In this document: positions 1 to 64,000 of the stretch, piece by piece | Layout of the letters: each line of letters starts with the position of its first letter | How positions within the stretch are numbered: the first letter of the stretch is position 1 | Source: Pleionea litopenaei | Lineage (GTDB): Bacteria; Pseudomonadota; Gammaproteobacteria; Enterobacterales; Kangiellaceae | Assembly: GCF_031198435.1 (NCBI RefSeq) | Contig: NZ_CP133548.1 | Location: 1,862,501 to 1,926,500 of the forward strand | Reading direction: 5' to 3' | DNA length: 64,000 bases | The notes under the pieces: generated by a model | What the model was told of the DNA's origin: nothing | The model's database searches: none | Seen by the model: the letters and a program-made list of their open reading frames with translations, nothing else | Translations under genes and position numbers: made by a program

Positions 1-1056
1 ATTTACAGACTTAATCAAATCTACAAATGTAGCAAGCGATTCAACTCTATTATATGCTCTCACTAAAAACCCGACGCGATTGGTCATGTTCAAGAGCGTC
101 GATTGGATATTTTGAGCAGCAGACATACTGCTTATCGTGGCATATCCACTAGGATCAATCCCATTCACCGGATCTGCATTCGCATACAAATACTTATGCA
201 ACGTAATCGGATCATGATTCCGCCCCATCCATGTATCCATTTGCGTAAAACGCCCAATATTTGGGTCGTAATACCTAGCCCTTAGGTAGTAATTATCTAA
301 CCCAGCGTCGTATTGTTCGCCTGTGTACCGATAGTTGTTGTCAGTACTTCCTACCGACGCTAGGGTAATACCAAATGCGTCATAGAAGTATTGGTCGCTA
401 ATTGAACCACTGTCATCGGTTAAACTTCGAGTTGAACCAAGGCCATCGTACATAAAGTAATGGCTCGACGCATTGGCGCGTTGACTGATTAGGTCATCGC
501 CATAAACATACTCTTTTCCGATAACATTAGTATCACTCGCTTCAGCAATTACCTGAGCGTACGCTTGATTGTTATCAACGATAAACCGAACAGCAGTTCC
601 AGCTTCTGTCTTCTCGACACGATTATTATCAACGTCGTACTCGTAATCATTGATACCCCCAGCAGACTCAACCTGAGTTAATTTATTTTTCAGGCTGTAA
701 CGATAGAAGGTCTGCTCTTCAAGGTTGCCTTTGAACAGCGTATTACCATTATCATCGTACTCATAAGTGATATCACCTTGAACCGTGATGCAATCGTTAT
801 TGTCATAGCTGAATGAGGTACTCACACCATTAATGGTCGAATAGGTTCGATTACCCACATTATCGTAGGTATAGCTAGCGCTGTAATCGCCATTGATCGG
901 ATCAACAATGGTTTCACTGGTTAAACGATAAAGCTCATCATAACCATTAATCACCGAGCGTCCGCTTAACTCATCAATTTGTGTACGTCGACCCGTCGCA
1001 TGCAACGTGTAATTAAATTCATTAATTAATGCACCGTTACTATCGAAATGACGTAG
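1..1056 (-). pseudogene. Orphan RHS-core plus alternative toxin tip, 5' truncated, runs off the left edge
   Basis: The minus-strand frame is open from a stop at 1084-1086 to the window edge and has no credible start codon or ribosome binding site. Bases 171-1056 align without gaps to 5082-5967 of the giant RHS gene (constant offset of 4911), with only scattered substitutions. The shared part encodes the end of the YD-repeat barrel and the RHS core, including the YLYTGEQYD and YYLRARYYD motifs and a DPSG motif. After DPSG the sequence departs completely from the full-length gene and begins YATISSMSAAQNIQ, so this is a different tip. Divergence already rises between 171 and about 265. In RHS and CDI systems such displaced C-terminal modules act as silent donors that recombine into the main gene; that role is inferred here. 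The tip is cut off by the window, so its activity cannot be read. Confidence 0.85.
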
Positions 1057-1236
1057 TGTCGAGTTGAGGACACCCACCGCTTTTCAGGAAATGACTGAAT
1101 ATAACTAAGAAGGGAGGCTATTAGAGAGCAAGCCCCATCTTTGTGGGTGGATAGAATATCTCATTTGATACGTAACCCCAATCTAACTTTCGAACATTAA
1201 ACAACCACCAATAAACTGCAACGTATAGATTGTCTT

Positions 1237-2142
1237 TTAAAGAGATGGGTGTCCTCGTTTATCCCACTCAATAACTCTCTCGGAACTATACTTATTTTCA
1301 TTTTCTAATCTGTCCTCAATCGTAGAAATTAACTGGTTGACCTCGCCCAAGTGGCCACCTCGACTCAAGATGACATCAAAAGCAAGATGAAGTGCTTGCT
1401 TCATTTCAGAAAGACTCTGGTATCGTTTGCTTTTATCAAGTGCACAAGCTCTCTCAATTACATAGTAAAGTGCCGGATGAACTCCATTATCCATCAAATA
1501 AGTTGGATTCTGCTTAGTTAATAAAACATAAATACTCTTTCCAAGCATAAAAATGTCACCAGTAGAATCTGCATGCTTAAAGCCACCATTTTGAAATTCT
1601 GGCGGCAAGTATCCGTGAGTCCCCCAAAACATAGAGCTACTAGTAAACCGCGATGATGAATCAGGCTCCATTCCAAGTCCTAAATCCGACACTACAATCT
1701 CGCCATGATCTAATAAAAAATTCTGAGGTTTAATATCCCTATGATAGATTCCATCAGAGTGGAGTTCAGAAATGCAATCTATCATCTTATTAAATATATC
1801 TTCCTGTTTGGATAAATCAGAAATTATTTCATCAATAATATTTGTAAGATCGCCATCAGGATAATATTTCATCACAAAATATGGTGGTTCATTTTCAGTA
1901 TTACTATATATTGTTTCAACAACCTTAGAGTTCCCGCGAAACCCTTCTAATAGCCTAACTTCTCGCTTGAATCTTTTTATATATTCTTCATCTTCTTCTC
2001 TGCAGTACTTTAATGCCAACATTCCTTGAAATTCTTCATTATTATCTTCCACGAACAAAACTTGGCCCATGCCTCCACTATCGCTACACACGCCTTTTAC
2101 AACAAATCGGCTATCAATTAAATCACCAGTTTTAAATATCAA
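1237..2142 (-). CDS. Hanks-type (eukaryotic-like) serine/threonine protein kinase
   Basis: This is a 301-residue single-domain kinase with no membrane segment, so it is probably cytoplasmic. The kinase signatures occur in order: a glycine-rich loop SDSGGMGQV (about residues 20-28), the ATP-anchoring Lys in ALKYC (K45), a helix-C Glu near 61, the catalytic loop HRDIKPQN (134-141), DLG in place of DFG (153-155) and PPE in place of APE (180-182). All residues needed for phosphotransfer appear present. The start is a TTG about 9 bases after AGGGA; no in-frame ATG lies near. It sits on the same strand as the genes between the two RHS tips. Its substrate is unknown. A role in defence or in regulating the toxin island is possible, but only position suggests it. 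Confidence 0.9.
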   Translation of the reverse strand: MIFKTGDLIDSRFVVKGVCSDSGGMGQVLFVEDNNEEFQGMLALKYCREEDEEYIKRFKREVRLLEGFRGNSKVVETIYSNTENEPPYFVMKYYPDGDLTNIIDEIISDLSKQEDIFNKMIDCISELHSDGIYHRDIKPQNFLLDHGEIVVSDLGLGMEPDSSSRFTSSSMFWGTHGYLPPEFQNGGFKHADSTGDIFMLGKSIYVLLTKQNPTYLMDNGVHPALYYVIERACALDKSKRYQSLSEMKQALHLAFDVILSRGGHLGEVNQLISTIEDRLENENKYSSERVIEWDKRGHPSL

Positions 2143-2240
2143 CTTTTATGTTCCCTAATTAAATAAGTTAAATTGGAATAACACAGCGATAATCGCTTGC
2201 AGAATCAGAGTATGGCAATTTCTACTTTTGTATTGCTTTT

Positions 2241-2408
2241 TTATTTATCCCAAGCCGCGCTGTAGGGAACCACCGATATAATTTGAGCGCAGCTTGTACA
2301 ACAAATAAATACCATAGAGTTATCCGCATTTTTTACGTCGGTTTTTACCGCAGAAAATGAGGTTCCGTTACATTTTGAACACTTTGGAACTATATCTCTA
2401 TCTGCCAT
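2241..2408 (-). CDS. Small zinc-ribbon protein
   Basis: This 55-residue protein has two paired-cysteine knuckles, CSKC near the N-terminus and CCTSC about 30 residues later, the layout of a zinc ribbon. The start at 2408 was chosen over an ATG 24 bases upstream because AAGGAGC lies at the right distance before it. The ribbon probably binds Zn and may contact nucleic acid or protein; no enzyme motif is visible. It lies between a kinase and a solo antitoxin gene, about 240 bases downstream of the latter, in a position where a toxin partner might be expected. It does not resemble a RES-type toxin. The function is unknown. Confidence 0.65.
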   Translation of the reverse strand: MADRDIVPKCSKCNGTSFSAVKTDVKNADNSMVFICCTSCAQIISVVPYSAAWDK

Positions 2409-2649
2409 TATTAGCTCCTTGAATATAGTCAATTAAGAATATTTAGCTTAGCTGCAAGTTTAGCACTATAAGGACAAGCTGATATAAATAAAAGGCCACA
2501 ATACTCGTATATTACAATTTATATGTATTCTATTTGTCTCAATATACCCTCCAAATTCCCAACAATGTCCACAACCACACTTGAAAAACGTGCTTTCGCT
2601 GCATTAGGTAATGGTCTGAAAATATGATGCACATTCCATGCTATATCAA

Positions 2650-3063
2650 CTAAAAGACGCCATGACGAATCCGTCCAATTAGGTCTTCAACTTCTCTGGT
2701 GCCGAGTTCAGTTTGGGCATGTTCCAGGGGAGACTCCCCACTCAATATTTCCAATGGAGATTTCAGCCAATTGAGCGCGGCATTATTATCGCCTTGTAAT
2801 AATATGCTCGCTTGATCAAATAGTTTCGCAAACCGAATTACCCGATCTGATTCGTGAACTAATAATTTACCTTTATTCTTCCGACGAGTCAGTGTTGAAT
2901 CCTTTATCAACAAAAGCTCAGCTAATTCTTTGCGATTAATTTCAAGAGCCTTCCTGAGCTCTTCGAACGCTTTAAAAGATAGTCCAGTTCTGATCTTCTG
3001 TAGCAAGGCTAATCGATCATCCGAGCTGACACCAGAGATCTTACTGGTTAAGGTTGCTCTCAT
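2650..3063 (-). CDS. MbcA/ParS/Xre-family antitoxin
   Basis: This 137-residue protein has an N-terminal helix-turn-helix-like segment (about residues 30-65, with FEELRKALEINRKELAELL) and the C-terminal toxin-binding domain of the MbcA/ParS/Xre group (DUF2384). The C-terminal signature is clear: AALNWLKSPLEILSGESP, then a TELGTREVEDLIGRI helix ending in HGVF. AAAGGAG precedes the ATG by a normal spacing. In known pairs the next gene encodes a RES-domain toxin that degrades NAD+. Here the following 241 bases hold no RES protein, so the antitoxin looks solitary. It could guard against an incoming toxin, regulate a distant pair, or be left over from a lost toxin. Confidence 0.88.
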   Translation of the reverse strand: MRATLTSKISGVSSDDRLALLQKIRTGLSFKAFEELRKALEINRKELAELLLIKDSTLTRRKNKGKLLVHESDRVIRFAKLFDQASILLQGDNNAALNWLKSPLEILSGESPLEHAQTELGTREVEDLIGRIRHGVF

Positions 3064-3401
3064 TGGAATCTCCTTTAGGGATTTATCAAGACCCTACTGT
3101 AACTTCTTTATTCACAAGCTATTCTCGACTTAAGCACCTGAATTTCTTTAATAAACTTTTTGCTTTTTTGTATAAAGACATGTTGCTCTAAATATACCCA
3201 TATAACTGTATGATAGCAAAATGATAGTATTATTGATCGATTAGTAGAGGACTCATCTGAAGAGAAAACGTTATTCTCCTAGCTTCAAATCAAATGTTTA
3301 ATAGGACATAATCTTCAATGAAATTTTATTCCGTTATAGCTGGAGCACATGAATTTGGAATACATGTGTTTATTACACGGCGATACCATTAATCGCGAAT
3401 T
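3064..3401. other. Intergenic stretch with no recognised gene
   Basis: This AT-rich spacer lies upstream of the antitoxin gene and must contain its promoter. I see no coding remnant, no clear palindromic operator and no tRNA-like structure. An ATGATAG heptamer occurs twice near 3211-3228, which is too little to interpret. Confidence 0.5.
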
Positions 3402-3421
3402 ACAGCTCTAGATAGAGCTGT
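3402..3421 (-). terminator. Stem-loop immediately after the 172-residue gene
   Basis: ACAGCTC and GAGCTGT form a 7-bp perfect stem around a 6-base loop, directly abutting the stop codon of the gene that ends at 3422. No T-run follows on the minus strand, so it is a weak or Rho-assisted terminator at best. Confidence 0.35.
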
Positions 3422-3940
3422 TTATTCGTTTAATATTTTCTGAATTTTTTTCTTTATTTTTTCGGAGTCAGATTTATTCACTTGTTCAGCTGGTTTGTTC
3501 TCAATAATAAATGCGTATTCATAGAGTACTTTTAGTACTTCACCTTTCGCAACTAAGTAAGTAGTTTCACTCAAGTAATTGCCAGGAAATTTATCTAGAT
3601 TCTTTTTTGCTGCTTTGAGTAACTTCATTCTTCCTGGCAATAAACCATCTAGCAACTTCAATGCCTTTTTTTCTTCCTTCTTCAACCTGAGGTCAAGCAA
3701 AACCTGCTTCCAAAACTCCTCTCCGCCTCTTTCATCATACTGATAAGAAACATATTCAATTAACTCATCAAACCTTTCATCTCTACGCCATTGAGTCAAT
3801 ATTTCTTCATCAAAGAATAGAGAGTCTTCTGAAAACAAATGCTCTAAAGCAGCTGGTAAATTACCCGATAAATCGGCTTTCGCCTTTTTCTTGAGTTTCT
3901 CAACTTCTTTCACCAAAGTATTGGCAGCTTTAGATTCCAT
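3422..3940 (-). CDS. Uncharacterised charged helical protein, candidate immunity gene
   Basis: I do not recognise a family for this 172-residue protein. It is very rich in Lys and Glu and looks all-helical and soluble, with no signal peptide or membrane segment. AGAGGTC before the ATG supports the start. It lies downstream of the giant RHS toxin, on the same strand, in the place where immunity and cargo genes accumulate in polymorphic-toxin loci. It could therefore be the immunity protein for a displaced tip or a cargo gene; this is inference from position only. Confidence 0.6.
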   Translation of the reverse strand: MESKAANTLVKEVEKLKKKAKADLSGNLPAALEHLFSEDSLFFDEEILTQWRRDERFDELIEYVSYQYDERGGEEFWKQVLLDLRLKKEEKKALKLLDGLLPGRMKLLKAAKKNLDKFPGNYLSETTYLVAKGEVLKVLYEYAFIIENKPAEQVNKSDSEKIKKKIQKILNE

Positions 3941-4149
3941 TTTGACCTCTTTATAAAGCTAATAATCTAATCATAGAAATCCAATCTATCGACCATCCTT
4001 CTTAACCACTGCGAGTTTGCGGAAGAAGGGTTAGTTGCAATAGAATTAATTCGTTTAGTTGCGTGTAGGCACTACTGCTGGTGAAATTGTTCGAAGCCTA
4101 ATTTTCGATATTCTTGAGAAGATGAGTTACTAATCATCCAATTCTTGCT

Positions 4150-4463
4150 TCAATTAATTTCTTCATTTTCATCAATTCTATTAACACCATCACCTCGAGA
4201 TAGAAACTCTAATTTCTTAGGCACAACATCGTTTGGAGGAAAATAACCCATAGTTAATACGTCATTAGGTTTATCATCGAGCTGAATAGCCCACAGCTTA
4301 ACATCCCCATATTCCATATTTTTATTTAACTTGGACTGACCCGGTATATATACCACGGTACCGGGCTTTTTTTAAACCATTTAGGAAACATTACCCTATC
4401 CCCTAATTTAATTTCAGTATCGGTGTTCGGATAATATAAACAATCATTTTTTTTATTTGTCAT
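4150..4463 (-). pseudogene. Probable immunity gene of the RHS toxin, frame broken at an A7 run
   Basis: An ATG at 4463 starts one base after the RHS stop codon (TGA-T-ATG). The first frame encodes 32 residues with the motif EIKLGDRVMFPKWF, reaches a run of seven A (4367-4373), and in the zero frame would stop at 4326. A -1 shift at the A7 run joins it smoothly to KPGTVVYIPGQSK and a frame that continues to a stop at 4150. The joined product is 104 residues, looks like one small beta-barrel domain (GDRV, PGTVVYIPG), and ends in an acidic tail. Tight coupling to the toxin stop codon is typical of immunity genes. The break may be a real mutation, a homopolymer consensus error, or slippage used for expression. 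I cannot name the family. Confidence 0.6.
4340..4373 (+). terminator. Hairpin plus T7 run inside the immunity-like gene
   Basis: CCCGGTA (4340-4346) and TACCGGG (4359-4365) form a 7-bp stem followed by C and seven T on the plus strand, the form of an intrinsic terminator. No plus-strand gene lies upstream. On the minus strand, where the gene is read, the same element is an A7 run immediately followed by a hairpin, the arrangement expected at a slippage site. Confidence 0.45.
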
Positions 4464-4464
4464 A

Positions 4465-7400
4465 TCAATCATCTCCAAGCGAACTAATTATTTCATATAT
4501 ACCATATGCGACCGTACCATAAGAACCTATTGCCAACCCCGCAGTTCCCCATGCACTACGCCCTAAAGCTCCATTTAGACCTCTAGGAATCGCCATTAAG
4601 TTGAACCCCGCATTGCCTAATCTTTGCAATCCTAAATTAGCTAATCTGTCATGGGGATACCATTGGCTAGGACCTCCTGGCCTAAACCAACGAGCCTGTA
4701 TTGCAACATGGTGTTGTTCCCACCTAACATTTGGAAACGCTTTTTTTAGAAACCTGCCTATTGGCCCCCAGTTAACATTTGGGTGACTTCTTGTCGGAGA
4801 CATAAAAAATCTCTTAAATTTATCAAATGAAGTTAAACTTCGTCCTCTTGCATTCTGCAAAGAAAGTCTTCCCGCAGCCCTAAAAACAGGTCTTAATACA
4901 TTTACAGCTAACCGTCCCATATATCTAGCAACAAATGATACTGAAGCTCTTCCAGCCCCGACCACTCCGGTAGATACCCTCATCGTAGACTGTGCAACAG
5001 TACTCAAAATACCTCTTATAGATGTAGCGGCATTTAAGCTACCTAGGCTAAAGTGGCCACTCGGATCCGTATAACTTATGGGATCAGCATTCGCATACAA
5101 ATATTTATGCAAAGTCACTGGATCGTGATTGTGACCCATCCAAGTATCCATCTGCGTAAAACGACCCACATTCTGGTCGTAATACCTAGCCCTTAGGTAG
5201 TAATTATCTAACCCTGAATCGTATTGTTCGCCTGTGTACAGATAGTTGTTGTCAGTACTTCCTACCGACGCTAGGGTAATACCAAAGGCGTCATAGAAAT
5301 ATTGGTCGCTAATTGAACCACTGTCATCGGTCAAACTTCGAGTTGAGCCAAGACCATCGTACATATAGTAGTGGCTCGCTGCATTGGCGCTTTGACTGAT
5401 TAGGTCGTCGCCATAAACATACTCTTTTCCGATAACATTAGTATCACTCGCTTCAGCAATTACCTGAGCGTACGCTTGATTGTTATCAACGATAAACCGA
5501 ACAGCCGTTCCAGCTTCTGTCTTCTCGACACGATTATTATCAACGTCGTACTCGTAATCATTGATACCCTCAGCAGACTCAACCTGAGTTAATTTATTTT
5601 TCAGGCTGTAACGATAGAAGGTCTGCTCTTCAAGGTTGCCTTTGAACAGCGTATTACCATTATCATCGTATTCATAAGTGATATCACCTTGAACCGTGAT
5701 GCGATCGTTATTGTCATAGCTGAATGAGGTACTCACACCATTAATGGTCGAATAGGTTCGATTACCCACATTATCGTAGGTATAGCTAGCGCTGTAATCG
5801 CCATTGATCGGATCAACAATGGTTTCACTGGTTAAACGATAGAGCTCATCATAACCATTAATCACCGAGCGTCCGCTTAACTCATCAATTTGTGTACGTC
5901 GACCCGTCGTATGCAACGTGTAATTAAATTCATTAATTAATGCACCGTTACTATCGAAATGACGTAGCGTTGTTAAACGATTGAGCTCATCGTAAACGTA
6001 AACCTGACTACTACCGTTTGGATAACTGATCGAACTGCGATTACCCACCGCATCATAACCATAGGTGGTTACATTGCCATTATTGTCAGTGACCGTTTCT
6101 AATCGATTTAAACGATCGTAGGTAAACGTCTCTTCACGCACCGCACCGCCGATATAAGTAATGGTAAAGCGCGTTTTGTTACCGTTTTCATCATACTCAT
6201 AACTTAATACTTCACCCGTCGGCTTCGTCTCTGTTTCTAATCGAGATAAGGCATCGTAGGTGTACACCGTTGTGCCACTCGCATCCGTTGCCGATAAACG
6301 ATTACCTATCGCATCGTAAGTAAAGCTTTCAGTTGAACCGTCAGCATAACTGATTTGCGTAATGCGATCGTTAACATCATAGATGAAGGTTTTCGCGTCG
6401 CCATTAAAGTCAGTGTGTGACTCGAGACGACCAAAGCTATCGTATTGCGATGTTTCAGTTTGTCCCATCGGAAGCTGACGAGTTAATACCCGCCCCATTG
6501 AATCGTAAGTCCAACGAGTGGTTCGCCCTTCCGCATCGGTTTGAGTCAACTTATTGCCTTGTTCGTCGTAGGTATAAGATGTCTCGTTACCCAGCACATC
6601 GATCACTTTCACTAAGCGCCCAAGCGGATCGTACTCATACTCAGTACGCACTTGCGCTTGGTCAAGTTTAGCGACTTGTCGATCGGCTTTATCAAACTCG
6701 GTTGCGACTCGCGATAGATTATGGAAAACCGTCGCCGTACGGCGATTCAAAAGATCGTACTCGTAAGTCGTTGTATGACCCAATGCATCGGTTTCACTGA
6801 CTAGGTTGCCTTCTTCGTCATAAGCGAAAGAATGCTCATTATTGAAAGCATCGATCACTTTAGTGCGTCGACCAGCAGAGTCATACTCATACTCAGTGCG
6901 GAAGCCACGAGCATCTATCATCGCGGTTAAACGGCCAGCTTCATCATACTCATTGGTCGTAACACGGTTATCGGCATTGGTAGTTGTTAAGACACGATTT
7001 AATGCATCGTAAGTGTAAGTAGTGACCTGACCCAAACGATTGGTTTCAGTTAACTTATTACCATTGGCATCGTAAGTCGCTTCACTGGTTGAGCCATCAG
7101 GATAGGTCGTGCTGATCAACTCACCACGGTCGTTATAATCCATGACCGTTGCGCGATCTTGCTCGTCATATACCGTTTTCTCGCGACCATTTTCGTCGTA
7201 TTCAACGCGACTACTAGTACCGTCTGGATACAAGGTACTGACCAGTCGATTGCCCGAGTCATATTCATACGTCGTGACCAAGGTTTCAACTGTACCATCA
7301 GCCAAAGTACGCGTTGTCGACTCAGACGTACGATTTAAATTGTCGTCTAATGTGTAGTCGGTTCGCACACCAGAGGCATCAGTTTGACCAACCGTTTGCC

Positions 7401-10400
7401 CAGTAAAGAAATGAACATGGTACTCAGTGCTATTGCCTTCTGCATCGGTCATAAATAATAGCTGACCGGTTTGGTTCGAGCCGATTCCAACATCATATAA
7501 CATCGAAACCGACGTACCGTCTGCACGCGTCAACTCAGTTAAGTTACGACCGATATCATAACGGTTTTCGGCAAGGGTTTTGCCAGTGCTGTCGTACATA
7601 CGAATCAACTGATTGGTATTGTCGTAGACGTAATTCGTGACATAACCCGTTGGATCGGTTTCAGTCAAAGTGTTCGCACGATCGTCGTAGGTCCAGGTTG
7701 TGGTCTCATTCAACGCGTTCGTTTCACTCAGCATCAAACCGTGTTCATTGTAAGTGCGCGTGGTGGTTTCGTTTAACGCATTGGTTTCAGAGAGCACACG
7801 TCCTTTATCATCAAACACATAAGTGGTTGGATTCAAATTGCGATCTAGAACCGTCTCAACATTGTCTGCCAAGTTATGGATCATTTCGATCTTATTGCCG
7901 AACGCATCGTATGTGGCAATCAATCGACCATCAGTGTCGTATTCATTGCGCGAAACCACACGACCTTGGCCGTCAATGAGTTCTTCAAGGTAATGATCGG
8001 CCAAATAGGTGTATTCGTTGCTTACACCACTCGGGTATTCAACTCGAGTTAACTCCAGTTCAGAGTTGTACTGGTAATTAATAACACTGTCATCAGGCAA
8101 AATAATTTGCTCGATTAAACCCTGCTCATTACGAACAAAGTCGACATCGGTATTGAGTGAATGAGTAATGCCATTATCACTGTAAGTTAACGAATGACCA
8201 TTCGGCTCAATGACTTTGATCACACCAAAGTTTTGATCAAGTTTATACTTCATACCTTCTTTAGTGGTTAACGTGTACAGCGCCGGATCAACCTGACCAT
8301 TATCACCTGCACGAACCAAATGACCGTTCACCAACTTCAGTAGTGAATAAGTATCTTGTTCAAGAGTTGAGAATGTCGCGCCAATAGGTTCAAAGGCCAA
8401 ACGAACGTTGGTCTCAGGTACAAATTGCGTACAACCAGGATCAGCCACCGCTCTAAATTTCTCAACATCACCATCGGGTAGACGCACCGTGACCATTGGA
8501 TTACTAACAGGCTCAACACACCAACGACTGAAGTAACCAGAACTATACTCGTTCAATGCCCATGCAAAGCCCAGAGTTTGATTTTCTTGCACACGAACAT
8601 TCTGATAATCAATGCTCCAGCCTTTACCAAAATCAAGGGTTTCATTGCGACGACGTGAATCGTAAGTACGCGTTACTTGAATCGGAATACCGGCAACCGG
8701 TAGGTTCACGTCTTCAAGCGTAATAGTATAAACGCCAAGCTTTAACTGCTCTTCGACACTAACCACTGTTGTCACTGACGACTCAGCTCCGTTTTCATCG
8801 GTCGCTTGAAGAATCAACGAATAGAAACCGTTGAGCATCATGGTGGCATCAATTTGCGCTACCGTCTGACTGCTCACATTACTATTACCTTCGGCAATCA
8901 CTTGATAATCTGTTGGTGCTGTATTGCGAGCTTTAAGCACTAATCGCCAATTCGCAAGACGATCATCACTGACCGAAATCACCACATCTTGCAAACGAGT
9001 AATCACATCGGCGTCGAGAGGCGACTCGATGTTAACTACCGGTGCTTGCGTATCAGCAGCATCACGAATGTACACCGTCTCAGTGAGAACGAGATTAGTT
9101 GAACCATCATTTAAACTCACTTCAACGACATATGCGCCAGGATTAACGCCGCTAAATTGGGCAGCCAACTGGGCATCAAGAGGATAATTATTGCCATTGA
9201 ATGAAACGGAACCTGTTACTTCTCCTCTGGCATATTGAGGTTGCACCGCCAAATTTATCATTTCATTGGGTTCAGCAACACGCGGAGCAAGCGACAAGAG
9301 CGCCGAAAATTCAACAGGCTCATCAGAAACATTGATTGTCCAAAATTGGTCAACGTAGTTTTGACCATCGGAAACACGAAGTTGTACAGATACCGAACCA
9401 ACTTCCGTCGGCGTCCAAGAGACGTCATTGCCATTGATGCTCATTCCAGCAGGTGCGGTGACCAAAGAATAAGATAAAGCATCACCGTTAGGATCGCTCG
9501 CAACAACTGAATAGGTATACAACGCATTGGTTTGTGCAAAAGAAAACGGCGTTGAACTAATGGTTGGTAAATCATTGCTTTGTCCATCAACCGCTACAAT
9601 CAAAGAATAAGACTGGATGGCATAAGCACCTAACTCATCTTCAACTTTAATCACAATGTTGTAAGTACCAACATCCGATAGACTCGGCGTCCATTGCACT
9701 AGACCTTGAGCACTGATGGCCATGCCAGTAGGTGCATTCTCTAAACTGTAGGTCAGTGCGTGGTTTTCGGCGTCAACAGCAATAAAGCTATATGTGTATT
9801 GCTGATCAGGTGCAACAACACCTGTGGGCGTTGATGTAATCATTGGCGCGGTATTTACCAATCCAGAACTCACGTTCACACTGAACGATTGGTTACTACT
9901 AAAACCATGCTCATCGGTTGCCGCAATCACCACATCGTGCAAACCTACATCAGAACTTGAAACCGCCCAGCGTAACTCACCGCTCGTAGAGTCAACGGTC
10001 ATTGCCTGAGGACCCGATACTAAACTGAAAGTAATTGCATCACCTTCAGCATCGGTTGCAAGAATCGAATATTGATAAACTTTATTGGCCGTTGCTTGTG
10101 ATGAAGGCGTGCTGGTAATTTCAGGACTGCTGTTACTTAATGTGACATCCATTGTAAAGGTTTGTACATCCGTAAACTGACCATCCGACGCTTCAATACT
10201 CACAGTGATTGAACCTTCTTGATCAGCAATCCACTCAATGTAACCCGACTGTGCACCGATCGACATGGTCGTCGGTCCATCAAGTAATCGATAGGTAATC
10301 GCATCACCATCAGGGTCTGTTGCTTCGACTTGATAAATAAAGGTATCAATCTCCGCCGTTCCGACATTTGGAACACTGGTAATCTCTGGAGGACTGTTCG

Positions 10401-13400
10401 GCGATGGGGCAACCGTTAAAGTAAATACTCTTGAAGAACTATTAACAAAATTAATACGCTGAACTTGGACTTCATAAGAACCTGCTTGTCCCAATTCAGG
10501 TGTCCAAGATAGCTCTCCCGTTTTTGAATTGATGGTTAGCCCATCAGGTCCTTGATGTACCTGAAATGAGCCAAAATTAAGAGGGTCGACAGAACGATCC
10601 GTAAGTACATCAATACCATACTTATATTCAACACCCTCTGTTAGTTCTAATTCGCTCGGAGTTAGAATAGTCGGTGTTGCACTACGTAGATATTGCACAC
10701 CTAAAAGATAATAAACAGAGTTTGATTCACCGGCATTGTCACTAATTGTGTATTCAACCGTATGAGACGAAGTATAGTTATTATCTAAGCTGCATTCTTC
10801 ATAAATACTTAAAGCTTGAATTACTGCAGTAACCTCACCGTTGTAATCCTCTAAGTCTAAACCTCTAAACACAAGTTGTTGACTTTCACCGATGCTCAAT
10901 GAGTGAGAAGACTGAGTTGCGATGACTTCTCCTCCATTGTCAGGATCGCCTTTGACTAATAGCACTTTGAAAGAGTAAGGATAGTTTGCAGTCCCCTTAT
11001 TCTTCACATCAACAACTATTTCTCCTCGTGTTCTGCTGATTGGACGACCAACCCACAAATCGGCAATACCATTAGTAAAACGTTTACTCTTCACATGAAC
11101 CGAGCCAAAGCTATTGTCTGCTTTAACGATTTGCCCCTGTTGGACTTGTAAGTTCTCTTGTAACGCATCACTCGAGAAAATAGACTGATTGTAGTATTGA
11201 GGTAAACCTTGCTGCAAAGTCACTCCATCGTATTCTTGTATAGTAAGAAGTCCGCGAGTGGTTGTGAAAATTTCGAGTTTTTGGTTACCATCACTATCGA
11301 TAACGACTGGAGCCATGGTAGACGCGTTGCCTGCATTTTTACGATTTAGCTCTTCACCCGTTAACCCATCGATTAAAAAGGTAAATAGTTCGCGATGGAT
11401 AATTACGTCGAGACGACCATCTCCTTGAATATCTGCAACGCTCGCTAAGCGACCATCGTAATTGCTCCAATCGTCGAGTTGCCAAATAATCTCGCCGTTT
11501 GCGTCAAATAATGTATCTGCGCTAGAAACAAATATTTCAGCGTTAGAGTCACCAGTAAAGTCACCTACAAAAACAGGTCCAATATTTCTGATAGGAGTTG
11601 GCCCCCAGATAAAAGAGAAATCATCATCGACTAAAGCCATTGTGCGTATATGAACATTCGAGTCGATATTCTCAACAATCACCATTTCTAAAGCTGGATC
11701 ATTGTCGAAGTTAGCGAAAGCCATATAAGCTTCTTTACTACCTTCTCTTCGTTGATAGTCAACACGACCGATTTCATTTCCATTAAGATCTTTTGCAATT
11801 CCTTTTTGAATAAAATCCTGTATGCCATCTCCGTTTACGTCTAACGTATAAATGGGTGAATAGCGAGAGGCTGAATAATTCACAGCATCAAATGTTAAAA
11901 GTAAATCCCCTTCATGGGAAAAAACTGAGTCTCCAGCCGTTATCTCAACAAATCCATCATTATTCGCATCTACTATGGTGATATCACCATAGCTAATCGT
12001 GCGATTAGATATTCCGACTGCCGATTCCCAAAGCAAACGTCCGTCATCACTGCTACGAGCTACTAATGTTCTACTACTTCCACTGACGACATAGAGAACA
12101 TCAAGTACTCCATCAGCATTAATATCTGCTGCAGCCATTCCATGTAAGCGACTTGGCGGCAAAGACAATCCACTTGCACCAAATTGCATAATCCAGTGCT
12201 CAATTTGATTGTCTAGACTAATTCCTCTTATAGTATTGCTAGTATGGACAATAAGTCCCTTATCATCTCTTAAGTCCACAACTCCGTCTTCATTGGTGTC
12301 AGACAAAGGCATAACTAAAGGTGAAATCCAGCCACCTATTGAGAATCTATTTTTAAGTTTTAAAGGCGCGTAACTTGAAGCTACCAAGTTATCACTTGAT
12401 GAACATAAGAAGTTATTATCAATACCATGCAGTGGATGCAAAGAATAAGCATCTTCACCTGACCAAGCTAGAATTCCTTGAAGCATGTCAGTTCCATAGT
12501 AATCATAGATTTGTCCACTAAGAAAATCTGCTGATGTTGTGATACTCAGATCAAAATTCTCTCGAACATTAGGATCAGTAATCGAAAAGATGTTTTGGTA
12601 TCCATCCGGGCCAATCGTCGCTAAGTCTTCACCACTATCAATAATACTCGGTGCGACATTCAGGTAATCTGCAAAAACACTAAAAATGAAATAATCAGAA
12701 TTACCATATTGATCCGTGACCTTCATATTGACAAGACGTATAACATCGATATCAGAATCTTGAGCATTGTAGATAAAGGCACCTGTTTGAGGGTCAATGC
12801 TCGAGCTTGAAGGGCTGTGAACCAAACTATAAGTTAACTGGGCAGTCGAGTCGGATATTACGGTTGGCTGAAACTCAAACGATGTATTGCTAGTCACTCT
12901 TTGTTGAAAAGTTTCATCGGTAAACCGAGGTAAAGTATAGTCATTCGTCACTTGGACACTGAAAAACTGCTGAACTTGCTCACCCGCTAGGTTCGTGACA
13001 GTGATCGTAAAGTCTTGGTTGCCGATTTGCTCAGATGTTGGCTTAAATCTAAGTAGTCCCGCAAAGCTATCTATTGAGGCACTTTCCGGACCAACTAACG
13101 AATATTGATAGTGATCACCTTTTTGAGTATTCGACAATTCAACTTGATAAACTAAGTCTAAACCTAAACTTAGTGAGGTTGGTGGCACGGATATTATTTC
13201 ATGTATTCGCTCATTAGAGCCGACATTAAGGTTAAACGTTTGTGTTGCAGTTCCACCCTCTCCATCATCCGCCAATAAAGAGATCACTGGCAGAGTAACT
13301 TGGTTGTTATTGGCTAAACATTCATTTGTGCCAGCATTAATTTGAAGCTGTAAATTACCGCTTAATCTTTCTTGACCTAATGGGATAAATAGGGTTTCAG

Positions 13401-15792
13401 ATTGCTCAGGTAGTATACCGTTAACATCAATAACTGCGTTTGCGGCACCCGATACTTCTAACGACGCTACGTCACTTACTGCAAGGCCTCGATTATTAAC
13501 GACGACGCTTAACTGCCATTGATTATCAGTGTATTGAAGTTGTGCTTCTGCAAAACTTAAATCCGCTTGTGGGCCCGATGCAACAACCGATGCTTGCTTA
13601 ATGAGTTGATAATTGTATGCCGCTAAAACTGATTCGAAGTCTCCCGAGAAATAATAGGCAGACATCGAAAAGGCACTGCCTCCAGTAGCAAATGCTGTTT
13701 TAACAAATGGTTCAACATATAAATCAATTGCAGGTGAGCCTAATTCAAGACTTCGCTCTCGATCAAACTCACAAAATTCAAAGCCACCTTCTTCCGTTGC
13801 AACAAACGCTATATCCTCGCTATTTGCACCTATAGCAACCCTGCCATCGGCGCAATATGGCGTGTAGTTAGTTATCACATTTAGGACTATATTATTATCG
13901 ATATATCGCTGTCGCAATTCTGCTATTGTTTCACCATTAGTTAATCCTGCATTAGTTTCTTCATCAGCAAATAAAGTGACAGTTTTTGCGACGTTTTCTC
14001 GAAATGGATAGTTATCGATTGCTGTTTGAATGGCTAATAGCCCATTTTCTCCAATACCACTACCACCCGGCGGACCATCTGGAATATACATTTCATTGTA
14101 AAGTCCGCTGAAATCTGACCAAATACCTTGTTCAAAGTTAACAATTGTTGCAGCGTATCCAAAGCCAACAAGACCATAACGATTCTTGGTTTCGCCCGAT
14201 CCTATGCCATTATCAATTAACTCAATATCAGACTCTGTATAATGGCCCGATAAAAGTGGCCAAACTTGAGTCATTGAACTTGAGCCATCAACGAGATAGA
14301 CGGTATCCATTGCAACAGGCAGCTGCCCAACATCACTTTGAGAGACTGAACACGCGGTATTACTGGTTTGTAATCCCAGCTCAAACTCTTCCGTTGCGGT
14401 CCAATTCACTAGACCACTTTGTGGATCGATTTGTAATCCACTCGGGGCAGTGACTGCACTGTAGGTCAACACATCGCCATCCGGATCGGTGGCTTGTAAT
14501 TGGTAATTAAACACATCGCCAACATTGACTTGTGTATTCGGAGTACTGGTAATTGTCGGCGGATTATTTGCCGGTTGAATCACATCGATAGTTAACGAAT
14601 AAATACTTGAGTTTGCACTACCATCGTTGACTACAAACGTTAATTCATCACTGCCGTAGAAACCGTTATTCGGTTGATAATTGATGTTCATTCCTGAAAC
14701 AGTTGCTTGGCCATTTTGTGCAGCCGACACGATTGCAACGGTTAACGGATCACTATCAATATCACTGGCTTCGATAAGCACAGTACCCGTTGTTTGATAA
14801 TCGACTTGCAAACTAACATCAGCCGCTAGTGGCACATCATTCACTGGCGTAACATTAATGGTTAACGTCGCATCGTTTGAATACCCCGTGCCATCACTGA
14901 CACGAATGGTTAACGTTTCTGAACCATTAACGTTAGCATTTGGTTGAAAACTGATTTGAGGAAAGGTTGCATTGACCTGACCTAAACTAGAAACACCGAC
15001 CACTTCGAGTTGCAACGCATCGCCATCGACATCCACAGCCGATACGCTCACTTGACCCGCTTGATCTTCTGCAGTGGTTAATGTGATGTTTTGCAATACA
15101 GGTAAATCATTCACAGCCACAACCGAGACTGAAATGGTCGCATTCGTTGAATAAGCAGTGCCATCAAACGCGCGAATAACAAAACTGTCTTGACCAAAAA
15201 AGTTGGGCGCAGGTGTATAAGAAATCTGTTGTAGCTCTACTGTCGCGTTACCATTGTTGGCATTTGAAATCAATTCAAAAGTTAATGCATCATTATCAAT
15301 GTCACTGGCTAACGGAGAGAACGTAAACGACGTATCTTCACTGGTTGAAATCGACTGATTAGATAAGGTCGGAGCTTCGTTTGGAGCAACCGAAATTGTT
15401 AATGTGTAAGACTGAGTAATGGTTGCGCCACTGTCATCATTGACACTGACCTCTACAGAGTAGCTACCCGCATCACCGCGCAGCGGAGACCATTGAATAA
15501 CGCCAGCTGGCGTTATCGTCATACCAGCAGGCGCAGTAATCAAAGCAAACTGCCAACTGCTATCGTCACTGTCAGAAACGGTGATAGCGTATTCGTACCC
15601 AACGGTTTCTTGCCCAGCAGTAATCGGCGTTGAAGTAATTTCAGGCGCATCATTCACTTCGCTAATGTTCAGCGTATAGTTTTGTAAGGCCGATAATCCG
15701 CGCGAGTCTTGCACAGAAACGTCAATGATGTGATCACCAACATCGCTTTGTGTTGGAGTCCAAGTGATTTCACCTGAGTTAGAAATAATCAT
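4465..15792 (-). CDS. RHS/YD-repeat polymorphic toxin, main C-terminal portion
   Basis: This 3,775-codon frame is the bulk of a giant surface or secreted toxin; codons between 15792 and the stop at 15868 are also open in the same frame. In order it shows cadherin/He_PIG-type Ig repeats, a von Willebrand A domain with MIDAS motif DGSSSM (about 14,300), further Ig repeats, FG-GAP/VCBS-like repeats rich in DxNxDG (about 12,330-11,380), a CARDB-like segment, more Ig repeats, an RHS entry segment (TYDSRRRNETLDFGKGW, about 8,690), dozens of YD repeats, the RHS core (GEQYDSG, YYLRARYYD, DPSG at about 5,075) and a variable tip of roughly 200 residues. The tip contains WEQHHVAIQ and GFNLMAIPRGLNGALG, which resembles HNH/His-Me nuclease toxins. 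The downstream immunity-like gene overlaps closely. Confidence 0.9.
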   Translation of the reverse strand: MIISNSGEITWTPTQSDVGDHIIDVSVQDSRGLSALQNYTLNISEVNDAPEITSTPITAGQETVGYEYAITVSDSDDSSWQFALITAPAGMTITPAGVIQWSPLRGDAGSYSVEVSVNDDSGATITQSYTLTISVAPNEAPTLSNQSISTSEDTSFTFSPLASDIDNDALTFELISNANNGNATVELQQISYTPAPNFFGQDSFVIRAFDGTAYSTNATISVSVVAVNDLPVLQNITLTTAEDQAGQVSVSAVDVDGDALQLEVVGVSSLGQVNATFPQISFQPNANVNGSETLTIRVSDGTGYSNDATLTINVTPVNDVPLAADVSLQVDYQTTGTVLIEASDIDSDPLTVAIVSAAQNGQATVSGMNINYQPNNGFYGSDELTFVVNDGSANSSIYSLTIDVIQPANNPPTITSTPNTQVNVGDVFNYQLQATDPDGDVLTYSAVTAPSGLQIDPQSGLVNWTATEEFELGLQTSNTACSVSQSDVGQLPVAMDTVYLVDGSSSMTQVWPLLSGHYTESDIELIDNGIGSGETKNRYGLVGFGYAATIVNFEQGIWSDFSGLYNEMYIPDGPPGGSGIGENGLLAIQTAIDNYPFRENVAKTVTLFADEETNAGLTNGETIAELRQRYIDNNIVLNVITNYTPYCADGRVAIGANSEDIAFVATEEGGFEFCEFDRERSLELGSPAIDLYVEPFVKTAFATGGSAFSMSAYYFSGDFESVLAAYNYQLIKQASVVASGPQADLSFAEAQLQYTDNQWQLSVVVNNRGLAVSDVASLEVSGAANAVIDVNGILPEQSETLFIPLGQERLSGNLQLQINAGTNECLANNNQVTLPVISLLADDGEGGTATQTFNLNVGSNERIHEIISVPPTSLSLGLDLVYQVELSNTQKGDHYQYSLVGPESASIDSFAGLLRFKPTSEQIGNQDFTITVTNLAGEQVQQFFSVQVTNDYTLPRFTDETFQQRVTSNTSFEFQPTVISDSTAQLTYSLVHSPSSSSIDPQTGAFIYNAQDSDIDVIRLVNMKVTDQYGNSDYFIFSVFADYLNVAPSIIDSGEDLATIGPDGYQNIFSITDPNVRENFDLSITTSADFLSGQIYDYYGTDMLQGILAWSGEDAYSLHPLHGIDNNFLCSSSDNLVASSYAPLKLKNRFSIGGWISPLVMPLSDTNEDGVVDLRDDKGLIVHTSNTIRGISLDNQIEHWIMQFGASGLSLPPSRLHGMAAADINADGVLDVLYVVSGSSRTLVARSSDDGRLLWESAVGISNRTISYGDITIVDANNDGFVEITAGDSVFSHEGDLLLTFDAVNYSASRYSPIYTLDVNGDGIQDFIQKGIAKDLNGNEIGRVDYQRREGSKEAYMAFANFDNDPALEMVIVENIDSNVHIRTMALVDDDFSFIWGPTPIRNIGPVFVGDFTGDSNAEIFVSSADTLFDANGEIIWQLDDWSNYDGRLASVADIQGDGRLDVIIHRELFTFLIDGLTGEELNRKNAGNASTMAPVVIDSDGNQKLEIFTTTRGLLTIQEYDGVTLQQGLPQYYNQSIFSSDALQENLQVQQGQIVKADNSFGSVHVKSKRFTNGIADLWVGRPISRTRGEIVVDVKNKGTANYPYSFKVLLVKGDPDNGGEVIATQSSHSLSIGESQQLVFRGLDLEDYNGEVTAVIQALSIYEECSLDNNYTSSHTVEYTISDNAGESNSVYYLLGVQYLRSATPTILTPSELELTEGVEYKYGIDVLTDRSVDPLNFGSFQVHQGPDGLTINSKTGELSWTPELGQAGSYEVQVQRINFVNSSSRVFTLTVAPSPNSPPEITSVPNVGTAEIDTFIYQVEATDPDGDAITYRLLDGPTTMSIGAQSGYIEWIADQEGSITVSIEASDGQFTDVQTFTMDVTLSNSSPEITSTPSSQATANKVYQYSILATDAEGDAITFSLVSGPQAMTVDSTSGELRWAVSSSDVGLHDVVIAATDEHGFSSNQSFSVNVSSGLVNTAPMITSTPTGVVAPDQQYTYSFIAVDAENHALTYSLENAPTGMAISAQGLVQWTPSLSDVGTYNIVIKVEDELGAYAIQSYSLIVAVDGQSNDLPTISSTPFSFAQTNALYTYSVVASDPNGDALSYSLVTAPAGMSINGNDVSWTPTEVGSVSVQLRVSDGQNYVDQFWTINVSDEPVEFSALLSLAPRVAEPNEMINLAVQPQYARGEVTGSVSFNGNNYPLDAQLAAQFSGVNPGAYVVEVSLNDGSTNLVLTETVYIRDAADTQAPVVNIESPLDADVITRLQDVVISVSDDRLANWRLVLKARNTAPTDYQVIAEGNSNVSSQTVAQIDATMMLNGFYSLILQATDENGAESSVTTVVSVEEQLKLGVYTITLEDVNLPVAGIPIQVTRTYDSRRRNETLDFGKGWSIDYQNVRVQENQTLGFAWALNEYSSGYFSRWCVEPVSNPMVTVRLPDGDVEKFRAVADPGCTQFVPETNVRLAFEPIGATFSTLEQDTYSLLKLVNGHLVRAGDNGQVDPALYTLTTKEGMKYKLDQNFGVIKVIEPNGHSLTYSDNGITHSLNTDVDFVRNEQGLIEQIILPDDSVINYQYNSELELTRVEYPSGVSNEYTYLADHYLEELIDGQGRVVSRNEYDTDGRLIATYDAFGNKIEMIHNLADNVETVLDRNLNPTTYVFDDKGRVLSETNALNETTTRTYNEHGLMLSETNALNETTTWTYDDRANTLTETDPTGYVTNYVYDNTNQLIRMYDSTGKTLAENRYDIGRNLTELTRADGTSVSMLYDVGIGSNQTGQLLFMTDAEGNSTEYHVHFFTGQTVGQTDASGVRTDYTLDDNLNRTSESTTRTLADGTVETLVTTYEYDSGNRLVSTLYPDGTSSRVEYDENGREKTVYDEQDRATVMDYNDRGELISTTYPDGSTSEATYDANGNKLTETNRLGQVTTYTYDALNRVLTTTNADNRVTTNEYDEAGRLTAMIDARGFRTEYEYDSAGRRTKVIDAFNNEHSFAYDEEGNLVSETDALGHTTTYEYDLLNRRTATVFHNLSRVATEFDKADRQVAKLDQAQVRTEYEYDPLGRLVKVIDVLGNETSYTYDEQGNKLTQTDAEGRTTRWTYDSMGRVLTRQLPMGQTETSQYDSFGRLESHTDFNGDAKTFIYDVNDRITQISYADGSTESFTYDAIGNRLSATDASGTTVYTYDALSRLETETKPTGEVLSYEYDENGNKTRFTITYIGGAVREETFTYDRLNRLETVTDNNGNVTTYGYDAVGNRSSISYPNGSSQVYVYDELNRLTTLRHFDSNGALINEFNYTLHTTGRRTQIDELSGRSVINGYDELYRLTSETIVDPINGDYSASYTYDNVGNRTYSTINGVSTSFSYDNNDRITVQGDITYEYDDNGNTLFKGNLEEQTFYRYSLKNKLTQVESAEGINDYEYDVDNNRVEKTEAGTAVRFIVDNNQAYAQVIAEASDTNVIGKEYVYGDDLISQSANAASHYYMYDGLGSTRSLTDDSGSISDQYFYDAFGITLASVGSTDNNYLYTGEQYDSGLDNYYLRARYYDQNVGRFTQMDTWMGHNHDPVTLHKYLYANADPISYTDPSGHFSLGSLNAATSIRGILSTVAQSTMRVSTGVVGAGRASVSFVARYMGRLAVNVLRPVFRAAGRLSLQNARGRSLTSFDKFKRFFMSPTRSHPNVNWGPIGRFLKKAFPNVRWEQHHVAIQARWFRPGGPSQWYPHDRLANLGLQRLGNAGFNLMAIPRGLNGALGRSAWGTAGLAIGSYGTVAYGIYEIISSLGDD

Positions 15793-15867
15793 TCCGCTCG
15801 GAGCAGAAATTAACTGGTAGGTAAAGGTATCGTTGATGTCTTCGTCGCTGACCGTTAGCTGATAGCT

Positions 15868-15870
15868 TTA
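15868..15870 (-). other. In-frame TAA splitting the giant RHS gene
   Basis: The N-terminal part reads through SEDNG into this TAA, then continues in the same frame as SYQLTVSDEDIND, a normal Ig-repeat sequence. Equivalent positions in neighbouring repeats carry Tyr (for example LYTYAVVATD and GYEYAITVSD), so TAT or TAC to TAA is the simplest explanation. Confidence 0.85.
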
Positions 15871-17400
15871 ACCATTGTCTTCCGATCCTTGCGTAACCGG
15901 AGTACTGGTAATGACTGGCGCGTCATCACGATCAATCACGGAAATAGTAAACGACTGCTCTGCGGTTAATCCCGCCTGGTCAGTCACCAATAACTGTACT
16001 AAATGATCACCAATATGACTGGCATCGGTGTTCCAAGCAATTTCTCCCGTTACCGTATCAATGACCATACCGAGAGGACCCTGCGGTAAGCTGTAAGTCA
16101 AAACATCATTCGCATCGGGATCCGTCGCGACAACCGCATAGGTGTAAAGGTTACGCTCTTCGAGCGTGGTAACTGGAGAACTCGAAATGCTCGGAGCTTC
16201 GTTCACGTCGACCACGTCAACACTAAAACTTTGAGAATCCGTTAAGCCAGTAGTGTCAGCAACAACCACTGTAAAATTAACATTTTCTACCTGACCGGCA
16301 TACCAAGTAACCAGACCGTTAGCGTCAATCGTAGCGCCAGCGGGAGATTGAGAAAGCTGATAAGTTAAAGAGTCACCGTCAACGTCTTCTGCAACGACTT
16401 GGTAACTATAGGTCTGTAATTGATTAACAGCGGCAAGTGGAGTTGAGGTGATTCTCGGTGCATCATTTTGAGCGACAACTTGAATATTTACGGTCGCAGA
16501 ATTTGAATAGAGTTCGCCATCAAATACTCGATAAGTGAAACTGTCATTACCAAAATAATCAGCGACTGGCGTGTACTGAAATTGCTCACCGTTAAGCGAT
16601 AAAGCACCATTTTGAGCCGGAGTCACCACTTCATAGGTTAAGCTGTCGCCATTACCATCTTGCGCGACTAAACTTTCAAGTAAAACCTGATCTTCATTTG
16701 TTTGAACCGTTAAATCACTCGCTTCAGGAGCTTGATTTGTCGCACTAACAGCGACCGTAAAACTCTGTTGTGCGTTTCCGTATTGACTGTTCGATACGGT
16801 TAAATTGATGTCTTGATTACCTACTTCCGCACTCGTTGGCGTCCAATTTAAAACTCCCGACGTAACGGTCATTCCATTTGGAGCTGTGTTCAAGGTGACG
16901 TTTGAACTGTTCCAGTCGATTGTTGGGCTGGTTTGTAACGTATAACTGTATGCTTCACCCACCGACGCTTGTAACATTGGCGAAGACGTAATGCTCAAAG
17001 ATTGGGTAATGCCAACACCCACTAAATAAAGCTCGATAACACAATCGTTGTCTTGAGCTAACTCAACCGATAAAACATTCGAAGATTGGATATCGACCGG
17101 CGTACTGAATTTTGCGGTTTGCAGATTAATGTCGGCAGGCCCAGCTATAACTACATCATTGATTTTGATGGTCGCACTCGACATGCGGCAGTAAGTGCTG
17201 TGAAATCCGCCATTGAAAACCGTTAAACTCCAATTTTCAGCGGGTTTGTCATTGAAGTTAATCGTCGTGACATCGGGTATGCCAGGATGCCAAGTGAACA
17301 ACTTGCCATCAAAAATTGCGACACGTTGAGCAAACGCAGACATAGGTAAAAACAGTGCAATAACAAGCACCGAGGCAAAAAAGCGACGAATAGACATCAT
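15868..17400 (-). CDS. N-terminal portion of the giant RHS toxin, truncated by a nonsense codon
   Basis: These 510 residues open with a Sec signal peptide (a basic MMSIRR start, a hydrophobic core, and likely cleavage after SAFA). A globular N-terminal domain follows (about residues 25-130, with a cysteine in STYCRMSS and another in DNDCVIEL), then Ig-like repeats of the He_PIG type (ITSTP and WTPTSAEVG motifs) and one Cadherin_4-type repeat (NEDQVLLESLVAQDGNGD). If the stop is real, this part alone would be exported as a short Ig-repeat protein and the toxin would be made only from an internal start without a signal. Read through, the whole protein has about 4,310 residues. A weak AGGGA lies before the double ATG. 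Confidence 0.85.
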   Translation of the reverse strand: MMSIRRFFASVLVIALFLPMSAFAQRVAIFDGKLFTWHPGIPDVTTINFNDKPAENWSLTVFNGGFHSTYCRMSSATIKINDVVIAGPADINLQTAKFSTPVDIQSSNVLSVELAQDNDCVIELYLVGVGITQSLSITSSPMLQASVGEAYSYTLQTSPTIDWNSSNVTLNTAPNGMTVTSGVLNWTPTSAEVGNQDINLTVSNSQYGNAQQSFTVAVSATNQAPEASDLTVQTNEDQVLLESLVAQDGNGDSLTYEVVTPAQNGALSLNGEQFQYTPVADYFGNDSFTYRVFDGELYSNSATVNIQVVAQNDAPRITSTPLAAVNQLQTYSYQVVAEDVDGDSLTYQLSQSPAGATIDANGLVTWYAGQVENVNFTVVVADTTGLTDSQSFSVDVVDVNEAPSISSSPVTTLEERNLYTYAVVATDPDANDVLTYSLPQGPLGMVIDTVTGEIAWNTDASHIGDHLVQLLVTDQAGLTAEQSFTISVIDRDDAPVITSTPVTQGSEDNG

Positions 17401-17601
17401 AAATCCCTGATCAAAAAATAGGCAGCTCGGACAGGAGTGTCACCTCGAAATTAGCCATCCGTGCTTAAGAAAGGCGCGATATTACTCAATATGAGATGAT
17501 TTTTCAATCCACTCATACCGTGAATAATATATCGAAAGACTATATGATGAACTGAATCACACTTAAACGTTAACCCCATCGGTCATAGGAATCATTACAT
17601 C

Positions 17602-17955
17602 ATGTTACGTCTTAGCCAGGTAAAACTTCGAGTAATCACCCTCTTTTCTCTTGTTTTAATTTTGTCGGCCTGCAGCGACCCATTACCGCAAGATCGCTTG
17701 AATTACGCGGGTATGTGGCAAAGCCATGAAATGGCATTATTGATATTGGCCGACGGAAGTGTTTCTTATAAACGCTTAAAAAATGGTGGAACCACCTCAA
17801 TCAATGGTCCACTAAAAGAATTTGACGGAGACAATTTTGTGGTTGGCATTGGGCCTATGGCGACGACGTTTACGGTCACTGAACCACCTCATCAGGTTGA
17901 TGGGCAATGGCAAATGGTGGTAGATGGCGTTCGACTGACTAAAGTTGAGCAATAA
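17602..17955 (+). CDS. Small lipoprotein, function unknown
   Basis: This 117-residue protein has a basic N-terminus, a hydrophobic stretch and a lipobox LSAC with the acylated Cys at residue 24. Asp at +2 (CSDP) would favour inner-membrane retention by the Lol rule known for enterobacteria. The mature part is a compact, beta-rich domain (YAGMWQSHEMALLIL and GQWQMVVDGVRLTKV) reminiscent of small periplasmic sheets that report on added mass of substrate, but I do not recognise a family. It is divergent from the giant toxin and separated from it by about 200 bases. Confidence 0.75.
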   Translation: MLRLSQVKLRVITLFSLVLILSACSDPLPQDRLNYAGMWQSHEMALLILADGSVSYKRLKNGGTTSINGPLKEFDGDNFVVGIGPMATTFTVTEPPHQVDGQWQMVVDGVRLTKVEQ

Positions 17956-18016
17956 TAGTTGAATGTAAAACTGCGCAACTTTGGTCAAGTATTACCACGC
18001 TGTTCAGTTCTATTCT

Positions 18017-18051
18017 AGCTGAGTTCCAAAAAGACACTTTACAACTCAGCT
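18017..18051 (+). terminator. Inverted repeat after the small lipoprotein gene
   Basis: AGCTGAGTT and AACTCAGCT form a 9-bp perfect stem around a 17-base loop. Only three T follow, so termination is uncertain. It separates the lipoprotein gene from the AraC promoter region. Confidence 0.35.
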
Positions 18052-18053
18052 TT

Positions 18054-18095
18054 ACTTAATAATGCACGACGACAACTTAATAATGCACAACGACG
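18054..18095. promoter_or_regulatory. Tandem 21-bp direct repeat just before an AraC start codon
   Basis: Two 21-bp units, each beginning ACTTAATAATGCAC, lie head to tail and end 6 bases before the ATG of the AraC-type gene, with two mismatches between them. A 21-bp period equals two helical turns, the usual spacing of AraC-family half-sites. Autoregulation by the neighbouring protein is inferred. The repeat also replaces any normal ribosome binding site. Confidence 0.5.
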
Positions 18096-18101
18096 ACCGA
18101 T

Positions 18102-19007
18102 ATGAATCATAACCAGCGTATTCAATTAATATTTCAGTACATTGAAGAACATTTAGATGATGCGTTGGATCTAGACGTGTTGAGTCGTCATGCTTATTTA
18201 TCTAAGTATCACTTTCAACGTTTTTGCACCGCGCACTTTGGTATTTCAGCCACACAGTTGGTTAAGCTGTTGCGTTTAAAGAAAGCCGCGTTTTTGTTGG
18301 CTTATCGCAAGCCTATTAAAGTGGTTGATATTGCTGTTGAATCAGGCTTTTCTAGTCACGAAGGTTTTTCTAGAGCCTTTAAGCAGCACTTTAATCAATC
18401 CCCCAGTGATTTTCGCAAATCCGCTGATTGGTCTTTATGGAATGAAAACTATCAATCCATTGTATCCATAAGGAATCATTTAATGACTAACCATATCGAA
18501 TCCATTGAAACACATTTTCAAGTCGACATGATCGACTTTCCTGAGATCCAGGTTGCATGCATGACGCATAAGGGCTCGCCTCGAACACTCGGTAGCACCA
18601 TCAGCCAGTTTATCGCATGGCGTAAACTCAATAGACTTTCACCCACTAAAAGTCGTACGTTCAATTTTTTATACGGCGATCCTAAAACCACACCAGACGA
18701 TGAGTTTCAGTTGGATCTTGCTTGCGAACTATCGACAGATTTTACGTTTGCTAAAGATATAAACAATAGCGCAATCAACCTTTTAAGTATTCCATCAGGA
18801 CGCTGTGCGAAGATACGTCATATCGGTAGCGACGATACCATTGATGTCGCGGTAAATTATCTCTATTCAACTTGGTTCAAACATGCCTCACAACAAAATA
18901 CTCCGCTGCAATTACGAGACTTTCCATTATTTTTTGAACGAGTGAGCTTCTTCCCCGATGTCAGTGAACATGAAATGATCACCGATATTTTCTTGCCTAT
19001 TGAGTAA
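18102..19007 (+). CDS. AraC-family regulator with GyrI-like effector domain
   Basis: This 301-residue protein has the AraC DNA-binding domain at its N-terminus (about residues 8-108: two helix-turn-helix units, with HAYLSKYHFQRFCTAHFG and VESGFSSHEGFSRAFKQHF). The remaining 160 residues match the GyrI/SbmC-like small-molecule-binding fold (IQVACMTHKGSP and GRCAKIRHIGS). The same order occurs in Rob-like regulators, which sense amphipathic or cationic compounds. The ligand here is unknown. Its 3' end overlaps the convergent amidohydrolase gene by 11 bases. Confidence 0.88.
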   Translation: MNHNQRIQLIFQYIEEHLDDALDLDVLSRHAYLSKYHFQRFCTAHFGISATQLVKLLRLKKAAFLLAYRKPIKVVDIAVESGFSSHEGFSRAFKQHFNQSPSDFRKSADWSLWNENYQSIVSIRNHLMTNHIESIETHFQVDMIDFPEIQVACMTHKGSPRTLGSTISQFIAWRKLNRLSPTKSRTFNFLYGDPKTTPDDEFQLDLACELSTDFTFAKDINNSAINLLSIPSGRCAKIRHIGSDDTIDVAVNYLYSTWFKHASQQNTPLQLRDFPLFFERVSFFPDVSEHEMITDIFLPIE

Positions 19008-20430
19008 ACAAACTTTCGAGTAACCAACCAATTATCACGTAGCTATTGTGATGATTGGTTCCTTGCTTTCTTAAACTCATCAGTTGCTCTCTATTCAAAT
19101 AGCGACCTCGCGTTATCACTGCCTCTGGCTCTTGCAATGTTGCTAAGCTTTCTAAAGGGTTCGCGTGGACCAAAAGTAAATTCGCACGTTGCCCTATAGC
19201 TATTTGACCACTGTGCATACCATTACTCAGAAGATTAACAGCATTGGTTGTAGCAGCATTTAGAATTTTATGACGCTCAATATTTAACGATTCAAGTAAT
19301 GCAAGTTCTCGATGAAACGACAACCCGGGTTGCGTTAAGGCGGGGCCAGTGTCTGAACCAATCACCATTGATACATCATTTTTAAACAATGATTGAGTAA
19401 TGGCATTGAGCGCTCGCATTTTAGTACTTTCCCATTGACCATCTGTTCCAGATAATTGCGGCGATAATTGTTTCTCGCCGATAAACGCCGTAAATCCAGT
19501 CAAATAATTCCAATCGACGGTGCTAAGAAATTCATTCGGCGCCTGACTGGCTTGATGAATATTATCGAATGCTACCAGTGTCGAAACAATGGGTGTTTTA
19601 CTGCGCGCTAATGCCTGAGACAGTTGATCAATTCGCTCATGCGTCACCTTATGTTCTAAGGCTACCTGAAATAATTCTTCGATATGTTCAATCGACTGAA
19701 AGGGTAACTCAAGAGCCTTGTCAAAGGGATAAGCGCTCGAAGGATGACCTGCAACGGGTAATCCGAGTCGCTTGGCTTCGTCAAAAATAGCATGCGTCAT
19801 TGATAAATCTAAACCATTGTAGACTTTAATTCCTTGATAGTTTTTTTCTGCCAAGGTGCGAACTAACTCGCGAGCATCTTCCGCTGACTCAACTCGAATA
19901 TGAAATGGCCCCAGATCATCGCCTGCATTAAGCGCCGGACTAAACACGGTTAACTCAGAGCCGATAAATGCGTCAGCTTGTTCTAACGCTTGCCAACGCA
20001 AATGTGCAGGTAAACCAGCCATGTTACGAACTTGAGTAATGCCATGACTTAAGTACAAACCCAAATCTTGTGGATCAAAAACATGCACGTGTGCATCGAC
20101 TAATCCTGGCAGTAAATACTTTCCTCGAGCATCCACTCGAGGAACCCTTCGATCGATAGCAGCGTCTAGCTGATCACTTGGCAATACCGATTGAATGACT
20201 CCACTGTCAATTTCGATGGCCATTGTTGAAAGTATTCGATTATTTAAACTATCAACGATGTTGGCATTAGTAATTAGATAGTGACCAGAGATGGCTGGTG
20301 TCACTTTCAATGTTGGTTCAAACCATCGACTGATCGGAATCGACAGTAACAACATGATAATCACCACGACTACAAACAAGAAAACAGCTTTGGTGATGGT
20401 CTTAAACCAACCTAATGCATTGACTAACAT
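18997..20430 (-). CDS. Membrane-anchored amidohydrolase (imidazolonepropionase/prolidase-like)
   Basis: This 477-residue protein starts with one membrane anchor (about residues 14-33), so the catalytic domain probably faces the periplasm. The metal-site residues of the amidohydrolase superfamily are visible: HVH (H114, H116), a candidate bridging Lys in IKVYNGLD (K202), H229, H249 and D360 in VIGSDTGP. Such enzymes hydrolyse amide bonds in cyclic imides, dipeptides or related compounds; the substrate cannot be told from sequence. It is followed on the minus strand only by the convergent AraC gene and preceded, 33 bases upstream, by the YD-like repeat protein, so the two may be co-transcribed. 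Confidence 0.87.
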   Translation of the reverse strand: MLVNALGWFKTITKAVFLFVVVVIIMLLLSIPISRWFEPTLKVTPAISGHYLITNANIVDSLNNRILSTMAIEIDSGVIQSVLPSDQLDAAIDRRVPRVDARGKYLLPGLVDAHVHVFDPQDLGLYLSHGITQVRNMAGLPAHLRWQALEQADAFIGSELTVFSPALNAGDDLGPFHIRVESAEDARELVRTLAEKNYQGIKVYNGLDLSMTHAIFDEAKRLGLPVAGHPSSAYPFDKALELPFQSIEHIEELFQVALEHKVTHERIDQLSQALARSKTPIVSTLVAFDNIHQASQAPNEFLSTVDWNYLTGFTAFIGEKQLSPQLSGTDGQWESTKMRALNAITQSLFKNDVSMVIGSDTGPALTQPGLSFHRELALLESLNIERHKILNAATTNAVNLLSNGMHSGQIAIGQRANLLLVHANPLESLATLQEPEAVITRGRYLNREQLMSLRKQGTNHHNSYVIIGWLLESLFTQ

Positions 20431-20463
20431 GTTGCGACTACCTCAAACATCGATCATTAAACA

Positions 20464-21639
20464 TCAATTTGATTTTGCTTGTTGTGGAACATATGGCGTT
20501 CCATCGGCGTTAAACAACTGCCGCTCAACTGTTCCATCATCATGATAAACAAGCTTCATCGTTGCAGCGCCGCCAAGCATAGGGCTAGCGATAAGGTCAC
20601 CGGCTTCAGTGAGTGACCTAAGCCATTCAACTTCAGTAAGCTGCTCGGTATATTCAATGCTCAAACGACGATCCAAACGACCATCGGCTTGATATATCAA
20701 GTGCTCACTTTGATTACCGTGTTTATCGAATACACTGACGTGTTCAAAGGCACCCCAACTAAAAGGAATGCGTTTGCCATAACGATCAAACCCTCGCATA
20801 CCGACTTTATTTCCAAACTCATCGTAAAGATGTTCTCCGATATGCACCATGGGGCGATTGCCTTCGACAGGCTTTCCGTCTTTATCGTAGACCTGCCAGC
20901 GAACGAAGTTTCCGTTGTGATCATATACAATGCGATCGATACCGGCACCGCTGCTATTGTTCGTTGGCTCACCCGTCAATCCTAAATTACGCATAAAAGC
21001 CAACTGACCTTTTTGGTTATACTCAAGTTCAACTTCATAGAACTCTAAAACGGGGCGCAATGGCTGTTGTTCATTGTCTAGATTAAAACGTTTCTCGTAG
21101 ACTTTTCCATTGGCATGACGCCATTCATAGCGATGGATATTCCATTCGCTCTCAACTGGGGCTCCGCTCTGGTCATAGAACTTTAAACTGACCCTTTCCC
21201 CTTGTTTATTGAGCGCATACTCCGCCTGATAGACCTGGCCATGGACCGCGACTTGATTATTCGAGAGATCATAATATTGATGAATTTCCTTATTTGATTC
21301 ATACCGAATACTGACTCTAGGCGCGAACCAAATAAAAGAGTCCCACACTTGATTATCACGAATTAACCGATCATTAATTTGATAGGCGATATCGATTACT
21401 CGTCCCTGCTGGTCATACTGAAATTGGTAATGGGCCAGATCCTTAGGCAGCTTTTCTTCAACGGCGTGTATGCCTCGATAGCTCGCATAAGGACTCTCTC
21501 GAAACATAATGTGCCGAAAGAACTTGTTAGTCGTTAGCTCTGCGGTCGCTTGTTTACTGGGTGCCCCTGCTTCCGCTAAGAGGTTTTGGTTTACTAATAA
21601 GCCCAGCAATAGCGTCAATCCATAAAACGTACTTTTCAT
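20464..21639 (-). CDS. Periplasmic YD-like repeat protein, function unknown
   Basis: The start at 21639 follows AAAGGAC and gives a clear signal peptide (MKSTFYGLTLLLGLLVNQ, cleavage near LLAEA); an upstream in-frame codon at 21681 lacks such support. The mature 370 residues contain about ten imperfect repeats built on a Y-D-x-x-G core, such as YDQQGRVIDI, YDHNGNFVRW, YDEFGNKVGM and FDKHGNQSEHL. They resemble isolated RHS/YD or WG-type beta-hairpin repeats but lack an RHS core and a toxin tip. No catalytic motif is seen. It may bind sugar or another surface ligand (inference). It precedes the amidohydrolase by 33 bases on the same strand. Confidence 0.7.
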   Translation of the reverse strand: MKSTFYGLTLLLGLLVNQNLLAEAGAPSKQATAELTTNKFFRHIMFRESPYASYRGIHAVEEKLPKDLAHYQFQYDQQGRVIDIAYQINDRLIRDNQVWDSFIWFAPRVSIRYESNKEIHQYYDLSNNQVAVHGQVYQAEYALNKQGERVSLKFYDQSGAPVESEWNIHRYEWRHANGKVYEKRFNLDNEQQPLRPVLEFYEVELEYNQKGQLAFMRNLGLTGEPTNNSSGAGIDRIVYDHNGNFVRWQVYDKDGKPVEGNRPMVHIGEHLYDEFGNKVGMRGFDRYGKRIPFSWGAFEHVSVFDKHGNQSEHLIYQADGRLDRRLSIEYTEQLTEVEWLRSLTEAGDLIASPMLGGAATMKLVYHDDGTVERQLFNADGTPYVPQQAKSN

Positions 21640-21812
21640 AAACGGTCCTTTTAATACTCTCACAATACACTCAAAATGCACTTACGATATGTTCGTTGGC
21701 CGATCGCCAAAGCGTTCTGCGCATTCAACTAAACTCGATAAATTCCGGAGGAACGGCGATAGAGGCGAAAATTAGCGAAAACCACGCTAGAAAGTGATAA
21801 TTTGGGCTGAGT

Positions 21813-21850
21813 TTTACGTAAAGCGCTCGTATTTTCTCTACACTTTACGT
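21813..21850. promoter_or_regulatory. ACGTAAAG inverted sites upstream of the membrane AraC gene
   Basis: TTTACGTAAA at 21813-21822 is a perfect 10-bp palindrome. Its half ACGTAAAG recurs inverted as CTTTACGT at 21843-21850, about 30 bases before the start codon. It could be an operator for the divergent pair of genes; which protein binds it is unknown. Confidence 0.35.
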
Positions 21851-21881
21851 CATACCATTGGTTAATTTGGAATTTTAGAGC

Positions 21882-23108
21882 ATGAACTCTACCTTTTTAG
21901 GCGTTATCTATTTTGTCGGCTTTAGTCATGCCTTAATGCTCAGCTTAGTGCTTTGGCGCAAATCGTCTGCGGGCAGTGCAGGAAGGCTGCTCGCCATCAT
22001 CGGATTGGTCATTGGGTATAAGTTATTTGAAGGCGCCGCTCTTTTCACCGGATTGTTTCGCTGGGTACCTCACGCCATGGATTTGCTACCAGGAGAAGTC
22101 TTAGTACTTGGCCCGCTCATTTTAGCCTATGTTAGCAAAGTGACCTCAGCCTCTTACTTCAATCATAAATATTGGCCAGCCCACTTTCTCCCAGCAGCCG
22201 CCCTTTGGTTGTTCAACTCTCCAGCTGTGTTTACTAGTGGTAGTAACAAGATTCAAATGTGGGAGAACGTTTTAAACGCATCTCATAACACTTATGCGCC
22301 CTTATTTATTTTTGTTTTGCTGCTCTCAATCAAGGCACATTTGGCAACCTACTTGTGGCTAAGTTGGCGTCAAATCAATCAATTTTCCATCGCCTCACGC
22401 ACATTACGCGCTGACCAAAGCCAACAACTGTTGCAACAACAACGATTCATTGTGATCGCATTCTTTGTTTTAGAGGCCATATGGGTACTTTTATTTTTAG
22501 CGCAACAATTCGCACAAATAGGTGCGCTAGGGGTAGTTAGTGATATATGGCTGTTGTTAGTCGCGAGTATGGTGCTCGCGCTTGGTTATATCGGATTGCA
22601 GCAGCCAGATTTAGTTTTCTCTAATGAAGAGAGGAAATTAACCGAACAAATTTCAGCATCTAACAAAGCACAGAGTGATGAAAAGGAATCGTCTAACGTT
22701 AAATACTTTCATTCATCGTTACCAGACAGCGCAGCACTTGCTTTGTCGAAAGAACTTGAAGATGCCATTCGAGAGCAGCAATTGTTTCTCAATGAAAAAC
22801 TGACCTTGACTGATCTGGCCAAAGCGACTGGCATCAAAGCCCACACCTTGTCGCAGGTTATCAGCCAAGTGATGCAATCAAATTTTTATAAGTTGATTAA
22901 TGGTTTTCGAATTCAATATGCTGTTGAACTAATCGAACAAATCGATCTTCAGTGGTCAATGGAACGCATTGCCTATGAGTCAGGGTTTAATAATCGAGTT
23001 ACCTTTAGTAAAGCATTTAAAGAGTTCATGGCGTGTACGCCATCAGCGTATAAGAAAAAATTTCTTGAAGAAGGCTCAAAATCTAACGACCAACAGCAAT
23101 CGAACTAG
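21882..23108 (+). CDS. AraC-family regulator with N-terminal membrane domain
   Basis: This 408-residue protein has about seven hydrophobic helices in its first 240 residues and a C-terminal AraC-type helix-turn-helix domain (about residues 295-395, with LTLTDLAKATGIKAHTLSQV and IAYESGFNNRVTFSKAFKEF). This architecture is a known class of one-component membrane regulators that bind DNA at the membrane. The signal is unknown. It is divergent from the YD-like repeat protein, whose gene it may control. Confidence 0.85.
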   Translation: MNSTFLGVIYFVGFSHALMLSLVLWRKSSAGSAGRLLAIIGLVIGYKLFEGAALFTGLFRWVPHAMDLLPGEVLVLGPLILAYVSKVTSASYFNHKYWPAHFLPAAALWLFNSPAVFTSGSNKIQMWENVLNASHNTYAPLFIFVLLLSIKAHLATYLWLSWRQINQFSIASRTLRADQSQQLLQQQRFIVIAFFVLEAIWVLLFLAQQFAQIGALGVVSDIWLLLVASMVLALGYIGLQQPDLVFSNEERKLTEQISASNKAQSDEKESSNVKYFHSSLPDSAALALSKELEDAIREQQLFLNEKLTLTDLAKATGIKAHTLSQVISQVMQSNFYKLINGFRIQYAVELIEQIDLQWSMERIAYESGFNNRVTFSKAFKEFMACTPSAYKKKFLEEGSKSNDQQQSN

Positions 23109-23146
23109 TGAGTTTATTTAAAGTTCTTCTTGCATGATTGAGTTCG

Positions 23147-23476
23147 TCAGATAGCACCAAATCCACCCAAAACACAGCCAACAACGTAGAGCGGAAACAA
23201 GATAATATCTAACAAGCTTTTAGACACTTTTTCGCCATCGCTAATAGCTTGGTAGTACCCGCGAATGTCAGTGTATTTGATAAAAGCGTCACCAATAAAA
23301 GCGCATTCTTCAGATACCTTCGAAACTTTTCCAGTGATTTTTTTGATATGTCCTAAATCCTGATCTTGGCCGTCGGTTTCCCAATCATGTACATAAGATA
23401 AAACAACTTCTTAGCCAAGATGATTTTGGACAAATGATTCAGCATCGCTCGAAATGAATTGGATATCAGAGAGAAT
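23147..23476 (-). pseudogene. Decayed gene remnant with in-frame TAA
   Basis: Read on the minus strand, this stretch encodes a coherent protein tail: SFVQNHLG, an in-frame TAA at 23411-23413, then EVVLSYVHDWETDGQDQD and ITGKVSKVSEECAFIGDAF, ending in a hydrophobic helix (LLDIILFPLYVVGCVLGG) and a stop at 23147. The frame is blocked upstream by TGA at 23477-23479, and a start exists only in another frame, so at least two lesions are present. I do not recognise the family; the end looks like a small membrane-anchored protein. Confidence 0.6.
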
Positions 23477-23553
23477 TCATTCATTTATTATCCGAGCAAC
23501 ACTGATTACAACGATAAAAAAATGACCGGTAAAGACTTAGTCGAAAAACAACT

Positions 23554-24105
23554 TTACTCTGTTTTTTCTTCAACAGTGTGATCAAGATTCGGGGTTTGTT
23601 GTTCGTCTTTTTGTACATCAACCACTTGAGTTCCGGCCACCAAATCGTGCAAACATCGTTTTGATTCCGAAAAAATAAACAGGGTATCGATAAGGCTTAA
23701 CAACGAACCCGCGAATGGAATATAACTAATACCAATGGCAAAGCCATATCGCTTTGTAATGGTTGTTGCACTCACCGGCTCATTAGTCATTGAGACAATT
23801 TGAATACCTAAAGCTTTCTTACCCATTGTTTGCCCGTCACGAACAAGAAAATAGCCGTTCACTAATATAAATGATCCTATTGAAATAGCAGCGGAAAGCA
23901 ACAAAAAGGAGACCGATGAAACTTCACCATCCAATAATTGGTCCATTAAACCGCTTAAGTAATAGATCGGCACGGTTACCGCAACTAAAATAATCGAGTC
24001 GATAATTGAGGCAGCTAATCGGTGCCAACGACTGGCCAATGGTCTAAAGTTAATCTCTAGTTTGTTTTCTTCAGCTTGTGGCGGCGCATATATATTAGTA
24101 TCCAT
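23554..24105 (-). CDS. RDD-family membrane protein
   Basis: This 183-residue protein has the RDD family layout: Arg in the first helix segment (SRWHRLAASIIDSIIL, about residues 26-40), an Asp in helix one and a conserved GQTMGKKALGIQIV turn (about 91-105). It has three to four membrane segments. The N-terminal YAPPQA motif is common in gammaproteobacterial RDD proteins. The family is linked to ion transport or membrane adaptation, without a firm activity. It stands alone between a gene remnant and an empty spacer. Confidence 0.85.
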   Translation of the reverse strand: MDTNIYAPPQAEENKLEINFRPLASRWHRLAASIIDSIILVAVTVPIYYLSGLMDQLLDGEVSSVSFLLLSAAISIGSFILVNGYFLVRDGQTMGKKALGIQIVSMTNEPVSATTITKRYGFAIGISYIPFAGSLLSLIDTLFIFSESKRCLHDLVAGTQVVDVQKDEQQTPNLDHTVEEKTE

Positions 24106-24430
24106 TTTTTATACCTTTATTTCTTATATTTCCGTTGTTTATTGGATTTCTGTTGTTTTTTCGATTTCATTTTTTACTAGAACCTATTCTTTACTAGCGT
24201 TCTCTCTTTACTGAGAGTAAGTATCTTCAATGATCGAGGTTTACCAGCAGGCTGAATTCACGTCCTAGTGCATTCAAGATAATGCACAATATCTTAAGGT
24301 AGGTTTTTGGTCAATTATTGATAGCATTATAATCTTTGGAAATTTTAATCGTGAAATATTGGCTTCTCCAGAATGAACACGCTCACTAAGGACTGGAATA
24401 CAAGACTATAGCCGGGTTCGCTAAAGAATG
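24106..24430. other. Intergenic stretch with no recognised gene
   Basis: This 325-bp AT-rich spacer lies upstream of the RDD gene and downstream of the DUF3365 gene. I see no coding remnant or strong hairpin. It must hold the RDD promoter. Confidence 0.5.
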
Positions 24431-25165
24431 TTAAGGTCGGCTTTTTAAGTATTCGACGACAAACATACCTCGCAAGTCTCCGAGTTGATATCCTGTTGCC
24501 TTGTCTTCCGGATAAGCTTTCATAAGACTCTCTCTGACGTCCTCACTCAGATTATCTCCATGACAGGCCAAGCACAAAGGTTGAACATGAATACTTGAGT
24601 AATAGATCAGTTCATCGTCTCTTTCTACGGTTTTATGATAGGGCTTCTCGTTGCCAGTCATATTGGCAAAAAGTTCAAGAATCGCTTGCTCTTGTTCGTC
24701 CGCTTTGTTTTTTACGTTTCTATTCTTGTTGGATACACGTTTAATTTGCCACCCATTAATACTAAACTGCTTGGCAATCAAGGGCGCCTGCTTCTCACAG
24801 GTTACAATTCCTTGCTCAAATCCACCGGATTTAATGGCTTGTTGTAACTGCTTTTTTAATTCCGTCGAAAAATCCTTCACTAATTTTTTAGCGCGCCACT
24901 CAAACTCTTGCTGACCATCAAAAGTACCGTTGAACGTTTCGACACTCTTTGAGCTTGTCAAAGCCCTATCTTGAGAGGGCTTGACCAGAGCTTTTGATAC
25001 CTCACCTTTTTCACCGGCATTAGCAATGGGCATTAATATGCCCACTAGCATCAGCATTGGAAAAAGCCGTATGTTATTCAGCACATTCTTTATACGAGTG
25101 AAAGTCTCGATGGTATTCGCTCTGTACTTTTTAAAATGCACTCGACTGCTTTTTGACTGTGTCAT
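24431..25165 (-). CDS. DUF3365-type c-haem protein
   Basis: The protein (244 residues from the ATG at 25165, which follows GAGAG) has a basic N-terminus, one hydrophobic export segment (MLMLVGILMPIANA) and a periplasmic DUF3365/Tll0287-like domain. A single c-type haem site CLACH lies near the C-terminus (about residues 198-202 with this start), followed by YQLGDLRGMFVV, a family hallmark. Known relatives bind one haem and serve as redox or gas sensors or electron carriers. The gene begins about 25 bases after the SQR-like gene on the same strand, so the pair is probably one operon. I infer a role in handling electrons or sensing sulfide-linked redox state. Confidence 0.82.
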   Translation of the reverse strand: MTQSKSSRVHFKKYRANTIETFTRIKNVLNNIRLFPMLMLVGILMPIANAGEKGEVSKALVKPSQDRALTSSKSVETFNGTFDGQQEFEWRAKKLVKDFSTELKKQLQQAIKSGGFEQGIVTCEKQAPLIAKQFSINGWQIKRVSNKNRNVKNKADEQEQAILELFANMTGNEKPYHKTVERDDELIYYSSIHVQPLCLACHGDNLSEDVRESLMKAYPEDKATGYQLGDLRGMFVVEYLKSRP

Positions 25166-25189
25166 CGATACTCTCACTTCTATGGTTAA

Positions 25190-26461
25190 CTATTTTTCTA
25201 ACCGTTCAATACCCAAAGCTTTCAGAATATATTTTTCATAGACAGGCTCTGAATTTCCAGTCTTCATTTTTCGCATAAAATATTTTTCGAACGCAATTTT
25301 AGCGAGATGAACCCATTTACCTTTTTTATACCAAGTAATGTTACGTGGAGGAATTTGCGGAATGGCTACAAAAGCAGCTCCCGTGTCACCCATATCAGCA
25401 AGACAGATTGCTTGCCAAGTGCCTTTTGCTGAAGGTTCAGCGCCATCGATAATGATTGACTTCAAATTATGCGCGATTGCGGTCATCATGGTTTCTATCA
25501 TATACCCTGTTTTTGGTGTACCTGTTGGAACAGGCGTATCTTCAACAGGAGGAATCGCAACACAAACACCGCCGGAAAAAATATTGGGATAAGCAGGCGA
25601 ACGTTGAAACTCATCGGTAATAACAAACCCTTTGGGATTGCATAAACTTTCGACATTTGCCACAGCGTCAACACCAGAAAATGGCGGTATTAACATCGCA
25701 TGATTAAAATTCAATTCATGTTTGCTATCGAGTTCACCTTTATGGTTCATTTCACTCACATTCATTTTGCCCTGTTGAACTTCGTCGACCGAGGCGTTGC
25801 AAATCCATTTAATATCACGATGACGTAAATCAGACTCGAGCATCGACTTAGAGTCACCCACGCCACCTAAACCAAGATGCCCTATGTAGGGTTCGCTGGT
25901 TACAAACGTCATCGGAACTTTGTGTCGAATTTTAGCATCTCTCAATGCTTTATCTAATATAAATGCGTACTCATAGGCAGGACCAAAACAACTGGCTCCT
26001 TGAAAAGCACCGACCACAACTGGACCAGGGTTTTCTAACAACGCCTGAAAATCTTTGTAAGAACTCAAAGCATGATCAAGCGTACAAATCGATTGCGTAA
26101 ATCCATCTGGACCGGCACCTGGAATATTACTAAAGGCAAGTTTGGGTCCGGTTGCGATCACTAGATAATCGTAATCAACTTGCTCACCATTAACCGTTAA
26201 CTGATTGTTATTAGCATCGATTGATTCGACACGCCCACATAAAAATTGAATGCCTTTTTTACTAACATATTTTTCAATGGGAATGGTTATGGCTTCAGCT
26301 TTCTTCCAACCAACCGCGACCCAAGGATTAGAGGGAACAAAACGAAATTCGGGCTTTTCATTGATCAAGACAACCTCATGACCATTGCCCAATTGCTCTT
26401 TGATTTCATAAGCTGCGGGCATACCGCCCGTGCCAGCTCCTAATACAATAACTTTCGCCAT
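25190..26461 (-). CDS. sqr: Sulfide:quinone oxidoreductase-like flavoprotein
   Basis: This 423-residue protein begins with an FAD-binding Rossmann motif (VIVLGAGTGGMPAA) and carries a second ATG motif (LVIATGPKL). Three cysteines, C126, C158 (GASCFGP) and C353 (AICLADMG), fall at nearly the spacing of the catalytic cysteines of Aquifex SQR (124, 156, 347). The C-terminal KYFMRKMKTG stretch fits an amphipathic membrane-docking helix. The reaction would be oxidation of sulfide to persulfide or polysulfide with reduction of quinone. GGAGAG precedes the ATG. The DUF3365 haem gene follows directly and a sigma-54 activator lies upstream. A related FAD/NAD-linked oxidoreductase of other substrate is possible but less likely. 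Confidence 0.85.
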   Translation of the reverse strand: MAKVIVLGAGTGGMPAAYEIKEQLGNGHEVVLINEKPEFRFVPSNPWVAVGWKKAEAITIPIEKYVSKKGIQFLCGRVESIDANNNQLTVNGEQVDYDYLVIATGPKLAFSNIPGAGPDGFTQSICTLDHALSSYKDFQALLENPGPVVVGAFQGASCFGPAYEYAFILDKALRDAKIRHKVPMTFVTSEPYIGHLGLGGVGDSKSMLESDLRHRDIKWICNASVDEVQQGKMNVSEMNHKGELDSKHELNFNHAMLIPPFSGVDAVANVESLCNPKGFVITDEFQRSPAYPNIFSGGVCVAIPPVEDTPVPTGTPKTGYMIETMMTAIAHNLKSIIIDGAEPSAKGTWQAICLADMGDTGAAFVAIPQIPPRNITWYKKGKWVHLAKIAFEKYFMRKMKTGNSEPVYEKYILKALGIERLEK

Positions 26462-26547
26462 AAAACTCTCTCCACAATTATTGCGCTGCAGTAATTCTGA
26501 CAGCGATTAAATCAACGAAGGTGAAACTTCGAATAACCTGAAGAGTA

Positions 26548-26563
26548 ATCAATATTAATGCCA
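26548..26563 (-). promoter_or_regulatory. Candidate imperfect sigma-54 promoter of the SQR gene
   Basis: On the minus strand TGGCATTAATATTGAT matches the -24 element (TGGCA) and has GA where the -12 GC should be, with the correct 10-base gap. It lies about 87 bases before the SQR start and about 100 bases from the paired dyads. The -12 mismatch makes this tentative. Confidence 0.35.
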
Positions 26564-26651
26564 ACTCGTTTTAAATTGGCTAGAAGTCTTACAATGAAAG
26601 GTTTCCTCCGCGTTAACTGCAAAATAAGATTAACAACGATGAAACAAGATT

Positions 26652-26667
26652 ATGACAATACTGTCAT
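26652..26667. promoter_or_regulatory. TGNCA-N4-TGNCA dyad 1 upstream of the SQR gene
   Basis: ATGACAATACTGTCAT is a perfect dyad with 4-base spacer, the same design as the two dyads upstream of cydA. It is a probable upstream activator site for the neighbouring sigma-54 regulator. Confidence 0.5.
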
Positions 26668-26672
26668 TACGT

Positions 26673-26688
26673 CAGCCAAATTTGGCAA
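26673..26688. promoter_or_regulatory. TGNCA-N4-TGNCA-type dyad 2 upstream of the SQR gene
   Basis: CAGCCAAATTTGGCAA lies 21 bases, two helical turns, from dyad 1. Its right half is identical to the right half of the second cydA dyad. Extra TTGGCAAGCG and CTGGCAAAG half-sites follow at 26698-26718. Confidence 0.45.
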
Positions 26689-26750
26689 GCGATCGAATTG
26701 GCAAGCGACCAAACTGGCAAAGCCACCTTCGGCGTTGTTATGCACTGACC

Positions 26751-28058
26751 TTAATCAGAGGATTTCGAAGGATTAAGCGGCTTTAAATTAAATTGCTTGA
26801 GTTTTCGGTACAAGGTACGTTGACTAACTCCTAACACATCGGCCATTTGCTCAACGCTTCCTGTAAATGTTTGACATAGGTTCTCTAAATACTGCTGCTC
26901 TTGCTCTACCAGCGTGAGCAACTGCCCCTTATTCGATGCCGTCGGTTGCAATCGATGAGGAATATCGTCAACGTCGATCAACTCATCGTTCGCTAAAATG
27001 GCAGACTGAATAATCACACTTTTAAGCTCTCGAATATTGCCGGGAAAGTCTAGCTGAGCTAACCGGTTTAATGCCGCATCGGAAAAGTGCTTAGACGAAA
27101 ATTCTGATTGCTTTAAGAAGTGTTTTGCTAGCAGAGGAATATCGGAGCGCCGCTCTTCAAGACTTGGCAAAAAAACTGGGTAGGTTGCAATTCGATAATA
27201 CAAATCTTTACGAAACGTGCCCTCATCAACCATTTTTAATAAGTCTTTATGTGAAGCGCAAACCAAGCGAAAATCGGCACGTTTTTGTTTCAAACCGCCG
27301 ACGGCTCGAAAACTGTGCGTTTCGATTAGGCGTAAAAGCTTAACCTGCATATTCATAGGAACGTCTCCGATTTCATCGAAGAAAATCGTTCCTCCTTGCG
27401 CAACTTCAACTAACCCTTTCTTTGCGACCGATGCTCCAGTAAAAGCGCCTTTCTCATACCCAAAAAGCTCGCTTTCAAACAGACTCTCGCTGAGTCCTGT
27501 GCACTCAATCACGACAAAGGGCTTATCGTTTCGCTTACTTTGACTGTGCAAGGCTCTTGCAACAAGCTCTTTACCTGTGCCTGTATCTCCTTGCAGTAAA
27601 ACAGACACATCGGTTTGTGCCACTCGATTGATATGACTAAGCATAGTTTTGAAAGAAGTTGACTGACCAATCATTTTATTGGCCTCACCTTCTACGGTCG
27701 CAAAATCAATACGGTCCAGTATTTCTAAGTAACCGATAATACTTCCATCATCACCTTTCACCGGACGCATAACTATGTCGCAATATTTTCTACCGCGAGA
27801 CGTCTTGTGAATGTGCACAACACTCGTGGTTTTGCCGGTTGAAAGACACTCCTGCAATGGACAAGCTTCACCATGGTTATCACAAGGTGAATGATTACCG
27901 TGGGAAATCTCATAGCAACGACTCACTCCGGTTTTAATCGGCGCTTCATAAGTATCGATATAGGCTTGATTAACGGCGTTAATAACGTAGTTGGTATCAA
28001 TAAAAATAGCGGGTTTATCGATGGAGTTAATCATTGACTGAATAACCGATACATTCAT
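26751..28058 (-). CDS. Sigma-54-dependent activator with Cys/His-rich PAS domain
   Basis: The protein (435 residues from the ATG at 28058; AAAGGAG lies 11 bases before it) has three parts. An N-terminal PAS domain (about 1-115) holds an unusual cluster, with C48, H53, H56, C59, H62, C66, C71 and C93. The AAA+ domain shows Walker A GDTGTGKE (157-164), the sigma-54 contact loop GAFTGA (204-209) and Walker B TIFFDEIGD. A Fis-type helix-turn-helix ends the protein (VEQMADVLGVSQRTLYRKL). It activates sigma-54 promoters from upstream dyads. The cysteine cluster suggests a thiol, metal, Fe-S or persulfide switch, by analogy with FisR, a sulfane-sulfur-sensing activator of sqr genes. It is divergent from cydAB and upstream of the SQR gene. 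Confidence 0.9.
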   Translation of the reverse strand: MNVSVIQSMINSIDKPAIFIDTNYVINAVNQAYIDTYEAPIKTGVSRCYEISHGNHSPCDNHGEACPLQECLSTGKTTSVVHIHKTSRGRKYCDIVMRPVKGDDGSIIGYLEILDRIDFATVEGEANKMIGQSTSFKTMLSHINRVAQTDVSVLLQGDTGTGKELVARALHSQSKRNDKPFVVIECTGLSESLFESELFGYEKGAFTGASVAKKGLVEVAQGGTIFFDEIGDVPMNMQVKLLRLIETHSFRAVGGLKQKRADFRLVCASHKDLLKMVDEGTFRKDLYYRIATYPVFLPSLEERRSDIPLLAKHFLKQSEFSSKHFSDAALNRLAQLDFPGNIRELKSVIIQSAILANDELIDVDDIPHRLQPTASNKGQLLTLVEQEQQYLENLCQTFTGSVEQMADVLGVSQRTLYRKLKQFNLKPLNPSKSSD

Positions 28059-28141
28059 TACTAATGAGACTCCTTTATTCACCGCTCAGTTTTATTGGGC
28101 TTTTGATTGGGCTTTAGCAGATTTACGAATTAAAATACTGC

Positions 28142-28157
28142 CTGCCATATTTGACAG
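28142..28157. promoter_or_regulatory. Upstream activator dyad A before cydA
   Basis: CTGCCATATTTGACAG follows the TGNCA-N4-TGNCA pattern with one asymmetric base. It sits between the divergent regulator and cydA, about 120 bases upstream of the sigma-54 promoter. Confidence 0.55.
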
Positions 28158-28172
28158 ACAATACACCATATT

Positions 28173-28188
28173 TTGCCATCTTTGGCAA
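28173..28188. promoter_or_regulatory. Upstream activator dyad B before cydA
   Basis: TTGCCATCTTTGGCAA has 6-bp perfect arms and a 4-base spacer. Its centre is 31 bases, about three helical turns, from dyad A and about 83 bases from the -24 element, a normal distance for a sigma-54 activator site. Confidence 0.6.
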
Positions 28189-28229
28189 TGCATTTATTGA
28201 TTCCGCGAAATTTCTTCTGAGCTTTTCCC

Positions 28230-28242
28230 TAAGTCATTGATT
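28230..28242 (-). promoter_or_regulatory. IHF consensus site between activator dyads and promoter
   Basis: On the minus strand AATCAATGACTTA matches the IHF consensus WATCAANNNNTTR exactly. It lies between the dyads and the -24/-12 promoter, where a DNA bend would bring the activator to sigma-54 polymerase. Confidence 0.5.
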
Positions 28243-28260
28243 TTTATCAACTAGCACGGC

Positions 28261-28277
28261 TTGGCACATACCCTGCA
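28261..28277 (+). promoter_or_regulatory. Sigma-54 (-24/-12) promoter of the cyd operon
   Basis: TTGGCACATACCCTGCA matches the TGGCAC-N5-TTGCA consensus, with invariant GG (28263-28264) and GC (28275-28276) separated by exactly 10 bases. The predicted transcript starts near 28288, leaving a leader of about 48 bases before cydA, whose ATG is preceded by AGGAGA. Confidence 0.75.
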
Positions 28278-28335
28278 CTACGAGAGTCGAAAGTAACGAA
28301 TCTCACTTAAATTTACTGCAATAGGAGAAAGCTAA

Positions 28336-29893
28336 ATGAGCGATACATTAGTAGAGCTATCGCGCTGGCAGTTTGCATTGACCGCAATGTTTCACTTTAT
28401 ATTTGTTCCTTTGACGCTAGGGCTTAGTTTTTTGCTGGCGATCATGGAGTCTGTCTATGTGATGACTGGCAAAGAAATTTATAAGCGCATGACTCAATTT
28501 TGGGGAAAGCTTTTTGGAATCAATTTTGCGTTGGGTGTCGCTACCGGTTTAACCATGGAGTTTCAGTTTGGTATGAACTGGTCGTATTACAGTCACTATG
28601 TTGGCGACATTTTCGGAGCACCTCTGGCTATTGAAGGTCTGATGGCATTTTTTCCTCGAATCGACTTTCGTCGGTTTGTTTTTCTTTGGTTGGGGAAAGC
28701 TGTCTAAAGTAAAACATTTAATGGCCACCTGGCTGGTCGCCATTGGTTCGAACTTATCAGCGTTATGGATTTTGATCGCCAACGGCTGGATGCAATATCC
28801 AGTCGGTGCCGAGTTTAATCATGAATCCATGCGTATGGAAATGACGAGTTTTGCTGACGTTATTTTCAACCCCGTTGCACAAGTAAAGTTCGTTCATACC
28901 GTTTCTGCAGGTTACGTGACGGGCGCCATGTTTGTATTGGCAATCTCTAGCTATTACCTGTTGAAAAACATGCACATTGCTTTCGCTCGTCGATCGTTTG
29001 CTATAGCGGCAAGTTTTGGGCTCGCAGCGACCTTATCCGTTATCGTCTTAGGAGACGAGAGTGGTTATGAGTTAGGTGATGTTCAAAAAGTAAAACTTGC
29101 GGCGATCGAAGCTGAATATGATACGCACCCAGCTCCCGCTCCGTTTACACTGATTGGTATTCCCAATGATGAAACGGAAAGCGTTGACTACGCAGTGCAA
29201 ATTCCATGGTTGATGGGCATTATTGCAACCCGCTCTCTCGATGAAGAAGTACAAGGCATTAAGCAACACAAAATTGAACATCGCGAGAGAATTCTATCCG
29301 GTGTTCAAGCTTATCGAGTGCTCGATGATATTCGAAAAGGCACCGCGAACGATGAGCAAAAAGCCTTGTTCGAAGCCCATAAAGACGATCTTGGTTACGC
29401 ACTTCTATTGCAACCATTCGCCAATGACATAACACAACCCAATGAAACCGCCATTGATCGAGCGGTCGACTACAGCATTCCACCGGTAGCCCCTTTGTTT
29501 TGGAGCTTTCGTCTTATGGTGGCTTGCGGATTCATAATGTTGATCATTTTTGCCACCGCTTTTTATTACAGCGCGAAGCATAAGATTACGAAACCCCGTT
29601 GGTTACTAAAGCTCGCTTTCTGGTCTTTGCCGCTGCCTTGGATTGCTTCCGAAGCAGGCTGGTTTGTCGCAGAATTTGGACGACAACCTTGGTCTATCGC
29701 CGAAGTGCTTCCGGTCCATGCATCCGTTTCAAATCTAACGGTTGCCGAGGTTATCACTACCTTAATTCTCTACACGTTGTTTTACGGTGTGATGTTTATT
29801 GTCGGCTTCTATCTCATGAAACGGTTTGCAAAAGCCGGACCTCATGAGCCTGAAGATACAGCCAAGACTACACCATTACCAGCATACAACTAA
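28336..29893 (+). pseudogene. cydA: Cytochrome bd ubiquinol oxidase subunit I, frameshifted at a T6 run
   Basis: The first frame (28336-28707) encodes the CydA N-terminus and the second (to 29893) the rest. The break lies at six T at 28648-28653: removing one T restores [15 protein letters not shown], the expected CydA sequence, and an intact protein of 518 residues. Conserved features are present on both sides: H20 (equivalent to the E. coli b595 ligand H19), VKFVHTVSAGYVTGAMF with the second His, a long E. coli-type Q-loop and GRQPW. CydA oxidises quinol and reduces O2 at haems b558, b595 and d. With cydB, cydX and cydDC intact, a recent mutation, a sequencing error or slippage at the T run are all possible. 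Confidence 0.88.
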
Positions 29894-29904
29894 GGAGCAG
29901 ACTC

Positions 29905-31038
29905 ATGTTAGATTACGAAACGTTACGCGTCATTTGGTGGTGTCTGGTGGGTGTGTTACTCATTGGTTTTGCCGTTACCGATGGTTTTGACTTAGGTGTC
30001 GGCGCGTTACTCCGCATCGTCGGAAGAACCGATGAGCAACGACGAGTCATGATCAACTCGATTGGACCTCACTGGGATGGAAATCAAGTTTGGTTTATCA
30101 CTGCCGGCGGTGCATTGTTTGCTGCTTGGCCACTCGTCTATGCAGCCGCATTTTCTGGTCTCTACTTAGCCCTCGCTGTAACGCTCATCGCCTTGTGGAT
30201 GCGCCCTATTGGATTTGACTATCGCAGTAAGTTGCCTAACAAGCAATGGCGCAATGCCTGGGACTGGGCGTTGTTTGCCGGAGGTCTTATTCCTGCATTA
30301 ATTTTTGGTGTTGCTTTTGGAAATCTATTGGTTGGCTTGCCCTTCTCATACGATGACACATTGCGCCCAGCATTTGACGGAAACTTTTTTGATTTACTGA
30401 ATCCGTTTTCAATTTTAGCAGGGCTGGTTTCCGTCACGATGCTGTTGGCTCATGGAGCCAATTGGTTACAAATGAAAACTCATGACGATTTGTTACGACG
30501 CTCACAAGCGGCTAGCTTTTGGTTGTCACTGGCAACAATTATTTTATTTATGATCGGTGGTTTATGGCTAACTCAAATCGATGGTCATTTAGTACAATCG
30601 ATTATCGACACGCAAGCGACTTCAAACCCAACCAATAAAATAGTCACCACGGAAACCGGCGCTTGGTTGAACAACTACTCAGCGTATCCTGCCTTTGTTA
30701 TGGCGCCAACACTGGCTATTTTGGCAGGCATTTTGTCGGCACTCTTTAGCTATAAGGGACGTTCATGGCAAGCTTTCTTAATGAGCTCATTGATGATTGC
30801 GGGCATCATCTTAACCGCGGGTTTATCAATGTTTCCATTCTTGATGCCATCCAGTGCTGATCCTAACGTTGGATTAACACTATGGGATGCCACCTCAAGT
30901 GAAATGACGCTTAAAACCATGTTTATCGTTGCCTGCATCTTCGTTCCTATCGTTTTAAGTTACACGGTCTATAGCTTTTATGTGATGCGCGGAAAGATCC
31001 GTGAGTCTGAGCTGGATCATTCACACACCATTTATTAA
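29905..31038 (+). CDS. cydB: Cytochrome bd ubiquinol oxidase subunit II
   Basis: This 377-residue integral membrane protein has about eight to nine transmembrane helices and the family start LRVIWWCLVGVLLIGFAVTDGFDLG, of which GFAVTDGFDLGVG is the hallmark. It partners CydA in the inner-membrane quinol oxidase. AAGGAG precedes the ATG and only 11 bases separate it from cydA; cydX follows 11 bases later, so translation is tightly grouped. Length and sequence look intact. Confidence 0.95.
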   Translation: MLDYETLRVIWWCLVGVLLIGFAVTDGFDLGVGALLRIVGRTDEQRRVMINSIGPHWDGNQVWFITAGGALFAAWPLVYAAAFSGLYLALAVTLIALWMRPIGFDYRSKLPNKQWRNAWDWALFAGGLIPALIFGVAFGNLLVGLPFSYDDTLRPAFDGNFFDLLNPFSILAGLVSVTMLLAHGANWLQMKTHDDLLRRSQAASFWLSLATIILFMIGGLWLTQIDGHLVQSIIDTQATSNPTNKIVTTETGAWLNNYSAYPAFVMAPTLAILAGILSALFSYKGRSWQAFLMSSLMIAGIILTAGLSMFPFLMPSSADPNVGLTLWDATSSEMTLKTMFIVACIFVPIVLSYTVYSFYVMRGKIRESELDHSHTIY

Positions 31039-31049
31039 GGAGTTGAATC

Positions 31050-31154
31050 ATGTGGTACTTCACTTGGATTCTTGGCGTTCTGTTGGCATGCGCATTTGGT
31101 ATTATCAATGCCATGTGGCTTGAAGCCAACGAAGATATGGATCGCGAAGAGTAA
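31050..31154 (+). CDS. cydX: Cytochrome bd accessory subunit CydX
   Basis: This 34-residue protein begins MWYFTWILGVLLACAFG, continues with INAMWLE and ends in acidic residues, the pattern of CydX/YbgT small subunits: one helix, Trp-Tyr-Phe start and Glu near the helix end. AAGGAG lies at the right distance. CydX stabilises the haems of the oxidase. Its stop codon TAA is followed immediately by the ATG of cydD. Confidence 0.93.
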   Translation: MWYFTWILGVLLACAFGIINAMWLEANEDMDREE

Positions 31155-32789
31155 ATGTCTTTTAACAGTCTGCAAGCACTTGAGCAAGCCAGTAAACCGA
31201 ACCGCCGGTTTACTGCGCTGCTCGTTTTTAGCAAAGCTTTCTCACTCCTATCAATGCTAATAGCGAGCTATTATTTTGCTCGTCTGTCTTCCTTGGTTCT
31301 TGAAACATCGGAAAAATTAAACACAACTATTATTTGTAACATGCTAGGGTTAAAGCCAACCCTTGAAAGCTCATTGGTGTTGGTTTTAGTATTTACAGCG
31401 GTATCGATTCTATTTCGACAACTCAGTCAGGCAATCGAACAGTGCTACGCACGGTATAACGAAAAGAACTTAAACCGAGTGCTCATCGAACACTTCGAAC
31501 ACCATGGTTATACGGCGGTTAAGCACTATACGTTACATGAAACCAGAAATTATCTTCAGCTATTTACTCAACAAATAGCCGACTACCTTAGTCAGTTTCA
31601 AATTCAGAAACTACTAGCGGTTGTTCATCCAATAATATTAATCGCCGTCTTGTTTTACCATGCGCCATTAATTGCTCTAGCAATAGTCATTGCACTGCCA
31701 ACGGTTCCATTATTTATGATCATCATTGGTAGTAAAACGGCGAAAATGCAGAAGGAATATTTATCGGCGTTTGAACAATTGGGCAATCAATTTGGTAACC
31801 GATATATGAATGCCGAGTTAATCGTTCAATATCAAGCCAGTGAAGAACAAGCAGCGCAGCTAAGCTCAGCAGAGAAACACCTTAACACTAAGACATTAAA
31901 GGTTTTATCGGTGGCGTTTCTTAACGGCTCAGTAATCGACTTCTTCACAACACTAACCATGGCTATCATCGCGGTTCTGATCGGCTTCGATCTTTTAGGT
32001 GAAGTTAATATTGTTGACGAGTTAACTTTCTCCAACGGCTTTTTCATTCTATTAATAAGCCCAATGATTCTCGCAGACTTAAAATTGCTGGGTCAGCGTT
32101 ACCATCAGAAGAGAGATTATGAAGTCGCCAAAGATAAATTAACGAATTTTCTTTCGTTGTCAGAAAAAACAAAGACTCAATCCATCGCTTGGAGAAGTGG
32201 CAAGATAGAAATAAAACATTTTAACATTTCAAAACCTGAATTGACGGCACCTGAACTGACCATCAATCAAGGCGATAAAATATTACTACTCGGCCCATCC
32301 GGCGCTGGAAAAACATTGTTAATGAGCGCCCTAGCAGGAGAGTATCCAGCAACTCACCAGCTAGATGTACCGATTGCTCAAATGCATCAGCGCCCGGTGA
32401 TTCTACCAGGCAGCCTTAGATATAACTTGCAACTGGATCATTCCATTGATGATGACACCTTACTTTCTAAATTGGGTCAAGTTGAGCTCACAGAGTGGTT
32501 TAGTCGCTTTAACAACCTAGATCAAATAATGAGCCTAACACCCGCTTTGTCGGGAGGAGAGAAGCAACGACTTGCTTTAGCCAGAATCTTATTAAGTCAG
32601 CGAGAGGTTATTTTTTTAGACGAACCCACCGCCTACTTAACCGAGACCATGCACCAAAACCTGAGCCAAGCTATTCGCTCCAATTTTCAAAATAAGACGA
32701 TAATCTGGGCCAGCCATCGAGCACTTCCGACTCAGTGGTTTGATCAAATTTGGAAAATCGATAACGGAGTGATTGTTCGTGAGAGATAG
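31155..32789 (+). CDS. cydD: ABC transporter subunit CydD, needed for cytochrome bd assembly
   Basis: This 544-residue half-transporter has an N-terminal membrane domain of about six helices and a C-terminal ATPase with Walker A GPSGAGKT, signature LSGGEKQRLALARI and Walker B EVIFLDEPTAYL. CydDC exports glutathione or cysteine, or handles haem, to keep the periplasm fit for bd assembly. The ATG abuts the cydX stop, so translation is coupled. It is placed after cydX, unlike E. coli, where cydDC lies elsewhere. It is somewhat shorter than E. coli CydD. Confidence 0.9.
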   Translation: MSFNSLQALEQASKPNRRFTALLVFSKAFSLLSMLIASYYFARLSSLVLETSEKLNTTIICNMLGLKPTLESSLVLVLVFTAVSILFRQLSQAIEQCYARYNEKNLNRVLIEHFEHHGYTAVKHYTLHETRNYLQLFTQQIADYLSQFQIQKLLAVVHPIILIAVLFYHAPLIALAIVIALPTVPLFMIIIGSKTAKMQKEYLSAFEQLGNQFGNRYMNAELIVQYQASEEQAAQLSSAEKHLNTKTLKVLSVAFLNGSVIDFFTTLTMAIIAVLIGFDLLGEVNIVDELTFSNGFFILLISPMILADLKLLGQRYHQKRDYEVAKDKLTNFLSLSEKTKTQSIAWRSGKIEIKHFNISKPELTAPELTINQGDKILLLGPSGAGKTLLMSALAGEYPATHQLDVPIAQMHQRPVILPGSLRYNLQLDHSIDDDTLLSKLGQVELTEWFSRFNNLDQIMSLTPALSGGEKQRLALARILLSQREVIFLDEPTAYLTETMHQNLSQAIRSNFQNKTIIWASHRALPTQWFDQIWKIDNGVIVRER

Positions 32790-34692
32790 AGCAGCCAAAT
32801 GGACAACGTTGATATTGATCCTACTGGTCAACTTCACCACATTGGGGTTGCTGATGGTCTCTACTTGGTTTATTGCGGCCTCAGCTACCTTTGGAACGAC
32901 TCTCAATTACATGCTACCGGCGGTGATTATTCGAGCACTCGCGTTAACTCGTATTGCGAGTGGTTACGGTGAGAAAATTATCGGTCATCAATATTTGTTC
33001 AGTAAATTATCGACATTTAGAGTGTTACTGATCAAACGGATGTTTACCAGCCTTACGCAGAACAATGCTCCAACCAACAATAATGTTCTAACCAACAATA
33101 ATGTTCTAACCAACAATAATGTTCTAACCAACAATAATGCCCCAACCATCAATAATATTCTCGAGCAAAACGCCGACATTCGACAGCCTACCTCGTCAGA
33201 AAAACTCGATGAAGTGAATCATCACGCACAACAAGCTGCTGCCATCTGGGTATATGGTCATTCACAACTAATTAGCCTTGTCGCCACTTTAACGGTTCTT
33301 AATGCGCTTAGTTTGATGCTACTGCCTAGTTTTTTGATCGCGACTGTATCAATCACCCTCATTTTTACAATGCTTTTTTGCGCTCTTCTAGTTGCCAGTA
33401 GAAGAACTGCCAAACAACGTCGCAAACTAGAGAGTGACGTTCAAATGGACTTCGAGCATTTTCATCGCTCAGCGCCTTTATGGCACTTATATCAAACGAT
33501 GCCAAAGGTAAGCATAGAGAAATTAAACGATCTCGATAGGATTAATGAGTCTCAATCACAAAAGGCAAATTCATTGCTTCAGATAGCTGGTATGGTTGTG
33601 TTGGCGGTGATGGTCATCGGAGGAAACCTGCAGGTTCATCAACCCATTGACATTCTATTACTAACACTCTTGTTTTTAGTAGCAGAATGGTTAGGAGCCT
33701 ACTTAAAACTACCTGCGCAATTAACAAACATGCAAGTGAGCCATGATAGAATCAAAGAACTGATTAAAAGTGCCTCCATAGGTCAAATTGAAATCAACCA
33801 AGCGACTCGTTTGCCAATGAGTCCTTCTAGTAATTATTCGTTAAAAAACTATCCATCAAAAAATTATCCATCAAAAATCTATCCGTCTAATAATTTTTTC
33901 TCTGACCGCTTTTCATCTAGTGAGGTAAATTCAATCGATCTGAATAAGTATGAAGCTCGGCACAGCCAATTTCCTCCATTAACGGTTTCTTTTAAAGCGC
34001 ATGGAAACCATATTATTCTTGGCAGCTCGGGCATAGGTAAGACATCACTTTTAAAAGCCTTGGTTGGATTAAACGAGGCAACAGGAAGTTTACAAATAAA
34101 TAATGTTAGTAGTATCGACTCCTTACAGCCTCAAGCAATCTATGTCTCTTCATCTGAGTTAGAACTATATGGTACCTTACGAGAGAGTCTGACCCTCGGA
34201 AAGTCATTTTCAGATGAAGAAATATATCAGGTGCTAGAAGCCGTCAATCTAACTAGCCTGAATCAACTTGATGAGTTTCTAGGTGAAGGATCTCGTCGTT
34301 TATCCGGAGGAGAGTTAAAAAGATTATCCATTGCGCGAGCACTGTTGCATAACCGAGCTTTTCTATTGCTCGATGAACCATTTGAAGGTCTCGATCAGAA
34401 CAATATTCACAATTTATGTAAACTATTTAATCAACTAAAAAATACACACACACTATTTATAGCGACGCATATTCTTCCTGAGGAGTTAGAGGTAAGTTCT
34501 TGTTTAGATTTAGAAACATTGAGATTCGAACACTCTCCTGAAGCAAGGCTGAGCGAGTTCGAACATGCCTATATATTTAAACATATTCATGATGAGGCAA
34601 CAGCAAACTTCGGCTCTTTGATAAGTCGGTCGAATAAGTCACCGATGGATAAAGAACTACCCAATTCAAATTCTGCACCGAGCATTCTATGA
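32779..34692 (+). CDS. cydC: ABC transporter subunit CydC, with repeat-bearing insertions
   Basis: The second half-transporter has about 637 residues. I chose the GTG at 32779 because GGAG lies 9 bases before it; a TTG six bases upstream is too close to that site. It overlaps cydD by 11 bases. The ATPase shows Walker A GSSGIGKTS, signature LSGGELKRLSIARAL and Walker B FLLLDEPFEG. Two low-complexity insertions are unusual: an Asn-rich tandem repeat near residues 95-125, in the membrane domain, and an NYPSK-type repeat near 350-375, before the ATPase. A third Asn/Ser-rich stretch ends the protein. The core domains look intact. Confidence 0.88.
   Translation: MRDRAAKWTTLILILLVNFTTLGLLMVSTWFIAASATFGTTLNYMLPAVIIRALALTRIASGYGEKIIGHQYLFSKLSTFRVLLIKRMFTSLTQNNAPTNNNVLTNNNVLTNNNVLTNNNAPTINNILEQNADIRQPTSSEKLDEVNHHAQQAAAIWVYGHSQLISLVATLTVLNALSLMLLPSFLIATVSITLIFTMLFCALLVASRRTAKQRRKLESDVQMDFEHFHRSAPLWHLYQTMPKVSIEKLNDLDRINESQSQKANSLLQIAGMVVLAVMVIGGNLQVHQPIDILLLTLLFLVAEWLGAYLKLPAQLTNMQVSHDRIKELIKSASIGQIEINQATRLPMSPSSNYSLKNYPSKNYPSKIYPSNNFFSDRFSSSEVNSIDLNKYEARHSQFPPLTVSFKAHGNHIILGSSGIGKTSLLKALVGLNEATGSLQINNVSSIDSLQPQAIYVSSSELELYGTLRESLTLGKSFSDEEIYQVLEAVNLTSLNQLDEFLGEGSRRLSGGELKRLSIARALLHNRAFLLLDEPFEGLDQNNIHNLCKLFNQLKNTHTLFIATHILPEELEVSSCLDLETLRFEHSPEARLSEFEHAYIFKHIHDEATANFGSLISRSNKSPMDKELPNSNSAPSIL
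33061..33150 (+). repeat. 18-bp in-frame tandem repeat inside cydC
   Basis: Units of the form AACAATAATGTTCTAACC repeat about five times, three of them identical and the outer ones degenerate. Each encodes a hexapeptide NNNVLT, so copy-number change would keep the frame. Confidence 0.85.
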
Positions 34693-35327
34693 AAACGATA
34701 GCTATTGGCCCATTCATCATCTATTCATGGGAAGTAAATTCATCAAATGAATTTAATTTTCTAATGGTTGATCGCCAAAGCGGGTATGCAGCGATATTTG
34801 ACTTTTCTATCATATTAAGCACTGAACAAATACAACAGTTCCAAAATTCCGTTTTATCCATCATTAAAAGTCAAGATTACTCGTTACAATGGTGGTTCTC
34901 ATCGCACCCCATCAACAAAGAAAATATTATTATCGAACAATGCAGTGATGTTATTTTAGCTATGTCAGACAAACATAAAGCGATGAAGTTAGAAGATAAT
35001 CAATCCATCGATTACTTCTATACACAAGATGAAATTATTACTCTAGGTAACCAAGCATTGAATATTTTATACACTTCGACTTCGTATGAAATTATCTGGA
35101 GTGAACCCTTACTTTTGATGTTACAAGTTAAAGTCAATGATCAGCCTGTTAAAGTCAATGATCAGCCTGTTAAAGACAATGGTCAGCAGGCTACTGTCAA
35201 TCATACTAGCGAGCCCATCAACTCATCAAAAATAAGAGAAATTTTATCCAAACTACCCAATTACAGTGAAGTGCTTTCGAATACCACCGATTGCAAACAA
35301 CCCTTTCGGCTGTGTGATTTGCAATAG
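34689..35327 (+). CDS. Uncharacterised protein at the end of the cyd operon
   Basis: This 212-residue soluble protein begins at an ATG that overlaps the cydC stop (ATGA), so it is translationally coupled to the operon. I do not recognise a family. The middle (WWFSSHPINKENIIIEQC, then DEIITLGNQALNILYTS) follows the strand order of a metallo-beta-lactamase fold, but the HxHxDH metal ligands are absent, so if related it is a dead enzyme; this is a weak inference. A triple 21-bp repeat lies near its C-terminus. An intrinsic terminator follows. The context suggests a role in cytochrome bd maturation or regulation. Confidence 0.7.
   Translation: MKTIAIGPFIIYSWEVNSSNEFNFLMVDRQSGYAAIFDFSIILSTEQIQQFQNSVLSIIKSQDYSLQWWFSSHPINKENIIIEQCSDVILAMSDKHKAMKLEDNQSIDYFYTQDEIITLGNQALNILYTSTSYEIIWSEPLLLMLQVKVNDQPVKVNDQPVKDNGQQATVNHTSEPINSSKIREILSKLPNYSEVLSNTTDCKQPFRLCDLQ
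35127..35189 (+). repeat. 21-bp in-frame tandem repeat, three units
   Basis: GTTAAAGTCAATGATCAGCC plus one T occurs twice perfectly, followed by a third copy with three changes. Each unit encodes VKVNDQP. It resembles the in-frame repeat in cydC in style but not in sequence. Confidence 0.85.
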
Positions 35328-35366
35328 GAGAGAGTGAGTCGGTGCCTAACAATACACTTAGACAGT

Positions 35367-35394
35367 AAAAAGCCCTTTAGAAAAGGGCTTTTTT
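35367..35394. terminator. Bidirectional intrinsic terminator between the cyd operon and ssb
   Basis: AAAAAGCCCTTT and its complement AAAGGGCTTTTTT flank an AGA loop, giving a stem with A-run on one side and T-run on the other. It can end both the cyd operon and the convergent ssb transcript. Confidence 0.85.
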
Positions 35395-35439
35395 GAGTAT
35401 CAGCTTTGAATGATTATTCAGATAAGTCTAAGATGACCT

Positions 35440-35982
35440 CTAAAACGGAATATCGTCGTCAAAGTTGTCGCTAAAACCACTGTCTTGCTGTGGCGCAGAT
35501 TGTTGGCCACCGCCTTGATTTTGATTAAAGCCGCCTTGATTTTGCTGACCTTGCTGACCGTAGTTTTGTTGTTGTCCATAATTTTGCTGTGACGATTGTT
35601 GTTGATAGTTGTCACCACCACTACGACCACCAGCACCACCGCCAAGCATTTGCATAACGCCGTTGATATCAACAATAACTTCCGTGGTGTATTTGTCTTG
35701 GCCTTGTTGATCTTGCCATTTACGAGTTTGCAATTTGCCTTCAAGGTACACTTGCGAACCTTTACGCAAATATTCACCAGCGATTTCTGCCAACTTGCCA
35801 AAAATCACGACTCGATGCCACTCAGTTTTCTCGCGCATTTCACCCGAGTTACGATCTTTCCACTGTTCAGACGTGGCAATAGACAAGTTAGCAATCGCTC
35901 CACCATTTGCGGTGTACCGAATTTCAGGGTCATTACCTAAGTTGCCAACTAAAATGACTTTATTAATGCCTCGACTGGCCAT
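35440..35982 (-). CDS. ssb: Single-stranded DNA-binding protein
   Basis: This 180-residue protein starts with the OB-fold of bacterial SSB ([20 protein letters not shown] and [20 protein letters not shown], about residues 1-112). A Gly/Gln/Asn-rich linker follows, then the acidic tip DDDIPF, which docks partner proteins in replication and repair. GAGGAG precedes the ATG. It lies downstream of the MFS gene on the same strand and two genes from uvrA; in E. coli ssb and uvrA are direct divergent neighbours. Confidence 0.97.
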
Positions 35983-35995
35983 GAACGTTCTCCTC

Positions 35996-36012
35996 TACAG
36001 CAATAGGCTGTA
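35996..36012 (-). other. Short hairpin in the ssb leader
   Basis: TACAGC and GCTGTA form a perfect 6-bp stem around a 5-base loop, just ahead of the ssb ribosome binding site. It has ACAG outside and CTGT inside, so it is not a LexA box. Its role is unknown. Confidence 0.35.
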
Positions 36013-36045
36013 CTTGTTTAAGGGCTACCTGCGTAATGAAAACTA

Positions 36046-37434
36046 TTACACACTCACCGATTGCTTTAATTTTAATAATGCGTCTTCATCTAGGTTTTGC
36101 TTGTCGACTTTTAAATACACCGCGCCTGCTTCGGGTAAAGCGACGGCTTCAGCGACGCCGCGAATGGCATAAATATCATCAAGCAAAGCGTTAAGACGCG
36201 CTTCATTCTCTATATGATGTACTGTGAGGGTGTATGAGGTCAATCTCGGAGGCGACTTTAATCCCAAACCTGCCACTGCCCACAACACCGCAATGATTGC
36301 TCCAGCACTGTAAGTTGCTGATAAACCATAAGTCTGTGCCAAATAGCCCGCAATAGGACCACCTAACGAGGCTCCTAAAAATTGACTGGTCGAATACACT
36401 CCCAAAGCCGCGCCCTTCGCCGATGGCGGCGCGATGCGTGAAATTAGCGATGGGAACAACGCTTCCATCACATTAAAGCCGGCAAAGAACAGACCCATCA
36501 GTAAGATCAGCGCCCATAACGACCAATCGTTGTAGCCAATAATCACTTCTAACCCGGCGATGGCACACATCACCACCACCATTACTTGGCGGTGCAGCCA
36601 CTTCTTCTCGGCCGTAATGATTAACGGCACCATAAACACCACCGCAATCCCCATCACCGCCAAGTATATCCAACCACTGGTGGTTAGCGACACGCCCATT
36701 GCGGTGAGTTTGTGTGGGAAGGCGACGAAAAATGCCGTCAGCAAGAAATGTAAAGCAAATATCCCCAAATCCAATCGCCAAAGCTGGGGATGACGCAAGA
36801 TCTGGCGCATTTGCCCTTTGCCAGCCACCACATCACGCTGAACATAGCGATGCTGCGGCGAGGGCGTTAGAAAAAGAATGATAAGTGCAGCGAGAACCGC
36901 CAGAATAGCGGTGGTCCAAAAAACGCCAGAAAGACCAAAATGCTCCGCGACAAAAGGCCCGCTGAACATGGCAATGGTAAACGCTAAACCAATGCTCATA
37001 CCAATAGAAGCCATTACCTTGCTGCGCTGTTCGTCGCGCGACAGATCCGCTGCTAGCGCCATGACCGCGCTGGCAATCGCGCCGCAGCCCTGCAACAAGC
37101 GGCCTGCAATCACTCCGTAGATGCTTTCAGACAAGGCAGCGACCACTGAACCTACCGCGAATAAAAGTAATCCGGCGAGAATGACGGGCTTACGGCCAAA
37201 ACGATCGGATAATCGACCAAACGGAATTTGAAACACCGCTTGGGTCAAGCCATAAGCGCCAATAGCCAACCCGATGAGCAGTGGGGTCGCCTGATCGAGA
37301 GACTCACCGAGAACCGCAAAAACGGGTAACACCATAAAGAGCCCGAGCATACGCGAAGCAAAGACGGCGCTAAGCGAAAACGCAGCTTTCTTCTCAGTGG
37401 TGTTCATGGCGCTGGATTGTTGAGTCTTTTCCAT
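36046..37434 (-). CDS. yajR: YajR-like MFS transporter with C-terminal YAM domain
   Basis: This 462-residue protein has twelve membrane helices of the major facilitator superfamily, including motif A (GRLSDRFGRKPVIL) and a helix-rich GLAIGAYGLTQAVFQ segment. The last 70 residues form a soluble ferredoxin-like domain (LDDIYAIRGVAEAVALPEAG) like the YAM domain of E. coli YajR. The substrate is unknown; drug or metabolite export is likely from the fold. It is divergent from uvrA, and no convincing ribosome binding site distinguishes the first ATG from the one nine codons later. It may share a transcript with ssb. Confidence 0.88.
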   Translation of the reverse strand: MEKTQQSSAMNTTEKKAAFSLSAVFASRMLGLFMVLPVFAVLGESLDQATPLLIGLAIGAYGLTQAVFQIPFGRLSDRFGRKPVILAGLLLFAVGSVVAALSESIYGVIAGRLLQGCGAIASAVMALAADLSRDEQRSKVMASIGMSIGLAFTIAMFSGPFVAEHFGLSGVFWTTAILAVLAALIILFLTPSPQHRYVQRDVVAGKGQMRQILRHPQLWRLDLGIFALHFLLTAFFVAFPHKLTAMGVSLTTSGWIYLAVMGIAVVFMVPLIITAEKKWLHRQVMVVVMCAIAGLEVIIGYNDWSLWALILLMGLFFAGFNVMEALFPSLISRIAPPSAKGAALGVYSTSQFLGASLGGPIAGYLAQTYGLSATYSAGAIIAVLWAVAGLGLKSPPRLTSYTLTVHHIENEARLNALLDDIYAIRGVAEAVALPEAGAVYLKVDKQNLDEDALLKLKQSVSV

Positions 37435-37530
37435 ATTATGATCGACGGCTTACATTCATTACGTTAATCGTGACGTATAACGTTCATGGTAAAACAATGA
37501 ACATTGCTAAAAAGGCGGTCATTATACACG

Positions 37531-40374
37531 ATGGATAGCATTGAAGTACGGGGTGCACGCACTCATAACCTGAAAAATATCAATCTTAAACTCCCGCGCG
37601 ACCAATTAATCGTCATTACTGGGCTATCTGGCTCAGGAAAGTCGTCACTGGCCTTTGATACGCTGTATGCCGAGGGTCAACGCCGCTATGTCGAATCTTT
37701 GTCTGCTTATGCGCGGCAATTCTTATCCTTGATGGAAAAACCCGATGTCGATCACATCGAAGGATTATCGCCGGCTATTTCAATTGAACAAAAATCAACC
37801 TCTCATAATCCACGATCAACGGTTGGAACCATCACCGAGATTTACGATTATCTACGCCTGTTGTTTGCGCGTGTTGGAACCCCCTACTGCCCAACCCATC
37901 ACATTGCGCTTGAAGCTCAAACCGTCTCGCAAATGGTTGACCTGGTGTTAGCACAACCAGAAGGCACCAAACTGATGTTACTTGCGCCAGTGGTTCGCAA
38001 TCGCAAGGGCGAGCATGTGCAACTCTTTCAAGAGTTACAAGCTAAAGGGTTTGTTCGCGCAAGAATCAACAACGAAGTTTACGATTTAGCCAGTCCACCT
38101 AAATTGGATTTGCACAAAAAACACACCATCGAGGTAGTGGTCGATCGGTTTAAAGTTCGTAAAGATTTACAGCAGCGTATCGCCGAATCGTTTGAAACCG
38201 CACTCGAGCTAGCTGAAGGCTTAGCGCAAATTCATTTTATGGATGGCGAGAAAGACGACCTCTTGTTCTCTGCGAAATTTGCTTGCCCAGAGTGTGGCCA
38301 CAGCTTGACCGAGCTAGAGCCGCGACTTTTTTCTTTTAATAATCCTGCCGGTGCGTGTCCAGAATGTGATGGTCTCGGTGTTGATAACTTTTTTGATCCT
38401 GAGCGGGTTATTCACAATTCAGAATTATCATTAGCCGGCGGTGCCATTCGTGGTTGGGATCGTCGCAGTATTTATTATTATCATATGCTTAAGTCGTTAG
38501 CAGAACACTACGACTTTGATATCGAAGCTCCGTTTGATGATCTGCCAAAGAAAATTCAAAAAGTCATTTTGTATGGCAGTGGCCGCACCTCCATAGAGTT
38601 TAACTACGTCAATGATCGCGGTGATATCTATGTGCGTAACCATCCGTTCGAAGGCGTTATTCCTAATATGCAGCGCCGCTATCGAGAAACCGAATCACAA
38701 GCCGTACGCGAAGAGTTAAGTAAATACATGACGCATCAGGCTTGCCCGAGCTGTGAAGGTACTCGATTACGAACCGATGCGCGAAGCGTATTAATTAAAA
38801 ATAAAGGACTTCCCGATATTACCTCAATGCCCATCGGTGATAGTTATGGCTATTTTGAAAAGCTAAAATTAACCGGGGCGAAAGGAAAGATCGCCGATAA
38901 AATCTTAAAAGAAATACTGGCTCGTCTTGGCTTTTTGGTCAATGTGGGATTGGAATATCTAACTCTAGAGCGATCGGCTGATACTCTCTCTGGTGGTGAA
39001 GCGCAACGTATTCGCTTGGCCAGTCAAATTGGCGCAGGGTTAGTCGGTGTTATGTACGTACTCGATGAACCTTCGATTGGTTTGCACCAACGCGACAACG
39101 ATCGCTTGTTAAAAACCCTGACCCACTTACGCGACTTAGGCAACACCGTTATTGTGGTCGAGCATGACGAAGATGCTATTCGTACCGCCGATCACATTGT
39201 TGATATTGGGCCAGGTGCTGGCGTTCATGGTGGTGAAATAATTGCTGAAGGTAATTACGAAAAAATTTGTAAGAGTCGAAAGTCGCTTACTGGACAATAT
39301 CTATCGGGTAAAAAAGAAATCGCCATCCCTAAAAAGCGTCATGCTTTTGATGCGGAAAAAACCTTTCAATTGTTTGGCGCAACGGGCAATAACTTGAAGA
39401 AAGTCGACTTGGAAATTCCTGTCGGTTTGTTTACGTGCGTTACTGGCGTTTCAGGCAGCGGAAAGTCAACGTTAATTAACGATACGCTTTACCCCATAGC
39501 CGCTCGATTACTCAATCGAGCGGAATCAATTTCACCCGCGCCACATAGCAAACATCAAGGCATAGAACACTTCGACAAAGTGGTCGATATTGATCAGAGC
39601 CCTATTGGTCGAACCCCTCGATCAAACCCTGCCACTTACACCGGAATCTTTACTCCAATTCGAGAATTATTTTCGGGAACTCAAGAAGCACGGGCTCGCG
39701 GGTATAAACCTGGACGTTTCAGTTTTAACGTTAAAGGTGGACGCTGTGAAGCGTGTCAAGGCGATGGTGTTATTAAAGTAGAAATGCACTTTTTGCCCGA
39801 CGTTTATGTACCTTGTGATGTGTGTAAAGGCAAACGTTACAATCGAGAAACCTTAGAAGTTCAATACAAGGGCCGCAATATTCACGAAGTATTGGAACTC
39901 ACCGTTGAAGATGCCCGTGAGTTTTTTGATGCTGTGCCAGCCATCGCAAGAAAACTTCAAACGCTAATGGATGTCGGCTTGTCTTATATTCGATTGGGTC
40001 AAGCAGCAACGACACTATCCGGTGGTGAAGCGCAACGGGTTAAACTGTCCCGCGAATTGAGTAAGCGTGACACTGGGCAAACACTCTACATTCTCGATGA
40101 GCCGACCACAGGATTGCATTTTCACGATGTCAATCAACTGCTCGCGGTACTCCATCGATTGCGCGATCATGGAAATACCATCGTGGTGATTGAACATAAC
40201 TTGGATGTGATCAAAACCGCGGATTGGATTGTTGATCTAGGCCCAGAAGGTGGTAACAAAGGTGGAGAAATTATTGCAACCGGTACACCAGAAGACGTTG
40301 CAAAATCTAAAGTTTCACACACGGGTCGTTTTTTAAAACCGTTACTTAAAGCCAAAGCCTCAAAAGCCAAATAA
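37531..40374 (+). CDS. uvrA: Excinuclease ABC subunit A
   Basis: This 947-residue protein starts at the ATG giving [17 protein letters not shown], the standard UvrA beginning; an upstream in-frame codon would add nine atypical residues. It has two ATPase modules, each with Walker A (GLSGSGKSS and GVSGSGKST) and LSGGEAQR signatures, and zinc modules with [23 protein letters not shown] and CDVCKGKRY. UvrA scans DNA for lesions and loads UvrB in nucleotide excision repair. No LexA box with the CTGT-N8-ACAG form is visible in the divergent promoter region. Confidence 0.98.
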
Positions 40375-40398
40375 AAAAAAGGGCCTCGTAAGAGGCCC
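40373..40398 (-). terminator. Intrinsic terminator serving the minus-strand Ig/FN3 gene
   Basis: GGGCCTC and GAGGCCC form a 7-bp stem around GTAA. Eight T follow on the minus strand. On the plus strand the stem follows the uvrA stop but lacks a T-run, so it mainly fits the gene that ends at 40507. Confidence 0.75.
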
Positions 40399-40407
40399 AT
40401 CAACATC

Positions 40408-40462
40408 GCCGTTCTTGGCGTGAGGAAATCATCCGTGGCACTAACACTCTCAGTTTGAGAGT
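40408..40462. other. Two further hairpins between uvrA and the Ig/FN3 gene
   Basis: CGCC-GTTCTT-GGCG at 40408-40421 and ACTCTCA-GTT-TGAGAGT at 40446-40462 are perfect stems without T-runs. With the terminator they make three consecutive hairpins in the convergent spacer, perhaps stabilising the 3' ends of both messages. Confidence 0.4.
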
Positions 40463-40506
40463 CTTGCAGGGAAAATCCTAACTCGAAAACTCATGCCCCA
40501 ACTCGG

Positions 40507-42009
40507 TTACTGAATGGTTTTACTCGCGACATTCGATAAGTCACTTTCTAACCCTTCATCATTCACCGCCACCACACTGAAGTAGTAAGTAACGCCTTGG
40601 CTTAAGCCGTCGATGGTCACTTGCGTGTTGCTTGCATCCACCCACACCGACTGCGCTTTTACGTTGTTCATGCTGTCTCCGAAATACACGCGGTAGCCAC
40701 TTAAGTTGGTTAATGCACTGTTGTCGGTATTTTCCGTCGGTGCGACCCAATGTACCGTGGCTTGCCCACCGTTATTTTGTACCGCCACCATGGTGATGCT
40801 GAAACTCTCACTGCGGCTAGCGCCATCACTGTCGGTCACGGTGACTGTAATGGTGTGCTCACCATCGCTTAACGTAGTTTGGAAATAACCACCCACCGTC
40901 AATAACCCATCACGATTCGACACCCACTCAATGCTCGCGCTTAAGTCACCGTCTTCCGCATCGTTCGCTGATGCTTGCAAGGTCACCACACTGCCGCTGT
41001 CGTGGCTGCTGCCCGCTAAGGGTGACGCAACACTTAAGCTCGGTAGCTGGTTTACTGTTGCTCCCGCCGCGACGATGATTTCAAAGATCGATTGGCTGCG
41101 GTTGCCATCTGAGTCAGTCACGTGCGCCGTAATGCGATGCGTGCCTACTTTCAATACTTTGCTGATTTCACCACCAATGCCCAACCAACCGTTTAAGTTC
41201 GAATGCCAGTTGATCCAGTGGTTTAAGTTACCTTGTTGCGCATCGTCAGCGGTCGCTTGGAAAATCACCGCTTGCGCACTGTCGTAGCTGTTGCCAGCAA
41301 TCGGTGACAACACTGTCAGCTGTGGCGCGGCCACTTCAAGTGCTAATACGGTCACCTGTGTGGTTTGCTCGACACTCGCACCATGGCTGTCTTGAACCAT
41401 GGCGGTGATGATGTGCTCGCCCACGCTTAGGGCACCGCTAAAGCCGTTGCCTTGACCAATAAAACCATCAAGGTTTGAAGACCAGGTAACCGAATCACTG
41501 AGGTCGCCGTCTTCAACGTCACCCGCGGTGGCCGCGAAGACAAGGCTGTCCCCTTCGTAGTAAGTCGCTGCGTAAGTCGGTTCAAGCAATGACAAGGTCG
41601 GTGCCTGGTTCACGTACGCGGTGACGTTAAGCGTTAAAATCTGTTGCGCTCGGTTGCCGTCTGAATCGGTCACATGCACCGTTAAACGGTGAGTGCCTTC
41701 TGACAAAGTGCGAGAGATCTCGCCACCAATGCCTAACCAGCCGTTCACGTTTGAATGCCAGTTGATCCAATGATTTAAGTTGCCTTCTTGAGGATCAGTG
41801 GCGCTGGCTGAGAAGGTGATTGGCTCACCAGCCACCAAGGTGCTGCCGTCGGTTGGGGCATGAACCACCAACTCAGGCGCAGGATTGGCTTGCGCTTTAA
41901 CGCCGCCTTTTTTCGCTTCCACTCCCATGTGGCTGAATGCGATGAAGAAAACAACAATCAGCATCCATTGACTGCGGAAAGAGAAAGAAGAAGAAAAAAG
42001 TTGGCTCAT
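40507..42009 (-). CDS. Secreted Ig-repeat and fibronectin type III protein
   Basis: This 500-residue protein has an export signal (hydrophobic core MLIVVFFIAFSHMGVEA) and four Ig/PKD-like repeats of about 90 residues, then a fibronectin type III domain at the end (LSGYRVYFGDSMNNV and GLSQGVTYYFSVVAVND). Repeats one and three share NLNHWINWHSN and GWLGIGGEIS almost exactly; repeats two and four have DVEDGDLSDSV-type sequences. No catalytic domain is seen. It could be a surface scaffold or polysaccharide-binding protein. AGGAT lies ahead of the ATG, and a terminator lies about 110 bases after the stop. Confidence 0.82.
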   Translation of the reverse strand: MSQLFSSSFSFRSQWMLIVVFFIAFSHMGVEAKKGGVKAQANPAPELVVHAPTDGSTLVAGEPITFSASATDPQEGNLNHWINWHSNVNGWLGIGGEISRTLSEGTHRLTVHVTDSDGNRAQQILTLNVTAYVNQAPTLSLLEPTYAATYYEGDSLVFAATAGDVEDGDLSDSVTWSSNLDGFIGQGNGFSGALSVGEHIITAMVQDSHGASVEQTTQVTVLALEVAAPQLTVLSPIAGNSYDSAQAVIFQATADDAQQGNLNHWINWHSNLNGWLGIGGEISKVLKVGTHRITAHVTDSDGNRSQSIFEIIVAAGATVNQLPSLSVASPLAGSSHDSGSVVTLQASANDAEDGDLSASIEWVSNRDGLLTVGGYFQTTLSDGEHTITVTVTDSDGASRSESFSITMVAVQNNGGQATVHWVAPTENTDNSALTNLSGYRVYFGDSMNNVKAQSVWVDASNTQVTIDGLSQGVTYYFSVVAVNDEGLESDLSNVASKTIQ

Positions 42010-42445
42010 GAATCGTATCCTGTCAGTTAGTTTGTTAAGTGCAGGGTATTTATCGACGATTCAGGGATTTCTTGATGAAAAAACAACCAACTTGCGGCGG
42101 TCATCACAATCTTTAAATAAAAATTAAAGTTTTCTGACATCCGCCGACATGAGATGCCAACTCAGACGCATAAGTTACTGTTATTTATAAGATTCTCATC
42201 ACAGAAATGAATTAACGAAAATGAGGACAGCCATCACATTGATAATGCAAACGGCTTCATTATTGGAATAATAACCCCTGAAGGAGTCAAGAAATGGGCT
42301 ATTTTCTTTGCTTACAGAATAAGGCAGGTGTTTTTATAACTTTACTAAACACCTGCAATTACTCGAATTGACGAGATTGAGTCTCTGAACGCGGGCCGTT
42401 CGAATGACCAATTAAAGAAATTGGTACACTGTAATCTGTTGTTGT
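42010..42445. other. Spacer with a strong 10-bp hairpin and a possible 25-codon frame
   Basis: This spacer is the promoter region of the Ig/FN3 gene. On the plus strand AAGGAG precedes an ATG at 42294 that opens a 25-codon frame ending at 42371. Inside it GCAGGTGTTT (42324-42333) pairs perfectly with AAACACCTGC (42347-42356). Since no plus-strand gene follows, I do not claim it as a leader peptide. Confidence 0.35.
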
Positions 42446-42937
42446 TTAGTTTTCACAACTTAATCCGTAGGCCTGCATAAAGGCTTCACGTTGCTCTTTC
42501 GACTCTTTTTTTAACAGCGCACACGCGGTAAAGTTGCCGTACATTTTATTGTTTTCGTAGTACATCCAATCATATATATCGGCTTTTGAAAAACTGATGC
42601 TTTCACCATAGACCACATTGGTCACGAGTTGAGGTTCATTACTAAGAGAACCGACAAACGAGTTATCACCCTTGATCGTAATTGGATTCAACCAGAAATA
42701 TTCAGTATTGTCGTTTTCTGTAATTTTAACTTTTATGAAAAAAGCGTCTTTGGCAGTGGACTGTTCGTACTTTGCTAAGAAAGTGTGTAGGCTACTCCTA
42801 GCCTTTTTGTAGGCCTGCAACATATCAGGGTTATCTTTTTCAATAAGAAAAACTTCATCCTTCTCCGCTTTTTCGATCACGTCAGCAGCCGATAAAGGCA
42901 AAGTCATCAGTAGAAAGATTAATACTTTTAGATTCAT
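42446..42937 (-). CDS. Periplasmic DUF2314 protein
   Basis: The start at 42937 follows GAGGAA and gives a signal peptide (MNLKVLIFLLMTLPLSAA). The mature domain matches DUF2314: KVKITENDNTEYFWLNP, SLSNEPQLVTNVVYGESI and IYDWMYYENNKMYGNFTAC. The family is found alone and beside polymorphic toxins, without established function. The 163-residue length is normal. It lies 44 bases downstream of the next gene on the same strand, and two cysteines near the C-terminus could form a disulfide. Confidence 0.85.
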   Translation of the reverse strand: MNLKVLIFLLMTLPLSAADVIEKAEKDEVFLIEKDNPDMLQAYKKARSSLHTFLAKYEQSTAKDAFFIKVKITENDNTEYFWLNPITIKGDNSFVGSLSNEPQLVTNVVYGESISFSKADIYDWMYYENNKMYGNFTACALLKKESKEQREAFMQAYGLSCEN

Positions 42938-42981
42938 ATTTGTTTCCTCAATGCGATTCATAATCGCGGTCCATTAAAAGT

Positions 42982-43959
42982 TTAAGCTAACGGTAAATCC
43001 GTTTTCATTGCCAAGCATTTCTCATCATGAATCTGCTGAACACGCTCCGCTTTCTGGTGAACATCATCGCTTCCGAGAGACATTACAAAATGACACGAGG
43101 CAATATTACGCGAACGATGTTCATAACTGCGAACCCATCGCTCTCGTTCTGCGAGCTTTTCAGGTTTGATCGGCCAAATACCCGGTCGTGGCTTTAGTCG
43201 CTCAACACCAATACGCCAAGGTTTTGGGCTTATCCGTGCTCGAAAGCATTTTTGATTCTTGCACATTTGAATATAAACAGAATCAGAATTCAGACTTTTG
43301 AGCAATTGTACCGTCTCTTCACTGGTTGGTGAGAAAGTATCGTTCATTATCAAGACTCTAAATCCGTTCGGTGTTCGATACACTCGCATATGCAGCGTCG
43401 GGTAAGCAGCCGATGCTTTTTCAATCGCTTGCAACCGGCTTTTTTCTACGCCGCCCGTTAGCTTAAGCTTTAGGTTAAAAAACAGAGTGGCTAAAGGTGA
43501 AGCAAAGAGTAATGACAAAAACAATCCGAGAATAAAGATCCAAACATAACCAGTAATGACTGCCGTCAAAATCGACATCAATAATACAAGAATTCCTGAA
43601 ATAACGATGGTTGAAAACGCCGCTTCTTGATCAAAGTCGATATCGGCAAACAAAACGTCGGGTGTATTTAAACACAGTGCACCGTATGCATTTCGAGAAA
43701 TAACAATATCATCAATTTTCTCAATGACTTCTTCGCGAATGGGAACGCCTTCAGATCCATTGTAAGAGACTTTACGATCGATCCGTCGAACATCGCCTTC
43801 GCTTTCTAAAGTTTGAATGGCTTCGGCTAATCGACTGTCAGCGAGCTGCTTTGCAGCCTCTTCACTTTCATCTGACCAGCCAAAGCGCATGACAGTAAAC
43901 TGCTGTCCATTGACGACTTTTTTAACTTTTGATTGCGACCAATAATAAGGGACGATCAT
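42982..43959 (-). CDS. Uncharacterised membrane protein with DID motif
   Basis: I do not recognise this 325-residue protein firmly. Two hydrophobic helices lie at about residues 115-160, flanked by soluble parts. Before the helices is LCLNTPDVLFADIDFD, and after them YRTPNGFRVLIMNDTF and FRARISPKPWRIG, which recall the DxD and downstream motifs of primase-polymerase folds, but the order and the membrane insertion make any enzymatic claim unsafe. It probably sits in the inner membrane with a cytoplasmic C-terminus. The DUF2314 gene follows closely on the same strand. Confidence 0.65.
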   Translation of the reverse strand: MIVPYYWSQSKVKKVVNGQQFTVMRFGWSDESEEAAKQLADSRLAEAIQTLESEGDVRRIDRKVSYNGSEGVPIREEVIEKIDDIVISRNAYGALCLNTPDVLFADIDFDQEAAFSTIVISGILVLLMSILTAVITGYVWIFILGLFLSLLFASPLATLFFNLKLKLTGGVEKSRLQAIEKASAAYPTLHMRVYRTPNGFRVLIMNDTFSPTSEETVQLLKSLNSDSVYIQMCKNQKCFRARISPKPWRIGVERLKPRPGIWPIKPEKLAERERWVRSYEHRSRNIASCHFVMSLGSDDVHQKAERVQQIHDEKCLAMKTDLPLA

Positions 43960-44011
43960 AATTATCCTTCAATAGATTAGTTGTCGACTGGGATTTTCTA
44001 GCGACATCGAT

Positions 44012-44027
44012 TGACTAGAAATAGTCA
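44012..44027. other. GAAA-tetraloop hairpin upstream of the DID membrane protein
   Basis: TGACTA-GAAA-TAGTCA is a perfect 6-bp stem closed by a stable GNRA tetraloop, about 53 bases before the start codon. It could be a leader hairpin or an operator. Confidence 0.35.
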
Positions 44028-44114
44028 GTTTGTACAGTCCTTTGCCTCAATCTCGAGCATGCGACCCTGCATACGATTCCGTTTTTCAAGAGTGAAGGTT
44101 ATCGAAGAGTAGGC

Positions 44115-44153
44115 ACTGACGCCAGTGAATTCATCGAAAATTCTGGCATCAGT
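44115..44153 (-). terminator. Long inverted repeat after the AhpD-like gene
   Basis: ACTGACGCCAG and CTGGCATCAGT pair over 11 bp with one G-U, and AATT stretches extend the pairing in the loop. It lies 18 bases beyond the AhpD-like stop codon; no strong T-run follows. Confidence 0.4.
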
Positions 44154-44170
44154 ACCAAGTGTTAGTTAAT

Positions 44171-44518
44171 TTACAGCCCCTGTTCTTCATACTGACTCAG
44201 AGCTTGTAATGCTTCAATGCCATACACTACCGATGGCCCTCCGCCCATAAGAATAGCGACCGAGACTGTTTCAGCAATTTCATTTTTAGTGGCTCCGGCT
44301 TGCAACGCATCGTGAACATGAAAGGAAATGCAACCATCACAGCGAACCGTAATAGCAATGCCCAAGGCGATCAATTCTTTGGTTTTACTGTCTAACGCAC
44401 CTGACTTAATACTTGCTTCATGCAAAGTCGCAAAACCTTGCATAGCTTCAGGAATTTCCGCGCCAAGCTTTTCCATCCAAACGTTTAGTTCTTTAAAGTG
44501 CTCTGGAAAGTTTTTCAT
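44171..44518 (-). CDS. AhpD/carboxymuconolactone decarboxylase-family protein
   Basis: This 115-residue helical protein has the AhpD-like redox motif: CDGCISFHVH with C60, C63 and H67, preceded by the KTKELIALGIAI helix. In this fold the CxxC pair supports peroxidase or thiol-disulfide activity. GGGAG precedes the ATG. It is divergent from katG across a 312-bp spacer, which fits a shared role against peroxides, though a shared regulator is not shown. Confidence 0.88.
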   Translation of the reverse strand: MKNFPEHFKELNVWMEKLGAEIPEAMQGFATLHEASIKSGALDSKTKELIALGIAITVRCDGCISFHVHDALQAGATKNEIAETVSVAILMGGGPSVVYGIEALQALSQYEEQGL

Positions 44519-47032
<2,514 letters not shown>

Positions 47033-47075
47033 ATAAACGATAAAAAAGCTTGAGTTTCTAATTAGCAACTGTCTT

Positions 47076-47103
47076 TGGCGCTCAACCTGAGCGCCATTTT
47101 TTT
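47076..47103 (+). terminator. Intrinsic terminator of katG
   Basis: TGGCGCTCA and TGAGCGCCA form a 9-bp perfect stem around ACC, followed by seven T. Confidence 0.92.
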
Positions 47104-47124
47104 AAGAGTTAAGTAGTCTCTTTC

Positions 47125-47346
47125 TCATTCACTTTCTTCGTCCCAAGAAAACACCTGCTCGAATCCCACATTAAACTCTCTTGCAATTCGAAATGCCGTC
47201 TCTAACGATGGTGAGTAACGACGTTGCTCAATGGCCGCAATGGTCTGTCGAGTCACACCAACGGCTTCTCCAAGCTCACCTTGAGTCATGCCCCGCTCTT
47301 CGCGTAAATTTTTTACACCGTTAATGATGGGTAATAATTTCGCCAT
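47125..47346 (-). CDS. Small Xre-family regulator
   Basis: This 73-residue protein is almost entirely a helix-turn-helix domain of the Cro/CI type (MTQGELGEAVGVTRQTIAAIEQRRYSPSL). Short proteins of this type commonly follow a membrane protein gene, as here: the stop of the upstream gene is 3 bases before this start. It probably represses its own operon through the palindromes at 47855-47921 (inferred). Confidence 0.88.
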   Translation of the reverse strand: MAKLLPIINGVKNLREERGMTQGELGEAVGVTRQTIAAIEQRRYSPSLETAFRIAREFNVGFEQVFSWDEESE

Positions 47347-47349
47347 GGC

Positions 47350-47787
47350 TCACATCATCTTACGATAAAACACTATTCGCAGTACGTACTCAGCGATTTG
47401 TGCCAACATGAGTGTTGCTAGAATGGTGTAAAACATAATATCTCCATTGTAACTAAACAAGTATCCGCCCAACGCCATGACCACTCCAAACCCTAAAATA
47501 AAACCAGACCAATGACCGGCTCGATCAAAAATACCACGCTCTCGTTCGTCGAGTTTTTGATTCGCTTCTTTCGGATTCATTGCGGCCATCACAATATGAC
47601 TTACCGCAGAAATAATTACTAAGGTCACCGTGTACTTGATCAGCGAGGGCAATAACGGAGGAACTAACGAACCGAGACTCATCGATAGGTGGACTACGCC
47701 GCTAAAGTAAAAGAACCCACTGATGATCAACGCTAAGATCATTATCCACGCCGATTTCTCTTGAAATGACATCTCTCGCAAAAACAT
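47350..47787 (-). CDS. Four-helix membrane protein paired with the Xre regulator
   Basis: The ATG at 47787 follows GAGGAG with 6-base spacing; an in-frame codon at 47829 lacks such a site. The 145-residue protein has four hydrophobic helices and a central cytoplasmic loop rich in charge (NPKEANQKLDERERGIFDRAGH). The DERER-type loop is typical of small membrane proteins (DUF2178-like) that travel with short Xre regulators. The biochemical role of such pairs is not established. Confidence 0.75.
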   Translation of the reverse strand: MFLREMSFQEKSAWIMILALIISGFFYFSGVVHLSMSLGSLVPPLLPSLIKYTVTLVIISAVSHIVMAAMNPKEANQKLDERERGIFDRAGHWSGFILGFGVVMALGGYLFSYNGDIMFYTILATLMLAQIAEYVLRIVFYRKMM

Positions 47788-47854
47788 TTTCCACTCCTCG
47801 GAATCTATCCAGAGAACATGAGTGAGCATTTTGGCCTCATCAACGTTCTTTTTA

Positions 47855-47878
47855 CTATGTTAAATATATTTAACATAG
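47855..47878. promoter_or_regulatory. Perfect 24-bp palindromic operator
   Basis: The 24 bases are exactly self-complementary, with arms reading CTATGTTAAATA. They lie about 70 bases before the membrane-protein start, the place for an autorepressor site. Confidence 0.6.
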
Positions 47879-47899
47879 ACTTTAGCCCCACAAATGACT

Positions 47900-47921
47900 C
47901 ATGTCAAATATTTTTAACATA
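47900..47921. promoter_or_regulatory. Second copy of the palindromic operator
   Basis: This 22-bp site has the same core as the 24-bp palindrome (right arm TTTAACATA, left arm ATGTCAAATA) with two differences. Centres are about 44 bases apart, close to four helical turns. Confidence 0.55.
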
Positions 47922-48121
47922 CCATTCTCTACCCGCATTCAACCGTTTCTTTTGGATGTCCACTATTTACTATGTCTATTTACTTATGGATGCCCTCTAT
48001 TTATTTCGCTTTTCTCACCTAATAACACAGGCCTTTTCATTGAGTCAAAGCGCCATTGCGCGGTAAACTCCCTTTGCCATTGAATCCTTTCGACTAACCT
48101 CTTGCAGGGAATAAACAAACG

Positions 48122-48553
48122 ATGAATCGCTTTAGAGCCTATCGATATCTATTGGGGATTAACCTGCCTCCGATTTTGGGCGCACTACTTTTTTACAGTT
48201 ACATTGATCTTAAAAGTCATGGTTCAATTAGCTTGATTGACTCGGGAGAGGATCCATTTCTACCGCTTCGAGCACTGGTAGAGTTAATCGGTATTGCCTA
48301 TATTTTTATTGGAATTCAAGCGATCATTGCCACGTCGATAATGGAATTTTTCGTGTTAAAGAAATGGCGCAGTTTTCCTGTCAGAATATTTAGCGCGATT
48401 GGTTTAGGTATTCTTAGTGGTGCGACACTTGTCGAACTAGAGTTTGTCGTGATTGGTAGCATCGTTGGTTTCTTTGCTGGCTTGGGCTTAATCATAATAA
48501 ATAGAAGAGAAGCACTAGTGCCACCCCAACTCACAGAGACAACCGCTCTGTGA
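48122..48553 (+). CDS. Small four-helix membrane protein, function unknown
   Basis: This 143-residue protein has four hydrophobic segments and short polar loops. The Arg-rich N-terminus and the charged C-terminus suggest both ends are cytoplasmic. AGGGA lies upstream of the ATG. I do not recognise a family. It is divergent from the Xre/membrane pair and convergent with the secreted RNase-like gene. Confidence 0.7.
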   Translation: MNRFRAYRYLLGINLPPILGALLFYSYIDLKSHGSISLIDSGEDPFLPLRALVELIGIAYIFIGIQAIIATSIMEFFVLKKWRSFPVRIFSAIGLGILSGATLVELEFVVIGSIVGFFAGLGLIIINRREALVPPQLTETTAL

Positions 48554-48556
48554 GTT
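48528..48556. terminator. 11-bp hairpin overlapping the membrane protein's stop codon
   Basis: AACTCACAGAG and CTCTGTGAGTT pair perfectly around a 7-base loop, straddling the stop codon and ending 12 bases before the convergent gene's end. No T-run follows, so it may act as a barrier or mRNA stabiliser rather than a simple terminator. Confidence 0.5.
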
Positions 48557-48567
48557 GAACAGTATGG

Positions 48568-49059
48568 CTAGTCGCTACTCGATGAGCGAGGATAACCCGT
48601 CAAAATAATCCAATTTTTCGACTCGCCGTTTTGAACCATTTTAACCACATAGGTCACCGTTGCAGAAGCCACTGGACTACTTGCCGTACATTTACCGTTA
48701 CTATCAACAGCGGTGCATTGATACGCGGTTTGAGAAAGTGCTATGTGAGTTGCTGCTTTATCTCCAATATTAGCAGCGGTGTTGCAGTCTAAAGCAGGGT
48801 TCTGTCTTTCTAGAGCACTATAAGCCGTATTCCAATCATCAACAGACGCAAACATGGTTTTATTCAATTGAGAATATCCTGCTGGTGGAGTTTGACCTTT
48901 TATGTGTGAGTTCAAATGACCACCGGCCGCATTATTTTTTGAGGCATCGGCCGAATTTTTTACACTAGCAATATTAGTACAAGCTAAAACTTCAGCCGTT
49001 AGTTGGCTTGAAAATAGCACCAATCCAATTGACATAATGGTTAGAAAAAATCGTTTCAT
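48568..49059 (-). CDS. Secreted small protein with RNase-toxin-like motifs
   Basis: The ATG at 49059 follows AAGGAG; the 163-residue product starts with a signal peptide (MKRFFLTIMSIGLVLFSS, cleavage near VLA). The mature part reads GGHLNSHIKG, then KTMFASVDDWNTAYSAL, then NWIILTGYP near the end. That order (GGH-x-H, Lys-Thr-x-Phe with Trp, and a final I-x-T-x-Y-P) resembles the RNase-A-like and BECR-fold RNase domains at the tips of CDI and related toxins. Four cysteines could form two disulfides. If correct, it is a free-standing exported RNase rather than a tip. No immunity gene is obvious nearby. The assignment is inference from motifs. Confidence 0.55.
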   Translation of the reverse strand: MKRFFLTIMSIGLVLFSSQLTAEVLACTNIASVKNSADASKNNAAGGHLNSHIKGQTPPAGYSQLNKTMFASVDDWNTAYSALERQNPALDCNTAANIGDKAATHIALSQTAYQCTAVDSNGKCTASSPVASATVTYVVKMVQNGESKNWIILTGYPRSSSSD

Positions 49060-49238
49060 AATAACTTTCTCCTTAAATAAAGTTGGAGAATTAAACTTAC
49101 CTGACAGCAACACAAAGCAACATTACACACCATTACACCCACCTAACTGTTGTTTATTTAAAAAGGCTGATAGGATGCTTCTTACGGTAAAAATTATTTT
49201 TTGACTGGACGGTTCAAAGGACTGAAAGGAACGTAAAC

Positions 49239-49952
49239 ATGATAGGAATTATCTTACTGGCTGCCTCATGGGGTATTCTGAAATGGCGTCAACAATCAAT
49301 ACGAGTTCTAGGATTTAACCATCCTTTACGCCGCTTAAATGAATCTGTGACCGGAGTAACGATTGCAGGCTGTTTCGCCGCCAGCCAATACTTACTCGTC
49401 GGGCACTGGAAAGACTTTGAGTGGATTGCCAACCCTGAACTAAACGTTTCTCTTGTGCTAGAAAGCCTTCGCTGGAACTTTAACTCCGTTGTTTATGAAG
49501 AACTTATATTTCGCGGAGTATTGTTGTGGTTTTTAATTCAAGCGATTAAAGAAAATCGAGCTTGCTTAATTTCGGCACTGTGTTTTGGTGGTTACCATTG
49601 GTTTTCTTACGGCATTTGGGGTCAGTGGGTTAATATGATCTACGTACTCTTATTAACCGGAGGATTCGGTTTCATAATGGCAAAATCATTTGCCATCACT
49701 CGCTCAGTATTTACCCCGATTGCACTTCATTTCGGTTGGAACTTAGTGACCAATAGTCTTTTTTCAAATGGTCCCATTGGCCGTCAATGGTTAGTGCCTA
49801 GCGAGACACCGGAGATAGTATTGACCACGATTCAACAATTGATTTTTGCCATCGGTATTCCTATCTTATTTATTGTCTTTTGTTTATGGGTTCTTCGATG
49901 GTACCGTCAATATTTAAGCCGAGTTGATAAGACTCCTATCGAAAGCAAATGA
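49239..49952 (+). CDS. CPBP-family intramembrane metalloprotease
   Basis: This 237-residue membrane protein has the catalytic set of CAAX protease/bacteriocin-processing enzymes: EE at 87-88 with R92 (EELIFR), H120 in GGYHWF, and H164 with N168 (HFGWNLV). Relatives cleave within the membrane and are linked to peptide maturation, immunity to bacteriocins or envelope control. The substrate is unknown. AAGGAA lies before the ATG. Confidence 0.88.
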   Translation: MIGIILLAASWGILKWRQQSIRVLGFNHPLRRLNESVTGVTIAGCFAASQYLLVGHWKDFEWIANPELNVSLVLESLRWNFNSVVYEELIFRGVLLWFLIQAIKENRACLISALCFGGYHWFSYGIWGQWVNMIYVLLLTGGFGFIMAKSFAITRSVFTPIALHFGWNLVTNSLFSNGPIGRQWLVPSETPEIVLTTIQQLIFAIGIPILFIVFCLWVLRWYRQYLSRVDKTPIESK

Positions 49953-49988
49953 TCGTCTCGTTACCTATACAGAGGATAGAACCCAAAC

Positions 49989-50285
49989 GTCCTTCAAGTT
50001 AAAATCATTCGTTTGATGCTTTTTGCTGGGTTACGCTTCGCTAACCCAACCTTCGCTGACCAGATTCACTTCATGAGCTCGACATTAACCGTCGACTCAA
50101 ATCTCGTAGGTTGGGTTGATGAAAAAACCAACATCGTTCAAGTTAAAACCATTCGGTCGATGCCTTTTTGTTGGGTTACGCTTCGCTAACCCAACCTTCG
50201 CTGACCGAATTCACTTTATGTTATCGAGATTAATCGTCGACTCAAATCTCGTAGGTTGGGTTGATAAAAGAAACCCAACATTCAT
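49989..50285. repeat. Two tandem copies of a ~145-bp repeat with a GTTGGGTTA hairpin
   Basis: Each copy contains GTTGGGTTACGCTTCGC followed by TAACCCAAC (a self-complementary REP-like hairpin), then CTGACC, a spacer, GACTCAAATCTCGTAGG and TTGGGTTGAT. The period between the two copies is about 145 bases, with scattered substitutions. They lie downstream of the CPBP gene and the TonB-C lipoprotein gene. Confidence 0.8.
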
Positions 50286-50324
50286 TAAATAATATGAAAC
50301 GATCGTTAAAAGATGATGCCGAAG

Positions 50325-50684
50325 CTAGTTTGCGATCTTAAACTCCAGTAAATATCGATATTTTTCGATCCCAGGAAACTTCTTAAATTGCCACTTTCTA
50401 ATAGACTTGGTTGCTTCTCTGACAAATATGTACTCTGGATGCGAATCAAGCACTTTGATATTTCTTGGTTCACCCGATTCATTTAACTCAAACTCAAAGT
50501 AGACCCAGCCTTCCACTCCATTTCTGGCTGCCTTTTTTGGATACTGAAGGTTATCTAACTTCACTGGAATGGCAGCAGTCATACTCGAAGCGTCAATCGA
50601 GGGAGCTTCTCGGTACTCATAAGTCGGTTTGCTAGCACAAGAAAGTAAAAGAAGAGACAAAAGGGTTAAAAATGCAAGTTTCAT
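50325..50684 (-). CDS. Lipoprotein with TonB C-terminal domain
   Basis: This 119-residue protein has a lipobox LLSC (Cys 16) and a TonB-C fold: YPKKAARNGVEGWVYFEFEL, then EPRNIKVLDSHPEY and a closing helix with IRKWQFKK. It lacks the membrane anchor and proline-rich spacer of true TonB, so it probably binds a partner rather than energising receptors. Ser at +2 or Ala at +2 (CASK) would favour outer-membrane sorting. It sits between two pairs of the ~145-bp repeat. Confidence 0.85.
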   Translation of the reverse strand: MKLAFLTLLSLLLLSCASKPTYEYREAPSIDASSMTAAIPVKLDNLQYPKKAARNGVEGWVYFEFELNESGEPRNIKVLDSHPEYIFVREATKSIRKWQFKKFPGIEKYRYLLEFKIAN

Positions 50685-50709
50685 AGTTTTCCTTTTTAAA
50701 AAATTAAGA

Positions 50710-50935
50710 TTATCGATTTTAATTCATTAATCAGGTTACGCTTCGCTAACCCAACCTACGATGACCAGATTCACTTTATGTTATCGAGATTAACCGTAGA
50801 CTCAAATCTCGTAGGTTGGGTTGATGAAAGAAACCCAACATTTTCCAAATTAAAATTATTCGCTCAATATCTTCCGTTGGGTTACGCTTCGCTAATCTAA
50901 CCTACGCGGCTCAGATTAATATCAAGACCTCGAGA
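50710..50935. repeat. Second pair of the ~145-bp repeat, degenerate
   Basis: Two more copies, 144 bases apart, carry GGTTACGCTTCGCTAA and CTCGTAGGTTGGG. The last copy is degenerate, with TAATCTAACC replacing TAACCCAACC. The same period as in the first pair suggests duplication of the pair, with the TonB-C lipoprotein gene between. Confidence 0.75.
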
Positions 50936-50991
50936 ATAACAGCCAACCTACCCAAACGCCATTCTCTCTATCTTAATAATCATCAATGTTA

Positions 50992-51132
50992 TCAATTGCT
51001 ATCTGATTTCTTGCTTAGTTTTTGATGAATGCGTTGTTGTCGAATCGATTGCCGTTGTTTTTCTCGCTGCCTTTCGTACCACGTATAATAAGCCGGAATA
51101 GCAAAGGCGGCGATAATGATCCAATATAACAT
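50992..51132 (-). CDS. Possible 46-residue membrane protein
   Basis: A frame encodes a hydrophobic helix (MLYWIIIAAFAIPAYY) followed by a basic, Gln-rich tail (RQREKQRQSIRQQR). This design suits a small single-pass membrane protein. The ribosome binding site is weak (AGG six bases before the ATG). A competing frame at 51015-51236 has no membrane or domain features and I reject it. Confidence 0.45.
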   Translation of the reverse strand: MLYWIIIAAFAIPAYYTWYERQREKQRQSIRQQRIHQKLSKKSDSN

Positions 51133-51186
51133 CGGCCTAGTTTATTGATGAAGTTTGTACTGTGGGTTGCCTCTTCAGATAAAGCA

Positions 51187-51534
51187 TCACAATGAAAGCC
51201 CCAAAGTACTGCCTGCAGCGAGGCCAAAGGTAGCAAGCAAAAATACCAAGCCTACCTGAATAATGTAAGCCAAGATTGCAATTCCTAGACTTTGCAAAAA
51301 TCGAGCTCCTAAAATAAGAGAAAAGCAGACCGCCGTTACAATAATTGCTAACAGTGCCGCAAGCCAAGGATTATGGAAGAATGATCCCGTTAATGCGTTA
51401 GCAATAGCTGCAGCGATAACTGCCAGTAAAGCACTGAAAAAACCGCTATTGCGAGCATTGAGCATTTTTGCAGCTAACATCACTGGCACGACGAGAACGA
51501 CGACCATGATCGTTAATATAATTAACCATTCCAT
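51187..51534 (-). CDS. Small multi-helix membrane protein
   Basis: This 115-residue protein is almost entirely hydrophobic, with four predicted helices and a Gly/Leu-rich end. AGGGGAA precedes the ATG. I do not recognise a family or a functional residue pattern. It lies after the RND operon on the same strand, about 117 bases away. Confidence 0.65.
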   Translation of the reverse strand: MEWLIILTIMVVVLVVPVMLAAKMLNARNSGFFSALLAVIAAAIANALTGSFFHNPWLAALLAIIVTAVCFSLILGARFLQSLGIAILAYIIQVGLVFLLATFGLAAGSTLGLSL

Positions 51535-51650
51535 TGTATTCCCCTAAATCATTCTATTTATCAAATTGCTCTTTTTTATTTAAAGGCTTTGCTAAAAAAT
51601 ATAATCAACCAAAGTTATTTTTGTCAATTAAAGAGTCTATTACCTTGTCT

Positions 51651-54600
51651 TCAGCTGTTTTTAATTGGGTGACTTAGAGCATCATTCTCTTCTAATACTT
51701 GATCAGTCATCAAGCCTTTAATGTCGTCTAACACCAGATAGAAACAAGGTACAATTACTAAAATAATGGTTGTCGCAAATACAATACCAAATCCTAGTGA
51801 AATTGCCATAGGTATTAACTGATAAGCTTGCCGAGACTGTTCCAAAATAATTGGGGTCAATCCACCAAAGGTGGTTAATGTTGTCAAAACAATCGGCCTG
51901 AACCGTCGAACGCCTGATTCGAGAATGGCATTAAACGCGGGTAATTTAGCGGCTTGTTTATTTGCGTAGTCGACCATAATTAATGCCCCGTTAACCACCA
52001 CGCCGGCAAGAGCCACCACCCCCATTAAGCTGACAATCGATAGGTCATAACCAAGCCATAAATGTCCCATGACCGCTCCTACAATGCCAAAAGGAATGGC
52101 AAGCATCACAATCAAAGGCTGTAAGTAACTTCGAAAAGCCATTGCCAGTAATGAGTAAATAACAAACATGGCAAGACCAAAACCACTCCAAAGTACTTGG
52201 GTGGATTCGCGCATTTCTGCTTGCGTACCTCGAAAGGACCAAGTGAGACCAGGGTAATCTTGTAGCAATTGAGGTAACACTTCGTTGTTAATGGCATTCA
52301 GCACTTGATTCACCGCTCCCGGCGGTTCAACATCCATTCCGACCGAAATTACCCGACGTCCGTCGCGTCGTTCTAACGAACTAAAAGCTTCACCCGAACG
52401 GACCTTTGCGACATCCGCCAAAGGAACTTGAGTACCATCGGGAGCCGTAATAATAAAGTGATCGAGCGTGTACTGTTGCTGTCGCTCGTTAAGCGGTAGT
52501 TTCACTCGCACTTCCACTTCGTTGGTTCCTCGTAATTGTCTTAACGCCACGGCACCATAGAAAGCGTCACGAACTTGTTGACCGATGTACTCAGGCGTTA
52601 ACCCCAAGGCCTCTCCTTGTGGAAGAATCGTAAAGTCATATTGCATTTTTCCGGTGTTGTAACTGTCATTGACATCTCGTGTTTGCGAATACTGCTTCAT
52701 GGTCGTTACGAAGGCTTCACTGGCTTGTGCAAGAATGTCTAAATCGGTATGCCCTAAATCGACACTGATGTCATCGCGCCACCCTCCGGGTCCACGCTCA
52801 GCTTCAAAACTAATTTGGTCAACGCCATCGATATCACCAATTTCATCACGCCATAACTCAATAACTTCAATGGCCGACATTTCCCTTTGATCGGGCGGCT
52901 TCATAACAATTTCGACGTCAATAAAGTTTTTTCCACGCACATTGGTTTTAATACCTTCTGCAGCGCGAAACAAATCATGCTCAATAAACATCTGGTAGGT
53001 AGCGTCAGTAATATCTTGCGCAACTTTTGCTGCTTGCTGCTGCGTTGTTCCAACAGGTAAACGAACACCCGCTTCAATTTCATCCGCCGCTTCACGTGGC
53101 ATCATCACAATTCCCATATGATCGCTGTAAGCAAATCCACCGGTAACAATCAGAATACTCAGCGCAGCGCTTAACGTGATATAACGATAACGGAGACAAC
53201 GTTCTAAAAAAGGGCGATAAAAATTTTCTATAAACGCATTGAAATGTTTAGCAATCGAACGCTGTCGTTCATGAATGGCTCGTCCTAAAGGATGACGATG
53301 ATGCGGTGATGAGTGCGCTAAATGAGCGGGCAAGATAAACAGAGCTTCGACTAACGATATCAGCAGTACCGTTATTACGACAACCGGCAACGGCCACCAA
53401 AACAAACCTGTCGTGCCGGGAATAAACATCACGGGTATGAAAGCAACAATGGTCGTTAAGATGGTGAAGGTAACCGGCACGGCAATATCTTTTGCGCCTT
53501 TAATGGCCGCCGTCATAAAGTCATCGCCTTGCTCTCGGTATTCATAGATGTTTTCGCCAACAACAATGGCATCGTCCACCACAATACCAAGCACAACTAA
53601 GAATGCGAACATAGAAATCATGTTGATACTGACATTAACCAGCGGTAAAAATAAAATGCCACCGACAAATGAAATCGACATGCCCATCATAATCCAAAAC
53701 GCCAATCGGTATTCTAAAAAGGCTCCGAGAATCAGTAACACAATAATGACCGCCAAGGCCCCATTTTCGAGCAGCAGGTTCAGTCGGTCGTGAAAATCTT
53801 CAGCACGGTTGCTATCAATACGATACTCAACACCGGCCGGTAAAGTGGTTGAGAGTTCTTGCAAAACCGTGTCGACCGCGTCCGCAATTTCGAGTGGAGA
53901 TTGATTGCCCACTCGGTATATTTCAACTTCGACAGAGGGTTGTTGATTGAACTGAGCGTGGAATCCCGCTTCTTCAAATCCATCCCACAAGGTAGCAATC
54001 TCACCTAGAGTCACTCGTGCACCCGACGAGGCGGTTACCACTGGAATATCAGCATATTCAGCAGCCCACTGTTTTCGCTCTTTTAATCGAATTAAAATTT
54101 CGCCTTTGTTGGTTTCTATTGCTCCCGCAGGAACATCTTGTGATGCCGCCGCGATTTGCCGCGCAACGTCTCGTAGCGTTACGCCGTATTGACGCAGTTG
54201 CTGCTGTGATATTTCGACATGAGTCACGTACCCAGGCACATTGTTTAGTGACACTTGAGAAATATTCGGCTCATTGACTAAGCGGTCACGCAATTGCTCA
54301 GCGAGTTTGCGTAAGGTCCAAATATCCACATCACCAAACAAACCAATTTCCATCACATCACGTTGCTGAACTTGCAAAGTCACTTCGGGTTCTTCGGCTT
54401 CTTCTGGAAAGGTTCGAATTCGACTCACGGCTTGATCGATGTCTTGATACGCTTTCATTCGATCGATGCCAGTTACTAGCTCAAGGGTAATTCGACCACT
54501 CCCTTCGCGAGCGCGAGAAGTCATTTCACGAATGCCTTGTAAACCGCGAACCGCTTCTTCGACAGGTTGCAAAATACCTTTTTCTACTTCTTCAGGCGAA

Positions 54601-54785
54601 GCACCCGGATAAGTCACATCGACTTCAACGATTCCCAACTCATACTGGGGATAGACTTCTTTTTGAACGTTGAAAGCCATGAAAATGCCACCACCGAGCA
54701 GCATTAGCATCAGCAAATTAGCGGCGACAGAATGACGCGTCATCCACTCGATCATACCCACTCGCTGTGACGAAGAAACGCTCAT
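51651..54785 (-). CDS. RND efflux transporter permease
   Basis: This 1,044-residue protein has the RND layout of twelve helices and two large periplasmic loops. The N-terminal helix region reads [19 protein letters not shown], the proton-relay helix [19 protein letters not shown] carries the paired Asp, and the second half repeats the fold. It exports drugs, detergents or metabolites by proton antiport, with the membrane fusion protein encoded immediately upstream; the two genes overlap by 4 bases. No outer-membrane channel gene is present, so a TolC-like protein elsewhere would complete the pump. Confidence 0.95.
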
Positions 54786-56017
54786 TGCGACGACCCCTGC
54801 GGATTTACAGTGCTGACAGACACAGCGCTATTAGTCTCTTTCTCAGCGACCGCTTTCAGACGTAAAGGTGCATCTTGTTTAATGCGAGCCAAGTCGCTGA
54901 TGACAATTTTATCACCCGGCTTGATACCTTGATTGATGTACGCGAACTGCTTATCACGAAAAATCACTGAAACGGGACGAATATCCAATTTCTTATCATG
55001 CATCACCCAAACCTGATCATTCTTGCGTAAATAAGCCAAATCAAGTCGAACGACTTGTTTCAGCGGCTTAACAGGTAAGGCTAACTCCAAATAACTACCA
55101 ACCACGACAGGTCGGTTCGACCACTCGGTTTGCTTAAGACCCAAAGGGTCTTCCACCTCGACCAAAACACGCGCCATTCTGGTGGTGCTGTCTAATTCAT
55201 CGATGGTCTGTTTTAGCGTTCCGCTTCGAGCACTTCCTTGTGGCCAATGGGTTGGATTGGTAATTTGCACGCTTGGTTGATTTTGCGGATCCGCTAACCA
55301 AGCTAATTGCTTTAAAGAGACACTCGCTTGTACCCAATGACGATCGGTTCCAATCACCCGAGCAATGGGTTGCGATTCAGAAACGAGTGAACCGACACTG
55401 ACCAAACGTTCTACCACTTGACCATCGAAGGGCATCGTAACCTTGGTTCGTTGCAACGCTAATTGAGCCGCTCGAACTCGGCTTTCGGCAACCGTCACGA
55501 CAGCTTGCGCTTGCTGCTTTTGAGGCTCGCGTAATGCCAATGACCGATTCGCTTCGGCGATGGGTTTTCCTAACATGGCCACTGACTTTTCGGCTCTTAA
55601 TTGCTCGCCTTGCTCAATGGCAAAACGGGCTTTCGCATCGGCCAGTTCCGCTTCAGCCTCAGCCAAGCGCAACTCATAATCACTCGGTTCAACCTGCACC
55701 AGCACAGTACCCGCATTGAGTCGGCGTCCTAATTCAAATGACTCTCCCATTGCGGAAATTAAACCAGCTACTTGTGCCGTCACCAGAGCTTCTGATTCTG
55801 GCATGACTTCACCCAGTGCATGAATCGTTGGTTGGTAGTTACTCACCTCGGCGCTAATAACTTCTACCAGCATAGGCGTAACCTTTGTCGCCCCCTCTTT
55901 CTGCGCGACTGGTTGATTCGAAAAAATCAACCATAGACACACACCACTCACCGCGAACAGCGCGATACAGGCGAGTAGCGTTTGGTGAAAACTCATCCCC
56001 AATTTTTTATCATTCAT
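54782..56017 (-). CDS. RND efflux periplasmic adaptor (membrane fusion protein)
   Basis: The protein has about 411 residues from the ATG at 56017, which follows GGAC; an in-frame ATG at 56047 is possible. A membrane anchor (about 10-30) precedes a lipoyl-like half ([19 protein letters not shown]), an alpha-hairpin rich in Ala/Glu/Arg (residues about 110-180) and the returning lipoyl half ([19 protein letters not shown]). It links the RND permease to an outer-membrane channel. The gene overlaps the permease by 4 bases, so they are co-translated. Confidence 0.92.
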
Positions 56018-56260
56018 GATATGTCCAGAATTGATTATTGTTCTCATTCATACTCTATCAAACCCCGACTCAACTTCTCAATACGCACTGCAACGCAGTG
56101 GCATAAAATACTAATTAGTTGATTTTCAATAGGTTTTACGATTAAAGCGGCGTTTTGGATGACAACCCCATCGTAAACGGTAAGAAATGAAGGCTTTCGA
56201 GTGTTTCAACTTTTTCTAGCTCAGTTATAATCCTACTTCATTCATCAACCTACGATAATT

Positions 56261-57280
56261 ATGACGATTAAACATTGCTCAATTCATAGAGTTTACCGCG
56301 CAAAACCCGGAGCCGAAGTCAAAATTCAGTTGCGACCCAATGAAATTCCCGCAGAAGGGCCCATTGTTTCGTTATTTGAACAAATGAAACTTACCCTAAC
56401 TCGCAGCACGCAAAAGCAATACGGCTTATTCAACCCTGAGCTCGGCGACAACCCGATGTCTGCGTTGCTACAGAAAGTCGTTGATGAATCCCTCGGCTTT
56501 TCTAGCATGACTCATCAAGCCATGGAGCATTTGAAACTCCAATTTGAAAAAACATCAGAGCCATTTGAAGCGCATATTTGTTTCGTCATCGATGAACTAC
56601 TCGAGCAATCTTTCTTTTATGCGTTTTGGATCAATCACGCCGACGCCCAATTCATAAACTCCGACCTCGACGTCGATACGTTGCAATTCGTCGATCCAGG
56701 TAAACTGAAATACGCCTTTAAGATTGACATTGAACAATGGAAAGTCGACGGTTGGGATCAGTACATGTCGCAATTGGTCAGCAAAGGGAACAAAGACATT
56801 GCCGAAGCATTCGAGTCTTTCTCTGGTTTTATCTCGAGTGTCGATCTGAAAGCGCAAACCGAGAGTTTTTTATCGGTCGTCGATGAATTTGTTGAAGATC
56901 AGGAACCTTCTATTGGAGAAAGACTCAAAAGCAAGATAGTTGAGTATTGTATTGATCAAGACATGGCGGGTAGCCCAGTCGATTTAGACGATCTCTCAAC
57001 ACAACTCGACGAAGAAAATCCAGAACGTTTTTCGGCATTTGTTAGCGAGAAACAACCCAGTGTTAAAAAGGAGATTTACACTGACCGTGCTAGCCTAAAA
57101 AAATACGTTCGATTTTTTGGTCGTGATAAAAATTTAAGCATCAGCTTCTCGTCAGAAATGTTTGGAGACAACATTGTTTTTGACGAAGGATCCGATGAAC
57201 TGATTGTGAAACATATTCCAAAATCACTCAAAGCTCAGCTAATGCGTTACTTGAAACGAAAGCAGGGCAAAGAGGAATAA
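56261..57280 (+). CDS. yejK: Nucleoid-associated protein of the YejK/NdpA family
   Basis: This 339-residue protein has the NdpA family features: an N-terminal segment with RPNEIPAEGPIVSLFEQMK, FVIDELLEQSFFYAFWI in the middle, and a basic C-terminus with KHIPKSLKAQLMRYLKRK. Members bind DNA and condense the nucleoid. Length matches E. coli YejK (about 335). It is divergent from the RND operon across 213 bases. Confidence 0.92.
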   Translation: MTIKHCSIHRVYRAKPGAEVKIQLRPNEIPAEGPIVSLFEQMKLTLTRSTQKQYGLFNPELGDNPMSALLQKVVDESLGFSSMTHQAMEHLKLQFEKTSEPFEAHICFVIDELLEQSFFYAFWINHADAQFINSDLDVDTLQFVDPGKLKYAFKIDIEQWKVDGWDQYMSQLVSKGNKDIAEAFESFSGFISSVDLKAQTESFLSVVDEFVEDQEPSIGERLKSKIVEYCIDQDMAGSPVDLDDLSTQLDEENPERFSAFVSEKQPSVKKEIYTDRASLKKYVRFFGRDKNLSISFSSEMFGDNIVFDEGSDELIVKHIPKSLKAQLMRYLKRKQGKEE

Positions 57281-57308
57281 ACGCAGCTAACATAGGATAC
57301 CCTCTTCA

Positions 57309-57593
57309 ATGTTAAAACTAATGAACCTTCTCAGTTTGGTCACAATTTTGTTGATAAGCGCTTGTTCGTCGAAGGCCTTTTATGACAATGCACAACAAAA
57401 CGGTAAGCAAGCCTGCATTGAAGAGCCTCCTGGCATGTATCAAGCGTGCCTTGATCGGTACAACAAAAGTTTCGAAAACTATGAGCAAGAGCGCAAAGAG
57501 GTATTAAAACCACAACCCCCTGCTTCGCCTAAAATGCCGCCCCCACCGAAAATACCGACCCAACCTAAAACACCGGTTGACGACGACAACTAA
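57309..57593 (+). CDS. Small lipoprotein with proline-rich tail
   Basis: This 94-residue protein has a lipobox ISAC with Cys 19. The short mature domain (residues 20-62) has two further cysteines in CIEEPPGMYQACLDRYN, probably a disulfide. The C-terminal 25 residues are proline-rich (KPQPPASPKMPPPPKIP), perhaps spanning the cell wall. No family is recognised. It follows yejK by 28 bases and may share its transcript. Confidence 0.75.
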   Translation: MLKLMNLLSLVTILLISACSSKAFYDNAQQNGKQACIEEPPGMYQACLDRYNKSFENYEQERKEVLKPQPPASPKMPPPPKIPTQPKTPVDDDN

Positions 57594-57630
57594 ACCTATT
57601 GTAACGACTCTCAACTTATTGAGTAGCTCA

Positions 57631-57668
57631 CGACAACCGCGTACAAAGTGGTTGTCGACTCGTTAATT
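57631..57668 (+). terminator. Terminator-like hairpin after the proline-rich lipoprotein
   Basis: CGACAACC and GGTTGTCG form an 8-bp stem around an 11-base loop; a T-rich stretch follows after 9 bases. The delay before the T-run weakens the call. Confidence 0.55.
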
Positions 57669-57801
57669 TTTTAAGCATTCGTTTTTTGTAAGCTTCCTTT
57701 TTCCAAACCAACTTCGTTTACAACCCATCCATTCTTGAAGGTCTTTTACTTTGCAAAGTCAATGCTGAAACGTTAATCTAAAATTTAAGGATTAACAGAG
57801 A

Positions 57802-59433
57802 GTGTCAGCTATGCATCCAATGAAAATCACTAAAAAGAGACTTTGGTTATTACCGCCTAACGTATTTTCTCCTTTTTCGATAATTGTTTTGCTTGCACTC
57901 GTCGTCAGTTGCTCGACCACTCAACAATCCGGTCAAAACGCCAGCCAAAGCGAATTAGAAGTAATTACTAGCAATGAAACCATCCTTCAAATGCAGAAAA
58001 GAATGAACCAACAGCAATTCTCAGCGCAAGAGCTAACTCGCTTCTACCTGACAAAAATCAAACAAAACGATCATAAGTACAACAGCGTTATTCGTGTTAA
58101 TCCAAATGCCCTACAAAGAGCGATTGAACTTGATCGAGAGCGCGCTTTAGGGAATCTTCGCGGTCCATTGCATGGCATACCGATTCTGGTCAAAGACAAC
58201 ATCGAAACGGCCGATATGCCAACCACTGCGGGCAGCCTGGCTTTAGCAAACCATCTGACCAAAAGAGACGCGACACTGATCAGTAATTTAAGGCAAGCGG
58301 GCGCCATTATTCTAGGTAAGACCAACCTTAGCGAGTGGGCGAACATTCGCTCAGAACGTTCGTCATCGGGTTGGAGTGCCATTGGAGGGCAAACTCGAAA
58401 TCCGCATGACACCAATCGCAGTGCATGTGGCTCAAGTTCTGGCTCCGGTGCCGCCATTGCTGCAAACTTTGCGGTCGCAGCAATTGGTACGGAAACTAAT
58501 GGTTCTATTACCTGTCCTGCATCGGTCACTGGCGTCGTGGGAATAAAACCGAGTGTCGGTTGGGTCAGTCGATTTGGGATCATTCCGATCTCTCACACCC
58601 AAGATACCGCTGGTCCTATGACCAAAAATATTACTGACGCCGCCATTCTCTTGCAATACATGGGCAGCGCCGATCAAAATGATTTAACCACGTTAGATGA
58701 TCGATTAGATCGCAGTGTGGATCTAACACCAAGCAGCAATTCCGATAGAAAACTTCGACTGGGCTTGCAAAACTCCCGCGCAACCAATCACGAACGAGTA
58801 GCCCTAATTGAGAGTCAACTCATAGAGCAGTTACAAAAGAGAGACTGGTTAACCACTAAGTACCTAAGTCATTCTCCTTACCAATCATTTTGGAAAGATA
58901 CTTACACGGTACTGCTTTACCAACTAAAGAATGATTTGAATCGTTATTTTGAACAATCGACTAGCGACTCTAAGTCTTGGACATTACAAAAGCTGATTGA
59001 GTTTAACCGCCATAATCGAGAGCAAGAAATGCCGTTTTTTCAACAAGAAATATTTGAGAAAGCTCAGCAAAAAGGCTCGCTTGATAATCAAGAGTATCAA
59101 GAGGCGCTGAACAATGTCACCAAAGAAACCCAACAAAGCATCTTACAGATGCTTAACGACAATCAACTCGATGCTATTATTGCTATCACTCGTGGCCCAG
59201 CTTGGAGTATTGATAGAGTCAATGGCGACAATGTTGTCGGTGGTGTCTCAACTTATTCCGCTGTCGCGGGATTTCCCCACATCACAATTCCTCTAGGCAA
59301 GGTTCATAACTTACCGATCGGTTTATCGATTATGGGTAAACGAGGTGATGAGCAAGCGTTAATCAATATTGCTTACCAGCTTGAAAACTGGATAAAAACA
59401 CAAGACTTTCGCTCAGGGAAGCCTATTGAATAA
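57802..59433 (+). CDS. Exported amidase-signature family hydrolase
   Basis: This protein of about 543 residues has a lipoprotein-like signal (hydrophobic segment then VVSC) and one complete amidase-signature domain. The catalytic triad is visible: K131 in ILVKDNIETAD, the cis-Ser in ACGSSSGSGAA (about S211) and the nucleophile in GTETNGS (about S235). It hydrolyses amides in the periplasm or at the outer face. The homology is to GatA, but export and the lack of gatB/gatC neighbours argue for a scavenging or peptidoglycan-related amidase. The GTG at 57802 follows AAGGA; an ATG three codons later is an alternative start. Confidence 0.9.
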   Translation: MSAMHPMKITKKRLWLLPPNVFSPFSIIVLLALVVSCSTTQQSGQNASQSELEVITSNETILQMQKRMNQQQFSAQELTRFYLTKIKQNDHKYNSVIRVNPNALQRAIELDRERALGNLRGPLHGIPILVKDNIETADMPTTAGSLALANHLTKRDATLISNLRQAGAIILGKTNLSEWANIRSERSSSGWSAIGGQTRNPHDTNRSACGSSSGSGAAIAANFAVAAIGTETNGSITCPASVTGVVGIKPSVGWVSRFGIIPISHTQDTAGPMTKNITDAAILLQYMGSADQNDLTTLDDRLDRSVDLTPSSNSDRKLRLGLQNSRATNHERVALIESQLIEQLQKRDWLTTKYLSHSPYQSFWKDTYTVLLYQLKNDLNRYFEQSTSDSKSWTLQKLIEFNRHNREQEMPFFQQEIFEKAQQKGSLDNQEYQEALNNVTKETQQSILQMLNDNQLDAIIAITRGPAWSIDRVNGDNVVGGVSTYSAVAGFPHITIPLGKVHNLPIGLSIMGKRGDEQALINIAYQLENWIKTQDFRSGKPIE

Positions 59434-59523
59434 TAGGCTACAGCGTTTGAATAATAAATTCACTAAAACTCACGGTAGAACCTGCAATGCCACTATAGTC
59501 GCTCAAGAATAGTTTTATTACAT

Positions 59524-59934
59524 TTAGTCATAGATTAGTTCTGCTTTAGCGATGAACACATCCAATGATGATGATAGATATTTAACATCTCCGCCATCTG
59601 GATAGTAGCACCAAATAGAATACGAATCTGATGGATCACAAAATAATGGTTCACCATTATCTTCTCCAATCACGATGCAATCACTTAATCTTGACAGCTC
59701 AAATTGATTGCCATCTTGGTCACAGGTAGCATTCTGCTGATTAATTTCTTTATACATCGCGCTGTATGCTTTCAACTGCTGCCATGAAGGCACAGATTCC
59801 CTATCTATTCTAATTTCTTCTTCGAGTTCGTTTCGCCTCGATATATTCCAAAACCTACCTGCGAACTTCACACAGTAAGCATTGTTAGTTTTATTGAACC
59901 ACTCAAAATAACGGTCAGGTAATGGAATTATCAT
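59524..59934 (-). CDS. SMI1/KNR4 (SUKH)-like protein, orphan immunity candidate
   Basis: This 136-residue protein has the SUKH order: an N-terminal helical part (YFEWFNKTN), a middle CIVIGEDNGEPLFCDPSDS and a late SIWCYYPDGGDVKYLSSSL-type stretch before a final helix FIAKAELIYD. The SUKH family neutralises many nuclease toxins delivered by RHS, CDI or other systems. No toxin gene adjoins it, so it may be an orphan immunity gene that protects against rivals. A family call is moderately secure. Confidence 0.65.
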   Translation of the reverse strand: MIIPLPDRYFEWFNKTNNAYCVKFAGRFWNISRRNELEEEIRIDRESVPSWQQLKAYSAMYKEINQQNATCDQDGNQFELSRLSDCIVIGEDNGEPLFCDPSDSYSIWCYYPDGGDVKYLSSSLDVFIAKAELIYD

Positions 59935-60144
59935 TGCTTTAGGCTCAGTTTTTTAGGCGCATAGTTTTGAAAGTCGCGACTTAACTTGGTTTTACTTACC
60001 AAATATGAAACTCTAAACAATTTAGGTTCCACATTAATTTAAATGACACTTTAAGAGCTAATGAAGCCATTAAAAAACTTAACTCAAAACCGTCTTATCA
60101 TCATCGATAAGATATCAATAATTTAAGAATATTTGTTTGTCTCG

Positions 60145-61359
60145 TTAATTTGTATATCTGTTAAAATATATTACGGGACTATTCTCGAAACTAACAGAAG
60201 GCACATCGTCTGTAATTCTAAGTGTTACTTTTTCTTTAAATTTCTTATTAGCCACATCTTTAGGGAGAGAGTATCTGTACTTTCTAAAACTTTCTAGTAT
60301 TGTTTGTGCGTATACACTTTTAATCGAAGACGACTCAATTGATATATTGATCGGCTTATACACATTTAGAGACGTATGTTCCTTCTCCAATCCAAAACTC
60401 AACTCTACAACCCCTGTTTCACCACTCAAATATGCAGCCTTCGGATACGCCACCCCAGGGTCAACAACTATGTAAGGATGTTCAAAAACACTGAAATTCA
60501 CGTTAGCATCAGTTAAGGTTCTAGTCCCAACTATTAGCCAATTTTCAACAACATTACTCCATGGCTTGTTGGTTACAAACTTGCTGGAGACAAGACCTAC
60601 AACTGTGCCACCGTTATCAAATACTCGATAAGTCAAGTCTCCGCGATAGAAAGACAACACATACTCTTTACCAACTTTTACCCATGTGCCCTTTTTGTAA
60701 TAAGGCTGGTTTTGTGCATATTTTTGTAGTTCGCCTCTTCCGTCCTCATAAAGTCGCACTATATTGTCAGCCCCGAATGGTGTTTTTATATAAAATACTT
60801 TAGGAAATGAAAGAAAAGAGTGCTCGCGATAAAATTCTTCAATTCTCAGTTTATCGGAAGAAAGCAAAGTTTCACCAAACATGTTAATTGAACGATCTAC
60901 GTCAATTATTTTATGGACAACCTTATTTTGATTAGCATCATAATTGACACCAATCGTTGTTATACCTCCATTTTCAACACTATCTGCTTCAACATCAAAA
61001 TAGGGTGCTTTACAATGATTTAATTTAAGGTTGATGTATGTATTAAAAGAATTCAGACAATACCTACCAGACGGTAAAGTCACTACAGCTGATTTCCCGG
61101 GAGTATATTGAATAATCTTTACAAACCCTGTAGATATGTTTTTAACAGAAAAGGATATAAGCCGTTCAGATTTATTACTTACTTTAAACTTATTATTCAT
61201 CGCTCTTGGATTTATTCCGATGACTAAAAGTCCCTCTCCCTCAACAAATTGTTTAGGGGCTATGCTTCCAGCCCTACTCCAAATATTAGGTTTGTCGACT
61301 GATGATTTGCATGCAGATATAAGTACTACGGAAATCAATATTAATATTAAATTCTTCAT
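60145..61359 (-). CDS. Lipoprotein with a TonB-C-like end
   Basis: The start at 61359 gives a lipoprotein signal with ISAC (Cys 17). The mature protein has about 385 residues. The first part resembles bacterial DUF2846-type carriers of small beta domains, and the last 100 residues (YPKAAYLSGETGVVELSFGL, then a helix QTILESFRKYRYSL) look like a TonB C-terminal fold. It lacks a TonB membrane anchor. Its role is unknown. It is separated from the SUKH-like gene by an empty 210 bases. Confidence 0.7.
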   Translation of the reverse strand: MKNLILILISVVLISACKSSVDKPNIWSRAGSIAPKQFVEGEGLLVIGINPRAMNNKFKVSNKSERLISFSVKNISTGFVKIIQYTPGKSAVVTLPSGRYCLNSFNTYINLKLNHCKAPYFDVEADSVENGGITTIGVNYDANQNKVVHKIIDVDRSINMFGETLLSSDKLRIEEFYREHSFLSFPKVFYIKTPFGADNIVRLYEDGRGELQKYAQNQPYYKKGTWVKVGKEYVLSFYRGDLTYRVFDNGGTVVGLVSSKFVTNKPWSNVVENWLIVGTRTLTDANVNFSVFEHPYIVVDPGVAYPKAAYLSGETGVVELSFGLEKEHTSLNVYKPINISIESSSIKSVYAQTILESFRKYRYSLPKDVANKKFKEKVTLRITDDVPSVSFENSPVIYFNRYTN

Positions 61360-61583
61360 ATTTTTTCTAAAACGCCCAAGCACCATAGATTCATCACTGG
61401 CGTAACTATAACATTCTAACATCTAAAAATAACTAGCCGTCGACTCTCTAATATATCTCTGGAGACTATCCCATAACTCCTTAGTTAAATTTTTTCACGC
61501 TCAAATAATAGCTAATTAACCTACTGCAAACCAAGATCATGTACAAACCGACTGCTGGTGTTTATTCTCTTTCGTTCAATGAC

Positions 61584-61785
61584 TTAATTATTAACGAGCC
61601 TATCTATTATCTTTGGCAATGTATCAATGTAGGTGCAATTGGAGCCATTCTTAGTATTTAATTTGTTTGCGATGTATTTTGCAAACTCGCCGACAGTACG
61701 GATGTCGCTGACCTCGTTATCTGGCATTTCGACACCGAATTCTTATTAAGCCCACAAGACTATTTCAACGGTATCTAGCCCCATC
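61584..61785 (-). pseudogene. Acyl carrier protein remnant with two tandem TAA codons
   Basis: The minus strand encodes KLMGLDTVEIVLWA, then TAA TAA, then EFGVEMPDNEVSDIRTVGEF and AKYIANKL, a clear acyl-carrier-protein C-terminal half (GLDTVE, EFGVEMPD and TVGEF are family signatures). The frame ends at 61584. A TGA blocks the upstream side and the first helix is missing. Two tandem stops replace the expected Glu-Glu or Glu-Gln pair. The gene is decayed; the site of phosphopantetheine attachment is not recoverable. Confidence 0.7.
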
Positions 61786-61851
61786 AACTTTCATGGCTCT
61801 TACACATACAAATAAAGTCTCCGAAAGTATTGAATTTACTTAGTGGACATT

Positions 61852-61884
61852 AAAAAGCGCTACTGAAAATCAATAGCGCTTTTT
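61852..61884 (-). terminator. Intrinsic terminator of the TraB/GumN gene
   Basis: AAAAAGCGCTA and TAGCGCTTTTT pair over 11 bp around an 11-base loop, with a T-run on both strands. It lies 23 bases beyond the TraB/GumN stop. Confidence 0.85.
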
Positions 61885-61907
61885 ACTAAAGGCATGTGTT
61901 TGACTGA

Positions 61908-62753
61908 CTAGTCTAGCTGTGTAACTTTATAGCCTTTCTCTTCTAATTGATGAATCACACCTATGTCTCCAACCAAATGCAAACCACCGACTAAAATCAA
62001 TTCGACTTCGGGCGTTGCTAAAAGCTGCTCAACTTTAGGCATCCAGTTGTTATTTCTCACTTCAATTAAACTTTTATAAAATTCAGGCGTTTCTTCTTTC
62101 ATTGGACCTAAAAAGTCATTAACAAATAGTTCTGTATCTCCTGCAAACAAGCCTCCGATCATTCCATCAAGCAATTCTTTAACATGCTCTGAATCACGAA
62201 TGGTCGTTAAAATAATTTGATCTGGATTAACCTTGTCATTGAACAACGCATCAAACTGGTCTTTCACACTTTCTAGGGCATCGCGCTTTTTACCTTGCTC
62301 TAATGCCTTTTTAGTGAAATACATATCAACACCTTCTGGTGAAACACCTTCGCGCAACATCATTGACATAACAATATTAATGCTAACCATCGTTGGCTTT
62401 AAACGTAAGAATGAGTCCACAGGAAATTTATTCTTTTTACAAAACACCTCGAACTTAGCGAATACTTCTGGACTCAAGGCTTTGTCTAAGGTCATACCGT
62501 CTTGGTAACGGCCCATCGCCATCATGCTCATTGCTGCTGAAGCCATCTCTTGAATATCGACCTCTGTCACCAACACATCAGCCTCTTTAAACGCGGTGTG
62601 GTAAACCTCAGGAATGACATCTTGACCTCTAAGAACATGCACCGTACCACCGATGTAGGCATGTTTGCCGTCTTTCTCGACTTTCCAAACGAACGATTTG
62701 GCATCGACCGTTGAGACTAACAATAACGCAATGATAACTAATAGATTTTTCAC
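61908..62753 (-). CDS. TraB/GumN-family protein
   Basis: The GTG at 62753 follows AAAGGA and gives a signal peptide (VKNLLVIIALLLVSTVDA); an in-frame ATG at 62864 would add 37 residues without a signal. The 281-residue protein has the TraB/GumN signature: AYIGGTVHVL at the start, EADVLVTEVDIQEM, and ILVGGLHLVGDIGV near the end. The fold belongs to a putative metalloprotease family (Tiki/TraB); substrates in bacteria are unknown. Its exported nature suggests a periplasmic role. Confidence 0.88.
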   Translation of the reverse strand: MKNLLVIIALLLVSTVDAKSFVWKVEKDGKHAYIGGTVHVLRGQDVIPEVYHTAFKEADVLVTEVDIQEMASAAMSMMAMGRYQDGMTLDKALSPEVFAKFEVFCKKNKFPVDSFLRLKPTMVSINIVMSMMLREGVSPEGVDMYFTKKALEQGKKRDALESVKDQFDALFNDKVNPDQIILTTIRDSEHVKELLDGMIGGLFAGDTELFVNDFLGPMKEETPEFYKSLIEVRNNNWMPKVEQLLATPEVELILVGGLHLVGDIGVIHQLEEKGYKVTQLD

Positions 62754-62923
62754 CGTAACATCCTTTCTGTTGCCTATAACAATTAACAAATAGCTTTCGG
62801 GAAAAGGAGTCGGTGTTTTCGAGACTTTATTACAAAATTCTAAAATCTTGCATTTAAGCCACAAAATAGCCTTAAAGCCCTTTTAAAATAGGGGATCAGG
62901 CGGTGAAAACCCTAGGAATTAAC

Positions 62924-62952
62924 TGTTAACCGAGCGTGAAATTTGGCATAAT
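62924..62952 (+). promoter_or_regulatory. Candidate extended -10 promoter of ygiQ
   Basis: TTGGCATAAT at 62943-62952 resembles an extended -10 (TGG then CATAAT), with TGTTAA at 17-base spacing as a weak -35. The transcript would start about 40 bases before ygiQ. Confidence 0.3.
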
Positions 62953-62999
62953 ACGCGACCATTTTTTAACCAGCTCCTCTTTGCTGTTTGAACGAGTCT

Positions 63000-64000
63000 A
63001 TGAAACAAGTCGCACCTCACATTAATGATTTTCCCAAATACTGGGCCGAGTGTTATGGCACAGCCCCCTATTTACCCATGTCTCGAGCCGAAATGGACGA
63101 GCTGGGATGGGACAGCTGCGACATCATTCTGGTGGTGGGCGATGCCTATGTCGACCATCCTAGCTTTGGGATGGCGGTGATTGGCCGCGTACTCGAAGCG
63201 CAAGGTTTTCGCGTTGGTATCATCGCGCAGCCCGACTGGAATAACCCAGCCGACTTTCAAGCACTCGGTACACCAAACTTATTCTTTGGTGTATCAGCAG
63301 GCAATATGGACTCGATGATTAATCGCTATACGGCTGACTTAAAAGTTCGTAACGACGATGCCTATACGCCTCATGGTAAAGCCGGCAAGCGACCCGATCG
63401 CGCACTAACCGTGTACTGTCAAAAACTCAAAGCTTTGTATAAAGAGGTTCCGATTGTAGCCGGAGGCATCGAGGCCAGCTTACGCCGAATCGCCCAATAC
63501 GATCATTGGTCTGGTAAAGTTCGTCGTTCAGTCCTACTCGATTCTGGTGCCGATATTGTTCTTTATGGTAACGCCGAGCGTGCCATCATCGAAATTGCAC
63601 ATGAACTAGCAATGGGCAAGCCGATCTCTGACTTGGTGAGTATTCGCGGTACTGCACTGGTTCGTGATGCTATTCCAGCAGGGTTTACCGAAGTTGATTC
63701 AACTCGAATTGACTGGCCGGGAAAAATTGACGCCTTACCTAACCCTTATGAGTATGTGCACAGCGAAGGAGAAAATAACCACTCTGATGCGGCTGGTTGC
63801 AGTCAAAAAGGCAAGCAAAGTGGCGATGACGTTCCAATTCGCGTGATACCCATGCCACTCACACGAAAAGAAAAATTGGATCCTGAGCATACGGTTATTC
63901 GATTACCGTCGTTTGAAAAAGTATCAAAAGATCCAGCATTGTACGCTCATGCGTCGCGTATTCTGCACCTTGAATCGAATCCTAACAATGCGCGCATTCT
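63000..64000 (+). CDS. ygiQ: YgiQ-family radical SAM protein, cut by the right edge
   Basis: The first 333 codons of a YgiQ homologue run open to the window end. The start reads [20 protein letters not shown], and the conserved N-terminal parts [48 protein letters not shown] and [17 protein letters not shown] are present. The CxxxCxxC cluster motif that binds the 4Fe-4S of radical SAM enzymes lies beyond the edge. E. coli YgiQ has about 739 residues. The exact reaction of the family is not established. Confidence 0.93.

Follow-up and report, generated by a model that had tools for sequence, protein, structure and literature searches.

A candidate FisR-type sigma-54 regulon that includes cytochrome bd genes in Pleionea litopenaei

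Analysis of a 64,000-nucleotide stretch of the P. litopenaei genome (the window) makes it quite likely that a FisR-type sulfane-sulfur regulon extends here to a terminal oxidase. This reading is based on a PAS-AAA+-Fis activator, on paired dyads above sigma-54-type promoters of sqr, cydA and a distant dioxygenase operon, on an rpoN gene present in the genome, and on the recurrence of the arrangement in other genomes. FisR control of sqr is already known; the predicted inclusion of cytochrome bd in that regulon appears to be new.

The sqr gene (25190-26461, minus strand) was proposed in the original prediction to encode a sulfide:quinone oxidoreductase (SQR)-like enzyme. Its product is characterized by an FAD domain and by full-length homology to SQR structures, its best solved relatives (541 bits for 3sz0 and its kin; phmmer E = 1.5e-161 against PDB 3sz0), which we take to be Acidithiobacillus type I SQR. 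Three cysteines of these structures, presumably the catalytic ones, are aligned in the protein, which we assigned to type I. The haem protein expected after sqr was found just outside the interval initially considered: a stand-alone Tll0287/DUF3365 (sCache_heme) protein (24431-25177, minus strand; PF11845, 83.8 bits) with a CXXCH haem-c motif. This motif and one upstream cysteine were invariant in four aligned sequences, and an N-terminal hydrophobic stretch points to a periplasmic location. Stand-alone sCache_heme/Tll0287 proteins likewise have a single domain, CXXCH and a conserved extra cysteine, as described in a preprint whose main text draws no link to sulfide, with 0 occurrences of the word (PMC12889525).

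The cydABX-cydDC genes diverge from the activator gene, with cydA, cydB and cydX starting at 28336, 29905 and 31050. Both cydB (29905-31038, plus strand; TIGR00203, 503 bits, cut-off 117) and cydX (31050-31154, plus strand; TIGR02106, 68.9 bits, cut-off 31.6) scored above their cut-offs. The two thiol exporter subunits are designated cydD-like (31155-32789, plus strand) and cydC-like (32773-34692, plus strand), as their best NCBIfam matches, CydD (277.6 bits) and CydC (150.6 bits), lie below the respective cut-offs of 435 and 329; the cydC-like product contains Asn-rich low-complexity stretches. The predicted cytochrome bd operon was thus confirmed for cydB, cydX and the cydDC-like genes, all open, but not for cydA as one intact frame. 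The deposited cydA is frameshifted, with a 5' piece (28336-28707, plus strand; PF01654 positions 1-99), after which the frame is broken, and a 3' piece in another frame (28676-29893, plus strand; PF01654 positions 107-418). That cydA lies in two frames had been overlooked.

Because of this frameshift in the assembly, the switch may not give a working oxidase in this strain. A programmed frameshift was rejected: of the other loci whose cydA is canonical (identity of 50% or more), 69 of 69 aligned in one piece at this place and none shared the break. The same comparison favours another explanation, which we regard as possible though short of probable: the module is decaying here, cydA being a true pseudogene, so that just SQR and the dioxygenase remain functional and a second bd oxidase of divergent type takes the quinol electrons. 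A second, divergent-type CydA is indeed encoded by an open frame of 501 residues at C1:1698352, in an operon adjoined by what is presumably a regulator, named by eye. However, the rest of cydA, cydB, cydX, cydD and cydC are all open, locus L011 matches the two cydA pieces, cydB and cydX at 69-97% identity, and the break lies beside a run of one base, where a single break is also a common assembly error. Decay in this strain would be compatible with FisR control of cyd in the relatives.

Shared control sites, also part of the original prediction, were observed as paired TGNCA-N4-TGNCA dyads above a -24/-12 element before both sqr and cydA, and proved to be conserved in relatives. Upstream of cydA, two exact dyads, TGCCATATTTGACA (28143-28156) and TGCCATCTTTGGCA (28174-28187), 31 bp apart, precede the element TGGCACATACCCTGCA (28262-28277, plus strand), which agrees at 7 of 8 scored positions and retains GG-N10-GC. 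Before sqr, an exact dyad (26653-26666) and a second one with one mismatch (26674-26687), 21 bp apart, accompany a -24/-12-like element, TGGCATTAATATTGAT (26548-26563, minus strand), that is weaker than that of cydA (7 of 8 scored positions, imperfect -12). The dyads of each pair are thus spaced two or three helical turns apart. With one mismatch allowed, the motif was only mildly more frequent in the window than expected by chance (41 matches versus 27.7); the strength of these predicted sites is in their pairing, placement and conservation, not in their number within the window. A loose whole-genome scan for sigma-54 promoters was uninformative (2028 forward matches versus 1551 in the reversed control). 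A perfect TTGAT-N4-ATCAA box, TTGATTTTTATCAA (28237-28250), which we take to be the FNR/ANR consensus, lies 11 bases above the -24 element of cydA and suggests that cydA may also be under oxygen control; this box had not been noticed previously.

Among the 50 sites listed of the 60 found genome-wide, only two pairs within 60 bp were observed, one before cydA and the other, 1.25 Mb away, in front of an operon of the persulfide-dioxygenase type. The candidate FisR site can thus serve to trace further members of the regulon. Measured from the -24 element, the site centres are 77 and 108 bp upstream at this operon and 81 and 112 bp upstream at cydA. The operon encodes, as two neighbouring proteins, the halves that are fused in the Blh-type family (NCBIfam NF040641; 393 and 62 bits), which, as separate proteins, both score below the cut-off of 625 that applies to the fused form.

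The activator (26751-28058, minus strand; start set at 28058, longest frame from 28082) is, as predicted, a sigma-54 activator with a Cys/His-containing PAS domain, divergent from cydA. Pfam matches and PAS alignments revealed a PAS_4 sensor domain, a sigma-54 AAA+ domain with its lid and a Fis-type HTH. Its AAA+ and Fis HTH core is shared with NorR/NifA-type activators, whose curated cut-offs it does not reach (NifA, 295 of 529; NCBIfam NorR, 270 bits of 476), and NorR, with NO control, was rejected as its family. Three PAS cysteines, C48, C59 and C66, form a C-x10-C-x6-C pattern that was present in 115 of the 115 FisR-like proteins analysed (118 rows, of which three were dropped as too short). 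As in Cupriavidus FisR, also a sigma-54 activator, the first two are spaced like C53/C64 and a third conserved cysteine, presumably position 71 of FisR, follows. The gene adjoins sqr, and sites with -24/-12 promoters are found before sqr and the dioxygenase operon. A Cupriavidus metallidurans homologue, which stood in for C. pinatubonensis FisR, has its first motif cysteine at residue 53 (counted by hand from a chosen Met) and a long branch of unsure place in the tree. It adjoins a Blh-type dioxygenase and a mitochondrial-type SQR, presumably type II, whereas the SQR here is type I and the dioxygenase operon is elsewhere in the genome. The target set here also differs from that of Cupriavidus FisR in including cydABX-cydDC and the haem-c protein. 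FisR of C. pinatubonensis JMP134 was reportedly described by Li et al. in 2017. According to the available parts of the cited texts, it activates sulfide-oxidising genes through the sensor pair C53/C64, with three conserved cysteines (PMC8614764, PMC9774590), and senses sulfane sulfur, a C53-C64 tetrasulfide having been reported (PMC8614764).

By analogy with this characterised FisR, we infer a response to sulfide or, more likely, to sulfane sulfur. It is unlikely that the same activator and targets answer to another signal, with the Cys/His PAS domain binding metal or sensing redox, nitric oxide or low oxygen and the sulfide genes co-induced in respiratory stress. Such a signal would agree with the FNR-like box at cydA and with the invariance of H53, H82 and H84 as well as C48, C59 and C66 in 25 aligned PAS domains. 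The nearest solved folds to the PAS model (pLDDT 86.7) include the flavin-binding NifL and LOV PAS domains, and 33 of the 115 FisR-like rows had none of five sought genes nearby. However, sqr, dioxygenase and TauE-type genes recur as neighbours of fisR, the NorR score is far below its cut-off, and the cysteine spacing equals that of the sulfane-sulfur sensor FisR, as given in the available text of PMC8614764.

In relatives, 65 of 81 regions had the exact site, where shuffles gave 0.6, and 50 had a site above a promoter (0.0 in shuffles); a further count in the same test gave 66 versus 1.65. These counts are not independent, because many loci are close kin and the motif was first recognised by eye, in the window plus three relatives. 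The 16 regions without an exact site were eleven Alteromonas fisR-Tll regions and five cydA upstreams. FisR-linked cydA genes carried the site in 29 of 42 cases, versus 1 of 29 in FisR-less genomes; the 13 FisR-linked upstreams with no exact site within 450 bp included that of L118, the sister locus of the window, which has near-matches only. With a stricter promoter score, a site above a promoter was retained in only 15 of the 42. In G106, a genome without FisR, cydA is preceded by one site and by a sigma-54-like element. Of 62 loci from more distant members, 22 had an exact site no more than 250 bp upstream of the activator gene. Joint sigma-54 control of sqr and cyd, as originally predicted, is thus supported by conserved predicted sites, the FisR-less cydA control, the pair at the dioxygenase operon and repeated fisR-cyd linkage. 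It is very improbable that control by fisR is limited to sqr and the dioxygenase operon, with cyd a chance or hitch-hiking neighbour under an FNR/Arc-type oxygen regulator, as the FNR-like box so close to the -24 element and similar boxes before 15 of the 29 cydA genes of FisR-less genomes might indicate, given that cydA in the window has its own paired predicted sites and sigma-54-type promoter, that a site above a promoter (score of at least 6) was found in 27 of 42 FisR-linked versus 1 of 29 FisR-less cydA upstreams, and that distant bd oxidase types hold the same place in different fisR clusters.

Cytochrome bd-I of Escherichia coli, of the same CydABX class as the oxidase here, is under ArcA/FNR control, and we know of no sigma-54 sulfur-sensing activator for it. 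It is described as a sulfide-resistant oxidase in the available parts of PMC7315123, PMC8148161 and PMC9774590, in which cyd is not placed under FisR. In Acinetobacter baumannii, FisR is a sigma-54 activator of an SQR-PDO-TauE operon, without the Cupriavidus regulatory cysteines. Its cydAB genes lie elsewhere and are upregulated by sulfide, with quinone as their predicted link to SQR; the available text neither claims direct FisR control of cydAB nor assigns a regulator to this rise (PMC7315123). More generally, cytochrome bd resists sulfide and is induced by it, with no settled regulator of this induction in the texts consulted. A cytochrome bd in a FisR regulon was not found in the literature searched, which left out most subscription papers. 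The conserved FisR-cyd linkage and predicted sites would provide a direct, testable answer on bd induction in marine gammaproteobacteria, and would bring a functionally ill-defined family of haem-c proteins into sulfide metabolism.

In the proposed mechanism, SQR would oxidise sulfide to persulfide or polysulfide, the signal, which would link C48 and C59 in a manner equivalent to the C53-C64 tetrasulfide of Cupriavidus FisR; the activator could then contact sigma-54 polymerase from the paired sites. Electrons from sulfide would pass from SQR through quinone and sulfide-resistant cytochrome bd to oxygen, while the dioxygenase would remove persulfide. CydDC may support bd assembly and periplasmic thiol balance, the Tll0287 protein may have a periplasmic redox role, and cydA might integrate low oxygen with sulfane sulfur, as the FNR-like box suggests.

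Linkage of fisR to cyd was seen repeatedly in Alteromonadales and in certain other gammaproteobacteria; of 51 named loci, 33 had cydA close to fisR, and two Pseudoalteromonas records also showed the linkage. Among class loci outside the order, cydA was nearby in only 8 of 60, one of which (L107) has an activator frame cut short. CydA proteins in fisR clusters were either 28-38% or 59-98% identical to the query. Since fisR, sqr and canonical cydB were all lacking from four congeners, the cluster was probably gained as a unit. The chances seem evenly balanced that this is a horizontally mobile module for sulfide-proof respiration, in which a persulfide-sensing sigma-54 activator took over terminal oxidase control more than once (canonical bd or a divergent, cyanide-insensitive-like type), with an optional FNR gate. 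If so, one sulfur signal would build the whole branch from sulfide through SQR, quinone and bd to oxygen. The gene names PDO, TauE, DUF442 and SulP, assigned by eye, were then checked; in Shewanella loci, genes named by eye are presumably Prx and rhodanese.

In the window's genome (4.42 Mb, three contigs), sqr (25190-26461) lies between an activator gene (26751-28058) and a Tll0287/DUF3365 gene (24431-25177), all three on the minus strand; cydA, cydB, cydX, cydD and cydC (28336-34692) are divergent from the activator gene. We consider it quite likely that this cluster is a FisR regulon, in which sulfide oxidation is built jointly with an oxidase that resists sulfide. The identities of the genes, the control sites and the conservation of these sites are seen in the sequence; sulfur sensing, activation and physiology are those that we infer for such a regulon. 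FisR control of sqr and pdo, as well as the resistance of cytochrome bd to sulfide, are already known. No paper placing cyd directly under a FisR-type activator turned up in the literature searched, most subscription papers being outside its coverage.

The original prediction of a sigma-54 activator with a Cys-bearing PAS domain was borne out. The protein was composed of PAS, sigma-54 AAA+, lid and Fis HTH domains, and its residues C48, C59 and C66 form a C-x10-C-x6-C pattern, present in all 115 activator homologues analysed (3 of 118 rows were left out as too short). AlphaFold2, run with 25 aligned PAS sequences, returned a PAS fold with a mean pLDDT of 86.7, and the nearest solved folds included the NifL, LOV and VqmA PAS domains. 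The characterized FisR of Cupriavidus pinatubonensis was compared by its published Cys positions: a tetrasulfide is described between C53 and C64 in PMC8614764, the same spacing as between C48 and C59 here. The sequence comparison used the C. metallidurans homologue, whose first motif Cys is residue 53 (counted by hand from a start Met that we chose). On one side of this homologue's gene, and divergent from it, are a gene for a Blh-type dioxygenase and, after that, one for an SQR of the mitochondrial type (315 bits to 6mp5); a TauE gene lies behind the activator gene. Because of the domains, the Cys pattern and spacing, and the Cys 53 and gene context of the C. metallidurans homologue, membership of the window activator in FisR appears well supported. 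One rpoN match was found in the window's genome. Another genome (G159) carries, besides the main FisR, a paralogue that shares the three Cys (locus L012, 3703-5031), with none of the sulfur genes sought found nearby.

The enzyme originally described as SQR-like aligned along its full length with solved structures of SQR (3sz0 and relatives) at approximately 540 bits, and the three catalytic Cys were aligned; it is thus a true SQR. The 3sz0 group represents the type I SQR of Acidithiobacillus. The haem protein expected beside it, of the Tll0287/DUF3365 family, contains a CXXCH motif, together with one extra Cys that was invariant in four aligned sequences. For a stand-alone Tll0287-type protein, a preprint (PMC12889525) reports that haem is stably ligated by Cys/His and that NO and O2 bind weakly; its authors suggest a function in redox chemistry. 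The N-terminal half of the cydC-like protein (32773-34692) contained repeats rich in Asn (NNNVLT and similar).

As deposited, the cydA reading frame is interrupted: 28336-28707 is read in one frame and 28676-29893 in another. The neighbouring cyd genes have open frames. In 69 out of 69 other loci whose CydA is canonical (identity of 50% or more; several are close kin), this position aligned as one unbroken piece, so the interruption is peculiar to the window sequence; it reflects an error of assembly or else a recent mutation that makes cydA a young pseudogene. A second bd oxidase, of the divergent type and with an open CydA frame, was observed in the G000:C1:1698352 region of the same genome (L095), with a small regulator gene upstream, MarR/GbsR-like by eye.

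Shared control sites had also been proposed, and an inverted repeat, TGNCA-N4-TGNCA, was first noticed by eye above -24/-12 elements in the window and three relatives. The search covered 81 upstream regions: 46 of the 50 close named loci supplied 76 of them, and the window, the locus L009 and L094 (a distant locus of the window's genome) the other 5. Expected counts were derived from 100 dinucleotide shuffles of each region. The exact site was present in 65 of the 81 regions (0.61 expected) and a -24/-12 element scoring at least 7/8 in 66 (1.65 expected); the two were combined, with the site upstream of the element, in 50 (0.0 expected). These numbers are strong but not independent, the motif having been picked on a few of the same regions and many of the loci being close kin. 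The 16 regions without an exact site were eleven Alteromonas fisR-Tll regions and five cydA upstreams. Of 19 spacings between adjacent exact sites, 17 were 20-22 or 29-33 bp, corresponding to two or three turns of the helix (the remaining two were 9 and 263). Among more distant members, an exact site lay within 250 bp above the activator gene in 22 of the 62 loci with a detectable activator start.

The site at cydA followed the presence of FisR: an exact copy was found in 29 of 42 FisR-linked upstreams (the window's own left out) versus 1 of 29 FisR-less ones. Above an element scoring at least 6, the counts were 27/42 versus 1/29, and above one scoring at least 7, 15/42 versus 1/29. The controls came from the best 30 loci of the order minus the FisR-bearing L167; one, L196, offered only 67 bases of upstream. 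A FisR PAS was found in 4 of the order's 197 genomes, and the control genomes, by their handles, are not among these. The sole site-positive control, L168, had one site and a sigma-54-like element upstream of cydA; no FisR PAS was found in its genome (G106) in the search of the 197.

A perfect FNR-like box occupies 28237-28250, which places it 11 bases upstream of the -24 element of cydA. Looser FNR-like boxes within 450 bp of cydA occurred in 15 of 29 FisR-less versus 14 of 43 FisR-linked loci (window included), but no more than 50 bp from the sigma-54 element solely in the window and at the loci L063, L072 and L093. The window's cydA thus likely has two inputs.

Genome-wide, the narrower pattern TGHCA-N4-TGDCA occurred 60 times, versus 33 for the reversed control. 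Among the 50 of 60 sites listed, only two pairs lay within 60 bp, both 31 bp apart (about 0.05 expected by chance, by our arithmetic): the cydA pair and C1:637304/637335. The latter lies upstream of genes for a Blh-type dioxygenase, a BLH-phosphatase/DUF442 protein and a SulP transporter (G000:C1:637304-640505; L094 5305-8506), with the sigma-54 element TGGCATAGTTACTGCT in between. Measured from the -24 element, the site centres lay 77 and 108 bp upstream here and 81 and 112 bp upstream at cydA. The dioxygenase scored 393 bits to NF040641, and its solved relatives included ETHE1 persulfide dioxygenase (E 2e-19). This operon is an apparent third target of the activator, and its dioxygenase would supply what the cluster lacks for a complete pathway.

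The PAS alignment yielded 51 named loci, several on contigs that end early and one, L092, a distant Desulfobacula row with nothing found. The named loci, which include Alteromonas, Ningiella, Glaciecola, Paraglaciecola, Bowmanella, Aestuariibacter, Marisediminitalea and Psychrosphaera, had cydA homologues by fisR in 33 cases and sqr in 28. Of eight Shewanella loci, none had cydA by fisR and five had sqr. At L048 and L090, both from Paraglaciecola, this place is taken by bd genes of the divergent type (28-35% to the CydA query). Across the class, the PAS matched in 73 of 369 genomes, and a cydA homologue lay within the fetched stretch in 8 of 60 loci (7 among the first 20 and 1 among the remaining 40). 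One of these eight, L107, has a truncated activator frame. fisR was divergent from cyd in two Pseudoalteromonas records. In a Pseudoalteromonas xiamenensis record (L117 5952-8663), CydA and CydB by fisR formed one continuous 903-residue frame, annotated as one CDS; the two genes may be naturally fused, or the record may contain an error. A quickly built FisR tree of 115 rows requires 15 or more changes of the cyd label (43 rows), and well-supported branches force 7 of these; by this tree, the fisR-cyd link has therefore been gained or lost repeatedly. The window FisR was sister to that of a P. piscicida record (SH-aLRT 98), likewise by cyd.

Five genomes of the genus were compared. Only the window's contained fisR, sqr and a canonical cydB; three of the other four gave just a weak match of the divergent kind (34-40% identity) and one gave none. 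The adjoining uvrA, MFS-like gene and ssb (named by eye) were together in all four congeners. The sequence available past ssb in these genomes, 3.8-8.4 kb, yielded no match to any gene that the window has on that far side of ssb. From these sequence comparisons, the cluster was most likely acquired as a unit, the donor probably belonging to the Alteromonadales. Elsewhere in the window, a single open frame of 3775 residues was observed on the minus strand (4465-15792).
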